From contig NC_091675.1 in assembly GCF_042453785.1 (NCBI RefSeq), positions 1,190,501-1,254,500 of the forward strand: DNA of 64,000 nt, given 5' to 3'. The position numbers and the translations under genes were made by a program. Source of the stretch: Malus domestica (lineage: Eukaryota > Streptophyta > Magnoliopsida > Rosales > Rosaceae). Positions 1 through 64,000 of the stretch are shown one piece after another; within the stretch, counting starts at the first letter, position 1; every line of letters starts with the position of its first letter. Below the pieces are notes generated by a model that ran no database searches, was not told where the DNA came from, and worked only from the letters and a program-made list of their open reading frames with translations.

Positions 1-355
1 GTTTCATTCCATTTTTCCATGGTAGTGGTTGTGCGATCCATTGGAGGGTTGTCTTGTCAGCCAAGTAGAGCAGAATATAAGTGAGTGAATGTGGGAGACA
101 GCCAAAAACATTTAAAGGTTAGCAACAGTTGACAAAACATCTTTTTAGGGCCCCCTGGGAACCACACGGGACCCACATCCTTCTCACTCTATCTCTCTTG
201 ACTCTGTTGACTCCCCCCTTCCTCTCTATATTTATATCTCTAATTCCATCCCTAACTCTCCACCTCCACTTCTCTTCTTCTTCCTCTTTTTTCTCTTACG
301 TTGCTAATCTATCATTTTCCAGCTTAATCAGCTAGATTAATTAGGTGATTGACCA
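1..355 (+). promoter_or_regulatory. WAT1: WAT1 upstream region and 5' leader
   Basis: No other gene is visible upstream. A TATA-like stretch (tatatttatatctc) lies near 225-240, and the stretch from about 240 to 310 is rich in CT, as plant 5' leaders often are. The leader runs to the ATG at 356, which sits in the good context ccaATGGCG. The transcription start is inferred, not seen. Confidence 0.5.
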
Positions 356-3300
356 ATGGCGGACGCAGCAGGTTCGGCCTCTGCAAAGAGAATGTGTTCG
401 GTGCCTGAGAGGCTCCAACTGCATGGTGCCATGCTGGCCTTGCAGTTTGGCTATGCAGGTTTTCATGTCGTCTCAAGAGCTGCCCTAAACATGGGCATTA
501 GCAAGCTCGTTTTCCCAGTTTACAGAAACATCATAGCTCTTCTCCTCCTCCTTCCCTTTGCCTATTTTCTAGAGAAGTACATACTGCGAAATGATTTTCT
601 TATACACTTTTTATCTTTCTATACGTTTATGTTTATTTCTGTCCATTAATTTCTTTTATTTATTTTTTAATTAAAAAACAAGAATGTGTGTTGAGGAGAG
701 AAAATGATTGTGCGCTTATTTATAATTAATAAAAATTGCATATTGAGATTAATTAACACGTTCATCTTGTTATTTTTTCTTGGCTCCATCAGGAAGGACA
801 GACCTGCAATCACTCTAAACTTTCTCATCCAGTTCTTCCTCCTTGCGCTTGTTGGGTATGATGAAATATACTTACACATTTGAACAGTCGAGACCTATAT
901 TGTTGCGCTAATTAACTATTTAATAATCACCTTTTTATTCATTAATTAATTTTCTTAATTTACAGAATTACAGCAAACCAAGGATTCTACTTGCTGGGGT
1001 TAGACAACACATCACCCACCTTTGCTTCTGCAATCCAAAACTCCGTCCCTGCCATTACCTTCCTCATGGCAGCCATACTCCGGTAACGTTATTAATTTAC
1101 ATAATGAGTCACAACATTTTAATTCCTAAGTCTTTTAAGAAAAAAAAAATTACTTTGTTAACAAGTGTTTCACTTTTATGCATCTAAATAACATTAAATA
1201 AATTAATATTGCAGGATAGAGCACGTAAGACTGAACCGAAAAGATGGTATTGCCAAGGTGCTCGGAACGGTCTTCTGCGTCGCCGGAGCGTCTGTAATCA
1301 CGCTCTACAAGGGCCCCACCATATACAGTCCAACTCCTCCACTCCAGATGATGAGATTGATGAGCAGTACTACTACCTCTGCAATCTCATCAACATCTTC
1401 GTCAGCAATAGTGTCGACTCTCTCATCGCTTGGCGATGCAAAGGGGAAGAGCTGGACTCTGGGCTGCCTCTACCTGATCGGACACTGCCTGTCGTGGTCC
1501 GGTTGGCTCGTGTTGCAGGCGCCGGTTCTGAAGAAGTACCCGGCCAGGCTCTCAGTGACATCGTACACGTGTTTCTTTGGGCTGATACAGTTCATCATAA
1601 TTGCTGCAGTTTTTGAGAGAGACGGTCAGGCTTGGATCTTTCACAACGGTGGTGAAGTCTTCAGCATTCTCTACGCGGTACGTATTAGTAGCCAGGCTCA
1701 TTACCTAATGACGATCACTGTTTCTTAATTCTCAGTTAAAACTAAAAAGCCTTCTTAATACAAAAAAATTTCAAGCTTCGCCTGGTTTATACTTACTAGA
1801 GCATTTAATTATACAAATGTTTCATGTAAAAAAAAAGTGGCATTATTTATAAGGTAATACATCCAATTGTTATAAAATGAAGAGCATGCTCCTCAGGAAA
1901 TTCGTCGTATCTGTTGTATATCCTCTTTTTCCATCTTTTATATTACATGACACGCATTAAGAAAGTCAATTCTTTTCATAGCTTTTGAATATTCTTCTTT
2001 CATGCTTCATTCTTCGATTATGGCTATGGCGTGATGTGCCATTTTTCTGGTTCGTTAACAAAAGCTGTCGGAAGCAAAAAGTTAAAGTCCGACTAGTCAT
2101 CAGAAATAAAAGGCACAACTTGTTCATATGCGAACCAGTTGCTTCTTACTTAAAAAGTTTCTGGGGGTGAAAATTCAAAAGCAATAATGCAGGGTGGTGG
2201 GTATTGAAAATGAAATGAACTATACTGATTCTTTCTTTTTATTTTTTTGTATTTGTGTAGGCTTCCTTTTTTTTCCCTCTATATTTTTGTTTTGTGGTTA
2301 AATGGAATTATAAAATTGCAGGGAGTGGTTGCATCAGGGATCGCATTCGCTGTACAGATATGGTGCATCGACAGAGGGGGCCCTGTCTTCGTGGCCGTAT
2401 ATCAACCTGTTCAGACCCTCGTTGTCGCTATAATGGCCTCCGTCGCTTTGGGAGAAGAGTTCTACTTGGGCGGGTACGTACTTCATACCCCTGATCACCA
2501 CTACCTGGGTTCATATAAATATGGAAATTTTAACGAAAAACTCCTGATATTGTTATCTTTAACGAAAAATCACATTTTTATACTAAAAAGTCAATTATGT
2601 TATTATTTATTTTGTTTATCATTAAAACTCAAAATTTTGTAATCTTTTTTATTAATTTTTGTTATAAATAATATAATAGAGAAACTTCAGTAGTTTTCCG
2701 ACTTGGAATGATATCGTTTACAAAAGTATGGAACTCCTATTTTTGTCCCATGGTGATTGTACTGGTGTGAGAGCTGCCATAATTTAAGCAGTCCTACTAC
2801 ATTTTCTCTCTCCATAAAATGTTTATCTGAAAGTTTTGGGATTCATTCACAAATAGGTTGACAAGTCTAAAGATTGATAACAAAGATGTAGTGTATATAC
2901 CAATCTTCACCGATTTGAGCATAGATAACAAAAAATTATTATGTGGTATTAAAATACACTATATATCAAGTAATATAACATTTCAGCTTTGTTTAATATG
3001 TGTTTAATTTATTTATTAATATTATACTTCAAAATATAAATTCATTATCATACACCCATATTTTGATACGTAAATTCGTTATTACAACTTTAAAAAGAGA
3101 GAGACACACACACATATATATATATTAATAAATGAACAAGATTTTGAATAATCCAGAAGTTATGTAAAACAGATGCATCATAGTTTGGCCTCATCTTTGT
3201 TGTTGTGGAATATAAATATATCTTAATTATTGGTCTTGTACAACATTGGACAGGATCATTGGGGCAGTGCTGATCATAGTGGGACTATACCTTGTGCTGT

Positions 3301-3458
3301 GGGGTAAAAACGAAGAAAGAAAGTTCGCTCAACTAATTACTCAAGCAAGCGGCAGGGTTGGAAGCCAGTCCACTCCAGAGCACACAAACAACAGGAAAAT
3401 CCAAACCAAAGCGTCCCTCACTCAGCCACTCATCCCTCCATCCACCGAAAATGTTTGA
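356..3458 (+). CDS. WAT1: WAT1 (WALLS ARE THIN 1) EamA-type transporter
   Basis: Six exons fit GT-AG rules and one frame: 356-576, 793-855, 966-1082, 1215-1677, 2322-2473 and 3254-3458 (1221 nt, 406 aa). The product is very close to what I remember of Arabidopsis WAT1: VPERLQLHGAMLALQFGYAG near the N-terminus, then ITANQGFYLLGLDNTSPTF and GVVASGIAFAVQIWCIDRGG, and a C-terminal tail ending in STENV. The family has ten membrane spans built from two EamA repeats. WAT1 is a tonoplast protein that exports auxin from the vacuole and affects secondary wall formation and vascular pathogen resistance. The loop after the fourth exon's start (about residues 155-180) is Ser/Thr-rich and variable, as in relatives. 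No frame damage is seen. Length matches the family (about 390-400 aa). Confidence 0.95.
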
Positions 3459-4032
3459 TTGCCATTTTCTAACTTTTAACGACAATCTTGGGCCCTTCTC
3501 CGTCAAGAGATGTCAGGGGACACAAAAAAAAAAAAAAAAAAAGTACTGCCGTAGCCATATAATATATCAGAAAGCTTTGTGTGTGTAATGAAGGTGTTCT
3601 TTCCTTTTTCTCTTTGTTTTTTGATCACTTTTACTCAATCGCTTTCTTTAGTAGAAGAAGGAGGAAAATCAAAGAGCGGGAGAGATCTCCCGCGGGGGGG
3701 GATGAATATATATCATCGTTATCATTGTCAGCTATGTGGGGACTCAGAGCCTTAAATCTCATATGCTTTAATTATATGTTAATTTTATGGTTTGATTAAA
3801 TGAAAAAAAATAGGTTTTCCTACACAGTCAAGGGCTCAAAGCTAGTTAGTGGATTCTCATTAAAGGTGAATTTGAACTACATTATTCTGGCTAACCCATA
3901 ATCCACTTCCCCATCCCTTTAGTAATAATATCGTTTGTGAAAAACAATGCTGGCTAGTTGATGCTCTTCATATCACAACAAATAAACTCATATAGTTAAT
4001 TACATTTTATCACATTGAACCATGATACTTTT
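3459..4032. other. WAT1 3' flank, no gene seen
   Basis: AT-rich sequence holding the likely WAT1 3' UTR, with an A-run near 3523-3541 and a tgaaaaaaaataggt stretch near 3800. No open frame resembles a protein. It ends where the Cassandra element begins. Confidence 0.4.
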
Positions 4033-4194
4033 TGTTACATCCCACATCATCCAGGTGAGTGGATCTTGTAAGCCTTATATGTATATTCCCATCTCTACCT
4101 AGCATGAGGCCTTTTGGGAGCTCACTGGTTTCCGGTTCTATCGAAACTCCGAAGTTAAGTGAGTTCGTGCGAGAGCAATTCCATGATGGGTGAC

Positions 4195-5546
4195 TGTTGA
4201 CCCTAAAAACTACTAAGCCTACGTGGCACGCATGCCGAGTAATCTATAAGCTAACTACGTCCTTCGGTGAATGCGGGGCGTGCCAACTCGTCGGCCAAGC
4301 TCGGCTGAGAAGTAAAATTTGTTGATGTTGCGTTGGGTCGCGCTACTGACTTCTGCGTCTTGCGATTGCGGCCGAGAAAGGAACACGTCTCGGCCTCTTG
4401 GATTCTCGAGCCTGAAGACAAGGCTACTATTCTTACGAAGTTCACGAATCGAATTCGGCTTTCAATGTGCCGAATGTAATAACTGTAACACCTCAGTTTG
4501 CCGAGAAGGCTGATGAGATGACCTCGACCAATAAGGATTCAGGAATCCTTCTCGACCGAGACTTGGATAGGTAATCGACCGTCCTCGCCGTAGTGCTGTT
4601 GATGCCAACAGAAGATGCTGCGAGACCGACTGATTCTACGGTGACAGAGCTATCTATGCCGACTTAAGATATCACCAGCTATTTTCACAGTGTTGTTGAT
4701 GCCAACGGAAGATGTGTCAGCGAAAAGAGAAAATGAAAAATCTCAAAGTTGTTGAGAGAGTTTGCGCAGGGCAGTTTTGTGTTGAATTGCAGGGGGCTCT
4801 TGAATGTTGCACTTCCTCTGTATTTATAGGACTGATGTACGTATTTACCGCGGCCTGGATGATAAGCCTGGATGATAAGCAGAACGTTTCAATTGCATCT
4901 GGAGACTTGGTAATGGAATATTCTGAAACACGAAATGGCGACACCATACGGATCTGGACGGCAAATGGGACTTCTATATGCTAATCTACTTTATTCCAAC
5001 CTTTGACTTTATCTTTTATCCCATTACTTCATTAGTTGGAAAGCCACACACGGCAATTCAATTCTCAAAACAATCACCTTGCTTTTCTCAATGCTTATTT
5101 GCCCTACACGTTGCAGATGTCTATCCAATTACCTATTGGAATTCACCCAATCCGCAAGTTTCCTATGCATGCATGAAGACCATGTGTCCCAACAATTGCT
5201 TTGCCATCTTATCGCCACCATGTGTAGAATTATTTCCCAAGCATATCACCATTTTTTCCCTCAACCTCATCGTATGCATGCAGATCCGTCAACCAAAATT
5301 GATCCAAACCACACATTCAAACCAATTCGAATCGTGCTGCTTGTTTCCAGCCTGAGATATATTTTCCATCTTTCATAAGAAAAAACAAGATAAATCACTA
5401 TTAAAAGATAATTATGATAACAATCACAATATTATCCTTCAATAATTACAAAATTATCTTCACTTCTTTTCATCCAACGGTTATGAGCAACGTCTATTCA
5501 ACGGCCTTGATTGTACAGGCCGAAGATGTAATTTCGGGTCCAAACA
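4195..5546. mobile_element. Solo LTR (1352 bp) nested inside Cassandra
   Basis: This segment interrupts the first Cassandra LTR exactly inside its 5S-like block. It begins TGTTGACCC and ends GGGTCCAAACA (imperfect inverted termini, TG...CA). A 5-bp duplication GTGAC flanks it (4190-4194 and 5547-5551). A TATA-like gtatttatagg lies near 4818. There is no primer site, internal coding region or second LTR, so a solo LTR left by recombination is the simplest reading. The parent family (Gypsy or Copia) cannot be told from the LTR alone. Its insertion postdates Cassandra. Confidence 0.8.
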
Positions 5547-6077
5547 GTGACCCACTGGGAAGTTCTCGTGTGAGTTCCCAGAAACAAAACCGTGAGGGCG
5601 TGGTCGGGTTCCAAAGTGGGCAATATCATGCTACGGCGAAGTCGAGCCCGGAATGTGGTGGGGGTCCGGGCTGGGATGTGAAAATTTGGTATCAGAGCTG
5701 ATCTCTGGCCGGAAGTGTGCTAATGAGGACGTTGGGCCCCTAAGGGGGTGGATTGTTACATTCCACATCGCTCAGGGGAGTGGATGGGTGACCCACTGGG
5801 AAGTTCTATTGTGAGTTCCCAGAAACAAAACCGTGAGGGCGTGGTCGGGTTCCAAAGTGGGCAATATCATGCTACGGCGAAGTCGAGCTCGGAATGTGAT
5901 GGGGGTCCGGGCCGGGATGTGAAAATTTGGTATCAGAGCTGATCTCTGGCCGGAAGTGTGCCAATGAGGACGTTGGGCCCCTAAGGGGGTGGATTGTTAC
6001 ATTCCACATCGCTCAGGGGAGTGGATCATGTCAGCCTTATATGTATATTCCTATCTCTACCTAGTACGAGGCATTTT

Positions 6078-6176
6078 GGGAGCTCATTGGTTTCGAGTTT
6101 CATCGGAACTCCGAAGTTAAGCGAGTTCGTGCGAGAGCAATCCCATTATGGGTGACCCACTGGGAAGTTCTCATGC
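6078..6176 (+). other. 5S-rRNA-like block within Cassandra LTR
   Basis: The third LTR carries the full 5S-like stretch, including CTCCGAAGTTAAGCGAGTTC (box A/IE region) and a box C-like motif ending in GGGTGACCC. In Cassandra this block can act as an RNA polymerase III promoter. The flanking sequence is LTR, so this is not a ribosomal RNA gene. Confidence 0.8.
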
Positions 6177-6287
6177 GAGTTCCTAGAAACAAAATCGTGA
6201 GGGCGTTGTCGGGGCCCAAAATGGACAATATCGTGCTACGACGAAATCGAGCTGGGATGTGGTGGGGGTCTGGGCCGGAATGTGACA

Positions 6288-7440
6288 AATTCTTTTTTTT
6301 TGAGAAAGAGTGAACCATGATACATTTTAAAATTTCTCAAATTTATATTTTCTGTTTACTTGTTATGGTACTGGGACCAGTTGAGTTTCACAAAAAAAAA
6401 AAAGAAGCAATGGGGTCAATTAGCACCTCTAACTCTAAAAATAATTACAAAATATAGTTGAGTTGTTTTACATGAGATGCTCCTCCAAGTTTCACATTCC
6501 TCTTAGTTGTGGTTTACTTTTTGTATGTAGATGCTTGTGGCACATTTTTTGTTGTTGTTGTTCTGTCCCTTCTCACTGCAATGACCAAAGACTACAATTA
6601 AATGTATATATTGGAAAAATGTAAGTGTTAGAAGTGCAATGTTAGAAAATCAGAACCTGCTGATTTATTTCTAAACTACCTTAAACTTCGGTGTGAAATA
6701 TCTACATATGTATATCACAAATCAGCTCAACTCATAAGTCTATGTGTATAATCACAATAAGAAAATTTTGATATTGGTTAAAGCTGGTCAAATTAGTAAT
6801 TGGTGTTTACGATTCTTTATGTTAGTGCGGTGACAAAATTGCAGGTAAGATTTGATGCATGATTATTTTCAGATCCTAAAATCACATCATTAAAGAGTAC
6901 ATTATTTGAAACTTGAAGGGGTCCAGAATAATAATGATATTAGGTTTTTTCTTTTTCTTTTTTGTAAGAAGTATGCATTTCTTTTATAATGGTAAGCTGC
7001 TTTTCCTTTTAATGATGTGAATGGCATTCATGGTTTTCATTAAACAATGCAGATATGAATGCTCTTTAAAAGTTGAACTGTATGTTTTTTGCGTCTAAAC
7101 AAATATTTTATATTTCTTCCTACATGAAAAAAAAAAGGGTTGAACTGTTGCCTTGCCTGCCCTTAGTCCTAACAACATTCCAAGAAAAATGTATAAAAAC
7201 TAATATAAGTGAATATTGTTAAAGTTTATTATAGTGATAGATTCAAATAGAGAACTGTTATTAGCACTTCAAAAATTTCATTATACACTCATCATAAGTG
7301 TATTTTTCATTCTAATTATAGAAAGTTTGGAATGCCAAATAAGATTTTTAAAGTGTTAATAACAGTTCCCTTCAAATACTGTGAAAGTTTATTATAGTGA
7401 TAGATCCAATTTCGACCTTTGAAAAAAAAAAATAAGAAAC
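6288..7440. other. Intergenic, AT-rich
   Basis: No coding frame or RNA gene is recognised between Cassandra and the 3' end of the NPF gene. Two similar stretches (taaagtttattatagtgatag near 7218 and 7384, with related flanks about 165 bp apart) indicate a small decayed tandem duplication. The NPF 3' UTR probably occupies the last 100 bases or so. Confidence 0.35.
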
Positions 7441-7482
7441 ATAAGCTTAAACAATGAATCTGTATTGGAACTGGCATCATCA

Positions 7483-8431
7483 TCACTCTTCGTCCTCATC
7501 TATCATACTAGTGCTAGTACCGTGCCTGCCTTTGTAATACCGAGCCACCCACAAATACACCAAGAAATTAACCCCATTAATGGCGGTCAAGATCCAATAA
7601 AAGTAATTAAGCTTGCTCTTATTCAAATCATTCCTCAGCCAACCTTCTTGTACTCCGCCCGTCGTACCCTCAATGATCTTAACAAGCGCCGTGCTCAGCC
7701 AACTCCCGATCCCAATCTCACTCAAAAACATCGCACTACTAATGCTCCTAGTACCGTCCGTGGCCTCATCGTAAAAAAACTCCAACTGTCCAACGTACGT
7801 AAAAACCTCGGCGGTCCCCATGAGGAAGAACTGCGGAAGCAACCAAAACACGCTCATTTTGCTCAACGGACTCAACTCATCTCGGCGTTTCTTCTCGACC
7901 AAGGCAGCCGAGGCCATGGCGAATATGGAGACAAAGAGTCCGACCCCCATTCGCTGTAACGATGTCATGCCACGCGGGTGGCCTGTGCGTTTGCGAATGA
8001 TTGGGACCATAAACTTTTCGTAAATGGGGACGAGGATTAGGGCGTTGATAGCTGCGAAGAAGGGGACAGAGCCTGCTGGGATTTCAAAGTTATGGCCCAG
8101 TTTGCGGTCGGTTTTGCTGGCTTGGCTGACGAAGAAAGTTGAGAGTTGAGAGAATGATAGGGCGAGAGCTATGGTTGATGCCCATATGGGGAGAACCCTA
8201 ATGAAGCATTTGAATTCTTCTACTTGGGTCACTGTACATAGCATCCAACGACTCTTTGGGTTGCCCTCTGGGTCTGTCATCACAGCTGCCTTGTCCAAAA
8301 ACCTGCATATTAACCAATTGATTAAGTGGCTAACTAACATATAACTTATAACTAAATCATACAAATGAGATTCTTTCATTAAGCTCATGTTCATGTTCAT
8401 TAAGCTTGCGCACACTGCACAAAACAGTTAG

Positions 8432-8477
<46 letters not shown>

Positions 8478-11400
8478 GTATGTACACTATTTGATAAAAG
8501 ATAGAGCTTAACTATATATGCATTGCTATTTATGCAGCCCAAAAACGAGACATATTAAGACTCACTTGTACTGTGCAGTGTGCGCTAGCTTCCGGACACC
8601 GAAGATATCAGACTTGTCAGTCTTAACCTCATAAAGCTGAGCATCACGCGCCACCTCAACTCCGCTCCAATGGTTCCTCACTGAGGCCACAACAACCTGA
8701 ATAAATCTGGTGAAAGGACTCCCCATAGGCTTCTGATAACGATAGTACCGAACACCGGCGGCAAGGATGACGACGGAGCAGATCATCAACCCCGTCGGGA
8801 TTCCGAAACCCCAAGTCCACCCCTTCTTATCTTGTATGTAAACCAATACCGTGATCCCCAAGAGTGCGCCCATGTTTATGGCAAAGAAGAACCAATTGAA
8901 GAACGAGTATTTCTTTACCATTTCTCTTGAATCAGCCTCGTCGAATTGATCGGCCCCAAAGGACGAAACACACGGTTTTATGCCGCCGGTTCCAAGGGCG
9001 ATGAGACCAAGCGCGCCGTAGAGGAAGGCCGTCTGGCTATTGGTAGCTTGGTTGCATGGTCGAACCGTGCATGGCGGTGGACGAAAGCTGTCTACGGAGG
9101 CTGATACTGTCAACAAGACCATACCCTATAAAACAAACATTGAATTTATTACACCACCATCTTTTGAGAATTTTTGCGTTTTCACAAAATTTATTGAAAT
9201 TTTAGAAATTATGTTAATACACGTTGAGATTTTAAATTGTTTTCACGTAACTTCATACATTCAAAATCAACTGACAAGTTTAACCATAAGTTTTGAATTA
9301 GCTACACATCCTTGAGTTTTAAGCCTATTTTCACATGCCTGTAAGGGCTTTTATAGAAAACACTTATACTTATAAATTATTTTACTAAATTACTTGTATT
9401 ATGAACACGCTAAGATTTATATTAAGAATTCAAGTGTTTCTTTAACATAACATTGAGAAATACTTTTCAAAAACGTTCCATTACTAAAAAATATTACTTA
9501 ACTTTTTGTCAAACGGTAAATTAGAAACTTTTAATTGTCAAAAAAACTCTTCCATCACTTCCAATAAAAATCCCAAAATAACCCAATAAATCTAATGGGC
9601 GTAACAAAGTTGATGAAAATCCAAAATGATGGGCTTTCATACCACAGTATAGATACAAGAGAAAATGATGATGGTTTTGAAGCGGCCCAAGTAAGCATCA
9701 GCCACAAATGCTCCAAATAGTGTGAGGACGTAGGCAGCTCCGATCCAATCCGTCACATGAGTCGCCGCGTTCGGCAGCGCCTGCCGCATCTCGAAGACCA
9801 AATAGGCCACCATGTTCACCGCAATTGCAAAAAATGCCAGCCTCTCAGCCACCTCATTCACTACAATCAATTAAGTTAAAAAAAAAAAAAAAACCATAAA
9901 CTAATTCAATCTTAGTTAATCAAATTTAACATAAACAATTAATTCAATCTTAGTAAAAAGCACCTATGATAAATGGTGAGGCCTTCCATCCTCCTGTTGT
10001 TTGCTTGTCTGCAATTCCCCCCCTGAAGTCCACACATCCATTGCTTACCAATGTTGTGGTTAGGCTTCCTTCCTGCATGTTGATGTTAATTAGTATATAG
10101 CTAATTTTATTCAGAGGCCTTTAGATCTTTGTCCGAAAGCTTCAGCTGCTTTCGGATTTTGTTAAGTTCCATTTTCACAAAGTTCCATTTTCATATCAAT
10201 TTCAGTTCAGTTGATTTTTTCTCGTGGATGTTTTGCTCTTTATAGTAAAACTGAAAATATATGTTGATTTACGCATCATTTACTCACATTTGAATCTTTA
10301 ATACTATAGTATTATGGGTGATTCGGGAGTGAGGTGCTTAAAAAAAAGCACATATGAAAAAAAGCTGTGAGGGTTTTAGGTGTTTGGTAAACTGAAAAAA
10401 ATGACTTATTTTGGAAGCTGCTGTGAGAATAAGCTGAAATTAAAGGAAAAAGTTGAAGCTACTATTTGTATCTTTGGAAAATTGATTTTTTTTCAAAGCA
10501 CACGGAGTTACAGTGCTCCTTTAATGAAAAGACCCACTATCAGATTGTTTTTTTTTTTTTTTCAAAAGCACTTTTACAAAAAAGTTTACCAAATACTCTA
10601 CTGATTTATTTCATAGCCGCTTATTCTCACAACAGTTTTTTTTCAAAGCACAGCAATACCAAACCAGCCATCTACAACTTAAAGTGAAACGAAAAACATT
10701 CTAAAAACTCATAAACAAAAATAAAATAAAATAAACTGTGGTATATATGTAAAAAAGATACAATAAATCCGTGTTACAAGGAGGGTATTAAAAAATTATA
10801 GAGGTTATTAAACATGTAAAGAGCGACCCCAAACCATCATGGCTCCCCGCTTTGCGAGGATTGGAGAAAAAACATCTATCGTATTCATTCTTATCCTTGC
10901 TTTGCAAATAAGCTATTTCAATAGATTAACATGTGATATAAGTAAATAAACATGAACGAGTTTTACAAAGTTAAAAAGACTACCATAAATAAAGGATGAT
11001 ATTGGCTAATGCAATCTCCTTCTTTCACCAATCAAACATATACAATAGAAATTAGAGGCTTTTAATTTCCACCCGAATCACATTGCCTTCATTTCATATT
11101 CCATCAACGTCTGTCATGTAATCGAAGGACAAGGCGAAGAAGATGATATGTGAAGTCAAGAAAACACAAGAGGAAGAAGTTTGTCTGAGGAATGCTAAAT
11201 CCTAATGAAGTAAGGGGTATATAACAAGAAGTAGAAGAAATATGAGGGGGGAAAAAAAAGAGTGAAAAGAAACAGGAAAGTACGAATCCGTACAATTCCA
11301 CAAGCCCTCAACAGGAAACTACACTTATGGGTGAATTTGATATCTTTTGTTCATGGTCATAATGGTGTGTTTGCTTCTTTATACTCAAATTCGAATTCCT

Positions 11401-11677
11401 ATATCAAAGTCATTAAAATATCGTATTATCAGAAAATATTTTTACCTTCTTGACAGTCTCAAAATCTTCAAATTTTCCCATGGAGGGCTGAATGAAGGAC
11501 TTTTGCTTCTTTATACTCAAATTCGAATTCCTATATCAGAGTCATTTAAAATATCGTATTATCAGAAAATATTTTTACCTTCTTGACAGTCTCAAAATCT
11601 TCAAATTTTTCCATGGAGGGCTGAATGAAGGACTGTTCGAAATACGATTCGTCAGCAGTTGATTTAGGTTGCTCCAT
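7483..11677 (-). CDS. NRT1/PTR family (NPF) proton-coupled transporter
   Basis: On the minus strand, five exons join in one frame: 11677-11579, 10072-9964, 9860-9643, 9125-8566 and 8302-7483 (1806 nt, 601 aa). The short first exon encodes 33 residues starting MEQPKSTADESYFEQS and ends in a GT donor; the second begins EGSLTTTLVSNGCVDF. Exon 3 carries the ExxER proton-coupling motif (NEVAERLAFF). Later hallmarks include GTGGIKPCVSSFGADQFDE and FNWFFFAINMGALL. The family has twelve membrane spans and moves nitrate, di/tripeptides or hormones with protons. Sequence recall places it nearest the NPF5/NPF8 peptide-transporter clades, but the substrate cannot be assigned. Intron 1 is 1.5 kb and holds a MITE and a partial copy of exon 1. 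Confidence 0.9.
8434..8477. repeat. (CA)n(TA)n microsatellite in NPF intron 4
   Basis: An uninterrupted CA run of about 34 bases passes into a TA run. It lies wholly inside the intron between exons 4 and 5, so length changes would not alter the protein. Confidence 0.95.
10313..10675. mobile_element. hAT-like MITE in NPF intron 1
   Basis: Inverted sub-terminal sequences face each other: GTGTTTGGTAAACTGAAAAA with CTGCTGTGAGAATAAGCTG on the left, and CGCTTATTCTCACAACAG and GTTTACCAAATACTCT on the right. This layout, with A/T runs and no ORF, is typical of abundant short hAT-derived MITEs in rosids. Exact ends and a target duplication could not be fixed by eye. Confidence 0.6.
11371..11633. repeat. 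132-bp tandem duplication covering the 3' half of NPF exon 1
   Basis: Two units, 11371-11502 and 11503-11633, are nearly identical. The right one contains the last part of the coding first exon and its GT donor (minus strand); the left one is an intronic copy with its own in-frame ATG, the same FEDFETVKK coding end and the same donor. The left copy could in principle serve as an alternative first exon. Confidence 0.85.
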
Positions 11678-12372
11678 TGAAGCTCAATTAACCAAACTTT
11701 GAGTTTTCAGGCAATGCTTTCTTCAAAGGGCTAGCTAGTCAGGAGATTTAAAAGCAAGCTGACTAACGTGTGATAACATATTTAAACTAAGTTGGTCGAT
11801 GTCATTACAAAATAAATTTAAGGTTGTTTCTGTTTGTTCTAATTCAACTTCTGACTTATATGATTTGGACTGTTTGTTTCAAGAGTTTGTTGGGGGCGGC
11901 ACTGTAAACATAACGGATTAATTAATCCCACGAGTCGGGAGGTTGAGCAAAATGTTGGATAATAAGGCAAGGTGGTGGTGGTTACAATGGAGCTGTTGTG
12001 TACACAGCCTCAAACGTAATAAAATGGAAGACGTAGGAAGTAGTCAGACTGCCGGCTAAACACTTGGTCAAAAGGAGAAAGGACAAAGAGGAGCCATATG
12101 GCACATACATCACACAAGATACTCTCCTTCGTTCTGTTTGAGGGTGTTATTAAATGGAAGTCTTGCATTAAAGTGTAAGTTCCAATGACAATACGATGTT
12201 ATAAACTACTTTAATATGAGGAGAGGGTGTTCGAATTCAAACACAAGATGGCATACATATCGCCATGTGGCCCGTGTCCAACTTGCTAAACTCAAATTTG
12301 CTTTGCATTAATTGAGATGAGGATTCGAACTTAGGTGTAATGCGTGGTCCGGCTACATGGCAATATGTATGT
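11678..12372. other. NPF upstream region
   Basis: This is the presumed promoter side of the minus-strand NPF gene. No coding frame is seen. Two inverted arms, around 12251-12271 and 12352-12372 (CATACATATCGCCATGTGGCC against its near complement), may be the ends of a small foldback element. Confidence 0.35.
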
Positions 12373-12381
12373 CCCCTTGCA

Positions 12382-13421
12382 TTTTTTTTACAAGAAACAA
12401 TAATGTGATATTTCATTAATCAACATAAACAATTACAAGGGTGCCATTTGGTACATAGCTTTAGTAACCAATAAATTGATCTTGAGTGAATTTGCGCAGA
12501 CAGACAAATAAGAGTAAACCCTTGTAGACTACCACAAGCACAAACACACAATCTCCAAGCACACAAGTGCCACCAGTATAGATCTATCACAATAAATGAT
12601 AGTTACAGTAGAGAAATACAGGCAGCCACATTGGTCATCATTGAATAACGAAGCCACATAAAATCATCACAGTAGAGCAGGACTAAATCAAGTCATCATT
12701 GATAGACGAGACTACATAATGCATTGCACAAAGGTGAAGACAAATCTAGCCAAAACAACAGCCCCACCACACTGGTCAACTCATCACAATGGGGGACGAG
12801 GCACTCAGGCCAAGGCCGCATACAAATTCACAAGACAGTGAGGTACCGGCATACACACATCAAACACCAAAAGGGCTAGCCACAATAGGCAGTGAAGCTT
12901 CCAGGTCCGAGATGCACAAGTCGAGCTGCCAGATTAAGCCAAGTCGCCAGATCTAAGTGCACATGTCATTGCAGCCACCGGAACCAGGCAAGGAAGGTGA
13001 CACCACCATGGAAACGAGTTGACGAAGGTGGATCCAACCCACTTGCAGCACCAATCCACTCCACACCAAGAAAAAATGAGCGCCAAATCAAAGAAAATCT
13101 TGAAAGGCATGGCCCCGATTAGGGAATAAGGCATAAATCATGGAACGCTGCACACTAAATGGTGTGTAAGAAGCACGGGAAGGGAGAAGAGGTAGGTGAA
13201 GGCCGGGAATGAGTAGTTGGCTTGAGGTCAGGGGGAAAGAAAGCCGTGTATGGCGAGGGGGAAGAAGGCTAGGATAGGGAAGAGAAGGAAATAGGAAGGG
13301 AGGAAAGGCTAAGAGGGAAGATGCCACGGGTCTCCAGCCATAGCCAGAGGTCGGTGACGATGGAGGTAGCTGGCTAGGGTTTTGTTGAGGGAGAGAGCTT
13401 TGGAGAGAAAGAGATCGATTC
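12382..13421 (-). mobile_element. Poly(A)-ended retroposed copy, LINE-like or processed
   Basis: Read on the minus strand, the segment starts in a CT-rich leader-like sequence, is GC-richer than its surroundings, and ends in a short A-run (T12382-12389 on the plus strand) preceded by ATTGTTTCTTGTA, a style common at plant LINE 3' ends. Near-identical 9-mers flank it: ccccttgca (12373-12381) and ccccgtgca (13422-13430), consistent with a target-site duplication carrying one change. No reverse transcriptase frame is seen, so it may be an internally shortened LINE or a retrocopied transcript. The source was not recognised. Confidence 0.5.
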
Positions 13422-13430
13422 CCCCGTGCA

Positions 13431-14096
13431 TTTGATTAGTATTGGATTGAATGCTAATATTTTTTACATGATATTTGAGCAGATTATTCACATTTTAGGC
13501 GCAGCGGCTACATGCTGAGCTTGAGTGATGTCGCTCATGAGAAAACATGTTGAGAGTATCACTCCTCGTTGTAAATAGAAACTCATTGCAATTTGTTTTT
13601 GTGTTGGATGATCACGTTCTAACTTCACCAAATTGGAATTTGGGCTCATCCCAAAAGTGAATCATGAAAACCCAATATCCCTAATAACTCATCAGTCTTG
13701 GACGGCAATCCAAAACCCAAAAAACTTAATTCAAGTTTGCTAGCCAAGGCCCAATCGATAAAACCCAACGAACAATATTTGTACCAATAATTCAGGAGAC
13801 GTGCATATTCGATCCCAACGGTGAATATTCCATGCCTGATTAAGTGATTGGTGCAAATGACAAAGTATTAATTTTGTGTTGCATGTACAAATCGCGAAAG
13901 CACTTAATGCTTTTGACTGACGGTTGGCCGCATGTTCCTACGTGTCCACCACAGCAGTCAATCAATCTCTGTGTCTCTTCACCCAGCGCCAACACCTTCA
14001 GCGGAATTTCGTACACGGAATTTTGGGTGGAGCAACCATTTATTTATAACACGTAATTTTGCACATGGAAGTGGCTTAAGCGGGAAGTGCTTACCA
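13431..14096 (+). promoter_or_regulatory. Purple acid phosphatase promoter and leader
   Basis: The interval between the retroposon and the phosphatase ATG has no coding sequence of its own. A TATA-like tatttataac lies at 14041-14050, about 50 bases before the ATG, so the true start site may be further upstream or the leader may be short. An open frame running in from 13932 is in phase but lacks a credible protein sequence. Confidence 0.4.
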
Positions 14097-17000
14097 ATGG
14101 TGGTACAAAAAAGCACTGGGATGAGGAAGGCAGGGATGAGCTCTGCTGGGTTTGTGCTGGGTATGTTACTGATTGTCCTGGAGGTTTGTGATGGTGGAAT
14201 AACAAGCAGTTATGTCCGGAATGATGACTTGTCCCTTGATATGCCTTTGGACAGTGATGTGTTCCAAGTTCCTCCCGGATATAATGTCCCCCAACAGGTA
14301 TCTTTTGTCAGAAACCATGCTTTTAAGTTCTGATTCATACTTCTTGTTCTAATCTAAACTACTCTAATTTATTGCTATTGAGCGTAATGTGCAGCCTGAT
14401 TACATTGGACCAGTCAACTTACCTAATTCGCGTGGGCGATTTATGTTTTTGATTTTTGGGTAGTGGGCAAACTTCGATAAGGGTTGTTTTTCTTCTAAAT
14501 TTTGAGTGCTGTGATTACTGAAGGTGCATATAACTCAAGGAGATCATGAGGGTAAGGGTGTGATTGTCTCTTGGGTCACTCCAGATGAACCGGGTTCAAG
14601 TACAGTGATTTACTGGGCAGAAAATAATACCAGCCTCAAAAAAAGTGCTCAAGCAACTGTTCTCACTTACAAGTACTTCAATTACACTTCTGGATACATT
14701 CATCATTGCACCATTGACAATTTGGAGGTAAGTACTTGCCACTAATTGGTTGCCCTGCATTCTTTGTGTTCGAATCAAATTGAATGTGGAGTTTAATCAA
14801 TCAGAACTGCAGTTTGACACCAAATACTACTATGAAGTCGGGACTGGGAACACCGCGCGGAGGTTTTGGTTTGTAACCCCTCCTAGGGTTGGTCCTGATG
14901 TTGCTTATACTTTCGGCCTCATAGGTAATAAAATTTGATCTGCATTGGAAATTTTATATAAATTGACACACTTGTGCTTTTTTTTGATGTTTTTGAACCA
15001 TATATTTGTGTGTTGTGTGTTGTTCTCATCACTCTGGTGTGCATTTTGAGCAGGGGATCTTGGCCAAACCCACGATTCAAATGATACTCTTACACATTAC
15101 GAATTAAACCCTGCGAAAGGACAGACATTATTGTTTGTTGGGGACCTCTCTTACGCAGATGATTATCCGTTTCATGACAATAACCGGTGGGATACATGGG
15201 GGAGGTTCGTAGAGAGAAATGTTGCTTACCAACCGTGGATTTGGACTGCAGGAAATCACGAAATCGATTTTGTTCCTGAGCTCGTAAGCATCTTTTTTGT
15301 GTATTGTTTGTTGGTGACCTCACTTGTTGTAGATGATTAAATATACGATTAAGTAATTGCAATTTTGTTGCAGGGTGAAAGTACACCCTTCAAACCATAC
15401 ACAAATCGGTATTTTGTTCCCTACGAAGCTTCGGGTAGTACGTCTCCTCTTTGGTACTCCATCAAGAGAGCTTCAGCCTATATCATAGTCTTGTCCTCGT
15501 ACTCAGCATATGGTAAGAATGTGTTAGGAATGTCGGTACTACAAGATAGAGAATGCACAAAGTAAAGTAGAAAATGGACACCAAAAATTTATGTGGTTCG
15601 GCAATTTATGCCTACGTCCACCAAACAAGGATCAATCTTCACTATATGAAAAGATGAGTACAACAAGAGTAGTCTTACCAAGCCAAAGACAAGGCTTGAT
15701 GGATACAAGAAAGTAGGACACACACTTTCTATCACACTAAACTTCACTCACACAATGTGTAGTGGAACACTCTCACTCTCACTCTTGGAGTGGAACTCTA
15801 GCTTTGGACTTGATCCTTTGCTACTCACTACTCTCTTGATTTGTTGGTTCACTACAACATCACACCCATATTTATAGGTGAGGGTTTGGCATTCTACTAG
15901 TTTCTAGTGTATTCTTCAAACCTCTAGCATAGAAAGATCTAGACTAGCCACAAAAGTGTGGCTTCTAGATCTTTCCATTTGCAACCAAGGAAGCTAGTAC
16001 TCTCTAGCTTCTTCCATCAACTTAATAACATGCTAGAATTGTCTAGCATGCTCCAGCCATCTCTCTTGCTTACTAGAATAATCTAGAACATTGATCATGG
16101 GCTGGACCATATACCAACAATCTCCCCCTCCAGTCCATGAGGGAGGAATTCCGATCATGACTCCAAGTTACCTGGAGTCCATCCCAGCAGCCTTAATGCA
16201 GAATTCCAACTTTGATTTTGTGACCACCTTTGTCAACATGTCTGAAGAATTATTATCGGTATGAATCTTCTTCAGCTGTAGCATCTTGTTCTCGATAGCA
16301 TCTCTAATCCAGTGATAACGAATATCAATGTGCTTGGTGCGTGAATGGTATGCAGTGTTCTTGCTCAAATCCAGAGCACTCTGACTATCACAATAAACGC
16401 CATAATCACTTTGCTTAAAACCCAACTCTTGGAGAAACCGCTTCAGCCACAACAACTCCTTGCATGCTTCTGTAGCGGCTATGTATTCAGCCTCGGTTGT
16501 AGACAAAGCAACACACTTTTGCAACTTGGATTGCCAAGACACGGCTCCCCCTGCAAAAGTAAACAAGTACCCAGACGTAGATTTTCTGCCATCCAGGTCA
16601 CCTCCCATGTCAGCATCTGTAAATCCTTCCAAGATTGGTTTGGAACCGCCAAAGCACAAGCACATCTTAGAAGTCCCCTTCAAATATCTGAGAATCCACT
16701 TAACAGCTTCCCAATGGTCTTTCCCTGGATTAGAGAGAAACCTGCTCACCACACCTACTGCATGAGCAATATCTGGCCGTGTGCACACCATTGCATACAT
16801 GATACTTCCTACTGCTGAAGAGTAGGGAACAACTGCCATTTTCTCCTTTTCTTCATATGTTTTTGGACACGACTCTTTGCTCAACTTGATATGATTGGCT
16901 AAAGGTGAGCTTACCGATTTGGCTGCTTTCATGTTGAACCTTTCAAGCACCCGTTCAACATATTTTTCTTGTGACAGCCACAACTTCTTGGATTTTCTGT

Positions 17001-20000
17001 CACGAATTATCTCCATGCCCAAAATCTGCTTGGCTGGCCCTAAGTCCTTCATGTCAAAGGACTTAGATAACTCTTCTTTGAGCTTTTTAATCATAAAAGC
17101 ATCTTGACCGACAATCAACATGTCATCAACATAAAGCAACAAAATGATGAATTTACCTCCAGAAAATTGTTTGATATAGACACAAGAGTCAGCATGAGTT
17201 CTCTTGTACCCATTACTCACCATGAATGAGTTGAACTTCTTATTCCACTGTCTCGGAGCCTGCTTAAGACCATATAAGCTTTTCTTGAGCTTGCACACCA
17301 AAGTTTCTTTACCCTTGACTTCAAAGCCTTTGGGTTGCTCCATATATATCTCCTCTTCTAAGTTACCGTGGAGAATCCAGTTTTAACGTCTAACTGCTCG
17401 AGCTCAAGATCCATGCTTGCTGCCATACCAAGGATAACTCGAATGGAAGTCATCTTCACCACCGGTGAGAAAATCTCATCAAAGTCAACTCCTTTCTTTT
17501 GACCAAAACCTTTGACAACCAAACGAGCCTTGTACCTTGTCATGTTGTCGTCATTTTTCAATTTGAACACCCACTTGTTTTTCAATGCTTTTCTGCCCTT
17601 TGGAAGCTCCACCAGCTCATAGGTATTATTCTTTAATAAGGAATCCATCTCTGACTCCATTGCCTTCATCCATTTATCACTGTCGTTATGAGCTCTGGCC
17701 TCCTCATAAGTTTCGGGCTCTCCATAATTAGTCAACATGATATACTCTGATGAAGAATACTTGGTAGACGGTCTTCGACTTCTGCTGGATCTTCTGACCT
17801 GATCTTCATTCTCTTGCGGGGCTAGAGGCTCCCCCTGATTGGATTCTCCTTGAATCTGCTCTTCTTGACTAGGCTCCCCCTGATCAGCAATCTCATGGTC
17901 TGGCACATCTTGATCAGGCTCCTCTTGATCAGCATTATCTGATTCTGCAGGCACTTCATTGGCAGTTGCTTCAGGGATGTCATCGTGACTTTCTTCATCT
18001 GAAGCTAATGGATCAACTCCTCTGACTGCGCCATCTGGTTGTGCCTCTTTATCCGAATCCCCAATTGTTTGATCTTCATAAAAGACCACGTCTCTACTTC
18101 GGATAAAGTTCTTCTGGTATGGGTCCCATAATCTGTAACCAAAATCTTCACCGCCATAACCAAGAAAGATGCACGGTGTAGCTTTGTAGTCTAACTTCGA
18201 TCTCTGCTCTTTGGGCACATGCACAAAAGCTTTGCAACCAAACACCTTCAGATGAGAGTAAGACACATCATTACCAGTCCATACTCTCTCTGGAACATCA
18301 AGACCTAATGGTACTGATGGAGATCGGTTGATCAAATAGCAGGCTGTCCTTACAGCTTCACCCCAGAACTGCTTAGATAACTTTGCAGTCCTCAACATAC
18401 ACCTGACTTTCTCCATGATGGTTCGGTTCATTCTTTCAGCAACACCGTTATGTTGTGGAGTTCCAGGAACTGTCTTCTCATGACGTATGCCATGTTTTAC
18501 ACAATACTCTCTAAACTGGTGAGATGTGTACTCGCCGCCGTTGTCGCTACGAAGGCACTTAAGAGGTTTCCCAATTTCCCTCTCCACCATGGCATGGAAC
18601 TCCTGGAATGTCTGAAACACCTGGTCTTTGGATTTCAACAAATACACCCACACCCTTCGTGAAGCATCATCAATATAAGTAACAAAATATTTATTTCTTC
18701 CAAGTGACTCGACTTCCATGGGACCACACACATCTGAATAAACAAGATCTAACAAGTTTCCTTTCTTTGTAGATGAAACAGAAAAACTAACTCTTCTTTG
18801 TTTTCCGAATAAACAATGCTCACAAGAGTTTAACGACGTACCTTTGGCAAAGGGAATGTGAGACTTCTTTGCCAAAACCTGTAGGCCTTTCTCGCTCATG
18901 TGACCTAGCCTCTTATGCCACAAGTCTAGAGATGAGTCCTCCACAGCATTCAACTCACCTTTCAAAACCTTGGCATTTGACCGGTACAACGTACAACAAA
19001 GTCGTGCTCTTGCTACCACCATTAAGCCTTTAGTAAGCTTCAATTTTCCTTCGCCAATATGGTGATAATATCCTTGTCGATCAAGGGTACCGATGGATAT
19101 CAGATTGAGACGTATATCAGGAATATGTCTCACATCTTTCAACATCAATTGGCAGCCGAGATTAGTTCTTAGACATATATCACCAATTCCAAGAATTTTG
19201 GAATAGCTTTCATTCCCCATCTTCACTATGCCAAAGTCACCTTCTTTGTATGTACTGAAGAACTCCCGTTTGGACGTAGCATGGAAGGAAGCTCCATTGT
19301 CAAAGATCCATTCAATGTCTCTGTCAGAGTTGCCCATATGCAGGCATTCACCAACAGACAATATTTCTGGTACATCACCACATATGACAGCAGTGGTATT
19401 GCCAGTATCATCTTTCTTCTGATTGTTTCCTTCCCTTTGCTCTCTCTTCCAAACTCGACAATTTTTCTTCATATGGCCTTCTTTGCCACAATGGTGGCAT
19501 GCACCCCTGAACCTTGACTTGGATCGGCTAGGACTCCTGCCATGACCTCTAGGCCCTCTACTCTTGCTTCTTCCGCGGTTCTCTGTGACAAATACTTGGC
19601 TGCTATCTGTGCCAGAAGTCTTTCTCCTTGTTTCTTCATTGAGCATGCTATTTTTAACATTATCAAGGGTAAGAACACCATTAGAAGCAGAGTTACTTAT
19701 ACTCACCACAAAGGTCTCCCAACTGTCTGGCAAGGATCCAAGTAACAAGAGCGCTTGTAGCTCGTCCTCGATCGTCATTTTCATAGTAGCCAACTGGTTG
19801 ATGATATTCTGGAAATTGTTCAAGTGTTCTGCTACACTTAAACCATCCTTGTACTTCACATTGATGAGCTCTTTGATCAAGAAGGCTTTCTTAGCTGGAG
19901 TCTTCTTCTCGAACAAGGACTCAAGCTTTGTCCAAAACTCGCGAGCATTGGTTTCATTAGACACATGGTGAAAAACACTATCATCCACCCATTGTCTAAT

Positions 20001-21644
20001 TGTGCCAATAGCCTTGCGATTCATCTTCTTCCACTCGGCATCAGACATGCTCTCGGGCTTAGCGGCATCTCCTTCAATTGGCTCATGCAAATCCTTGCAA
20101 TAGAGAATGTCCTCCATCCTTGGCTTCCATGTTACCCAATTGGAGTTGGTGAGTTTGATCATAGTGCCACTTCCTTCCATCTCGTAGTACGAGCCAACCG
20201 GGCTCTGATACCACTTGTTAGGAATGTCGGTACTACAAGATAGAGAATGCACAAAGTAAAGTAGAAAATGGACACCAAAAATTTATGTGGTTCGGCAATT
20301 TATGCCTACGTCCACCAAACAAGGATCAATCTTCACTATATGAAAAGATGAGTACAACAAGAGTAGTCTTACCAAGCCAAAGACAAGGCTTGATGGATAC
20401 AAGAAAGTAGGACACACACTTTCTATCACACTAAACTTCACTCACACAATGTGTAGTGGAACACTCTCACTCTCACTCTTGGAGTGGAACTCTAGCTTTG
20501 GACTTGATCCTTTGCTACTCACTACTCTCTTGATTTGTTGGTTCACTACAACATCACACCCATATTTATAGGTGAGGGTTTGGCATTCTACTAGTTTCTA
20601 GTGTATTCTTCAAACCTCTAGCATAGAAAGATCTAGACTAGCCACAAAAGTGTGGCTTCTAGATCTTTCCATTTGCAACCAAGGAAGCTAGTACTCTCTA
20701 GCTTCTTCCATCAACTTAATAACATGCTAGAATTGTCTAGCATGCTCCAGCCATCTCTCTTGCTTACTAGAATAATCTAGAACATTGATCATGGGCTGGA
20801 CCATATACCAACAGAATGCTCCCTTGTCCACAATTCATCTTGCATGAGCAATTTCATAGAACTATGCCTTTCGTGGTTCTTTATGCTTGTGTATGTGCGC
20901 GCGTTGCGAACTGTGCTTTGTTTGCAGGGAAGTATACTCCTCAATACAAGTGGCTAGAGAAGGAGCTGCCGAAAGTGAACAGGACAGAGACGCCATGGCT
21001 TATTGTTCTTATGCATTCTCCACTGTATAGCAGTTATGTACATCACTATATGGAAGGAGAATCCTTCAGAGTTATGTACGAGGAATGGTTTGTGGAATAT
21101 GAAGTAGATGTTGTCTTCGCTGGCCATGTTCATGCCTACGAACGATCTGTAAGTGTACCTTGTGCATGCCTGTGAACAATCTATTAAATCTATGGCGGTT
21201 TCAGATATGAATGTTTGCATCACAGGAACGGATATCAAATGTTGCTTACAACATTTCGAATGGACTCTGCACTCCCATAAGCGATCGGTCAGCCCCGGTT
21301 TACATAACCATCGGAGATGGAGGAAACCTAGAAGGCTTGGTTACCGAGTACGATGTTAATCTCATTCATACTATCTGTGAGCAGTCCTTCCTGTTGATCA
21401 AAAGTTTTGAAATTCGGGTGGCATTTTGTGTTTTTTCTGCAGAATGACAGAACCACAGCCAAGTTACTCAGCTTTCCGGGAAGCTAGCTTCGGTCATGGG
21501 ATTTTCGATATAAAGAACAGAACTCATGCCTTTTTCAGTTGGCACCGGAATCAAGACGGGTATGCGGTTGAAGCTGATTCTCTGTGGTTAAAGAACAGAT
21601 ATTGGAACAGTTTGGAAGACTCATCATCCTTAGCTGCATTTTAG
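14097..21644 (+). CDS. PAP10: Purple acid phosphatase, PAP10/PAP12 type
   Basis: Eight exons fit one frame: 14097-14297, 14524-14727, 14813-14924, 15054-15283, 15374-15512, 20928-21148, 21226-21347 and 21443-21644 (1431 nt, 476 aa). A signal peptide precedes [12 protein letters not shown]. The five metal-binding blocks are all present: [24 protein letters not shown] and [10 protein letters not shown]-glycosylation sites occur (NNTS, NYTS, NRT). The family hydrolyses phosphate monoesters with a Fe(III)-metal(II) centre, usually secreted or vacuolar and often induced by phosphate starvation. Of the relatives I remember, Arabidopsis PAP10 and PAP12 are closest; the exact orthologue is uncertain. 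Intron 5 is 5.4 kb because it holds a Copia element, but the splice sites around it are intact. Confidence 0.92.
15522..16119 (-). repeat. Copia 3' LTR
   Basis: 598 bp, same length and apparently the same sequence as the copy at 20216-20813. A TATA-like tataaatat lies on the minus strand near 15870-15885. Confidence 0.95.
16168..20252 (-). mobile_element. Copia gag-pol region
   Basis: Domains in order on the minus strand: copia-type gag, a zinc knuckle ([14 protein letters not shown]), the protease motif near DNGASFHAT, integrase with the [12 protein letters not shown] zinc-binding end and a DDE core, reverse transcriptase with YVDDM, and RNase H ending in the [15 protein letters not shown] block. 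The arrangement and sequence match TNT1-94-like Copia elements. Treated as a fossil; overall about one break. Confidence 0.9.
20216..20813 (-). repeat. Copia 5' LTR
   Basis: 598 bp, the promoter-side LTR for the minus-strand element. The primer site follows directly inside it. Confidence 0.95.
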
Positions 21645-23401
21645 ATCAAGTTTTCACTGCCCTCCAACCATGTAGACTTGCTGCACAAATTTCACTCACC
21701 TGCCATACCTAATGTTTGCATAAGTTGTATGTGTAAATTTAAGAGTAAAGAGATGGGAAGGGTGAGGTTTCATGTAATCTTTGTAGAATACCACTCTATT
21801 CATCATTCGGAATAAAACAATCCGTTCTCCATCCTCATTTAATTCCAAAGGTAGAACCATTTTCACTGATTTTTTTGTGTGTTGTCAGTCACCGCTATCT
21901 TTTCTTCCTTTTTTGAAGAGAGAGGGTTTCATCACAGATAAAGTAGGGAAGTGAATTCAACATACAATTTTTTTTCTGTTCGACAGAGCCTTGTGAGTTT
22001 TGAGTTAGACAAGGTGCTACGGTTGGATTGTTTCGTCTATTTCGTGTTTCTATCCAAGAGGCAGAAAGCGGAATCCTTCAAATCCTGATGACGAGACTAG
22101 AAAACTTCCCATCAAAACTTGGAATCAAACCAGGAAAGGAAATAATTGGAATTAAATCCCACAAGAAGACGAAATAGGCGAAGTAATCCTATTGTTGTGC
22201 CAAAGATAATTCAAAAGACTCAAAACTTAAAAGGCTCACCTGGTTGATAAGAATGACGAAATAATTCAACCGTCGTATTTGGTCTAACTCAAAACTCATA
22301 AAGCTCATCCGGTGCCTCAGATTAGACTAAATTAGACAACTTACAAGATTCAAAAGGAAAATCATTCACATAATATAGAAGAGACAAATTAGAGCCATAA
22401 AAATACATGTATACTTGTATTTCATTCATATCATACATGCATACACAAGGACAATAGCACTTGCAACAAACCCCTGCTAGCCACGACTCATTTACAAAAC
22501 CTGACAACATTTTTTTTGAGTTTTTTTGGTACACCCCTATAATTTTTGTCCAAAAACCTACAGATGGAAAAAATTTGAGGGACAGAAAAAAACATGATTT
22601 ACAAAAGCAGAAAAAAAGTGTATCTATATCATTTCTTATGAAGTAAATAACTAGTACCTGCTTAAGACAAAAGAAGAGAAACAAAGTTCTTTAGCATAAG
22701 AAACTACACATCTAGGCTTGGTCTGTCATAAGGAATGAAAGGTAGATGAACAAAAATATACACCAGAGTTCAGTCGTCGCACTACCATCTAGTCTACCCT
22801 TAGACACACTTCAAATATGGTAAAGAATAAAATTATGACTCGTCAACTCCAGTTGCAGTAAGTTCACTTGTAGAATTGGCAATAAATCTCAGCATTGACA
22901 AAAATACATGATGCTTGTTGAATGGGAGAGACAAACATGGCTTGAAATCCTATAATAAGACGAAATAAGCGAAGTAATCCAACTGTTGTGCAATAGCTAA
23001 TTCAGAGGACTTATATGGTGCCTCGAATTAGATTGAATTAGACAACCCACAAGAATTAGAATGGAAATGGCTCACATTAATTAACCATTGTGGCTATTCT
23101 AACTTAGAAGTCAGAAAACTCAATTGGTTAACTCAGAAGGCTTAGCTAGTTAATATAGACATACAAAAAAGATCGTATCTGGTCTAACTCAAAAGGCTTA
23201 TCCAGTGCCTCAAATTAGATTAAATTGGATAACAAATCGCATAATATAGAAAGACTGGAGCCACAAATACACATGTATACTTGTATATTTGTATTATATT
23301 CATCATACATACACAAGGACAATAGCACTAGCAAGAAACTCTGCAAGCTGCGACTCTTTTACATAACATGCACATTATATTTTCTTATTGGTTTATGATA
23401 T
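21645..23401. other. PAP 3' UTR and duplicated spacer
   Basis: The first 200 bases hold the PAP 3' UTR with an AATAAA at about 21811. The rest has no gene. It contains degenerate short repeats (around the phrase ctaactcaaaactcataaagctc and relatives) that recur at 37.5-39.4 kb and 41.8-43.3 kb, showing that this spacer belongs to the triplicated block described for the DREB2D genes. Confidence 0.6.
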
Positions 23402-24284
23402 TGTAGACATCGAAATTTCGTAAATAAATATTGACCGGTAAATCAAAGTGTCAACGCTCATGTATTACATAAGTTTTACACTTAGCGTGTGACTCAACGA
23501 AAATTGAAATGAGTTGGAAAAGTCATCAAATAGGACACGTGTCAACACCTGGCAGAAACGACTTATTTCATCTGGAATATTATATTCAAAATTAGGCCTT
23601 GGAAATTTCTATAAATACAAGCCTATTTCATTCATTTAAGGGAGCAATTCATATTACACCTTAAAGCTCTAAAGCTCTGAAACTCCGAAGCTCTCAAGCA
23701 TCCAGGTTCCCGAAGAATCAAGAAAGCCTTTTTCGTTCTTCGTTCATCGTTCATCCTAAGATCAAGCCCCAACGGCCCTTCGGATCAACAATCATCCACC
23801 AATTCAAGATCAAGCCCCGACGGCCCTTGAAGAAAGCACCATCGTTCATCATCCGTTCATCCAAGATCAAGCCTCGACGGCCCTTGGATCAACAAACATC
23901 AACAAATCCATACATCCAACCGTTCTTCAAGGTCAAGCCCAAAAGCCATTGAAGATCCGTTCATCACTGTTCTTCAAGATCAAGCCCAAAAGCCCTTGGA
24001 GATCCGTTCATCACTGTTCTTCAAAGATCAAGCCCAAAAGCCCATTTGAAGATCCGCTCAAATCCACCTTCAAGATCAAGTCCACGGCTCTTGAAGAACG
24101 TTCATCCTTAGATCAAGCCCAACGGCCCTTTGGATCAATTGCACATCCACAAATCAACACCTTACGGAGATCGAATCAGAGGATCAAATTAGAGAGAGAT
24201 TGTAACCCAAAATCATCAAATACAAATATTTGTTTGTGCACGTCGTTCTTGTCTCTTTCGTTTCAGGAAATTTCCGTGTTCACA
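23402..24284 (+). repeat. Left LTR of the gag-only element
   Basis: 883 bp. A TATA box (tataaatacaagcc) lies near 23611, so transcription should start near 23640. The rest of the LTR, about 640 bp, would be transcribed leader and carries the hairpin array. The internal region begins with aattggcacgcccagtggga, the presumed primer-binding area. Confidence 0.93.
23740..24145 (+). repeat. Array of about eight short hairpins in the LTR leader
   Basis: A loose repeat of about 30 nt recurs about eight times with variable spacers. Its plan is TTCAAG-ATCAA-GCC-loop-GGC-C-CTTGAA. Outer arms change together between copies: TTCAAG with CTTGAA, CCAAG with CTTGG, CTTCAAA with TTTGAAG. A second group of the same motif lies near 32420-32865, before the right LTR. 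Confidence 0.7.
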
Positions 24285-24363
24285 AATTGGCACGCCCAGT
24301 GGGACAATCTCTGCCTCTCATCTCTTTCTCCGTTCAAGAAATTCAAGCGCGCTTCCAAAATTA

Positions 24364-26136
24364 ATGGCATCAAGGAAGGCTCAAACTGTTCCCGCAACCG
24401 GCGCAAAGAACAAAAGCGTCATCGTCGCAACTGGTGTCACTTTGGGCATCACGACTCGAAGCATGGCAAGAGCTACTTCTGCCGCCTCTTTCACCTCTGC
24501 ATCAACTCTGCCAAGGGAACAAAAGCACCCAAGGCACGAGCCTTTGATCACCTTAGCCTCACTAAGGGCACCAAGGGGGGAAAGCCCAAGGAAATACTCT
24601 GAATCCATGCTCTCCGATGCCGATTCAAGCGACAGTTCAGCCATGCAAGTCATGACCATTGGAGCAACTTCAATCGATGAGCAGCTGGCTCAAATGAATG
24701 AAGCAATCGCAAGGCTAACCCGAACTGTGGAAGAAAAAGACTTGCAAATTGCAGCACTAGTCAACCGATTGGAGGCACAAGACGGCGATAAACCCGACCC
24801 AGAGGATGATCCACTAAAGGGAGGAGCTGGCGGAGACGAAGAACCCCCGGTGAAGAAAATCGATGGGAAGCCGGAGCCAGACCAAGCAGCGGCACTCATG
24901 GGATCTCTTTCTATCCAGCAGCTGCAGGAGATGATCACCAACACCATCAAGGCACAGTACGAAGGGAGCTCACATACCTCCTTGTTCTACTCGAAGCCCT
25001 ATTCCAAGAAGATTGATGCCCTAAAGATGCCAAGGGGTTATCAACCACCAAAGTTCATGCAATTTGATGGAAAGGGAAACCCGAAACAGCACGTTGCCCA
25101 CTTCGTTGAAACTTGCAACAACGCAGGAACCGAAAGGGACTACCTCGCCAAGCAGTTTGTGCGCTCGCTGAAAGGAAATGCCTTTGAGTGGTACACGGAC
25201 CTAGAGCCTGAGTCCATCAACAGTTGGGAGCAATTAGAGCGGGAATTCCTCAACCGTTTCTACAGCACCCGCCGCACTGTGAGCATGCTAGAGCTAACGA
25301 GCACAAAGCAGTGGAAGGACGAGCCAGTCATTGACTACATCAACAGGTGGCGCACTCTAAACCTTGACTGTAAAGACAGGCTCTCGGAAACCTCTTCAAT
25401 CGAGATGTGCATCCAAGGCATGCAATGGGGTTTGCAATACATCCTTCAAGGCATTAAACCACGGACCTTCGAGGAGTTGGCCACCCGTGCCCATGACATG
25501 GAGTTAAGCATCGCCCATCATGGGAAGAAAGAACCGATCGCCGACTACAAGAACGACAAAGTTCTTGGGACAAAGGTGGAAAAGGCCGCATGGAAACCCA
25601 CCAAGGAAGCGATGACGGTCAACACAGCTCCCGTCAAAATCTCCACACGAGGCAAGGCGATTCAAGCCGAAGGCTTTCGTGATCAAGAGATGCGTAGACG
25701 CACTTTGAAGGAGCTTGAGGAGAAAACTTATCCATTCCCCGACTCTGATGTGGTTGCCATGTTAGAAGACTTGCTGGAAAAGAAGGTGATCGGCTTGCCT
25801 GAGGGCAGACGGCCAGAAGAGATGAATCGCACCGACAGTCCAAGATACTGTAAATTCCACCGCTTCATCAGTCATCCGACAGAAAAGTGCTTCGTGCTGA
25901 AAGATCTCATCATGAAGCTGGCTCAGAAAGGAATCATCGAGCTAGATCTTGACGATGTGGTGAAGTCAAACTATACCACTTTCACTTTTGGCTCTTCCGA
26001 CTCAAAGTTTTCACCTCAACCGCTGGGGGCATCCTCCAAGACAAGCAAAGTTGAAGGATGGACTCAAGTCACTCCTAAGAAATTGCACAAGAAGCATACA
26101 TCTCCTCCACATGTTCGCCAATCGGAAAGGGGGTAA
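24364..26136 (+). CDS. Gag protein of the gag-only element
   Basis: A single open frame of 590 aa starts shortly after the primer-site region. Residues about 200-400 form the plant Gypsy retrotransposon gag domain (motifs such as GNAFEWYTDL and WEQLEREFLNRFYSTRR). A predicted coiled coil lies near residues 108-140 (EQLAQMNEAIARLTRTVEEK). No zinc knuckle was noticed. It looks whole. In such elements Gag builds the particle that packages RNA; enzymes must come from elsewhere. Confidence 0.88.
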   Translation: MASRKAQTVPATGAKNKSVIVATGVTLGITTRSMARATSAASFTSASTLPREQKHPRHEPLITLASLRAPRGESPRKYSESMLSDADSSDSSAMQVMTIGATSIDEQLAQMNEAIARLTRTVEEKDLQIAALVNRLEAQDGDKPDPEDDPLKGGAGGDEEPPVKKIDGKPEPDQAAALMGSLSIQQLQEMITNTIKAQYEGSSHTSLFYSKPYSKKIDALKMPRGYQPPKFMQFDGKGNPKQHVAHFVETCNNAGTERDYLAKQFVRSLKGNAFEWYTDLEPESINSWEQLEREFLNRFYSTRRTVSMLELTSTKQWKDEPVIDYINRWRTLNLDCKDRLSETSSIEMCIQGMQWGLQYILQGIKPRTFEELATRAHDMELSIAHHGKKEPIADYKNDKVLGTKVEKAAWKPTKEAMTVNTAPVKISTRGKAIQAEGFRDQEMRRRTLKELEEKTYPFPDSDVVAMLEDLLEKKVIGLPEGRRPEEMNRTDSPRYCKFHRFISHPTEKCFVLKDLIMKLAQKGIIELDLDDVVKSNYTTFTFGSSDSKFSPQPLGASSKTSKVEGWTQVTPKKLHKKHTSPPHVRQSERG

Positions 26137-26322
26137 AGCAGCTCTTGTCAACCTTCAAAGCAACATGAACGTGTTGAAGATGATGAAATTTCGACACATA
26201 GATCGTCCATCCCCATCACGATGCGTGATTTCTTTCCTGAAGACTTCTTCAATCACTCAGTCAAGGCTCCTTACTATGAAGATTGCGAGGAACGGCTTTC
26301 CCGGATCGCTTGACGAACCAAC

Positions 26323-27277
26323 AAATGCTCCTTGTTCGCACGAGCCTAAACTGCACGAACCAAAGCTCATCGCCTGCACGAGCCTAAACTGCATGGCACA
26401 ACGCTCCTTGCCTGCACGAGCTGAAACTGCAACACGGCACCAAATGCTCCTCGCCTGCACGAGCCAAAACTGCGTGGCACAAATGCTCCTGGTCTGCACG
26501 AGCATAAAAGGCAACACCAACGCTCCTTGCCTGCACGAGCTGAAACTGCAACACGGCACCAAATGCTCCTTGTCTGCACGAGTTGAAACTGCAAACGACA
26601 CCAAATGCTCCTTGTTCGCACGAGCCTAAACTGCACGAACCAAAGCTCATCGCCTGCACGAGCCTAAACTGCATGGCACAACGCTCCTTGCCTGCACGAG
26701 CTGAAACTGCAACACGGCACCAAATGCTCCTCGCCTGCACGAGCCAAAACTGCGTGGCACAAATGCTCCTGGTCTGCACGAGCATAAAAGGCAACACCAA
26801 CGCTCCTTGCCTGCACGAGCTGAAACTGCAACACGGCACCAAATGCTCCTTGTCTGCACGAGTTGAAACTGCAAACGACACCAAATGCTCCTTGTTCGCA
26901 CGAGCCTAAACTGCACGAACCAAAGCTCATCGCCTGCACGAGCCTAAACTGCATGGCACAACGCTCCTTGCCTGCACGAGCTGAAACTGCAACACGGCAC
27001 CAAATGCTCCTCGCCTGCACGAGCCAAAACTGCGTGGCACAAATGCTCCTGGTCTGCACGAGCATAAAAGGCAACACCAACGCTCCTTGCCTGCACGAGC
27101 TGAAACTGCAACACGGCACCAAATGCTCCTTGTCTGCACGAGTTGAAACTGCAAACGACACCAAATGCTCCTTGTTCGCACGAGCCTAAACTGCACGAAC
27201 CAAAGCTCCTCGCCTGCACGAGCCTAAACTGCATGGCACAACGCTCCTTGCCTGCATGAGCTGAAACTGCAAACGGC
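26323..27277 (+). repeat. 280-bp tandem repeat, about 3.4 copies
   Basis: Copies start at 26323, 26603, 26883 and 27163 and are almost identical. Each unit is itself made of about seven related 40-bp pieces around the phrase ctccttgcctgcacgagctg. Open frames on both strands repeat with the 280-bp period and are by-products of the repeat. Confidence 0.95.
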
Positions 27278-27949
27278 ACAAAAAAAAAAAAAAAAGGAAA
27301 ATACCAAAAAAAAAATATATGTATGTATTCGAACTACGTTAAGACTTGATCTCTTCTTTGGAAGGGTACGTAGGCAGCTTGAATATTCAATTTCGAGTTC
27401 AGTCACATCAAAATAAAAATAAATGTTTTATTAATGAGATTCAATTTCATTACAAGAAAAAAAGAATACATAAGTGATTACTATGTATTTTAAAAAAAAA
27501 AAAAATAATAATAATAAATACATACATTAAAAAAAATGAAAGAAAAGAAAAAGAAACATATATATATATATATATATATTTGTATGTCTCGGCCCAGCTA
27601 CAAATCAGGCTTCCTTCATTTCACAGGCTCAGGCTGACCACCAAGACTCCAGGTTCCGTTCAGGCCCAGGCCCATTTTCCAAAAGCTGCTCTCCAATCGT
27701 CTCCATTTCTCCTCGGCCCACAACGCGGCCCAGCAGCTCATGCTCTCTGTCCTCCTGACCCGAGCTTATTATGCGCGAATTCAAGGCCAAATATGGGCCC
27801 TTCAACTCCCTCAAACGCCACCGTATCTACCGAATCAAAATCCCCAATCCTTGCTCTCACTGGGAAATCCCCCGACCCAAGTCCTTATCCCCTCAAAGGG
27901 TCTCGCCGCGACGACGGTGGTGATGAGGCGGCGGGGTTATCAGGTGGGG

Positions 27950-28145
27950 CGGCGTGCAGGGAATTGGCGAGGGTAATTTCGAGATTTGGGGAGATGTACG
28001 GGAGGATTGAGATTTCGAAGAGGAAGCAGATGATGGAGCTGGAGAAGCAGAGAGTGGAGTTCGACAAGGAGCTCGAATTGCAGAGGTTGAATATGTTCAT
28101 GGATGATCAGGTGGAGCTCGGGAAGAAGATGAAGCTTCCAAAGTA
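27950..28145 (+). pseudogene. Captured fragment: ASIL/ENAP-like trihelix factor
   Basis: The frame contains CRELARVISRFGEMYGRIE followed by KRKQMMELEKQRVEFDKELE and MFMDDQVEL. This matches the C-terminal coiled coil that I recall from ASIL1/ASIL2/ENAP trihelix transcription factors. The DNA-binding domain is missing. It sits in the body of the LTR element in sense orientation, so it is a copied host piece and not a gene. Confidence 0.7.
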
Positions 28146-28423
28146 CTCACATGCTCCAGAGAACTCGAGATTGGGACGCGCCGGCGCACCTTCAGCCTGG
28201 GCTTCTGCAGAAATTGGCCTGGGTACATGAAGCAGCTTTCTGAATTCATGGAAACCCAGAACGTGAAGAAGAAGACCCAAGTCCACCAGCTACAAATCCG
28301 GAGCCCAAATCCATGAAAATGAGCAGCCCAAAAGACCCTCATTTCCAAAGCTCTCCATCATAGCCTCCTCCTCCGATCGCAAGCGTTCCATTCTCGTCAC
28401 CAGCAACTCACACCCCAACTCAA

Positions 28424-28535
28424 ATGGACCCGGGCCAGGCCGAAATGTTCTGGTCACCAGAGACTCCCCGCGAGCCCATGGAGTTCCTCTCCCGCTCCTG
28501 GACCGTCTCAGCCTTCGAAGTCGCTCCAGCGAAAG
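28424..28535 (+). pseudogene. Captured fragment: VAN3-binding/FORKED1-like
   Basis: The frame includes SPETPREPMEFLSRSWTVSA, matching the N-terminal block of VAN3-binding and FORKED1-like proteins (ETPxEPMEFLSRSWS). Only about 37 codons are present. The identification rests on one short but distinctive motif. Confidence 0.6.
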
Positions 28536-28571
28536 TACCATTCGAGAGTCCGAGGCAGCGACTCACCATCT

Positions 28572-28870
28572 ATGGCAACTGAGTCTCGCAGGCCGAGTTC
28601 TAAAGCCGCGACCTTTATCCTGGTCCTGGTCCTCTTAGCTACTCTGTACAGCTCGTGCCACGGAGACCAGTCTCAGATCCATCCGGGTCGCAAGCTGTCG
28701 GGCAGCCAAAGGAGGAACAACGGCGGCAATCAGAGTCAGATCCGGAATTGCAACGACATGTCGTCGGAATTGCAGTGCTCCCGCAACCCCATGTGCCGGT
28801 GGTGCCGCAGCGACGTCTTCAACGATATGTGCTTCCCTAAGCTCGAAGCTTTGCGGTTGCCGCTTCAGGA
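28572..28870 (+). pseudogene. Captured fragment: small secreted Cys-rich protein
   Basis: The open frame starts with a signal-peptide-like segment (FILVLVLLATLYSSCHG) and continues to RNCNDMSSELQCSRNP and CRWCRSDVFNDMC. I recall a conserved plant family of unknown function with this CSxNxxCRWC core. It begins with an ATG in fair context and retains the signal peptide, but then runs into unrelated sequence. Confidence 0.5.
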
Positions 28871-28882
28871 CCTTATTCTCCT

Positions 28883-29290
28883 ATGGGTGGAAACATGTGG
28901 CAGAACACTCCAAACTTCGCACCCCCCACTTTGCAGCTTCCAGGTAGCAGATTGAAATCTACTCTGAGTGCTAGAGATATGGATTTTGAGATCGAGATGC
29001 TTAGCCTAGAGAGAGATCGTCGAAGGCAGCAACGCTTGATTGACGAGATGTCTGGTTCCCCATCTAGCTGGAGCAAAGGCTTATCTCCTGCATCGCCCTT
29101 TTCTGCATCTGGGAATCGAACAAGGGAATTGAATTCCATCGGAGCAGTTCCCCAACAGCTTCATCCATGATGCCAACAAATGGTGATGAGCCTGACGTAT
29201 CACGGGTTCAATCTCTTGTCAAGGATGGACCTCAAGCCTCGCAACAACGCGGGCAATTTGGGTTCGAGTACCACAAAGTGCAGAAGCAAC
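28883..29290 (+). pseudogene. Captured fragment: tandem CCCH zinc-finger (TZF) protein
   Basis: Motifs SRLKSTLSARDMDFEIEML, RDRRRQQRLIDEMSGSPSSW and, further on, DEPDVSRVQSLVKD match the C-terminal region of plant arginine-rich CCCH zinc-finger proteins. The zinc fingers themselves are absent. The piece spans more than one reading frame and cannot make the host protein. Confidence 0.7.
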
Positions 29291-29504
29291 AAGAAACAAA
29301 CAAGAAAGGTCCAAGCTTTTTCTTCGGAACGTCCAGGCCCACTCCCTCTCCATTCTGGAGACCTCGTTTCCGCCCTCCGTCGGCGCTTTCTGCCGAGATC
29401 GGACTAGCTGCATCACTCCGATCTTCAATTTCCACGCCAAAACCGGATCGCCATTTCCCGCTGCGGGATGGAATCTAAACGGCGTTTGTGCAGTACTGTT
29501 GTGA

Positions 29505-29650
29505 TTATTCGTTCCCAGCTGTGATGTTCTGCCCGTACCTCACTGTGAACCCCGCCACCAGGCTCGGATCAATCTCCGTCTTGATCCTCACATTCTTCGC
29601 CACGTCAGCTAGCGCGGAGGTGTAGCTGTCAACGGCAGAGGCGTTCATGC
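29505..29650 (-). pseudogene. Captured fragment, antisense: chloroplast ATP synthase delta subunit
   Basis: On the minus strand the frame reads VDSYTSALADVAK and then directly NVRIKTEIDPSLVAGFTVRY. Both blocks belong to the chloroplast ATP synthase delta subunit (AtpD), the first near its N-terminus and the second near its C-terminus, so the middle of the gene is missing. It lies opposite to the neighbouring captured pieces. Confidence 0.7.
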
Positions 29651-29689
29651 GGGAGACTGATATTGATCAGGATGCATGCAAGCACATGT

Positions 29690-29815
29690 GAGTTGGCGAC
29701 CTTCATCATTGGATGGGCGAGACTTACCTACACGGATGCTTTGCGCACACTGGACAGGTTTCCTCAATTAAGGTAATACGCAATAAGCAAAATTGGTCAG
29801 TCAGAAGGATATGGC
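29690..29815 (+). pseudogene. Captured fragment: RBP45/RBP47-like RNA-binding protein
   Basis: The frame gives GDLHHWMGETYLHGCFAHTG then VSSIKVIRNKQ, matching the start of the first RRM of RBP45/RBP47 oligouridylate-binding proteins (GDLQxWMDExYLxxCFAHTG). It includes the RNP2-type block only. Downstream sequence to about 30070 looks like further host-derived pieces (APPPWLPPLNE) that I do not recognise. Confidence 0.75.
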
Positions 29816-30436
29816 AGTAAAGGTAGTGGTGGAGCCTCTTCCTCTGCACCTCCGCCATGGTTGCCGCCTTTGAATGAGATTGACAAAAACAAAGTTTGTC
29901 AACACACACCCAAAGGCCTCCTCCGTCTCTTGCCTCGCAGCTGCCAAACAACTTCAAAGACCGCTGTCAAACGACTAGCCGGCCGAGAAGCGCTTCCTCA
30001 AACTTCAACTCTCCGTCCGTCTTCGTCCGCTCCCTGCAAATTCCTCTGCCCACCACCCAAATTTATACAAAAAGAAATACAATTTAATAAAAAAAAAAAA
30101 AAAAAAAAAAGGGATGGTGGTGCATCTGGCACCACGTGAAAAAGAGGAATGGTAGATCAAAGATGGGGTACAGCCCATGGCAGATCAAAAGTTTCTGGTG
30201 GTGCATGGGCACCATGTGCAGAAAGAAAAAAAAAATTGTTGTAAAAAATAATCAAATAATAAAATAATAAATAAAATAAAAAATGCATAGAGAGAAATAG
30301 AAGGTCCATTTTATTTATTTTTCTGGGAATTTTACATAAATTTGCATTATACATAAATAAAAAATAAAAAAAATAAAATAAAATAAAATAAAAAAAAAAA
30401 ATCATCAAATCAAATCAAATTTACAAGAGGGGATAT

Positions 30437-31087
30437 TCAAAGACGATCAGGTGCCGCCTCACAACTCGGTGGAGCTCCAGGAAGAGAAGGCGTCGAAGGT
30501 TGGCCGTTTGAAGCCTCAGCAGTCGGTACAGCCCCAGAAGACGAAGGTAAATGCTGCTGGAACAAACCCACAAACCTCCGATGATCAAGTAAAATCTGAC
30601 CATCAGATTCCTGCATCTGGTCAATTTTCCGCTTCATGTTTGTGGCATAGTTATGTGCAAGCTTGTGCAACTGTTTATTCTCATGCTTGAGCCCTCTAAC
30701 CTCCTGTTTGAGACTCATCACTTCCGCCGCCAATGATTCAACTTGACGGGTTCGAGCAAATAGGCGTTGGGCCATATTAGACACAGAACCTGCACACTGC
30801 ACACTGAGAGCCAAAGAATCCTTAACAGCCAACTCATCAGACCGTTTGGAAAGTAGTCTGTTATCTCTGGGAGTGACAAGGTTTCGGGCCACCACCGCAG
30901 CGGTCATATCATTCTTCACCACCGAATCCCCAACGGTAAGAGGACCAGTAGGGGATATGAAGGATGGGCGCCATATGTTGTCTGGAGAAGGCGGGACTGC
31001 CTCTTCACCAAGATTCAAGTCAAAACGACGATCGGAGGGTCCTGACATTTTCAAAGTGTTGAAGAAAGAAGAGGTCGGACGAATCAA
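30437..31087 (-). CDS. Antisense ORF (216 aa) with coiled coil in the gag-only element
   Basis: An uninterrupted minus-strand frame begins MIRPTSSFFNTLKMSG, includes RRFDLNLGEE, and has a strong heptad-like coiled coil in VESLAAEVMSLKQEVRGLKH and onward. The C-terminal part is Pro/Ser-rich. Similar proteins are often annotated singly in rosid genomes, and antisense ORFs are known in Tat-lineage Gypsy elements such as Retand. Function is unknown. It could be a packaging or regulatory protein of the element, or a host-derived gene captured intact. Confidence 0.65.
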   Translation of the reverse strand: MIRPTSSFFNTLKMSGPSDRRFDLNLGEEAVPPSPDNIWRPSFISPTGPLTVGDSVVKNDMTAAVVARNLVTPRDNRLLSKRSDELAVKDSLALSVQCAGSVSNMAQRLFARTRQVESLAAEVMSLKQEVRGLKHENKQLHKLAHNYATNMKRKIDQMQESDGQILLDHRRFVGLFQQHLPSSSGAVPTAEASNGQPSTPSLPGAPPSCEAAPDRL

Positions 31088-31099
31088 GATCTTAGAAGT

Positions 31100-32940
31100 G
31101 CAAGAATGGAGTTTTCACAAGTAAAATTCAAGTGTGCTTTGAAACGAACAGCGTGCCTCTATAAAAAAATCAGCACTCGACGGGATTTCAGAGATCGAAG
31201 AGGCGAGCTCAGAATTCGAAGAGGCCATTCAAAAATCGAAGAGGCAAGCTCAGAAATCGGAGAAGCATCTTGCTTTTCCAGACGCGTCAACACCCGTCAC
31301 ACGCAAACTCAGCTTTGCGGAAATCACGGGTAATTTGTCGAAGCGCCGATCCCAGTTATCGAAGAGGCGCCAGTCTTTTTCAGCCGCGTCAACACCTGTC
31401 ACATGCACACTCAGCTTGGCGAAAATCACGGGCAATTTGTCGAAGATTTTCGGTGAAGGAGAAAGCACGTGAAGTATACTGTTCAATCATCCAACGGTTG
31501 CCGACACGAGTGAAAGAATAGTACATCTACAGGTGTTAAAGAACTCCCTATAACTGTCCACCTTCACCCTCCATAGCAAGGCAGACATACAGAGTCAATC
31601 TTCATCTCCAAATATGCTTTCTCAACGAAGGCTCTCGAGTCATTCAGTGTTCCTTATTCCTTGGGGTACCTCAGCAAACAAATGACACCAAAGCAAAAGT
31701 ATCTCATATCACCAGGGTAGAAAGCAAAAGTATCTCATATCATGCGTCTTCCCTGTCCTTTCCTTTGTCCTTGTTCTTACCTACAAAGACAAGGATAAAG
31801 AAAACAATATGTCGGAACCTCCACTCAAACTCAGGTAAGGAACCGACTGCTTGGAACCCTTCCCTGATTGCCTACCTGGCACTGCTCTCGAGTACTCGCC
31901 CCCCACTGCTGCTGTACTTTCAAAGAAGCTGCCACATCTGCCCGGAGAACAGATAAGGCAAGTGAAAATGATACCTTGCAGCATGTGGAGACAAGGTGCA
32001 GAAGGAACAAGCAGAGAAGAATGCGGTCTGCACGATCAACTCAGCAGAAGGAGTCCGAACTGAGGAACTCGAGAAGCTGCCACATCTGCCTAAAGAAACA
32101 AGCAGAGAAGAATGCAGCATGCACAGTCAACTCAGCAGAAAGAGTCTGAGATGAAGAACTCGAGAAGATGCCGCATCTGCCCGAGGACGGTGAACTCGTT
32201 TTGACCCTCAAATTCTTGGGTCGACTTACTAGGTGTTGTGGGCTGCACGTGCCGATTCACCACCCTTGAATCAAATCCTTAAAGACCAAGTCACCAATTG
32301 GAAGAGGAGCCCATCAATCTCGAAGATCATACCGTTGATCAAACTACTCAGGTGTGAATTAGAAAGATTGAACAAAGCAACAAGTCATCACCTTCACCTC
32401 GTGCCTGCTTGCCGTGTGTTCGAGTCAGCCTTCAAGAATCAAGCCTCAACGGCCCTTGAAGAAGCTTCTAGCCAAATTCAAAATCAAGCATCGACGGCCC
32501 TGGAAGAAATCACAAGTCCGATTCAAGATTAAGTGTCTACCACCCTTGAATCAAAACCTAGTTCAAGAATAAGCTGTGGAAAATCAACAATTGGAGGAAT
32601 CCAGAAAATCCTTCAACCCAGTTCAAGATCAAAGCTGTGGAAAGTCAACAAGCGCAACAAATATGTGCCGATTCACCCACTACCAAAGCCAAAGATCATC
32701 TACCACATGAAGCTCCTTGTGGTCCAATTTCAACCTTCAAGATCAAGCCTCGACGGCCCTTGAAGAAATTTCAAACGAAAGTTCAAGAACAAGCCTCAAT
32801 GGCCCTTGAAGAAATCTCCAGCCCAATTCAAGATCAAGCCTCGACAGCCCTTGGATCGACATCTACAGTAAGGGACTTCAAAACGCATCTCCTACACGTG
32901 ACAAGCACATGTATACGACGTGCCTTGAAGTGGGGGCATT
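31100..32940 (+). mobile_element. Repeat-rich 3' internal region of the gag-only element
   Basis: No protein is recognised. Three repeat sets follow one another: a pair of about 110-bp units around acgcgtcaacacc (near 31271 and 31378), about three 100-bp units around agctgccacatctgcc (31925-32175), and the CAAG/CTTG hairpin motif also present in the LTRs (32420-32865). Confidence 0.7.
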
Positions 32941-33823
32941 TGTAGACATCGAAATTTTGTAAATAAATATTGACCGGTAAATCAAAGTGTCAACGCTCAT
33001 GTATTACATAAGTTTTACACGTAGCGTGTGACTCAACGAAAATTGAAATGAGTTGGAAAAGTCATCAAATAGGACACGTGTCAACACCTGGCAGAAACGA
33101 CTTATTTCATCTGGAATATTATATTCAAAATTAGGCCTTGGAAATTTCTATAAATACAAGCCTATTTCATTCATTTAAGGGAGCAATTCATATTACACCT
33201 TGAAGCTCTAAAGCTCTGAAACTCCGAAGCTCTCAAGCATCCAGGTTCCCGAAGAATCAAGAAAGCCTTTTTCGTTCTTCGTTCATCGTTCATCCTAAGA
33301 TCAAGCCCCAACGGCCCTTCGGATCAACAATCATCCACCAATTCAAGATCAAGCCCCGACGGCCCTTGAAGAAAGCACCATCGTTCATCATCCGTTCATC
33401 CAAGATCAAGCCCCGACGGCCCTTGGATCAACAAACATCAACAAATCCACACATCCAACCGTTCTTCAAGGTCAAGCCCAAAAGCCATTGAAGATCCGTT
33501 CATCACTGTTCTTCAAGATCAAGCCCAAAAGCCCTTGGAGATCCGTTCATCACTGTTCTTCAAAGATCAAGCCCAAAAGCCCATTTGAAGATCCGCTCAA
33601 ATCCACCTTCAAGATCAAGTCCACGGCTCTTGAAGAACGTTCATCCTTAGATCAAGCCCAACGGCCCTTTGGATCAATTGCACATCCACAAATCAACACC
33701 TTACGGAGATCGAATCAGAGGATCAAATTAGAGAGAGATTGTAACCCAAAATCATCAAATACAAATATTTGTTTGTGCACGTCGTTCTTGTCTCTTTCGT
33801 TTCAGGAAATTTCCGTGTTCACA
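32941..33823 (+). repeat. Right LTR of the gag-only element
   Basis: 883 bp, the same length as the left LTR and about 99.4% alike by eye. It ends at GTTCACA just before the GATAT duplication. Confidence 0.93.
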
Positions 33824-34042
33824 GATATACAGCACACTGGAATGACCACGACAAAGCGCAGGAAAACTCATGCGGCGCCGCAGCCGTATAGATATTTATA
33901 CACACCTCTATATTTTTGTACTATATATACACACACCTTATATATATATATTTGGGCATATGAAGCACTGAAGAGTACCTTGTGCAACTTTATTTACCAA
34001 GCTACCACCTTTTATCTCCACACCTTCAATTTTGATTTTGCA

Positions 34043-34844
34043 TCATGCACCATTGAGACGAATGTGATGTTTCCCGGCAATTCCCATCCATGAACCGCCG
34101 CCGAAAATGCCTTGATCAGCCACCACTGGAAGATCAAGCGACATGGCTGCCTCCGTCCACATCGAATCATCAAACACCGGGAAGCTCTCGCTCATGTTCC
34201 CCCAGAATATCCCATCCATTCCTTCATTGTTCACACCACTACTCATATTCTTTTCCACTTTCATGCCGTCCTGCTCCGGCAGGGTCTCAGCGCCGCCAGA
34301 ATTATAATTTCCGTGGGGCTGATCGACTTTCACATTCGGAAAATTATTGTGAATAACAGGTACTGCAATATCTTTCACAGGAGCAGCATATATAACATGC
34401 AGGATTAGTCCCAGTACCTGATGGATTGTTCAGCACAAGGGTTTGGTTCGGAATTTGAGGTGGCACGCCGGCATTGGCCGACGAGGGAAATACTTGATGC
34501 TGCAGGTGCTGATTCAGTTGATGATGGTGATAGTTAGGGGCTTGCTGATCTGGCAAATTGAGCTTCGCCTTGGAACCGTAGAGCTTCCTGGCGGCGGCAT
34601 CATAAGCCAGAGCGGCCTCAAAGGAGGTGGCGAAAGTCCCGAGCCAGAGCCGGGCACCGCGGTTGGGCTCGCGGATTTCAGCCACCCATTTCCCCCACGT
34701 CCTTTGCCTGACGCCCTTGTAGGTGCACATAGCGTTCTCCGGCCCTCCTTTCCCCTTCATGCAACCCTTCCTTGAGCTTCCCTGCGCTGGCCGCTTCGCT
34801 GGCTTCTTCTCCGCGACCCCAACACTCATCTCCGACGTCGACAT
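34043..34844 (-). pseudogene. DREB2D-like AP2/ERF gene, copy 1, frameshifted
   Basis: The N-terminal 150 codons are open and include the basic [20 protein letters not shown] block and a full AP2 domain ([21 protein letters not shown]14 and E19 as in DREB proteins). Compared with copies 2 and 3, four extra bases (a TA repeat near 34388-34392) shift the frame after NPACY, and the frame stops soon after. The remaining C-terminal half (IPVIHNN-type to [18 protein letters not shown]) survives downstream in another frame. A truncated DNA-binding protein without the acidic activation region could still be made. TATA-like sequence lies about 120 bp upstream (34966-34972). Confidence 0.88.
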
Positions 34845-35975
34845 TGTGAGAATTTTTTTAGAACAATTGACGACTTTTTTTGTGATTATTATTATTATTA
34901 TTATTTTATTTTATTTTAATTCGGGTGGTGAGTTTGAGAAACCATAACCCGTAACGTTGGCGATCCTTATATGAGGAAGGCAGACGTGACCTGAAACGTG
35001 GCTTGTGGAGGATTAGGGCTTGAATACTTGGCATGGTGAACTGGAGATATCGTGTCCATGGCTAGCCTCACTGTTTAAATCTCTAATACACACTTGGCTT
35101 ACACCCTTGCTTGCTTTTTTGCTCAGGTGGCAATCGGAGAGGAGCAGAATTCCAGTTTTGCTTTCTCATTTTTCATTTTTTTCTTTTATTAAATCCGAAA
35201 TACAATTATATAGAAGAGTCACATTGGATCTTTAACTCAGAGATGAATCGTAATGAATGAATAACAATAGAAGAGAAAATTTTTAAACTAAATAGAAACT
35301 TGACTGAATAGACTTTCTGAAGTTGACTGAAAATTCATATGAGAGAAAAGTGGATGAATAACAATAGAAGAGAAAATTTTTAAACTAAATAGAAAATTGA
35401 CTAAGTATGACTTTCTGAAGTTGACCGAAAATTCATATGAGAGAAAAGTGGATGAATAACACTAGAAGAGAAAAATTTTAAACTGTACATAAAACTAACT
35501 GTCTTTCTGAAGCTGAATGAAAGTTAAGACAAGTTAGAAATGGATGAATAACAGTAGGAGAGAACACTTTTAAACTGTACAGAAAACTGACTGAGTATGT
35601 ATTTCTGAAGAAGAACTAAAAGTTGAGATAAGTGAGACTTATGTACTTTTGAGTAAGAACTAAAATTAAGTTGAGATAAGTGAGAGATTTGTTGACAGTG
35701 GAAACAGATGTTTGTTCTAATTTTTTTTTTCACATTTTATTTAAATTAGAGGATAAACACGTTTACTTTATCATTTTTTTCAATTTTTTTTAAAATAGAG
35801 TGTTTGGGGTTTATGAAAGTATTTTCAAACTTTCTCTATGGAGATATTTGGATAATGGTATCCGTCTTTTCAAGGGTTAAATTTATATTAACATTACAAT
35901 GCGATCCACATCAGATATTAAGTTATAAAATTAATTATTTCGGATATTGAAGTTAACATCAAAACCATATGTATC
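34845..35975. repeat. Spacer with about 100-bp tandem repeat
   Basis: After the DREB2D-1 promoter (to about 35000) a repeat of about 95-100 bp begins near 35254, 35352, 35450 and 35543, each starting atgaataacaatagaagagaa or a variant. Related units occur at 44.8-45.3, 46.3 and 47.0 kb. No gene is seen. Confidence 0.75.
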
Positions 35976-36140
35976 ATGACAGAACAATATTATGGATATC
36001 ATTGTCGCTGATAGCCTGTCAATCAAACACCAAAGTAAAATCTCCATAAAAAAATCAAATAAATAATAAAATATATATAATTCGAGTCCAACAAAAAGTA
36101 AAATCCCCAATTGGGCAAATGTAGCAAGCCCTAATTACAA
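35976..36140 (-). pseudogene. Scrap of GID8 exon 2 and intron 1
   Basis: The segment gacagaacaatattatggatatc through aagccctaattacaaa matches the 5' end of exon 2 and adjoining intron 1 of the GID8-like gene (58150-58340). Only about 16 codons of exon are present, so it cannot code. Confidence 0.8.
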
Positions 36141-36282
36141 AGAAGAATTCACGTCGAATCTTTAAGTTAGAGACGAATCGTAATGGATGAATAACAGAAG
36201 GGAAAATTTTTAAATTATACAGAAAAACTTATTAAGGATGTCAAGTAGAGTTGACTGACAGTTGAGATAAGAAATTTATCTC

Positions 36283-37470
36283 GGCCAAACCCACGATTCA
36301 AATGATACACTTACACATTACGAATTAAACCCTGCGAAGGGACAGACAGTATTGTTTGTTGGGGACATCTCTTACGCAGATGGTTATCCGTTTCATTACA
36401 ATAACCGCAGGGATACGTGGGGAGGTTCGTAGAGAGAAATGTTGCTTACAAACCGTGGATTTGGAATGCAGGAAATCACGAAATCGATTTTGTTCCTGAG
36501 CTTGTATGCATTTTTTTTGCATTGTTTGTTGGTAACCTCTCTTGATGTAATATACGATACAAGTAATTACAATGTTGTTGCAGGGTGAAAATAAACCCTT
36601 CAAACCGTACACACAACGGTATTTTGGTCCCTACGAAGCTTCGGGTATTACGTCTCCTCTTTCGTACTGCATCAAGAAAGCTTCAGCCTATATCATAGTC
36701 TTGTCCTCTTAATCAGCATATGGTAAGAATGCTCAGTTCTCCACATTCATCTTGCGCAAGCAATTTCACAGAACTGTGTCTTTCGTGGTTACTTATGCAT
36801 TGCAGGGAAATATACTCCTCATACAAGTGGCTCGAGGAGGAGCTGCCGAAAGTGAACAGGACAATGACGCCATGGCTTATTGTTCTTATGCATTCTCCAC
36901 TGTATAGCAATTATGTACATCACTATATGGAAGGAGAATCCTTCAGAGTTATGTATGAGGAATGGTTCGTGGACTATAAAGTAGACATTGTCCTCGCCGG
37001 TCATGTTCATGCCTACGAACGATCTGCAAGCGTTACATGCCTGCGAACAACCTATTAAAACTATGGCGGTTTCAGATATGAATGTTTGCATCAGAACGGA
37101 TATAAAAATCTTGCTTACAACATTTCAAATGGACTATGCACTCTGGTAAGCGACCAGTCAGCCCCGGTTTACATAACCATCAGAGATGGAGGAAACCGAG
37201 GATTGGTTACCGAGTACGATGTTAATTCCCATTCTTATTATCTGTGAGCAGTCTTTCCTGTTGATCAAATGTTTTGAAATTGCTGTGGTATTTTGTGTTT
37301 TTCTGCAGAATGACAGAACCACAACCAAGTTACTCAGCTTTCCAGGAAGCTAGCTCTGGTCATGGGATTTTCGATATAAAGAACAGAAGTCATGCATTTT
37401 TCAGTTGGCATCGGAATCAAGACGGGTATATGCAGTTGAAGCTGACTCTTTGTGGTGAAGAACAGATATT
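36283..37470 (+). pseudogene. Purple acid phosphatase pseudogene (exons 4-8)
   Basis: This is a copy of the 3' two-thirds of the phosphatase gene at 14-21 kb. Exon 4-, 5-, 6-, 7- and 8-like segments begin at about 36283, 36584, 36806, 37096 and 37309. Damage relative to the parent includes one base lost in the G-run at about 36417, an in-frame TAA near the end of exon 5 (about 36711), one base lost near the start of exon 6 (about 36819), a lost acceptor before exon 7, and a divergent C-terminus. Exons 1-3 are absent. The metal-binding blocks are still readable. Intron 5 lacks the Copia element. Confidence 0.9.
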
Positions 37471-39667
37471 GAATTCAATGAGTTCTGAGTTAGACAAAAC
37501 ACGACGGTTTGATTATTTCGTCTTTCTATATTAACCAGGCGAGCCTTTATTTCGTCTATATCTTATTTCTATATTAATTGGGCGAACCTTTTGAGTTTTG
37601 AACTAGACTAGGCGCGATGGTTAAATTATTTTATCTATTTCATCTTTCTATATTTTGTGATCGAGTTTCATTCTGAATCTTGTAAGTTATCCAATTCAAT
37701 CTAACACATCAGAACTCGTTCATCGAACTACTAGCATAGATAATGAAATTATGACTCCAAGTCCAATTGCAATAAGTGCACTTGCAGAATTGGCTCTAAA
37801 TCCCAGCATTGATAAATATACAAGATGCTTGTGGAATAAAAGGGACAGATATGGCTTGCAACAAAGATAGAAATGAATTAAGCTCAAATGTTAGACTTCC
37901 CCAAGAGGCAGGAAGAGGGATCCTCCATATCCTAATAACGAGACTATAAAACTTCCCACCAAAAGGAGGAATCAAACCAGGAAAGGAAATAGATTAAATC
38001 CTATAATAAGATGAAATAGATGAAATAATCAAATTGTTGTGCCAAAGCTAATTTAGAGGACTCATATGGTTCTCCAGATTAGATTGAAGTGAATAACTCA
38101 TAAGATTCAAAATGGAATAAAAAGATAATAGACAAAATAATCCAACCGTCATGCATAGTCTAACTCAGAACTTAGAGGGCTCGCCTTGTTGATAAAAAGG
38201 ACGAAATAATTTATCCCTCATGCCTAGTCTAACTCAAAATTCAGAAAGTTTGTTTGGTGCCTCATATTAAACCAAGTTAGACAACTCACAAGATTCTAAA
38301 AGAAAATCATTCACATAATATAGAAGAGATAGAGTAGAGCCCCAGATATATTTATACTTGTATATATGTATTTCGTTCATATCATAAATGCATACACAGG
38401 GAGCACTTGCAACAAACCCCTGCAAGCTGCGACTCATTTACAAACCCTGCACATAACTTTTTTTTTTTTTTGTTTCTTAGTACACAACTAAAAATTTTGC
38501 CCAAAAAATCTACAGATTAAACGAATTAAAAAAAAATGTGTCTATATCATTTCTTACGAAGTAAATACTAGTACATGCTTAAGACAAGAAGAGAAATAAA
38601 GTTTCTTTAGCACAAGAATGTACATCAAGGCTTAGTATGACATAATGAATGAAAGATAGATGAACAAAACTATACATTAGAGCCCAGTCGTCGAACTATT
38701 ATCATAGCCTACCCTTATACACACTTTCTAATACTGTAAATAATAAAATTATGACTCATCAACTCCAGTTGCAATAAGTGCACTTGCAGAATTGGCAATA
38801 GATCCCAGCATTAACAAAAATACATGATGCTTGTTGAATGAAGGGACAAATATGGCTTGGAAACAGAGAGAGAGAGAGAGATGAAGTAATGCCTCAACTG
38901 TTGTACGGATAAGCTCAAACCTTAAACTCCCCCAAGAGGTAGGAAGAGGAATCGTCCAAATCCTGATGATGATCCTAGAAAACTTCCCATCAAAATTTGG
39001 AATCAAATCAGGAACGAAATAATTGGAATTAAATTCCATAATGAGACGAAATAGGCGAAGTGCAATAGTAAATTAAGAGGATTTATATGGTGCTTCAGAT
39101 TAGATTGAATTAGATAACTCACAAAAATTATAATGGAAATAATTCACATAATTAACTATTGTGCCTAGGCTAACTCGAGACTCAAAAAACTCGTCTAGTT
39201 ATCAGATTTCAAAAGGCTTACCTGGTTAATATGATAGGTGAAAAAGATGCATCTGATCTAACTCAGAAGGCTCGTCTAGTGCCTCAAATTAAATTAAATT
39301 GAATACACATCACATAACATCTGCGTACTTGGATATTGTATTTTATTCATATCATACATACACAAGGACAATAGAACTTGCAAGAAACCTTGCAAGCTGC
39401 GACTCTTTTACATTACCCTGCACATTACATTCTTTTGAGTACACTCCCAAAAAATCTAAAAAGATTAAAAGAAGAAAACCTTAATGGTCTTATTGAAATG
39501 ACCACGACAAGGCGCAGAAAAACTCATGCGACGCCGCAGCCCTTTAGATATTTATACACACCCTACTATACATAATGTGGGCGTATGAAGCACTGAAGAG
39601 TACCTTGTGCAACTTTATTTACCAAGCCACCACCTTTGATCTCTGTCCCTTCAATTTTGATTTTGCA
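37471..39667. other. Duplicated spacer, no gene
   Basis: This parallels the sequence after the intact phosphatase gene (21645-23401): the same short phrases built on ctaactcagaac, the same cacttgcaacaaacccctgcaagctgcgactc block (38400-38440) and the same stretch leading into a DREB2D 3' end. A (GA)n run lies at 38868-38881. No coding frame is supported. Confidence 0.6.
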
Positions 39668-40480
39668 TCATGCACCATTGGGACGATGCAATGTTTCCCA
39701 GCAATTTCCATCCACAAAACCGTGGTCGAAAATCCCTTGATAAGCCACCACTGGAAGATCAAGCGATATGGCTTCCTCCGTCCATATCCAGTCATCAAAT
39801 ACCGGAAAGTTGTCGCTCATGTTCCCCCAGAATATCCCATCCATTCCTTCATTGTTCACACCACTGCTCATATTCTTTTCCACTTTCCTGCCACCCTGCT
39901 CCGGCAGAGTCTCAGCCCCGCCAGAATTATAATTTCCGTGGGGCTGATCCACTTTCGCATTCGGAAAATTATTGTGAATAACAGGTACTGCAATATCTTT
40001 CACAGGAGGAGCATAACATGCAGGATTAGTCCCAGTACCTGATGGATTGTTCTGCACAAGGGTTTGGTTCGGGATTTGAGGTGGCACGCGGGGATTGGCC
40101 GACGAGGGAAATACTTGATGCTGCGGGTGCTGATTCAGTTGATGAGGGTGATATTTAGGGGCTTGCTGATCTGGCAAATTGAGCTGCGCCTCCGAACCGT
40201 AGAGCTTCCGAGCAGCCGCATCATAAGCCAGAGCAGCCTCATAGGAGGTGTCGTAAGTCCCGAGCCAGAGCCGGGGGCCGCGGTTGGGCTCGCGGATTTC
40301 CGCCACCCATTTCCCCCACATTCTTTGCCTGACGCCCTTGTAAGTGCACATAGCGTTCTCCGGCCCTCCTTTCCCCCTCATGCAACCCTTCCTCGAGCTT
40401 CCCTGTGCTGGCAGCTTCGCCGGCTTCTTCTCCGGAACCCCAACACTGCTACTACCATCACTCATCTCCCACTTGGACAT
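39668..40480 (-). CDS. DREB2D: DREB2D-like AP2/ERF transcription factor, copy 2
   Basis: A single-exon open frame of 270 aa. The Lys-rich block ([20 protein letters not shown]) and AP2 domain lie at about residues 27-95; the DREB-type V14/E19 pair is present. I recall Arabidopsis DREB2D (At1g75490) as the closest relative; DREB2 proteins bind DRE/CRT elements and act in drought or heat responses. The C-terminal acidic/aromatic end ([18 protein letters not shown]) may be the activation region. Unlike copies 1 and 3, the AP2 domain carries RQRMWGKW and [11 protein letters not shown] in place of RQRTWGKW and [11 protein letters not shown], which hints at relaxed or altered constraint. TATA-like sequence at about 40576-40582. 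Confidence 0.92.
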
Positions 40481-41213
40481 TGTGAGAATTTTTTTAGAAG
40501 AGTTGAGGATTTTTTTTTTTTTTTTTTTTTAATTCGGGTGGTGAGTTTGAGAAACCATAACCCACAAGGGTGCAGGTACTTATATGAGGAGGAAGGCAGA
40601 CATGACCTGAAACGTGGCTTGTGGAGGAGTAGGGCTTGAATACTTGGCATGGTGAACTGGAAATATCGTGTCTATGCTAGCCTCACTGTTTAAATCTCTT
40701 ATACACACTTGGTTTACACCTTTGTTTGCTTTCTTGCTCATGTGGCAATCGGAGAGGAGCAGAATTCCAGTTTTGCTTTCTCATTTTTCTTTTTTTTTTC
40801 TTTTATTAAATCCGAAATACAATTACATAGAAGTTGGATCATTCCAATTAACTCAGTTTTCTTTTCACCTTTTTAATTTAAATAACAGGTAAGATAAACA
40901 TGCTAACTTCATGTTTTTTTTTTTTCAAAATATTTGGAAAAGAAAGTGCTTGGGGTTTATGGACGCTTTCTTCTTTTCTTTCTGGAGGTATTTCGATGAT
41001 GGTAGTTTTTTTAAAGGGTGAAATTTATAATAACCTTTGAAACCACGGCGGATATTCAGTAATAATATTATTTGGATATTAAAGTTATAAAATTATAACC
41101 TAAGAATAATAGAAAGGAACAAATGGTGTAGTTACAAGAAGATTTTGATTAATAAGTTTTAGAACATAAAAATCGCCTGCCATAACCTAAGAATAATATA
41201 AAGGAACAAAAGT
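40481..41213. other. DREB2D-2 promoter and spacer
   Basis: The first 150 bases are near-identical to the promoters of copies 1 and 3, including the TATA-like tatatgagg and a conserved cctgaaacgtggcttgtggagg phrase. Beyond that the sequence is AT-rich without genes. Confidence 0.55.
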
Positions 41214-41452
41214 TGTTCAAAAGTTTTGAAATTGCGGTGGTATTTTGTGTTTTTCTGCAGAATGACAGAACCACAGCCAAGTTCCAGGAAGCTAGCTTCG
41301 GTCATGGGATTTTCGATACAAAGAACGGAACTCATGCATTTTTCAGTTGGCATCAGAATCAAGACGGGTATGCCGTTGAAGCTGATTCTCTGTGGTTGAA
41401 GAACAGATATTGGAACAGTTTTGAAAAGTCATCATCCTTAGATGCATTCTAG
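41214..41452 (+). pseudogene. Purple acid phosphatase pseudogene (last exon only)
   Basis: The final exon and the end of intron 7 are repeated a third time. The exon begins near 41261 after ttctgcag. Nine bases (tactcagct of the parent) are lost between 41281 and 41286, which keeps the frame, and the exon otherwise stays open through [14 protein letters not shown] to a stop at 41450. The 3' UTR with AATAAA (about 41630) is also copied. With no upstream exons it cannot encode an enzyme. Confidence 0.9.
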
Positions 41453-43560
41453 ATCAAGTTTTCAATGCCCTCCAACCATGTAGACTTGCTGCACAAGTTT
41501 TCACTCACCTGCCATAACTAATGGTTGCAGAAGTTGTTTATATATGTGTAAATTTAAAAGTAAGGAGATTGGAACAGTGAGAAGGGTTTCATGTAATCTA
41601 TATAGAATACCACTCTAATCATCATCCTGAATAAAACAGTCTGTTTTCCATCCAAAGATAAAACAATTTTGGCTGCTGTTTTTGTGTTGTCAGTCACCAC
41701 TTTCTTTTTATCCTTTTTTGAAGAGAAAGGGTTTCATCACAGATGAAGTACGGAAGTGAATTCAAAACAATTTTTCTTTATGTCCGTCCTTTTATATTAA
41801 CATGACGAGTCTTATGAATTCTGAGTTAGATCACACGAGCAGGCTCTATGAGTTTTGACTATAAAATTTCCAATCAAAAGTTGGAATCAAACCAGGAATG
41901 GAGATAATTGAAATTGTGTCATAACAAGACGAACAGACGAAATAATCCAACTGTCATGCTAGGCTAACTTATACGACTCATATAATGCCTAAATTTAGAT
42001 TGAATTGAATAACTCACATTTAGAATGGAATAGAAAGACAAAATAGACAAAATAATCAATCTGTATTTAACTCAAAACTCAGAAGACTCGCATGATTGAT
42101 ATAGGACGAAATAATTTAATCGTCATGTCTAGTCTAACTCATAACTTATAAAGCTCATTCAAGCCTGATGAGATTAGACTAAATTATATAATTCACAAGA
42201 TGAAAAAAAAATTAAAGGAAATTGAGGGATAAAAACGAAGCAGGAGTTTGCTAAAGAAGAAAAAATGTGTGTATGGCCTACAGATTAAACGGATCAAATT
42301 AAAAAGAAAAATTAATATTGGGGGATAAAAAAACATGAGTGTACAAAAGAAGAAAAAAAGTGTGCCTATATCATTCTTACAAAGTAAATAACTAGTACAT
42401 GCATAATTAAGACAGGAAGAGAAACAAAGTTCTTTGGCATAAGAAACTACACATCAAGGCTTAGCGTGACAAAAATGAATGGAAGAGAGATGAATAAAGC
42501 TACATATCAGAGTTTAGTCGTCCAACTACCATCATAGCCCCCACCCTTAGACACAATTCAAATATGATAAACAATAAAATTACTACTCATCAACTTCAGT
42601 GGTAATAAGTTGCAGAATTAGCAATAAATCCCAGCATTGACAAAAATACATGATGCTTGTTGAATGAAAGGGACAAACATGGCTTGAAAACAGAGATAGA
42701 GATGATCTAATGACTGAAATGTTGTACGGATAAGCTCAAACCTTAAACTTCCCCAAGAGGTAGGAAGAGGAATCCTCCAAATCCCGATGAAGATAGTAGA
42801 AAACTTCCCATCAAAATTTGGAATCAAACTAAGGAAGGAAACAATTGGAATTAAATCCCATAATGAGACGAAATAGGCGAAGTAATCCAACTGTTGTGTA
42901 AAAGTTAATTCAGAAGACTCATATAGTGCCTTAGATTAGATTGAATTAGATAACTTACAAAAATTAGAATAGAAATCATTCATAATTAACCATTGTGCCT
43001 ATTGTAACTCAGAAAGCTCATCTAGTTAACTAAGAACTCAAAAGGCACATACGAACAAGAAAGGTCATGATCTAACTCAGAAAGCTCGTCCAGTGCCTCA
43101 AATTAGATTAAATTGGACAACAAATCACAAAATATAGAAAGAAATAGTAAAGCCACAAATACATTGTTTACTTGTATTTGCCTTTTATTCATATCATACA
43201 TACACACAATGGCACTTGCAACAAACCCTGCAAGCTGCGACTCTTTTACAATACCCAGCACATTATATTCTTTAGAGTACACTCCTAAACTCAAAACTAA
43301 AAACATGAAAAAAAGAAAGCCTTATTGGTCTTATTGGTTTATGATATATAAAGCACATTGGAATGACCACGACAAAGCGCAGAAAAACTCATGCGGCGCC
43401 GCAGCCTTATGGACATTTATACATACCTCTATATATTTGTACTATATATATACACCCCCTCCTATATATATTTGCACATATGAAGCATTGAAGAGTACCT
43501 TTTGCAACTTTATTTACCAAGCCACCACCTTTGATCTCTATACCTTCAATTTGATTGACA
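41453..43560. other. Duplicated spacer, no gene
   Basis: Third copy of the phosphatase-DREB2D spacer. The stretch 43201-43400 preserves the uninterrupted sequence tttatgatatataaagcaca, which is the empty counterpart of the 10.4-kb element's insertion site in the first copy. Confidence 0.65.
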
Positions 43561-44409
43561 TCATGCACCATTGAGACGAATGCGATGTTCCCAGAAATTT
43601 CCATCCATGAAGCCGCAGCCGAAAATGCCTTGATCAGCCACCCCTGGAAGATCAAGCGACATGGCTGCCTCCGTCCATATTGAGTCATCAAACACCGGAA
43701 AGCTCTCGCTCATGTTCCCCCAAAATATCCCATCCATTCCTTCATTGGTCACACCACTACTCATATTATTTTCCACTTTCATGCCGCCCTGCTCCGGCAG
43801 GATCTCAGCCCCGCCAGAATTATAATTTCCGAGGGGCTGATCCACTTTCACATTCGGAAAATTATTGTGAACAACAGGTACTGCAATATCTTTCACAGGA
43901 GGAGCATAACATGCAGGATTAGTCCCAGTACCTGATGGATTGTTCTGCACAAGGGTTTGGTTAGGAATTTGAGGTGGCACGCCGGCATTGGCCGACGAGG
44001 GAAATACTTGATGCTGCAGGTGCTGATTCAGTTGATAATGGTGATAGTTAGGGGCTTGCTGATCTGGCAAATTGAGCTTCGCTTCGGAACCGTAGAGCTT
44101 CCTGGCGGCGGCATCATAAGCCAGAGCAGCCTCATAGGAGGTGTCGAAAGTTCCGAGCCAGAGCCGGGCCCCGCGGTTGGGCTCGCGGATTTCAGCCACC
44201 CATTTCCCCCACGTCCTTTGCCTGACGCCCTTGTAAGTGCACATAGCGTTCTCCGGCCCTCCTTTCCCCCTCATGCAACCCTTCCTCGAGCTTCCCTGCG
44301 CTGGCCGCTTCGCCAGCTTCTTCTCCGCAACCCCAACACTGCTACTACCACCACTCATCTCCGCAACCCCAGCACTGCTATTACCACCACTCATCTCCAT
44401 CGTCGACAT
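43561..44409 (-). CDS. DREB2D: DREB2D-like AP2/ERF transcription factor, copy 3
   Basis: A single-exon open frame of 282 aa, the best-preserved of the three copies. The AP2 domain has the usual [20 protein letters not shown] and [20 protein letters not shown] sequence. The N-terminus contains a short tandem duplication: [12 protein letters not shown] followed by [12 protein letters not shown], which is absent from the other copies. The C-terminus ends in the same [18 protein letters not shown] region. As for copy 2, DREB2D of Arabidopsis is the closest relative I recall. TATA-like sequence at about 44509-44516. Confidence 0.93.
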
Positions 44410-46030
44410 TGTGAGAACTTTTTGAGAAGAATTGAGGATTTTTTCCGCGATTTTTTTATTTAATTCGGGTGGTGAGCTTGAGAAACCATAACCCGTAACG
44501 CTGCCGATACTTATATGAGGAGGAAGGCAGACAAGACCTGAAACGTGGCTTGTGGAGGATTAGGGCTTTGAATACTTGGCATGGTGAACGGGAGATATCG
44601 TGTCCATGGCTAGCCTCATTGTTCAAATCTCTAATACACACTTGGCTTACACCTTTGCTTACTTCCTTGCTCATGTGGCAATCGGAGAGGAGCAAAATTC
44701 CAGTTTTGCTTTCTCATTTTTCATTTTTTTTCTTTTATTATATTCGGAATACAATTACACAAAAGATTCACGTCGGATCTTTAACTCAGAGATGAATTGT
44801 AATGGATGAATAACAGTAGAAGAGAAAATTTTCAAACTGTACAGAGTACTGACTGAGTATGACTTTCTGGAGCTGATTGAAAGATAAGTGAAAAGTGGAT
44901 GAATAACAGTAAGAGAGAAATTCTTAAACTATACAAAAAAACTAATGATCTTTCTGAAGCTAAATGAAAGTTCAGATAAATGAGAAATAGATTAATAACA
45001 GTAGGAGAGAAAAAATTTAAACTGTACAGAAAACTAACTGAGCATGTTTTTCTGAAAGACGGTGAAGTTGAGAGAAAACAAAACTGACTGAGCATATAGA
45101 TGAATAACAGTAGGAGAGAAAATTCTTCATCTATACAAGAAACTTACTATCTTTCTGAAGCTGGCTGAGAGTTTAGATATGTGAGAAATGAATGAATAAC
45201 ATTAGGAGAGGAAATGGATGAATAACAGTAGGAGAGAAAATTCTTAAACGGTATAGAAAAATGTAAAGCTTTATGAAAATTGAGATAAGTGAGAAACTTG
45301 TTGACAGTTGAAATAGGTGTTTGTTTATAATTTTCTTTTCACCTTTTATATAAATAACAAGATAAACTTTCTCATTTTTTTTTCAAAATATTTGAAAAAG
45401 AAAAGTATTGGATTAATGAATGTATTTTTTTTCATAGAATCTGTTTTTTTAAGGGTTAAATTTATAACATTACAATGAAATCCACATTTATGTTAAAGTT
45501 GTATAATTATAACCTAAGATTAATAGAAAGGAACAAAAGGTGTAGATACAACAAGATTGATTAATAGGTTTTAGTTCATCTAAACCATTTGTTGTGATAG
45601 TAGACTCACAATATATATCAGAAATATTTGAGAAATTTGCTAAAACATGTATTAGATTTTTATTTTTCATGTTAATAACTATATATTAGTGCCGCAAAAC
45701 CATTTGTATTGGTGTTTGACCCATCCTGAAAGTCTTAGAGATACTTGAAGAAGTCACCGATTTAGTTCTCTCTTGTTTCTATGTATAAAGAGATAAGAAC
45801 TCTATTCTTCTTCGCTCTTTTTTTTTCTTCTCTTTAATTTTATTGTTTTCAATATTTTGGAAAAGGAAAAGTGTTTTGAGTTTACTAGGAAGGGAGATTT
45901 TTGGATGAATAGTGATTTAGTAATGAAGGCTGTGTGAAACAGTTGGAGATAAGATCCTACTTTAGTTCCCAAAACGAGGGCTTGACAATTAGCAGTTTAG
46001 CACGTAAAACCGACGCCGTTGTAACCTAAA
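44410..46030. repeat. DREB2D-3 promoter followed by tandem repeats
   Basis: After the promoter, the 95-110-bp repeat (gaataacagtaggagagaaaa) recurs about five times from 44800 to 45260. It belongs to a larger unit that ends with agttcccaaaacgagggcttgac (45966) and recurs at 46260-46980 and 46990-48240. No gene seen. Confidence 0.65.
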
Positions 46031-46260
46031 TTTTCCTTTCTCCATAGCGTCAATCCAGCTGCTTCATCACTGTCGAAGCAACAAACGACTTCACAGTTTC
46101 TTTAAATCCCAAATTAAAATCACTGTCATCGATAACCTGTCAATAAAACACCAAACTAAAATCCCATAAAAAATCAGATAAATAATAGAATTCGAGTCCA
46201 ACATCAAATAAAATCCCCAAGTGGACAAATGCAGCAAGCCCTAATTACAAATACAAAGAA
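46031..46260 (-). pseudogene. Second scrap of GID8 exon 2 and intron 1
   Basis: The exon 2 coding phrase gtcgaagcaacaaacgac and the intron 1 stretch attcgagtccaacatcaaataaaatcc match 58080-58340. Parts of the exon between these are missing, so it is a decayed fragment. Confidence 0.8.
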
Positions 46261-47556
46261 GATTCACGTCGGATCTCTAACTCAGAGACGAATTGTAATG
46301 GATGAACAATAGTAGGACAAAAAAAATTTATACTGTACAGAAAACTGATTGAGAATAAAAGAAAGTCTTTGAGAGGTTTATGGAGGTATTTGCCTCCTTT
46401 TTTTTTTCTCTCTCTCTCTCTCTCTCTCTAGGGAGGTGTTTGGATGATGGTAGTTTTTTTAAAAGGGTTCGTCGTATATTAAGTTATAAAATTATTTTGG
46501 ATATAAAAGTTGTAAAATTATAACCTAAGAGTAATAGAAATGCACAAATGGTCTAAGATACAACAAGATCGATCAATAAGTTTTAATACATAAAACCATT
46601 TGTTGTGATAGTAGAAAGTTAGTCTAGATATCTCAAAGTACTCGAGAAATTTGCAGAAACATGAGTTATAGTAAGTAATCACTTGTATTGGTGTTTCAAA
46701 GAAATATTAGTGTAGCAAAACCATTTGATTTGACGTTTGACTCATAATGGAAGTCTTGAGATACTTAAAGAATTTAATAACAAAGACACAAGTCAGATTT
46801 CTTTTTGTTCTCTCTTTTCCCTTGTTTATAAACAAGAGAGAAGAAGAATATCTGTTTTTCACCTTTCTATATTTTGGCAAAGGAACGGTGTTTTGGGTTT
46901 ACTAGGTAGTGAGAAAAGAACTTAAGTTAGTTCCCAAAACCAGGGCTCGCCAATTAGCAATTTAGCATGCAAACGCTTAGACACACTTTAGAGAAGATTC
47001 ATGTCAGATCTTTAACTCAGAAACGAATTGTAATAGATGAATAATAGTCGGAAGGAAAATTTTTAAGTTGTACAGAAACAGACTGAGTATGTCTTACGAA
47101 AATTTACTGACACGTTAGATACTGAAATTTACTGACAAGTGAGATAAGTGAGAAACTTGCTCATACTTAAAAATTTGGAAAATAAAGTGTTTGGGGTTTA
47201 TGGAGTTTTTTCTAATCTATAGAGGTATTTGGATGATGTGTTATTTTTTAAAGGTTATAAAAATTGTTTCGGATATTAAATTTATACAATTATAACCCAA
47301 GAATAACAGAAAGGAATAAAAAGTGTAGATACAACAAGATTGATTAATAAGTTTTAGTATATCAGAACCATTTCTTGTGATAGTAGAGAGTCATATTATA
47401 TAACTAAGAAATACTTAACGAAATTACTGATGCAGACACAAGTTGAATTTTCATTTTTGTATTCTCTTTTTCTTTATTGATAAACAGATAAGAACTCTAA
47501 TTTTTTTTTCAATATTTTGCAAAAAAGAAAAGTGTTTTGGGTTTACTTGGAGATAA
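46261..47556. repeat. Degenerate tandem units of about 0.7-1.2 kb
   Basis: Two further units of the family starting at 44760 lie here. Each runs from a gattcacgtcggatc-like start through gaataacagtagg, taacctaagaataatagaaagg and ccatttgttgtgatagtag to agttcccaaaaccagggc. A (CT)n run lies at 46409-46429. No coding potential. Confidence 0.6.
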
Positions 47557-48146
47557 GACCATCTCCAGCCCATGGAATAAAGTTTAAAATATAATCTTTA
47601 AAATCCCCTCAAACTATCTTCAACCATTGGACTAAAATAAGCTATGAGGAGAAAATATATCTCTGGGTTAGATTCCACCAGGATTTAAATCTGACTTAAA
47701 TTATTCTGGACCCACCAAACTGTCATATTTCAAACATTTTTTTGTTTTCTATATATCATATAACGGTTGTGATCAAATCTAATGGTAAAAAAAATTAAAA
47801 ATTTGACGGCCCAAAATTAAATCTAACATCTAAAATAATTTAAGAAAATTATTTAAATCAAATTTAACTTAAAACTTTATAAATACCTATGTACTTGTAT
47901 GATTTTTAATTACTTATCGGAATTTAAATATTAAAATGTTCATAAATATAAATTAGGATAATCTACATAAATTTTATTTTCAAAAAATAACGAAAAAGAA
48001 AAATTAAGCTAAAATCATTATTTAATAATTTCGGACTAAAATTTTAAGTCATAAGAGTTGGATAAAAAAAAACAGTTTCTAAATTATGACTTAAAATTTT
48101 TTGTCTTAAATTTTTAAGTTTTATATTTAAGAGTTAGAGATAGTGA
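47557..48146. mobile_element. TIR-bearing MITE, about 590 bp
   Basis: The left end GACCATCTCCAGCCCATGG faces a right end whose complement is CACTATCTCTAACTCTTAA. The inside is AT-rich with no ORF. Ends of the form 'catctccag/aaccc' are typical of PIF/Harbinger- or hAT-related MITEs; the superfamily and target duplication are unresolved. Confidence 0.5.
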
Positions 48147-49324
48147 GAGATTTGGATGAACGGTGATTTACGAACGAATGAACTGTTGGATTTAAGAAGC
48201 TACGTTAGTTCCCAAACCAGGGCTTGACAATTCGCATAGCATGCAAACCGCTTGATACGTGCTGCGTTTTGCTAAATCCCCATGACAGCAGAACAGATTC
48301 AATGGATGAATCATATGAGTTTATGATCTGTGGGTCCCCTGCTGCGAGTTTTCCGAAAAGGATAGGAAGCCCAGAGAGTGCAATGGATCGTACCAGCATA
48401 TTGAACCTGATTCATAGGGACTGATTCTCATTTCCTCAGTTTCATGTTCACACTGTTGTTGTTATTGTTGTTGTCCTGCAGTCAATCATGACAACATGAC
48501 ATACACACGTATTCACCTGCGGTTATCCAATATTTTCAAAACCTTGAAATTGTAAAATTAGAAAAATAAATAAATGATAAATTTTATTTGTCATAGTATT
48601 TCAACGTAAAGTACATTGAAATCACTAATTAAAAAACTTAAATCAGATTACAAAAATTAATAGAAAAAAAACAAAGAATAAACTATGTCAGGATTTTACG
48701 TACTGAACGTACACTGACATATATATCTTTAACAAACCTTTAAAATCATAACAGTTAAAATACACGTAATTGATAACTATCTCGAATCATTTCATACACA
48801 CATGTTCATGCAGTAAACCTCTGCATATACACATACTTTCTACTTATCTAATCATTTTAAATACCTTAAAATCACAAAAATTGAAATCGAAGTAAAAAAA
48901 AAAATCAATTATAGGATAAACAAAAAAACCAAATAATACACGGTACGAATTGTAGAATTCTTCTTACGAACCATACACTAACATCTTTTTTTAATGATTC
49001 TCATAAGACACTTGTCACGGCTCACATATAACATACATATAAACCTTCAAACATCACATGTTCTAGCACACAAATACATATAAAATGTATGTATTTATCA
49101 CCCTCTCAGATCTCAACCATTACTCTTCATTTGGTATTACTGAAAGAAATCGAACCCTAATCTAACTCTTTATCTATTTCAAATTTCGTCACTTTCACTA
49201 CTTGGACTAATATACAGAACACTGGATTGAAGTATAAAAGGAAAAAAAGATTGCATTCGTGCCTTCATTATAGCGTGTTAATATATCTTCCGCATATATA
49301 CACACTCAGCTTTTTATGCTCAAT
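48147..49324. other. Intergenic; one unexplained short ORF
   Basis: Between 48224 and 48424 a plus-strand frame of 66 aa (MTIRIACKPLDTCC..., later SPAASFPKRIGSPESAMDR) has more balanced base composition than its surroundings and may be an exon remnant, but I do not recognise it. The remainder is AT-rich and shares phrases with 50650-50950, part of the duplication around the OBG 3' end. Confidence 0.35.
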
Positions 49325-49353
49325 GCAAACGTTTACTCTGATGCCTTTTCCTG
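49325..49353 (-). pseudogene. Decayed copy of the start of OBG exon 10
   Basis: On the minus strand, tttttgcagGAAAAGGCATC and AGAGTAAACG repeat the acceptor and first codons of the functional last exon (51696 downward), with one extra A that shifts the frame. Flanking sequence out to 49390 also matches the OBG intron 9 end. Confidence 0.8.
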
Positions 49354-49394
49354 CAAAAACCGATGGGAACATAGTGAAACTTTTGTTTAGCCTG

Positions 49395-50300
49395 CTGCCA
49401 TTTTTTTTTTTTTTTGAATTTTTTGTAGAGACGGATTAGGCGAGATTAGCTCTTCGTCAACAGTCGCGTGCGAGGCACCAACCCTCTCCCAAAGGAGAAA
49501 GGACCGTTGCACCCGGAAACCCCCCGCCCGTCCCCCCTCTACAAGAATTTATTAATAATAAGAAGAAAAAAGGAAAAGTAGAACAAACGGGGGGACTAGG
49601 CCAAAACCCGCTAAAAACAATTATTGAAAATGATATGGACTAGTTTAAGGATGCTTAGCTTCAGTCACCTAAAATTGAATTTCCATAATTCAGTTGATTA
49701 TATTTCTTTCCCGAAATCCTCTTCCATAGCAACATTTTGCTCCTCATGAGCTCGAACGGAAGAATGGAAGCCCGACACAATCTCTTCTATAAGACGCATC
49801 AGCAAAATCGGGTACCAAGTCCCACCACGTAAAGCTACTATTCATTGCACCAAAATTAGCAAAAGCATCCGCCAAACAATTCCCTTCCCTGAAAATATGC
49901 GAAAAACGCAAATGCAAGCGAGCAATATGCCATAAACAATTTGCCCAAGAAACTTTAAGAAACCATGGAACATCCATGGAGTGAGCTGATAGTAGGCTGA
50001 TGACATGCATAGAATCTGTCTCTAACCAAATGTTATGCCATTTTTTATCCCATGCAATCTGAATTGCCTCGATGACAGCCACAATCTCCGCAACAACTGC
50101 ACTTGGATAAGAAGACGAGGAGGCAAACGCTCCTAAAAAAAGACCACTGGAGTCACGAAAAACACCACCACTACCCACATGACCATTCCCTTTACAAGAC
50201 CCGTCTGTGTTAATCTTAATCCACCCAACAGGAGGCGGACGCCAAAACACAGGCATGAAACTAAGAGCATCCAAAGAAAGGGATGAAATTCTTAACATGG
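49395..50300 (-). mobile_element. 5'-truncated LINE copy with RNase H-like domain
   Basis: A minus-strand frame (50298-49744, 184 aa) has the RVT_3-type RNase H domain of plant LINEs: INTDGSCKGN, GSGGVFRDSSG, AEIVAVIEAIQIA, LETDSMHVISLL and FREGNCLADAFANFGA. The reverse transcriptase and endonuclease are absent. A 3' tail of about 350 bp ends in an A-run (the T-run at 49400-49416 on the plus strand). It is a dead, truncated insertion that split a duplicated unit of OBG 3' sequence. Confidence 0.85.
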
Positions 50301-51208
50301 AGAATATGGGAATCGATACACAACCAGTGAAAGAAGAAAAACAAGTAGAAGCAAAAACTTAATACTTTATGGCTCAATCCTCATAAAAAAATAAAATAAA
50401 ATAAAATAAAATAACAACTTAGTACTCCATTCGATCGACCAAATCATAGTTTAAGCTAGAATTTTTTTTTCGCGTGATCACAATTAAAAGAAATTTCATC
50501 ACTTTTTCAAAGGCTTAACCTACTAAAATAAGTAACTGGCCTCCATAAAAACTTGAATTACATCCAAAAACTTAAAATAACTTTCGTCAGTATTATTATG
50601 ATAACTTTCGTCAGTATTATTATAGTCTCATGACTACATTATTATTGCAAACTTGCAGTTTTACGACTACACAGACTCTTTCTTGTACTTATCTAAACAT
50701 TTTTAAAATCATAGAAGTTGAAGGAATTTAAAGAAAATACTAAAAATTAATAAAAGAATGAATCTCATAATATCACATGACTTTAAACAAACGTACATCT
50801 AGTTACATTAGCTTTCTAAATATTGTCATAACCCATATGTCATGGCTCATATTACAAAAAGAAACAACACTAAGCATCAGTTTTTTAACAACTCTTAAAA
50901 CTCACATGTCATGACTCGTATATAGATACAGACAAAATGATATCAATTCGTCACTCTCTGAGATCTCAATCATGACTCTTCATTTGTCGTATTGAAAGGA
51001 ACTGAACCCAAATATAGTTTTTTCTAATCTAACTTCCGTCCTCTCTCACTACTTGAAACAAATAGAAGAACATTATCTCGTTTAGGGATTTGGGCATAAA
51101 CGCAAAGCCAAAAAAAAAAAAAAATTTGATGTGTATTACACGAACTAATCAATGCATCTTCGGTATAGATCCCCTTGAAACTCATGGTCTCATTCTCACC
51201 GCTCGATT
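50301..51208. other. Spacer, part of OBG 3' duplication
   Basis: AT-rich. Parts resemble 48600-49200 and 51400-51600. A TAAAA run is at 50390-50412, and an exact 19-bp direct repeat (ataactttcgtcagtattattat) occurs at 50578 and 50602. No gene recognised. Confidence 0.4.
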
Positions 51209-51275
51209 ACAATGCTTTGTTTCAACCTCGACACTTGCACAGACCGGCTCTTTACCGCCTTAGGCATTTTGTTTA
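51209..51275 (-). pseudogene. Decayed copy of OBG exon 10
   Basis: On the minus strand, AAAATGCCTAAGGCGGTAAA and the following sequence to CAAAGCATTG align with the functional last exon (ATGTTGAAGGCGATAAGG ... GAAGCATAG) but with many substitutions. It is the most decayed of the three copies and is not used. Confidence 0.75.
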
Positions 51276-51617
51276 GGCTGCTGCTGTTGTTAATACACGG
51301 AACTAAGCATGAGTAGCTCTGACCGACTATAATAAGCTTTGCAGATTTATACCAAATGATCTGTCACAGCAAAAATATTAATACCTCTCAATCCTTCGAA
51401 TGATCTGAAGAACTTAATTAGTTCGTAAATTTAAGTAGATAGACAAAGGAGAAAGGGAATGAAAAGAGATTGCATTCATGCCTTCCTTGTAGTGTGTTAC
51501 ATAAATTAACTTATACATCTTCCGCATATATATACAAGTTACAGCACCCAAAAACGATCCAGAGTCTCTTCTTATCCAGTGTCTCTCATTAACAAGAGAC
51601 TCTCTCACACTCAATTC

Positions 51618-54600
51618 CTATGCTTCGTTTATGCCTCGGCACTTTCGCAGACCTGCCCTTATCGCCTTCAACATTTCGTTTACTCTGATGCCTTTCCTGC
51701 AAAAACCAATGGCAAGATAGTGAAACTTTTGTTTACGCTGCCGCTGTTACTGCATAAACTGAGCAGGGACTGTTGTTACTACATGGAACTAGGCAGGGGT
51801 AGCTCCAATTAACTATAACAAGCTTTATAGATTTATGCGAAATAATCTGTCAAGCAATAACTTGATACTTCATGGCTCAACCCTCCCAACAAAAAAAGAA
51901 AGAACTCTACCAGATCGACAAAACCAGTGGAGAAAAAGTTAACACTAGAGAAACAGCAATGAAGTTTATGCATAGAATTCAGGATATTAGAAAGAATGAA
52001 AAGTAATAGTGATAAACTTACAATACACTGACTCCTACAATAGCAAGGGGTCGTGGATAGTCCTCTATATCTTTATCCTTTCTGTCTTTGGTCGGAGCTT
52101 TTGATGAACTTACATCAGCATTCTCACCTTCAGGGACCGGCTGTTTAACTGCACCTGCAGTGCTCATTTCTGGCTCAGAGGATGCTGTATCACAACCAAG
52201 CCTCATTATTTCTTCCGTCAAAGATGGAAGCCTGTCCTTTGCCTGAAATGAATATACATCTTAACATTAATAAAAAATGCAATTTAGGAGGATATGACAG
52301 TATCTCACAGAACCAAGGTATTAGTGGCAAACAAAGGATAGTGATCAGAATCGGGAAGCATTTTCACGGCAGCAAAAATAAAAAGAGACACAAACCTGGG
52401 GAAGGTCAATTTTATTCAACACCACTATATATGGTCGTTCAAGGTAATCAGGATTATACATTCGCAATTCCTGAAAATTATAAAACTGGTAGTTAGCATC
52501 AGGTCAAACAACATTCAGCTAGAACGACGGTGAGGTATCTGTTATGCACACTAACTTGTGAATCAAATACAGCACATGGATAAGGGGGCACATACTTCCT
52601 TGACAGTTCTGTAGTCATTCACAGGATCCTCAGCTGCTGCATCAACAACATGGACCAATAGCCGAGTCCGCCTCAGATGCCTCAAGAAATTGCGACCAAG
52701 ACCCTAAGGGAGGACAGAGTTTGAATTATGAGAGTTGGAGCTTTAGAATAAGTGAAGAAACATGATATCAAGCATTACCTTCCCAAGATGAGCACCTTCA
52801 ATAAGACCAGGCAAATCTGCCAAAGTTGCTTCAGAAGAATACATCCCTGGCCCTAAACTTGGGTCGCCATCAAGGCGTCCAAGGTTTGGCATTAAGGTTG
52901 TGAAAGGATAATCAGCAATATCAGGTCTTGCAAGTGTAGTGGCGGCCAAAAGGGTTGATTTTCCAGCATTTGGAAGGCCCTGCAACAAAAGCAGGAAACA
53001 TTAGGAGTCTAAAGACCATACTAGCACCTTATATAAGTAGTCTTACCCCATTTCTTTCTCGTTGAACCATGTAACACCAAAATATAATCAAGAAAAAATT
53101 AAAACCTAAGAAGGGATATTTGTTACATTTAGCCAATAACAACATCTAGTGAAGGAGTCAGCAAGGTTTTCTCTTTGATTCTATTCAAAATTAATTTAAT
53201 CAAAATATTTATTACTCGTTTTCTTGTGCATATAACCAAAAAGTTTTGAGATGTAACTTGCAAAAGTCTCTATTTAGATTTCCCTTCTCTCCAAAATTTG
53301 CTAACTAGTGTAAGGAACTGCTGAAGAATCATTACCATAATACCAATAGTTAGGCATCAGCTCAACCGTGTCAAATTTTTTACAATACAGCAAATCAAAA
53401 CTGGAAACCAAATCCAATAAAGTACAATCTGGTCTGACAGATTTTGTGCTTAACATGGTGAGGTGGTGTTTCATTTTCGGAAGGCTAGGTACCAAGAATA
53501 TCAGGTACCACCAGTTCCATTAACACCATGGTGATATGATAATTGAACTTCTAAGAGCAGAAGTTCAACCAGAAAAGCAACCCAATAGAGAAAGATACTT
53601 AAAAAAATATAGAGCATGGGAAATCAATACTTACAACCAACCCATCAGCTCAACTGTGTCAAATTTTTTACAATACAGCAAATCAAAACTGGAAACGAAA
53701 TCCGATAAAGTACAATCTGGTCTGACAGATTTTGTGCTCAACATGGTGAGATAGTATTTCTTTTTTGGCAAGCAAGGTAACAAGAATATCAGGTACCACC
53801 AGTTCCATTAACACCACGGCGATATGATAATTGAATATGATAAATGAACTCCTATGAGCAGAACTTCGACCAGAAAAGAGAGATACTTTAAAAAATATAG
53901 AGCATGGGAAAGCAATACTTACAACCAAACCAACGTCAGCAACAACTCGTAAGATCAACTCCAAACTAACCTCCTCTCCTGGTTGACCAACAGCTAAAAT
54001 CTGAAACAATTCAAAAATTACTTACAAGCTGTTTTAAACGAAACACATATGACTCGATTATTTTCGTTATTGGAAATTTTGTATTTTTCTACTCCATAGA
54101 AAGGTATACACTACAGTATTAGCACAATTTTACCTTATCACTATCATCTCTCATCACATTTGTTGTCAAAGCCATAACCTTTTTCTTGCTACGCTCCGGT
54201 GTTTCTACCAAGCTAATCTGCCACAAAAGCGGAAAAAATTAAAATGTGAACTGCAGACTAGCATTGACATAATCTGCTGCATAACAGCCTTGACAAGTTA
54301 GATGATACGAAATTTGGGGCTATCACTCAATCCGTAAGAAGCAGGTTGTCTCACCCCTCCTTGTCCACCCCTCGCTACAAGAATTTCGTCCCCTGGCCGT
54401 GCTAGATCAGCCAACAAGGTTCCTCGCTTACGCTTCACTACCGTACCTATAGCACAAATACATAAATTATAATAAGCATCCTACCACATTATAATCAGCG
54501 GTTACGCCACTGAGGGACAAACTCCCAATTCATCACATCCACTGCAACAAATCATAACAAAAGAACACCAAAACAATCTACAAACCTGGCGGCACAGGAA

Positions 54601-55271
54601 TACGCAGGGCCGGAGCAGAAAGTCCATCGTGCAACTGGGATGTCAAGACCCCCATTGCAGCCACATTTCCACCGCGTTTTGCATTGAACCGGTTTTTCGT
54701 GTGAAATTCCAACAACGAATCTTTACCCTCATCAGCATAAATCACAACATCACCTCCATGGCCACCCACAGGAAGAACAAGGGCCCCACCAAAATCCCTT
54801 TTCAGCAAGCTCTTCCTCCTCAGCTTCTCCTTCTCATGCTTCCCTTGCGGCGGCTTGCTGGGAGGTCTCTGGTTCGGCATGGCGAGGACCGCGCCGTGGC
54901 CTCCGTCGCCGGAACGAAGGGTGATGATCACCTGATCAAAGTACTTGTGAGGTTCCTTGATTAAAGTATTGGGTTTTTGAGCAGAAGATAACTCCTTGGC
55001 TCTGGTGCTAATTCGGCAGCTTACTGAGAAGAATCTGACATTTTTGGACTTGTTCGAGTCCTGCTCACACCTACATGTAAAACGCCATCGAAATTACTGT
55101 CTGCTTAGTTGCTGCATTTAAGCGTTTAGTACTGGGGGAGAAGGTTTTACAGATTTGTCGGGAAACCCTAATGTTCAGAGGTTACCTTTGGGGGAAAACG
55201 GTGCCGTAGAAGGAGGATTTGTGGCGGAAGAGGTAGGAAGTTGACGGTGGCGGGGAGATGAGAGACGCCAT
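51618..55271 (-). CDS. OBGC: Chloroplast OBG-type GTPase
   Basis: Ten exons on the minus strand: 55271-55186, 55070-54586, 54446-54355, 54217-54134, 54000-53923, 52979-52779, 52703-52596, 52470-52396, 52242-52022 and 51696-51618 (1509 nt, 502 aa). A Ser-rich N-terminus looks like a transit peptide. The Gly-rich OBG fold follows ([30 protein letters not shown]). The GTPase motifs are G1 [10 protein letters not shown]3 DLPG and G4 NKID. The C-terminus [17 protein letters not shown] completes the domain through the short exon 10, which has to be spliced in because exon 9 otherwise stops at once. Plastid OBG (ObgC/CPSAR1) is essential for chloroplast ribosome assembly and embryo development. A mitochondrial OBG is the alternative. 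Confidence 0.93.
53356..53931. repeat. 288-bp tandem duplication in OBG intron 5
   Basis: Two units with offset 288 bp (for example atcagctcaac at 53356 and 53644; caatacttacaacca at 53625 and 53913). The right unit ends at the true exon 5 donor and includes its last coding bases; the left unit carries a duplicate of that donor inside the intron. Confidence 0.9.
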
Positions 55272-56403
55272 ATCCGAATGGAGAAGCAACTCGAGTGAGG
55301 GAGGGAGGGAGCGAGCGACACAAACGGTCCAACGGACGAAGAAGAGAGCTGGCGGGACTGATAGTTTCTAACCCCAGTCCATTACTGCTTTACTGTACTT
55401 CAAAGCCCAAATAAATGGCGCTACTAATCTTTTGCAACTTTTTAACTTTTAAGCCCAAATAGATGCATCCCACTTTCAATTGGTTATGAGTTTCCCAATT
55501 TTCGACACGTGTTTGTTATTCTATACTACGATTTAGTGACTTTTTCTTTTACTAACTAGCATTTGCCTACACATTTTGTGTGTATGAACACATTTTTTTA
55601 GAAAATGAGAAGAAGAGTCGGAGAGAGAGAACGGAGTGTGGGAGGTTTTTTTTTTTTTTTTTTAAAGAGGGTTTTATTAATTAGTAGAGATAAATAAGAG
55701 ATTTGAGATTAAAACCTTTTGACGTTTTCTACACATTTTTTTTCATTTAGTATTGCGTTCTAGAGACATTTTCTTCACTTATAAGGTCTTAAATTTGAAT
55801 TCCTAAAATGACAAGTCCGATAATAATGATATATTTCATCAATTAAATTGATGAGATATATGATTGTATAAAACTAAACAACACGTCAATTTACTCTCAA
55901 TCGTCAAAATTGTCGACCTAAATGTTATTTGCGTCCGTTAATGGGGCATCGCTAACGGAAAAATGTGACAAATTTGACAACGAAAGCAATCGAACTAAGA
56001 ACATTAATTCATGTGGCTCTAGGGTTAAACCTCGAATCAATTTGAACCCCATAATCAAACTACTTCACTCGAGGAAGAGCTAACTGGACTTTACAAGTGT
56101 TCTACTCAAAATCTGACATCGAAACTTAAAGATAGATTACACAAGTTTGCAAGTCTTAAAATAAGCACCATAACATATGCAAGCCTTGCATTAATGCCTA
56201 AACGAAAACCAATTGGCACATACCCCATCCGAGTTTTCGACGTTCATCCCCTTCGATTACTCCTTTCTATACATGAAATAATGTACGACACCAAATCCAT
56301 ATGTGCCGACGTGGTCGGAAGCAAACTAGGCAAACTGTAGTATATGAGAATTCAACAACCGCCAATCATCCCCATCCGGTGCTGCTCCAAAAGTTTCATC
56401 CAC
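55272..56403. other. Spacer between OBG start and GID8 end
   Basis: The first 100 bases are the OBG leader/promoter side. The stretch 55555-55760 contains a phrase (actagcatttgcctacacattttgtgtgtatg) that looks repetitive and a poly(T) run, possibly a small unrecognised element. The last 150 bases would be the GID8 3' UTR. No gene seen. Confidence 0.4.
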
Positions 56404-58514
56404 TTAGCTTCTAAGAAAATCATACAGAGAAAATGGTGGATTCCCATTCTGCAAAACCACGTAGTAATAGAGTGAATAACGCAATCTTGCAACGCACTAC
56501 ACATTTCACTTATCCTAGCAACTAATTAGTTGTTCATCCTTAGTATGTGCATATGGCTTTAACACGGATGTTTAGACCTCTGCAATCCCAACAGGAATAT
56601 AGCACTTGGATATAGACCAAATAATCTAGTCAGTTTTTAAAATTGGGATAAGCATGAAATTCTGCAAAGCTAATGAAATTCCGATAGTGAAAATCGGGAT
56701 TGAATTTACCCAAATTCAGCCTCGAGAACGGACACAAAAATAAAAATTAACTAACTGCATGTTACCTTGGCATTATCTTCACTCATGCATTGTCTAACTA
56801 CAGTGGTCTGTTGTATTAGCCTTTCCAGTGCAGAATAATTGGGCAGGTTTGAATGCTCTGAGCCATACAACACAATAAAACAAGACATTAATGACTGTTT
56901 CAAAGACATTTATAATCAAAGAAAATAAGCATACGAGATAGGCACGGTACGGTTATCTCTGCAAAGAATCGAAACAAATATGATACACAGAAGTAATGAG
57001 AAATTTGGGAAACAAACCAAGAACTGCTCGATTCAAACTGTCTGCAACTTGCTGCCGATAGTCAAAGCTAAGCAAATGAAACATAGGAGACTTCTCCGGT
57101 TCTTCATAAGCAAGCAGAGCCATGAAGTCCTGAAGCAATACCAAACTCTGAGTGTCATACCAACATGAATAAACATACACAAAACATAAGCATATACTTA
57201 TATAAGGAATATTTAAGAGTTTGAAGCATACTTCAAGCTTTGTAACGTCTTTTTCCACCTTCCCAAAGGGGGTCAACTTGTTCTGGGCAAATTCCAAAGC
57301 TTCTGTGCTGCCAAAGAAATAAAGAATTAAAATAGCACGACGGGCACAACTAACAAGGTGTCATTGTAATTTTGCTCACCATTTTTTAGCGCAAACAAGT
57401 TCAACAAAGTGCAGGCTCAGAAGGTCAAAATGCAAGTCTTTGTTTTTCTCCAGTAAGTCAGGTGCCAACTCTTTCGTCAGTTCAATCGCCTTAAGAGCAT
57501 CCCCTTCCACTCTACATTGAAAAATCCCTGAAGACAACAAAACATACATTTGGCATCGTCACTGATCAACCACTCCAATATTATCCCCAATAGCAATAAA
57601 ACAGCTTTCAATATGAAGGGTCCCTTTGGAAAAAAATCTTGGTTCTCCGGATTCCCGGGTGGTCTGGGTGTTTTAACCTTTAGATCTTTATTTTTGCATT
57701 TTCAAACAAAGATCTTACGATTAAAACACCTGGAGCACCGGATAAGCCAGAGTACCTTAGAAAGTCCCTCCATTTGGAGCTGCTTCTGTAAGAATCACTC
57801 CCGCTCATAGTACTTTTGCTGTACTTTTATGTATTATAAACACGTTCAAACTTCTATGCTTCTTAGAGAAGCTTCTCTAGAAAACGCTTTTGTACCCCAA
57901 AATCACTTTTTAAGTTCTTCTAACAACAATAATCAAAAGCGCTTTTAGTTGGTAGTAAATGCTTTTGGAATCCTAAAAACCAATCCCCAACAGCCTGAAC
58001 CATTCGATACAATGTGTTCAATTTCAATCATTATATGAAAGTAAACTCGACATCATTGCAAACCTACTATTTCTTTTCTCCATATCCTCAACGCAGTCGG
58101 CAGGCTGCTTCGTCCCCGTCGAAGCAACAAACGACTCCACAGTTTCTTTATAGCAGTTATGCACAAGGTATGACAGAACAATATTGTGGATATCATTGTC
58201 ATTGATAGCCTGCTAATAAAACATCAAATTAAAATACCCCATAAAAAATCAAATAAATAATATAAAAAAAATATAGATAATTCGAGTCCAACATCAAATA
58301 AAATCCCCAATTAGGCAAATGCAGCAAGCCCTAATTACAAAATCAACGAGTCAATGACTAAAATCAATGAAATTGAGCACTAATTAGGTAATTATTGTAC
58401 AATTCTAGGAATTTGAAGTGAAATAAGGTTGTGGAAATTGCATTAATTGGAGAAAATAAGAACAGAGAACTGGAAACTTACAACTTGATTGAAGTGACGA
58501 GGATCGACGTCCAT
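56404..58514 (-). CDS. GID8: GID8-like LisH/CTLH protein (GID/CTLH E3 ligase subunit)
   Basis: Seven exons on the minus strand: 58514-58482, 58209-58068, 57527-57380, 57307-57232, 57129-57018, 56857-56766 and 56448-56404 (648 nt, 215 aa). The product starts MDVDPRHFNQVAINDNDIHN, with a LisH motif at about residues 15-45, then CTLH and CRA segments (LLEKNKDLHFDLLSLHFVEL, EPEKSPMFHLLSFDYRQQVA, ERLIQQTTVVRQCMSE) and ends PPFSLYDFLRS. Plants have such proteins (Arabidopsis At1g61150 and relatives) as scaffold subunits of the GID/CTLH ubiquitin ligase. Exon 2 to 3 reads MEKRNRIFQCRVEGD where relatives have IFHYALEGN, an odd cluster of changes; the copy may be a diverged paralogue. Intron 2 holds two MITE-like inserts. 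Confidence 0.9.
57639..57757. mobile_element. Foldback MITE in GID8 intron 2
   Basis: Two arms of about 45 bp are inverted copies: ggttctccggattc...gtgttttaacctttagatct and agatcttacgattaaaacac...ccggataagccagagtacc. The short AT-rich middle gives a long hairpin. No ORF. Confidence 0.7.
57766..57985. mobile_element. Second MITE-like insert in GID8 intron 2
   Basis: The sequence around tagagaagcttctctagaaaacgc and aaaagcgcttttagttggtag has the inverted AGCTTCT/AGAAGC and AAAAGCGCTTTT phrases common in plant hAT-type MITEs. Ends are not sharply defined. Confidence 0.4.
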
Positions 58515-58838
58515 GATTCGCCGCGTTCTGAAATCCTACAGTGCGGAATGAGGCTGAGGAACGGAGGTGGGTGCGGCTGAGGAACGGAGGTGGGTGCGAC
58601 ACAACGAACGATTGTACGTATCAGCTGGCGAATCCGAGTCAGTTCGAATCACTGGAGATAGTGATCAGATCTCTATCTGTAGTATTCACCGTGCCTTTAC
58701 TTGTCTTCTTTAAAATGTGGGGAAAACTTGTGTCGATCAGCCAATAATTGATGCCACGTCGTCGTTTAATTTCACTCACCAATAGAGAGAATGGTTCTAA
58801 TTAAGTAATCGAAAAGAGTAGTCTTTGAGAGATTAAGA

Positions 58839-59579
58839 GGATGTAGTCAAACTAAGATTTTAAAGATTTTAAAGGATTTTAATTTTATAGAATTTATGAG
58901 GATTTAAGACTCCTACAAAATTCATATGGATTTAAAAAAATTTGAATGGATTTAGTTTGTAGATTTTGGTGGATTGTGGTGGAATTTCATATAATTTTTT
59001 TTATTAGAAAAAAAAATCTTTCCCCTTGCCCTACTGTACTCGATAGCCACTTTATTCCCTTCTTTTTCGGGTCCTCTTTCACACAACCACAGCTCCATCT
59101 TTTTCTCAATTGATAGATCAACATAACTTTGATGAGTTTTGAGCACTACACCACCAACAACCATCACCACTAACTGCTCTTTTGCCATAAACGTATGTTG
59201 TGGTACTTTAGTAGTGCTTGTAGTACCACAAATATTAAAAAATCAGAATGACGAGAAAGTAGTATTAACCAAAATCCTAAATCGATCATGTCCTTTGATG
59301 ATCATACATGCCTCGTTAAGGTCTAAGGGTCATAATAAGATATTCCACCAAAGTATATGGTGGTTACCTGTGTGTGGTTGGTAGAGATTTGAGGACTACC
59401 CAGATGGAAAAGGATTTGAAATCCTAGAGGGTGAGGTTAGATTCTTTTTTGTTTTGGTTATATATACTTGTTGCTCTCAAATCCCACAAAATCCACAACT
59501 TATTGAAATCCTAATTGACTACACTATGATTTTAAAGTCTTTTAAAATCCTCTCAAATCCGAGTTTGATTACACCCCCT
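58839..59579. mobile_element. Non-autonomous TIR transposon, about 740 bp
   Basis: The left end GGATGTAGTCAAACTAAGAT and the complement of the right end, AGGGGGTGTAATCAAACTCG, form long imperfect inverted repeats rich in GATTTTAAA. The inside has no transposase. Ends of this type occur on Mutator-like MITEs. A target duplication was not resolved. Confidence 0.6.
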
Positions 59580-59639
59580 AAGGTTGTAGATTAAATTTTG
59601 AAAACTAAAAAAATATGGAAGTTGATGATTGATTTATTA

Positions 59640-60240
59640 CTTAAGCGTTAAAAAAATATCAATACAATGAACTATAAAAAGTATAAACAATATTTTTATC
59701 ATCAATAACATGTGATTTATTTTGTTGGTAATAGTATTTTTTTTTTTATTGTGGGTTCAGAACTCTATAATTAAATGTAAAACTGAGTACTCTTAATAAA
59801 TACAACCATATGCATTTGTCCATATTAAATGGTCTAACATGAGTCTACACAACAACGACAAAGTCTTGTACTACTAAGAATTCGATTATATGAATACTAA
59901 AACACTATTATGATCGATTTTACGCAATTTTCCGTTAGCTCCAAGTAATCGAAAAATATAAATACTATAAACTATAAAGTATAAACAACATTTCCATCAT
60001 CAATAACATGTGATTTGTTTTGTTGGTAATAGCTTCTTTTTTATTATTATTGTGGGATCCGAACTCGATACCAAAGCGAAAAAATGAGTATTGTTGGTCG
60101 ACTGGGATACGAGCATTATGCATTTCTCTTCGACAACCAAAAAAAATTTATTCTCCACTAAGTGGGTCGACTGTATGAATCTTAAAACGTCATTGTGCTC
60201 AATTTTGCGCAAAATATTATATTAACTTCAAGTACTCCAT
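59640..60240. repeat. Imperfect tandem duplication, about 305-bp units
   Basis: The phrase catcaataacatgtgattt with flanks aactataaa...gtataaacaa and gttggtaatag...tattgtgggtt/atc occurs at about 59697 and again at about 59997. The units have drifted. No coding content. Confidence 0.75.
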
Positions 60241-60369
60241 ATCTTTTCTTAAAAGTCACTTTTCAAGTTTTATGAGGTCTCCCTCTACTCATTTCGTCTT
60301 GAGCCCTCCATCTTTAACCGATTTTTTCTATCTGTAAATAAGAGTAGGGGCCATCCTTATCGTCGACAA

Positions 60370-60678
60370 AGTTTGTTGTACGCAAAAGGCGGGATAACAG
60401 TTGGTTTCATCGTTAATGCTTCGTATCCGACAAAGACAGGGCAAAACCCTCCTCTTCCCCCACCTTCTCCGACCCCGGGTCCGACCAAATGTGACCTCTT
60501 TACGCACAGCGCAGCAGGGCAAACGTGCTGTTGTGCCAAGAGGTTTCTCGGAATATGGTTTGCTTGGAGATGCTGTGAGTTGAACTCCGCTGTTTGTTGC
60601 AAGGACGACAGCCACTGCTGCCCCCATGATCATCCCATCTGTGATACAGAAAGGGCGCTCTGCCTCGAGGTTCGTATG
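60370..60678 (+). pseudogene. Granulin-domain fragment of an XBCP3/RD21-like cysteine protease
   Basis: An open stretch encodes ASYPTKTGQNPPLPPPSPTP, then GPTKCDLF, CCCAKRFLG, RCCELNSAVCCKDDSHCCPH and DHPICDTERALC. This is the linker and granulin domain found at the C-terminus of papain-like proteases such as XBCP3 and RD21. The catalytic domain (Cys, His, Asn) and signal/propeptide are absent from the window. Two of the usual granulin cysteines are replaced (THSAAG for a TYC-type block; GIWFAW for GICFSW). A gttcgt donor-like site follows CLE. A relic exon is most likely. Confidence 0.8.
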
Positions 60679-60708
60679 AATCTTTCCCCGTCAAACATAG
60701 GAAAATGA

Positions 60709-61075
60709 TTTCCTCACACTCATCACCATCATTGCTTAATTTTTCTGATTGTTAACGGAACTTCTAATACGATATTGTCAAATTGGGCACTCGTTCGAGA
60801 TTGTCAAATTAGGCACTCGTTTGATAACCATTTCGTTTTAGGATTTCAAATTTGTCAGCTGAGAAATGAATTTGGAGATCAACACACATGGATCCCATAT
60901 AAAGTTACGACGTATTTGCAAATTGAACTTACAAATTAAGAATATATCTAAAAGATCTACAAAAAAAAGGAGCAAAATTGAAAATTTTACAAGTTGATTG
61001 CTTTCATTTATAGAGATTGCAACAGTGGTATACTGGTGCAATTCCGATACCTCAATCCCAATTTCCGTTCAATTT
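60709..61075. other. Spacer and LON-domain gene 3' flank
   Basis: A short local repeat (ttgtcaaatt.gggcactcgtt) occurs twice near 60775-60835. The LON-domain gene's 3' UTR would lie in the last part. Nothing else is seen. Confidence 0.4.
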
Positions 61076-61921
61076 TCACGCCGACGGGAAGACGTCTTTG
61101 ACGGCGGAGGCCGCCGTCAAGTAATTGAGAGTGTTCCTCAGCGTCTCCTTCTCTCTCTTCAACCGCGCCGCCGTGTCCTCCAATTCCAGCAACGCCTGCT
61201 GCTCTCTCGGCGCCCCTTCAAACGTGCTCCCAACAAAAAACGAAAATAGCGTCGGAAATAGGTGCCGCCGCAGGTCCTGCACATCCTTATCGGGCTTCCC
61301 GCCCAACCGATTGGACAACCGAATCACATCCTTCATATGCGACTCGACCTCGTTCGCCAACGCTTCCAGGTCGTCCTCGCCGTCGCTCGACGGCCGGTCT
61401 TCAAGCCACTTGACCTCCGCCACCAGGTAGGGTTTGGTGCGGACGAGGTCGGTGATCCGAAACCGCTCCTGGCCCTTGCAGATGAGGAAGAACCGGTCGT
61501 CGACAAGGCGCTCGTGCTTGACGACCTCGCCGATGCAGCCGACGTCGGCGGTACCGGAGACGGCGTCGCTGTATATTACCCCGAAGCGGAGATCCGTCTG
61601 GAGGAGGGAGTGCATCATCATGCGGTAGCGGAACTCGAAGATCTGGAGGGGGAGGATGGCGCCCGGGAAGAGGACGAGGGGCAAGGGGAAAATGGGGAGC
61701 TCGACGACGTCGCCTGATTTGGGCTGATTGGTGGGGTGGCGCTCAGAGAATGAGGAGGCTGTGCATTTGAGGGATCCGGGCCGTTGGCGGCAGCGGTGGA
61801 GGCGGGGGGAGAGGATATTAGGGTTAGGGTTTAAGGGGGAGGGGAGGGGATTAGGGTTGAAGGTGGGTTTATGGGGGAGGGAGGAGGAGGAAGAGGAGGG
61901 GATGAGCTGAGGGAGAGCCAT
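61076..61921 (-). CDS. Plastid LON substrate-binding-domain protein
   Basis: A single-exon frame of 281 aa. The first 55 residues are Ser/Pro/Asn-rich and look like a chloroplast transit peptide. From about residue 72 (VELPIFPLPLVLFPGAILPL) to about 270 it matches the LON N-terminal (PUA-like) substrate-binding domain, including DVGCIGEVV and FLICKGQERFRI. There is no ATPase or Ser-Lys protease domain, as is normal for this plant family (Arabidopsis At1g75460 and At1g19740, from memory). A C-terminal helix (REQQALLELEDTAARLKRE) ends the protein. Function is poorly known; cereblon-like and bacterial LonN-only proteins share the fold. Coding DNA is GC-richer than flanks. Confidence 0.93.
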   Translation of the reverse strand: MALPQLIPSSSSSSLPHKPTFNPNPLPSPLNPNPNILSPRLHRCRQRPGSLKCTASSFSERHPTNQPKSGDVVELPIFPLPLVLFPGAILPLQIFEFRYRMMMHSLLQTDLRFGVIYSDAVSGTADVGCIGEVVKHERLVDDRFFLICKGQERFRITDLVRTKPYLVAEVKWLEDRPSSDGEDDLEALANEVESHMKDVIRLSNRLGGKPDKDVQDLRRHLFPTLFSFFVGSTFEGAPREQQALLELEDTAARLKREKETLRNTLNYLTAASAVKDVFPSA

Positions 61922-63483
61922 TGGAGCGGCGTTGGGATGAGGAGGAGAGGGAAAGCGAGTTAGAATGCCATGTTTGTGGAGGGGAGAGAGTGACCAGTTC
62001 TTTCTGTTTTTCTGTTTCTCTCCCTCTAAATTTTCAGAAAATGTGGAAAAATCTGGTGGTTTTGAGGAGGCGAGGGAGATGTGGATAATATGGAGAGAGA
62101 AAAGGCAAAAGTGTCAATCAACTTAGCAAATACCCATTTTAAAATAATTAAAAATTATTTTATAAAAAATTATTGAATTTCAAAATTTCTCTGTATTTTT
62201 TAAAAAACACTTTAAATATTTTTTCAAGATCACTTGTATTTAACAAAAAAAAATTAAAGTAAAAAACATATTTACCAAAAGCATCTAGAATCATTTTAAA
62301 AATATTTTAAAATGAGTCTTATATTCTTTTCTGTCACATAATAATATTATTAAACTAAAACATCTTGTTGATAATAAACTCATGTAATGTAATTTGTTCT
62401 TATTATTTGGTAGATGGCAAAGGATTTGGAAATATGGGGAGTGTTTGGATGTGGTTTTAGATTTTCCCACGTGGAAGTTGGGCTGGTGATTTCTATGGTT
62501 TGGTTGGTCTATCATTTTCATTCAACACACAAAAATCTTCAAACACCATTTTTATTTGTCTTCATTTTCACCCAATAGTGTGGATATTGTTAGGATAATG
62601 ATTTTCCCAACTCTCATTATCCAATCTTCTTTTGTTGTTGTTTCTTAATTCTCTACTAATTTCTTCTCTCACCGGATAAAAAAAATACAAAAAAAACTAA
62701 AATGAAGGGTAGAAACACTATTAATATTCAAAATAAACAAAATGCCCCTAATGTTTAATTCTATTTACTTATGTTGAAGTTTAAACTACAATAATGGTAG
62801 ATCAAGGCATTTCTCAATCTTTTTTCGGTTTGTAGCTCAGGTAGTTAAGAGCATTCGAGCATTCGTTCATTCACTCGAGGTTCTGTATTCGAATCTCTTC
62901 TCCTTTTAATTTAGATAAATTTAATGTTAGTGATTATTTTATCGTTTCCTAAAAAAAAATATTTTCCTAATTTATTAACTTCACATTTACATTTCAAACT
63001 GGTGATCTTCCTTCCTTCCACCTTCCACGAAATACGTCGTTTTTGCCGTTTAGGCAATGGGCCCAGGCCGATCATGTTGATGGATAGGCAGGAAATAAAA
63101 CGTGCTAATTCTGTCTACTAAATGACATGAAAGTTAATAATTGAATTATTACTTAAACATTGATTAACGTGTTCATTTTATATTGATGACACATCATGTT
63201 AAAAATTTAATTTTTCTAACATTATTCATTATTTTCTCACTTGTTACGTAGTGAATAAAAATGCGGTGGCCCTTGATCAATTTAAGGCGGCGAGAGCCAT
63301 CTACAACCGCGTGGATTATATTCCTATTTGGACCTGTGTCCAGGTTCATTTGGACGACATAATACATTACGTCACTGCGTATGAGTGTGTGCGGGCGTAC
63401 GGAGACCACCACAAACGCTGTTCACATTATGGCATTTCCGCAATTAAATCGAAAAATTAACCCCTTTGTTTAAGATCTGCAGC
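61922..63483. other. Divergent intergenic region between LON-domain and thioredoxin genes
   Basis: This is the shared upstream region of two divergent genes. The LON leader side (61922-62030) is GA/CT-rich. The middle is AT-rich and holds a SINE-like element. No other coding frame is supported. Confidence 0.5.
62826..62959 (+). mobile_element. tRNA-derived SINE-like element
   Basis: A box A-like TGTAGCTCAGGTAGTTAAG near 62831 and a box B-like ggttctgtattcgaatc near 62879 have tRNA spacing, then a short AT-rich body ends in an A-run at 62951-62959. No tRNA cloverleaf is completed, so a SINE head is favoured over a tRNA gene. A target duplication was not found. Confidence 0.5.
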
Positions 63484-63583
63484 CCCTATATATACGCGGA
63501 GCCCCCATAGCATATTCCCAAATATCGCAAAGAAAATCGTGCTCTGAAAAACCTAGATTTATTGAAAGACGAAGAAGAAGAAA
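63484..63583 (+). promoter_or_regulatory. Thioredoxin h promoter core and leader
   Basis: A clear TATA box (ctatatatacgcgg, 63486-63499) lies about 90 bases before the ATG, placing transcription start near 63520. The leader ends gaagaagaagaaaATGG. Confidence 0.6.
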
Positions 63584-64000
63584 ATGGCGGAAGAAAAAGT
63601 GATCGCCTGCCACTCCGTCGCCGCCTGGACCGAGCACCTCGAGAAGAGCAACGTCGACAAGAAACTGGTATATTTTTATTCTCACACACTTCTTTTTTTT
63701 TTCAATTTGCATTCTTTGTTGAATAAGTTAAATTAAAATTTTAATTTTAGTGCTGTATTTTGCGATCAGATTTTTTGCGTATTTTCTTGTTGGCCTTATT
63801 GAATTTTTGGGTAGAATTTTAGGGCAATTTTTTTGAAGAAAATGCTAGCTTTTGTCCCTGAACTTTTGTCTAATTGGAGATTTGGTCCCTGGCCGAGTGG
63901 ATGGTACTGGTCCGGTATAGCTCCAATTCGACTAAAGTTCATGGACCGGTGCTCCTGTTTTCTCTTTTCGAATTAAAGAACGAGACTTGGGTGTATGGCA
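63584..64000 (+). CDS. h-type thioredoxin, first exon only (runs off the window)
   Basis: Exon 1 is 63584-63667 and encodes 28 residues, MAEEKVIACHSVAAWTEHLE and then KSNVDKKL, followed by a GT donor; the rest of the window is intron 1. The sequence matches the N-terminus of plant cytosolic h-type thioredoxins (MAEEGQVIxCHTVxxWxExL). The redox WCGPC motif would be in exon 2, outside the window. In Arabidopsis a LON-domain gene and thioredoxin h4 are neighbours, which agrees with this call. Confidence 0.85.

Follow-up and report, generated by a model that had tools for sequence, protein, structure and literature searches.

The window, a stretch of 64,000 nucleotides from Malus domestica, contains a gag-bearing LTR retrotransposon without recognisable pol, in which a mosaic of pieces from at least 10 host genes (27586-29814) occupies a cargo slot located downstream of gag and upstream of the 3′ region. 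We consider it very probable that the slot of this element is filled with host cDNA assembled by repeated template switching. The family to which the element belongs seems to gather and reshuffle fragments of host mRNAs.

Architecture of the element

The element spans positions 23402-33823 of the window (10422 bp; Table 1). Between its two LTRs, 5 of 883 sites are different; exact LTR ends gave counts of 5 and 6 of 883. The gag frame, read as Ty3-type, belongs to the Retrotrans_gag family, and its match to Ty3_capsid lies under the cut-off of that model. Domain scans of the 25 ORFs of at least 80 aa between gag and the 3′ LTR gave no match to pol (reverse transcriptase, integrase), and the element is therefore read as non-autonomous. 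The LTRs, the GATAT duplication, the PF03732 domain and the absence of a pol match agree with the original prediction of an LTR element carrying gag only. TRIMs are very short elements without coding capacity, a class that does not accommodate the long, gag-bearing window element. A tracts are located on both sides of the cargo slot. A search of 20000-40000 for repeats of at least 60 nt gave no inverted pairs. The match of other members to the right anchor starts at variable positions, from 29815 to 30278.

Table 1 Features of the window element and its cargo slot, in window coordinates
Feature	Position	Strand	Evidence or source
5′ target-site duplication GATAT	23397..23401	.	
5′ LTR, 883 bp, TG...CA	23402..24284	+	direct repeat
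Putative primer-binding-site region, 29-base census pattern	24287..24315	+	
gag, 590 aa, frame uninterrupted	24364..26136	+	Pfam Retrotrans_gag PF03732, E 4e-14
280-bp tandem array, 3.4 copies, sub-units ~40 bp	26319..27283	+	
Left anchor of cargo slot, A-rich	27284..27585	+	partly conserved in other members
Piece repeated at several loci	27586 to about 27645	+	
Piece common to C9, C8 and C3 loci	27698-27804	+	
ASIL-type trihelix fragment, sense	27802..28159	+	parent C7:30446342, 96 percent; C1 relative 83 percent
Two-exon gene, intron removed, sense	28157..28269	+	genes C1:31945787, C7:36420860
Piece repeated at many loci including family members	28266..28306	+	
Cargo common to elements L035-L038, partly L039, L041	28297..28398	+	
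Plastid-type pyruvate kinase, N-terminal part, sense	28342-28400	+	gene C16:17516225, 93 percent
FORKED/VAN3-binding fragment, sense	28413..28551	+	genes C13:17185109, C16:16989179
Presumed small Cys-rich secreted-type protein, 5′ part, sense	28544..28869	+	gene C10:38407915, 93.6 percent
ANK-CCCH zinc-finger gene, two pieces (28866-29148, 29141-29273), sense	28866..29273	+	gene C11:5986818-5987688
Unnamed source	29261..29333	.	C17:7484580 (also C11, C15, C1 loci)
GH17 beta-glucanase fragment, sense	29337..29455	+	gene C14:22010857, 96 percent
Presumed bHLH-like gene fragment, antisense	29449..29533	-	gene C10:26597551, 94 percent
ATP synthase delta (OSCP), two pieces, antisense	29529..29653	-	gene C10:5654882
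Presumed RBP45/47-like fragment, sense, 1017-nt GT-AG intron removed	29685..29814	+	gene C10:13191463-13192608
Right anchor of cargo slot, A tract at end	29815..30110	+	conserved in other members
Antisense ORF, 203 aa, aORF-3R position	30437..31048	-	position compared, by description, with PMC7264820
3′ LTR, 883 bp	32941..33823	+	direct repeat
3′ target-site duplication GATAT	33824..33828	.	

Host genes represented in the cargo

The window pieces share 86 to 98 percent identity over 58-358 bp with the intact genes taken as parents, and these identities, together with E-values down to 5e-164 against the parent loci, exclude chance matches. All six host sources named in the original prediction (trihelix, FORKED/VAN3-binding, Cys-rich, CCCH, ATP synthase delta and RBP45/47) are present at or near their predicted positions and have parent loci elsewhere in the genome, which disposes of the idea that the fragments have no parent genes. 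The count of six was too low: a two-exon gene, a plastid-type pyruvate kinase, a GH17 glucanase and a bHLH-like gene had been missed, as had the C17 piece, a probable eleventh host source. The predicted stretch of gene pieces, 27580-30070, was confirmed mostly for 27802-29814, whereas 27580-27800, 28266-28306 and 29815-30070 are family or repeated sequence.

Pfam domains found in the parents are Myb_DNA-bind_4 (trihelix), PK (pyruvate kinase), Auxin_canalis (FORKED), zf-CCCH_AtC3H23 and Ank (ANK-CCCH), Glyco_hydro_17 (GH17, E 1.4e-84) and OSCP (ATP synthase delta). Three pieces carry names that we take to be appropriate, namely the Cys-rich, bHLH-like and RBP45/47-like ones. No Pfam match was obtained for the Cys-rich and RBP45-like parent frames, the bHLH-like gene or the one parent frame tried for the C17 source; a sub-cut-off Pfam match of the Cys-rich frame was disregarded. 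Divergence from the chosen parent versus a second locus was measured in three pairs, giving 3.9 versus 13.1 percent for trihelix, 6.4 versus 12.8 percent for Cys-rich and 4.2 versus 13.2 percent for CCCH. Judged from parent ORFs and introns, eight host segments are in sense orientation, two adjoining ones (bHLH-like and ATP synthase delta) are antisense and one was not oriented, in line with the predicted presence of both orientations.

Among 37 loci checked for family sequence, 23 are genes or relatives without it, 12 contain it, and the remaining two are the window and C13 copies. Family sequence is present at C5:15468372, C14:14860057, C5:30377009 and C5:654713 (in the last case as one 71 percent match only), which were rejected as parents; lower-identity matches were therefore taken as the genes. 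The two-exon-gene, pyruvate-kinase, FORKED and RBP45-like pieces recur in other loci with family sequence (L031-L039, L041, L043 and L053, the last with a single family match of 71 percent). Particularly, the two-exon-gene piece is also present in L033 and L034, the first part of the RBP45-like piece is found in L053, and nearer copies of the FORKED piece exist in L031 and L032. The two-exon-gene piece differs by 8.0 percent from element copies versus 11.9 percent from the intact genes found, and the FORKED piece by 7.2 versus 13.9 percent. Because the element copies are nearer to the window than the intact genes, part of the window cargo was probably inherited or exchanged among elements. The predicted repeated capture holds for many genes and repeated events, with the restriction that some pieces were possibly not captured directly by the window lineage.

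Removed introns and junctions

The intron check proposed with the original prediction favors an RNA intermediate, as fragments lack the intron wherever their parent has one. Five introns were checked in three members, and each has been removed at a junction that can be placed at GT-AG: introns of 1017 nt (RBP45-like) and 109 nt (two-exon gene) in the window, of 259 and 93 nt in L026 on C6, and of 81 nt in L024 on C1. Since parental introns are absent with GT-AG junctions, cargo capture is, as judged from the sequence, at the RNA level. Two internal jumps are of a different kind, as the ANK-CCCH pieces skip ~460 nt and the ATP synthase delta pieces ~350 nt inside single coding exons, without GT-AG ends. 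An intron was rejected for the CCCH gap, through which the parent ORF continues uninterrupted, and likewise for the ATP synthase delta gap.

Microhomology over seven inter-gene junctions sums to 31 nt, compared with a null mean of 4.8, or 10.1 when the null has the same search freedom, and none of 20000 random draws reaches 31 under either null. The seven tested lie away from both slot ends and from the areas around 28266-28413 and 29653-29685. At one of them, where the C17 piece joins GH17, the homology is no longer than 2 nt, with a gap of 3 nt. The seven-junction test took the place of one over nine junctions, in which a sum of 39 was attained in 14 of 20000 draws, because two of the nine lie within one parent and can give long self-matches (maximum 1812). 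Priming at poly(A) tails was considered as the mode of slot entry because of the flanking A tracts, and is not supported, the pieces being coding or 5′ parts according to the parent ORFs.

Variation among family members

The 29-base primer-site pattern has 763 matches genome-wide with at most 3 mismatches and none in the control, and the family probably comprises several hundred copies. A second copy with the same piece set at 99 percent is located at C13:20224540-20227030 (40 of 574 candidates scored). It lies on another chromosome, has its own duplication, GTTAG, and its cargo differs from that of the window at 11 of 2229 sites. The suggested count of copies sharing the window's set gives this single one among the candidates scored, and the other members sampled mostly carry different sets of gene pieces.

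The slot sequence is variable in all 16 members examined, which fall into 12 cargo groups with little sequence in common. The multi-gene mosaic is real, as predicted, and the window element is not a single oddity. In six of the seven other members searched, the slot sequence matches further gene-like loci; most of the L028 cargo matches loci without clear gene nature, and a spliced parent was not seen there. L020/L022 consists of an L062-type left part (99.4 percent) and an L019-type right part (98.6 percent) with an 8-base overlap, and is, from this composition, a recombinant of two other members. For the Cys-rich gene of C10, which occurs in both the window and L015, a single shared-derived site was counted, compared with 13 and 16 sites private to one copy; the two captures look independent rather than a single event.

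Reading frames in the cargo

The longest sense frame exceeds the antisense one in 14 of 15 cargoes, some of which are not independent; the exception is L026 (121 versus 128). It exceeds all 50 shuffles in seven of the 15 (L020, L022, L023, L024, L025, L060 and L063, with one common cargo in L020 and L022) and lies inside the shuffle range in the other eight, including the window. In L060, a 442-codon frame extends over pieces of several genes and includes a histidine-kinase ATPase domain, and 233 residues of L063 match HMG-CoA reductase. Gene fragments in the cargoes include HMG-CoA reductase, ketoacyl-CoA synthase, histidine-kinase and similar ones. When cargo frames were scanned with Pfam, no match was obtained for 3 of 10 frames from L061, L023 and L026, nor for the single window frame; a further L026 frame matched, but under the curated cut-offs only. 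With NCBIfam, matches to histidine-kinase and HMG-CoA reductase were obtained in addition, likewise all under curated cut-offs, as expected for fragments. The frame joined to the trihelix frame in the window is probably not the one in which the two-exon gene is coded.

Proposed mechanism and alternatives

In the mechanism that we propose, Gag particles would take up cellular mRNAs along with element RNA, and an autonomous relative would provide the reverse transcriptase. The enzyme would leave the element RNA for an mRNA where a few bases match, copy ~60-360 nt per jump, and move on to the same mRNA, another mRNA or a second element RNA before finally returning to the element RNA. The slot would tolerate such cargo because no cis function is needed there once pol comes from elsewhere, and the chimeric ORFs would be a by-product of slot filling. 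Antisense pieces, to which two of the 10 oriented host segments belong, are not expected from simple minus-strand switching onto mRNA; these two are adjacent and best interpreted as a single chimeric cDNA block that would have been inverted on joining. For the family as a whole, we give even chances to a broader reading, in which a permanent swap slot would stand in place of pol and almost all of several hundred copies would have a cDNA mosaic of their own, continually renewed by mRNA switching and element-RNA exchange.

Helitrons typically hold mosaics of short pieces from several genes, in either orientation, and microhomology arises in DNA repair too, so that a Helitron or Pack-MULE with gene pieces might have been inserted into the LTR element. 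Such DNA-level capture is very improbable given the five removed introns in three members and the same anchors enclosing different cargoes in the members examined. Slightly less probable still is a single ancestral chimeric cargo that diverged by mutation, deletion and recombination without ongoing capture. The two-exon-gene, pyruvate-kinase and FORKED pieces are indeed old and common to several members, but several pieces differ by 2-6 percent from their own parent and ~13 percent from its relative, divergences from 2.3 to 13.9 percent point to captures of unequal age, the Cys-rich gene was captured separately in two members, and the 12 groups have little common sequence.

The long sense frames would also be in line with cargo kept because the predicted chimeric proteins serve the element or the plant, as new genes made by exon shuffling. 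The seven cargoes beyond all shuffles, the 442-codon frame and the HMG-CoA reductase-like residues speak for this idea. We consider it unlikely, though less so than the two preceding ones, because captured coding sequence by itself lowers the stop count, more than half of the cargoes, the window too, stay inside the shuffle range, and the joined window frame is probably not the two-exon gene's coding frame. An assembly artefact or chimeric contig, as many short pieces from different chromosomes might suggest, is hardly credible next to the full C13 copy, with its own duplication and few cargo differences, and the same architecture in the other members examined. Repeated template switching remains the reading that we prefer.

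If spliced-gene mosaics are the rule in a high-copy family, the family would provide a large set of natural template-switch junctions, informative on template change by plant reverse transcriptase and on mRNA entry into Gag particles. It would also inform on the pace at which chimeric frames originate and on gene silencing or seeding by cargo. Moreover, the HMG-CoA reductase, ketoacyl-CoA synthase and histidine-kinase fragments in these elements could be mistaken for genes in annotation.

Comparison with known elements

Gene transduction by LTR elements is known, and the multi-gene cases that we found in print hold three genes. The maize retroelement Bs1 is described as carrying pieces of three host genes by transduction (PMC13317346, PMC5408686), with exons only (PMC4717578), and is called low-copy (PMC2774510). 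Like the window element, it has spliced host pieces between LTRs, including a beta-1,3-glucanase, to be compared with our GH17 piece. Compared by description, Bs1 has three sources and the window at least 10, in a family with 16 of 16 variable members, 12 groups and one recombinant. The soybean TRIM GmaRetroS15 is likewise reported with exon-only pieces of three host genes, LTRs and 5-bp target-site duplications (PMC4717578). The gene-carrying TRIMs given there measure 1172-1449 bp, whereas the window element is 10422 bp long and includes gag, the array and an antisense ORF. A published apple repeat, HODOR, is given as 9716 bp (PMC13334179).

Surveys report 425 maize LTR elements with host gene fragments (PMC2774510) and 672 captured genes in LTR elements of rice and 1343 of sorghum (PMC3726574). 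As described, the maize survey did not identify fragments from two or more standard nuclear genes within any one element (PMC2774510), compared with at least 10 source genes here. Grande, Retand and RIRE2 are described with an antisense aORF ahead of the 3′ LTR, and transduced sequences as usually sense (PMC7264820); the window resembles these elements by the position of its antisense ORF, which is not cargo.

LTR-mediated retroposition is portrayed as the joining of mRNA and LTR-element cDNA by template switching at microsimilarities, theoretically repeatable (PMC5408686). The present case differs in its many switches per element, one fixed slot and exchange between elements, and the literature searched, as far as its descriptions go, gave no account of a family-wide swap slot of this kind. 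Helitrons and Pack-MULEs are reported, with counts of such captures, to hold host gene fragments in many copies (PMC13317346), Pack-MULEs containing exons and introns (PMC4717578). Those are DNA elements, whereas the window element has LTRs and target-site duplications and its checked introns are removed. If the swap-slot reading is true, the family would be a transcriptome-sampling, exon-shuffling library, the RNA-level counterpart of Pack-MULEs and Helitrons.

Gene pieces in the cargo slot

The cargo slot of the LTR element (27586-29814) is a mosaic, which breaks into pieces of ~60-360 bp when searched against one genome (651 Mb, 19 contigs; DNA searches scored no more than 40 candidates each, and counts from them are lower bounds). 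The identities of six pieces are backed by Pfam via their parents, the intact host genes taken as sources, and Cys-rich, bHLH-like and RBP45-like are names that we assume for window pieces without Pfam support. The two LTRs, 883 bp each, differ at 5/883 sites. No pol domain was matched by any of the 25 ORFs (80 aa or longer) listed from the end of gag to the 3' LTR, and Pfam gave no match above cut-off for the antisense ORF, whose position is that of the antisense aORFs in Grande, Retand, and RIRE2 (PMC7264820). The 280-bp array units are composed of ~40-bp G+C-rich sub-units, and related repeats are present in other family members. Outside the element, blocks at 20944-23367 and 36821-39416 are alike at 62-95 percent with their order partly kept, perhaps an older local duplication.

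Features of the window element and its cargo (C, chromosome of the same genome; pieces numbered by source gene in their order along the slot; Pfam domains of pieces are those in the parent)
Feature	Window position	Strand	Source	Details
LTR retrotransposon	23402-33823			10,422 bp; TSD GATAT on both sides
gag				590 aa, uninterrupted frame; PF03732
Tandem array	26319-27283			280-bp unit, 3.4 copies, 99 percent; between gag and cargo
Piece 1, trihelix			C7	Myb_DNA-bind_4
Piece 2, two-exon gene, unnamed			C1/C7	
Piece 3, plastid-type pyruvate kinase			C16/C13	PK
Piece 4, FORKED/VAN3-binding			C13/C16	Auxin_canalis
Piece 5, presumed Cys-rich			C10	
Piece 6, ANK-CCCH			C11	zf-CCCH_AtC3H23 + Ank
Piece 7, probable source, unnamed			C17	
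Piece 8, GH17 glucanase			C14	Glyco_hydro_17
Piece 9, presumed bHLH-like		antisense	C10	
Piece 10, ATP synthase delta		antisense	C10	OSCP
Piece 11, presumed RBP45-like			C10	
Antisense ORF	30437-31048	-		203 aa; 5' of 3' LTR

Capture at the RNA level

Capture is at the RNA level. The window lacks the 1017-nt intron of the RBP45-like gene and the 109-nt intron of the two-exon gene, and the same holds for other family members: introns of 259 and 93 nt from a C6 gene are missing in L026, and an 81-nt intron from a C1 gene is missing in L024. All five introns checked are thus removed, each with a junction placeable at GT-AG and flanks with 0-2 mismatches in 20. L060, L061, L063, and L025 also match putative parents exon by exon, the parent having gaps between the matches, at the resolution of search hits. 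A jump inside a single coding exon, without GT-AG ends, occurs once in the CCCH piece and once in the ATP synthase delta piece; we read each as a template jump in one mRNA.

Both sides are known for seven inter-gene junctions, where exact microhomologies of 3, 8, 4, 5, 2, 4, and 5 nt sum to 31, the neighbour sequence at two of them being a closer element copy (L033, L031) instead of the gene. Random breakpoints in the same parents gave a mean of 4.8, or 10.1 with equal search freedom, and 0/20000 draws reached 31 under either null. The longest sense frame exceeds the antisense one in 14/15 cargoes, which are not all independent.

Splicing, sense bias, microhomology, and intra-mRNA jumps fit a model in which the reverse transcriptase would switch template among co-packaged RNAs; template switching of this kind is described for LTR-mediated retroposition (PMC5408686). 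Cellular mRNAs would be packaged with element RNA, pol would be supplied by an autonomous element, and the cargo slot may lie where pol once was. The two antisense pieces (29449-29653) are consistent with a single chimeric block in inverted orientation.

Second copy and timing

A full copy of the mosaic, 99 percent identical to the window, is located at C13:20224540-20227030. Its cargo differs at 11/2229 sites and its LTRs at 6/883, and it has its own TSD (GTTAG). The mosaic thus sits at two sites that arose by independent insertion, and it was complete by the earlier of these events. Pieces differ from the genes taken as parents by 2.3 to 13.9 percent, more than the LTRs do (0.6-0.7 percent), as expected for captures of earlier date. 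Second loci of the trihelix, Cys-rich, and CCCH genes, diverged relatives of the parents, are 12.8-13.2 percent different from the window pieces; these captures are therefore younger than the split of the paired loci.

Cargo of other family members

The 29-base primer-site pattern has 763 genome matches with at most three mismatches (405 on the forward and 358 on the reverse strand, against 0 for the reversed control), part of which may belong to relatives with the same site. Apart from the C13 copy, ten members were sampled by the right anchor 3' of the slot (L019-L028), one by shared cargo (L015), and four by primer site (L060-L063), the latter hand-picked across chromosomes among 91 zero-mismatch sites listed. 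Six right-anchor matches of equal score and changing orientation lie within ~42 kb at C7:22635103-22677214, which suggests a local array of elements.

Variable slot sequence is present in 16/16 members including the window (L027: right part only), with cargoes of 1.2-2.6 kb. All-against-all comparison yields 12 groups, between which any overlap is limited to short pieces or a single gene fragment; the sole large group comprises L019, L020, L021, L022, and L062. Among seven other members searched, the cargo of six (L024, L026, L060, L061, L063, L025) matches further gene-like loci, marked by paired loci on other chromosomes and exon gaps, the parent sequence being read for L024 and L026; it also matches loci that probably are other elements. 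The L028 cargo is mostly without explanation by genome matches. Cargo frames encode a histidine-kinase ATPase domain in L060, which we take to be ethylene-receptor-like, HMG-CoA reductase in L063, FAE1-type ketoacyl-CoA synthase and CCCH in L024, and HVA22 in L020. An open frame of 442 codons (L060:586-1911) spans pieces of several genes, including the histidine-kinase ATPase domain.

In one case, cargo has also been exchanged between members. L020/L022 have 1716 bp in common with L062 (99.4 percent), followed after an 8-base overlap by 934 bp in common with L019 (98.6 percent); judged from its sequence, this cargo is a recombinant of the L062 and L019 types. Four window pieces (two-exon gene, pyruvate kinase, FORKED, RBP45-like) recur in 12/37 loci examined, those with family sequence. 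L015 contains the same C10 Cys-rich gene as the window, with wider limits, and the site patterns (1 shared-derived, 13 window-only, 16 L015-only) indicate separate captures.

Comparison with known elements

Bs1 (PMC13317346) and soybean GmaRetroS15 (PMC4717578) carry three host genes each, a maize survey identified more than one nuclear source gene in no element (PMC2774510), and rice and sorghum surveys counted captured genes (PMC3726574). No family of such kind was found in the literature searched, in which journal coverage is incomplete. As a variant not found in that literature, the window element is filed with the gene-transducing LTR elements.
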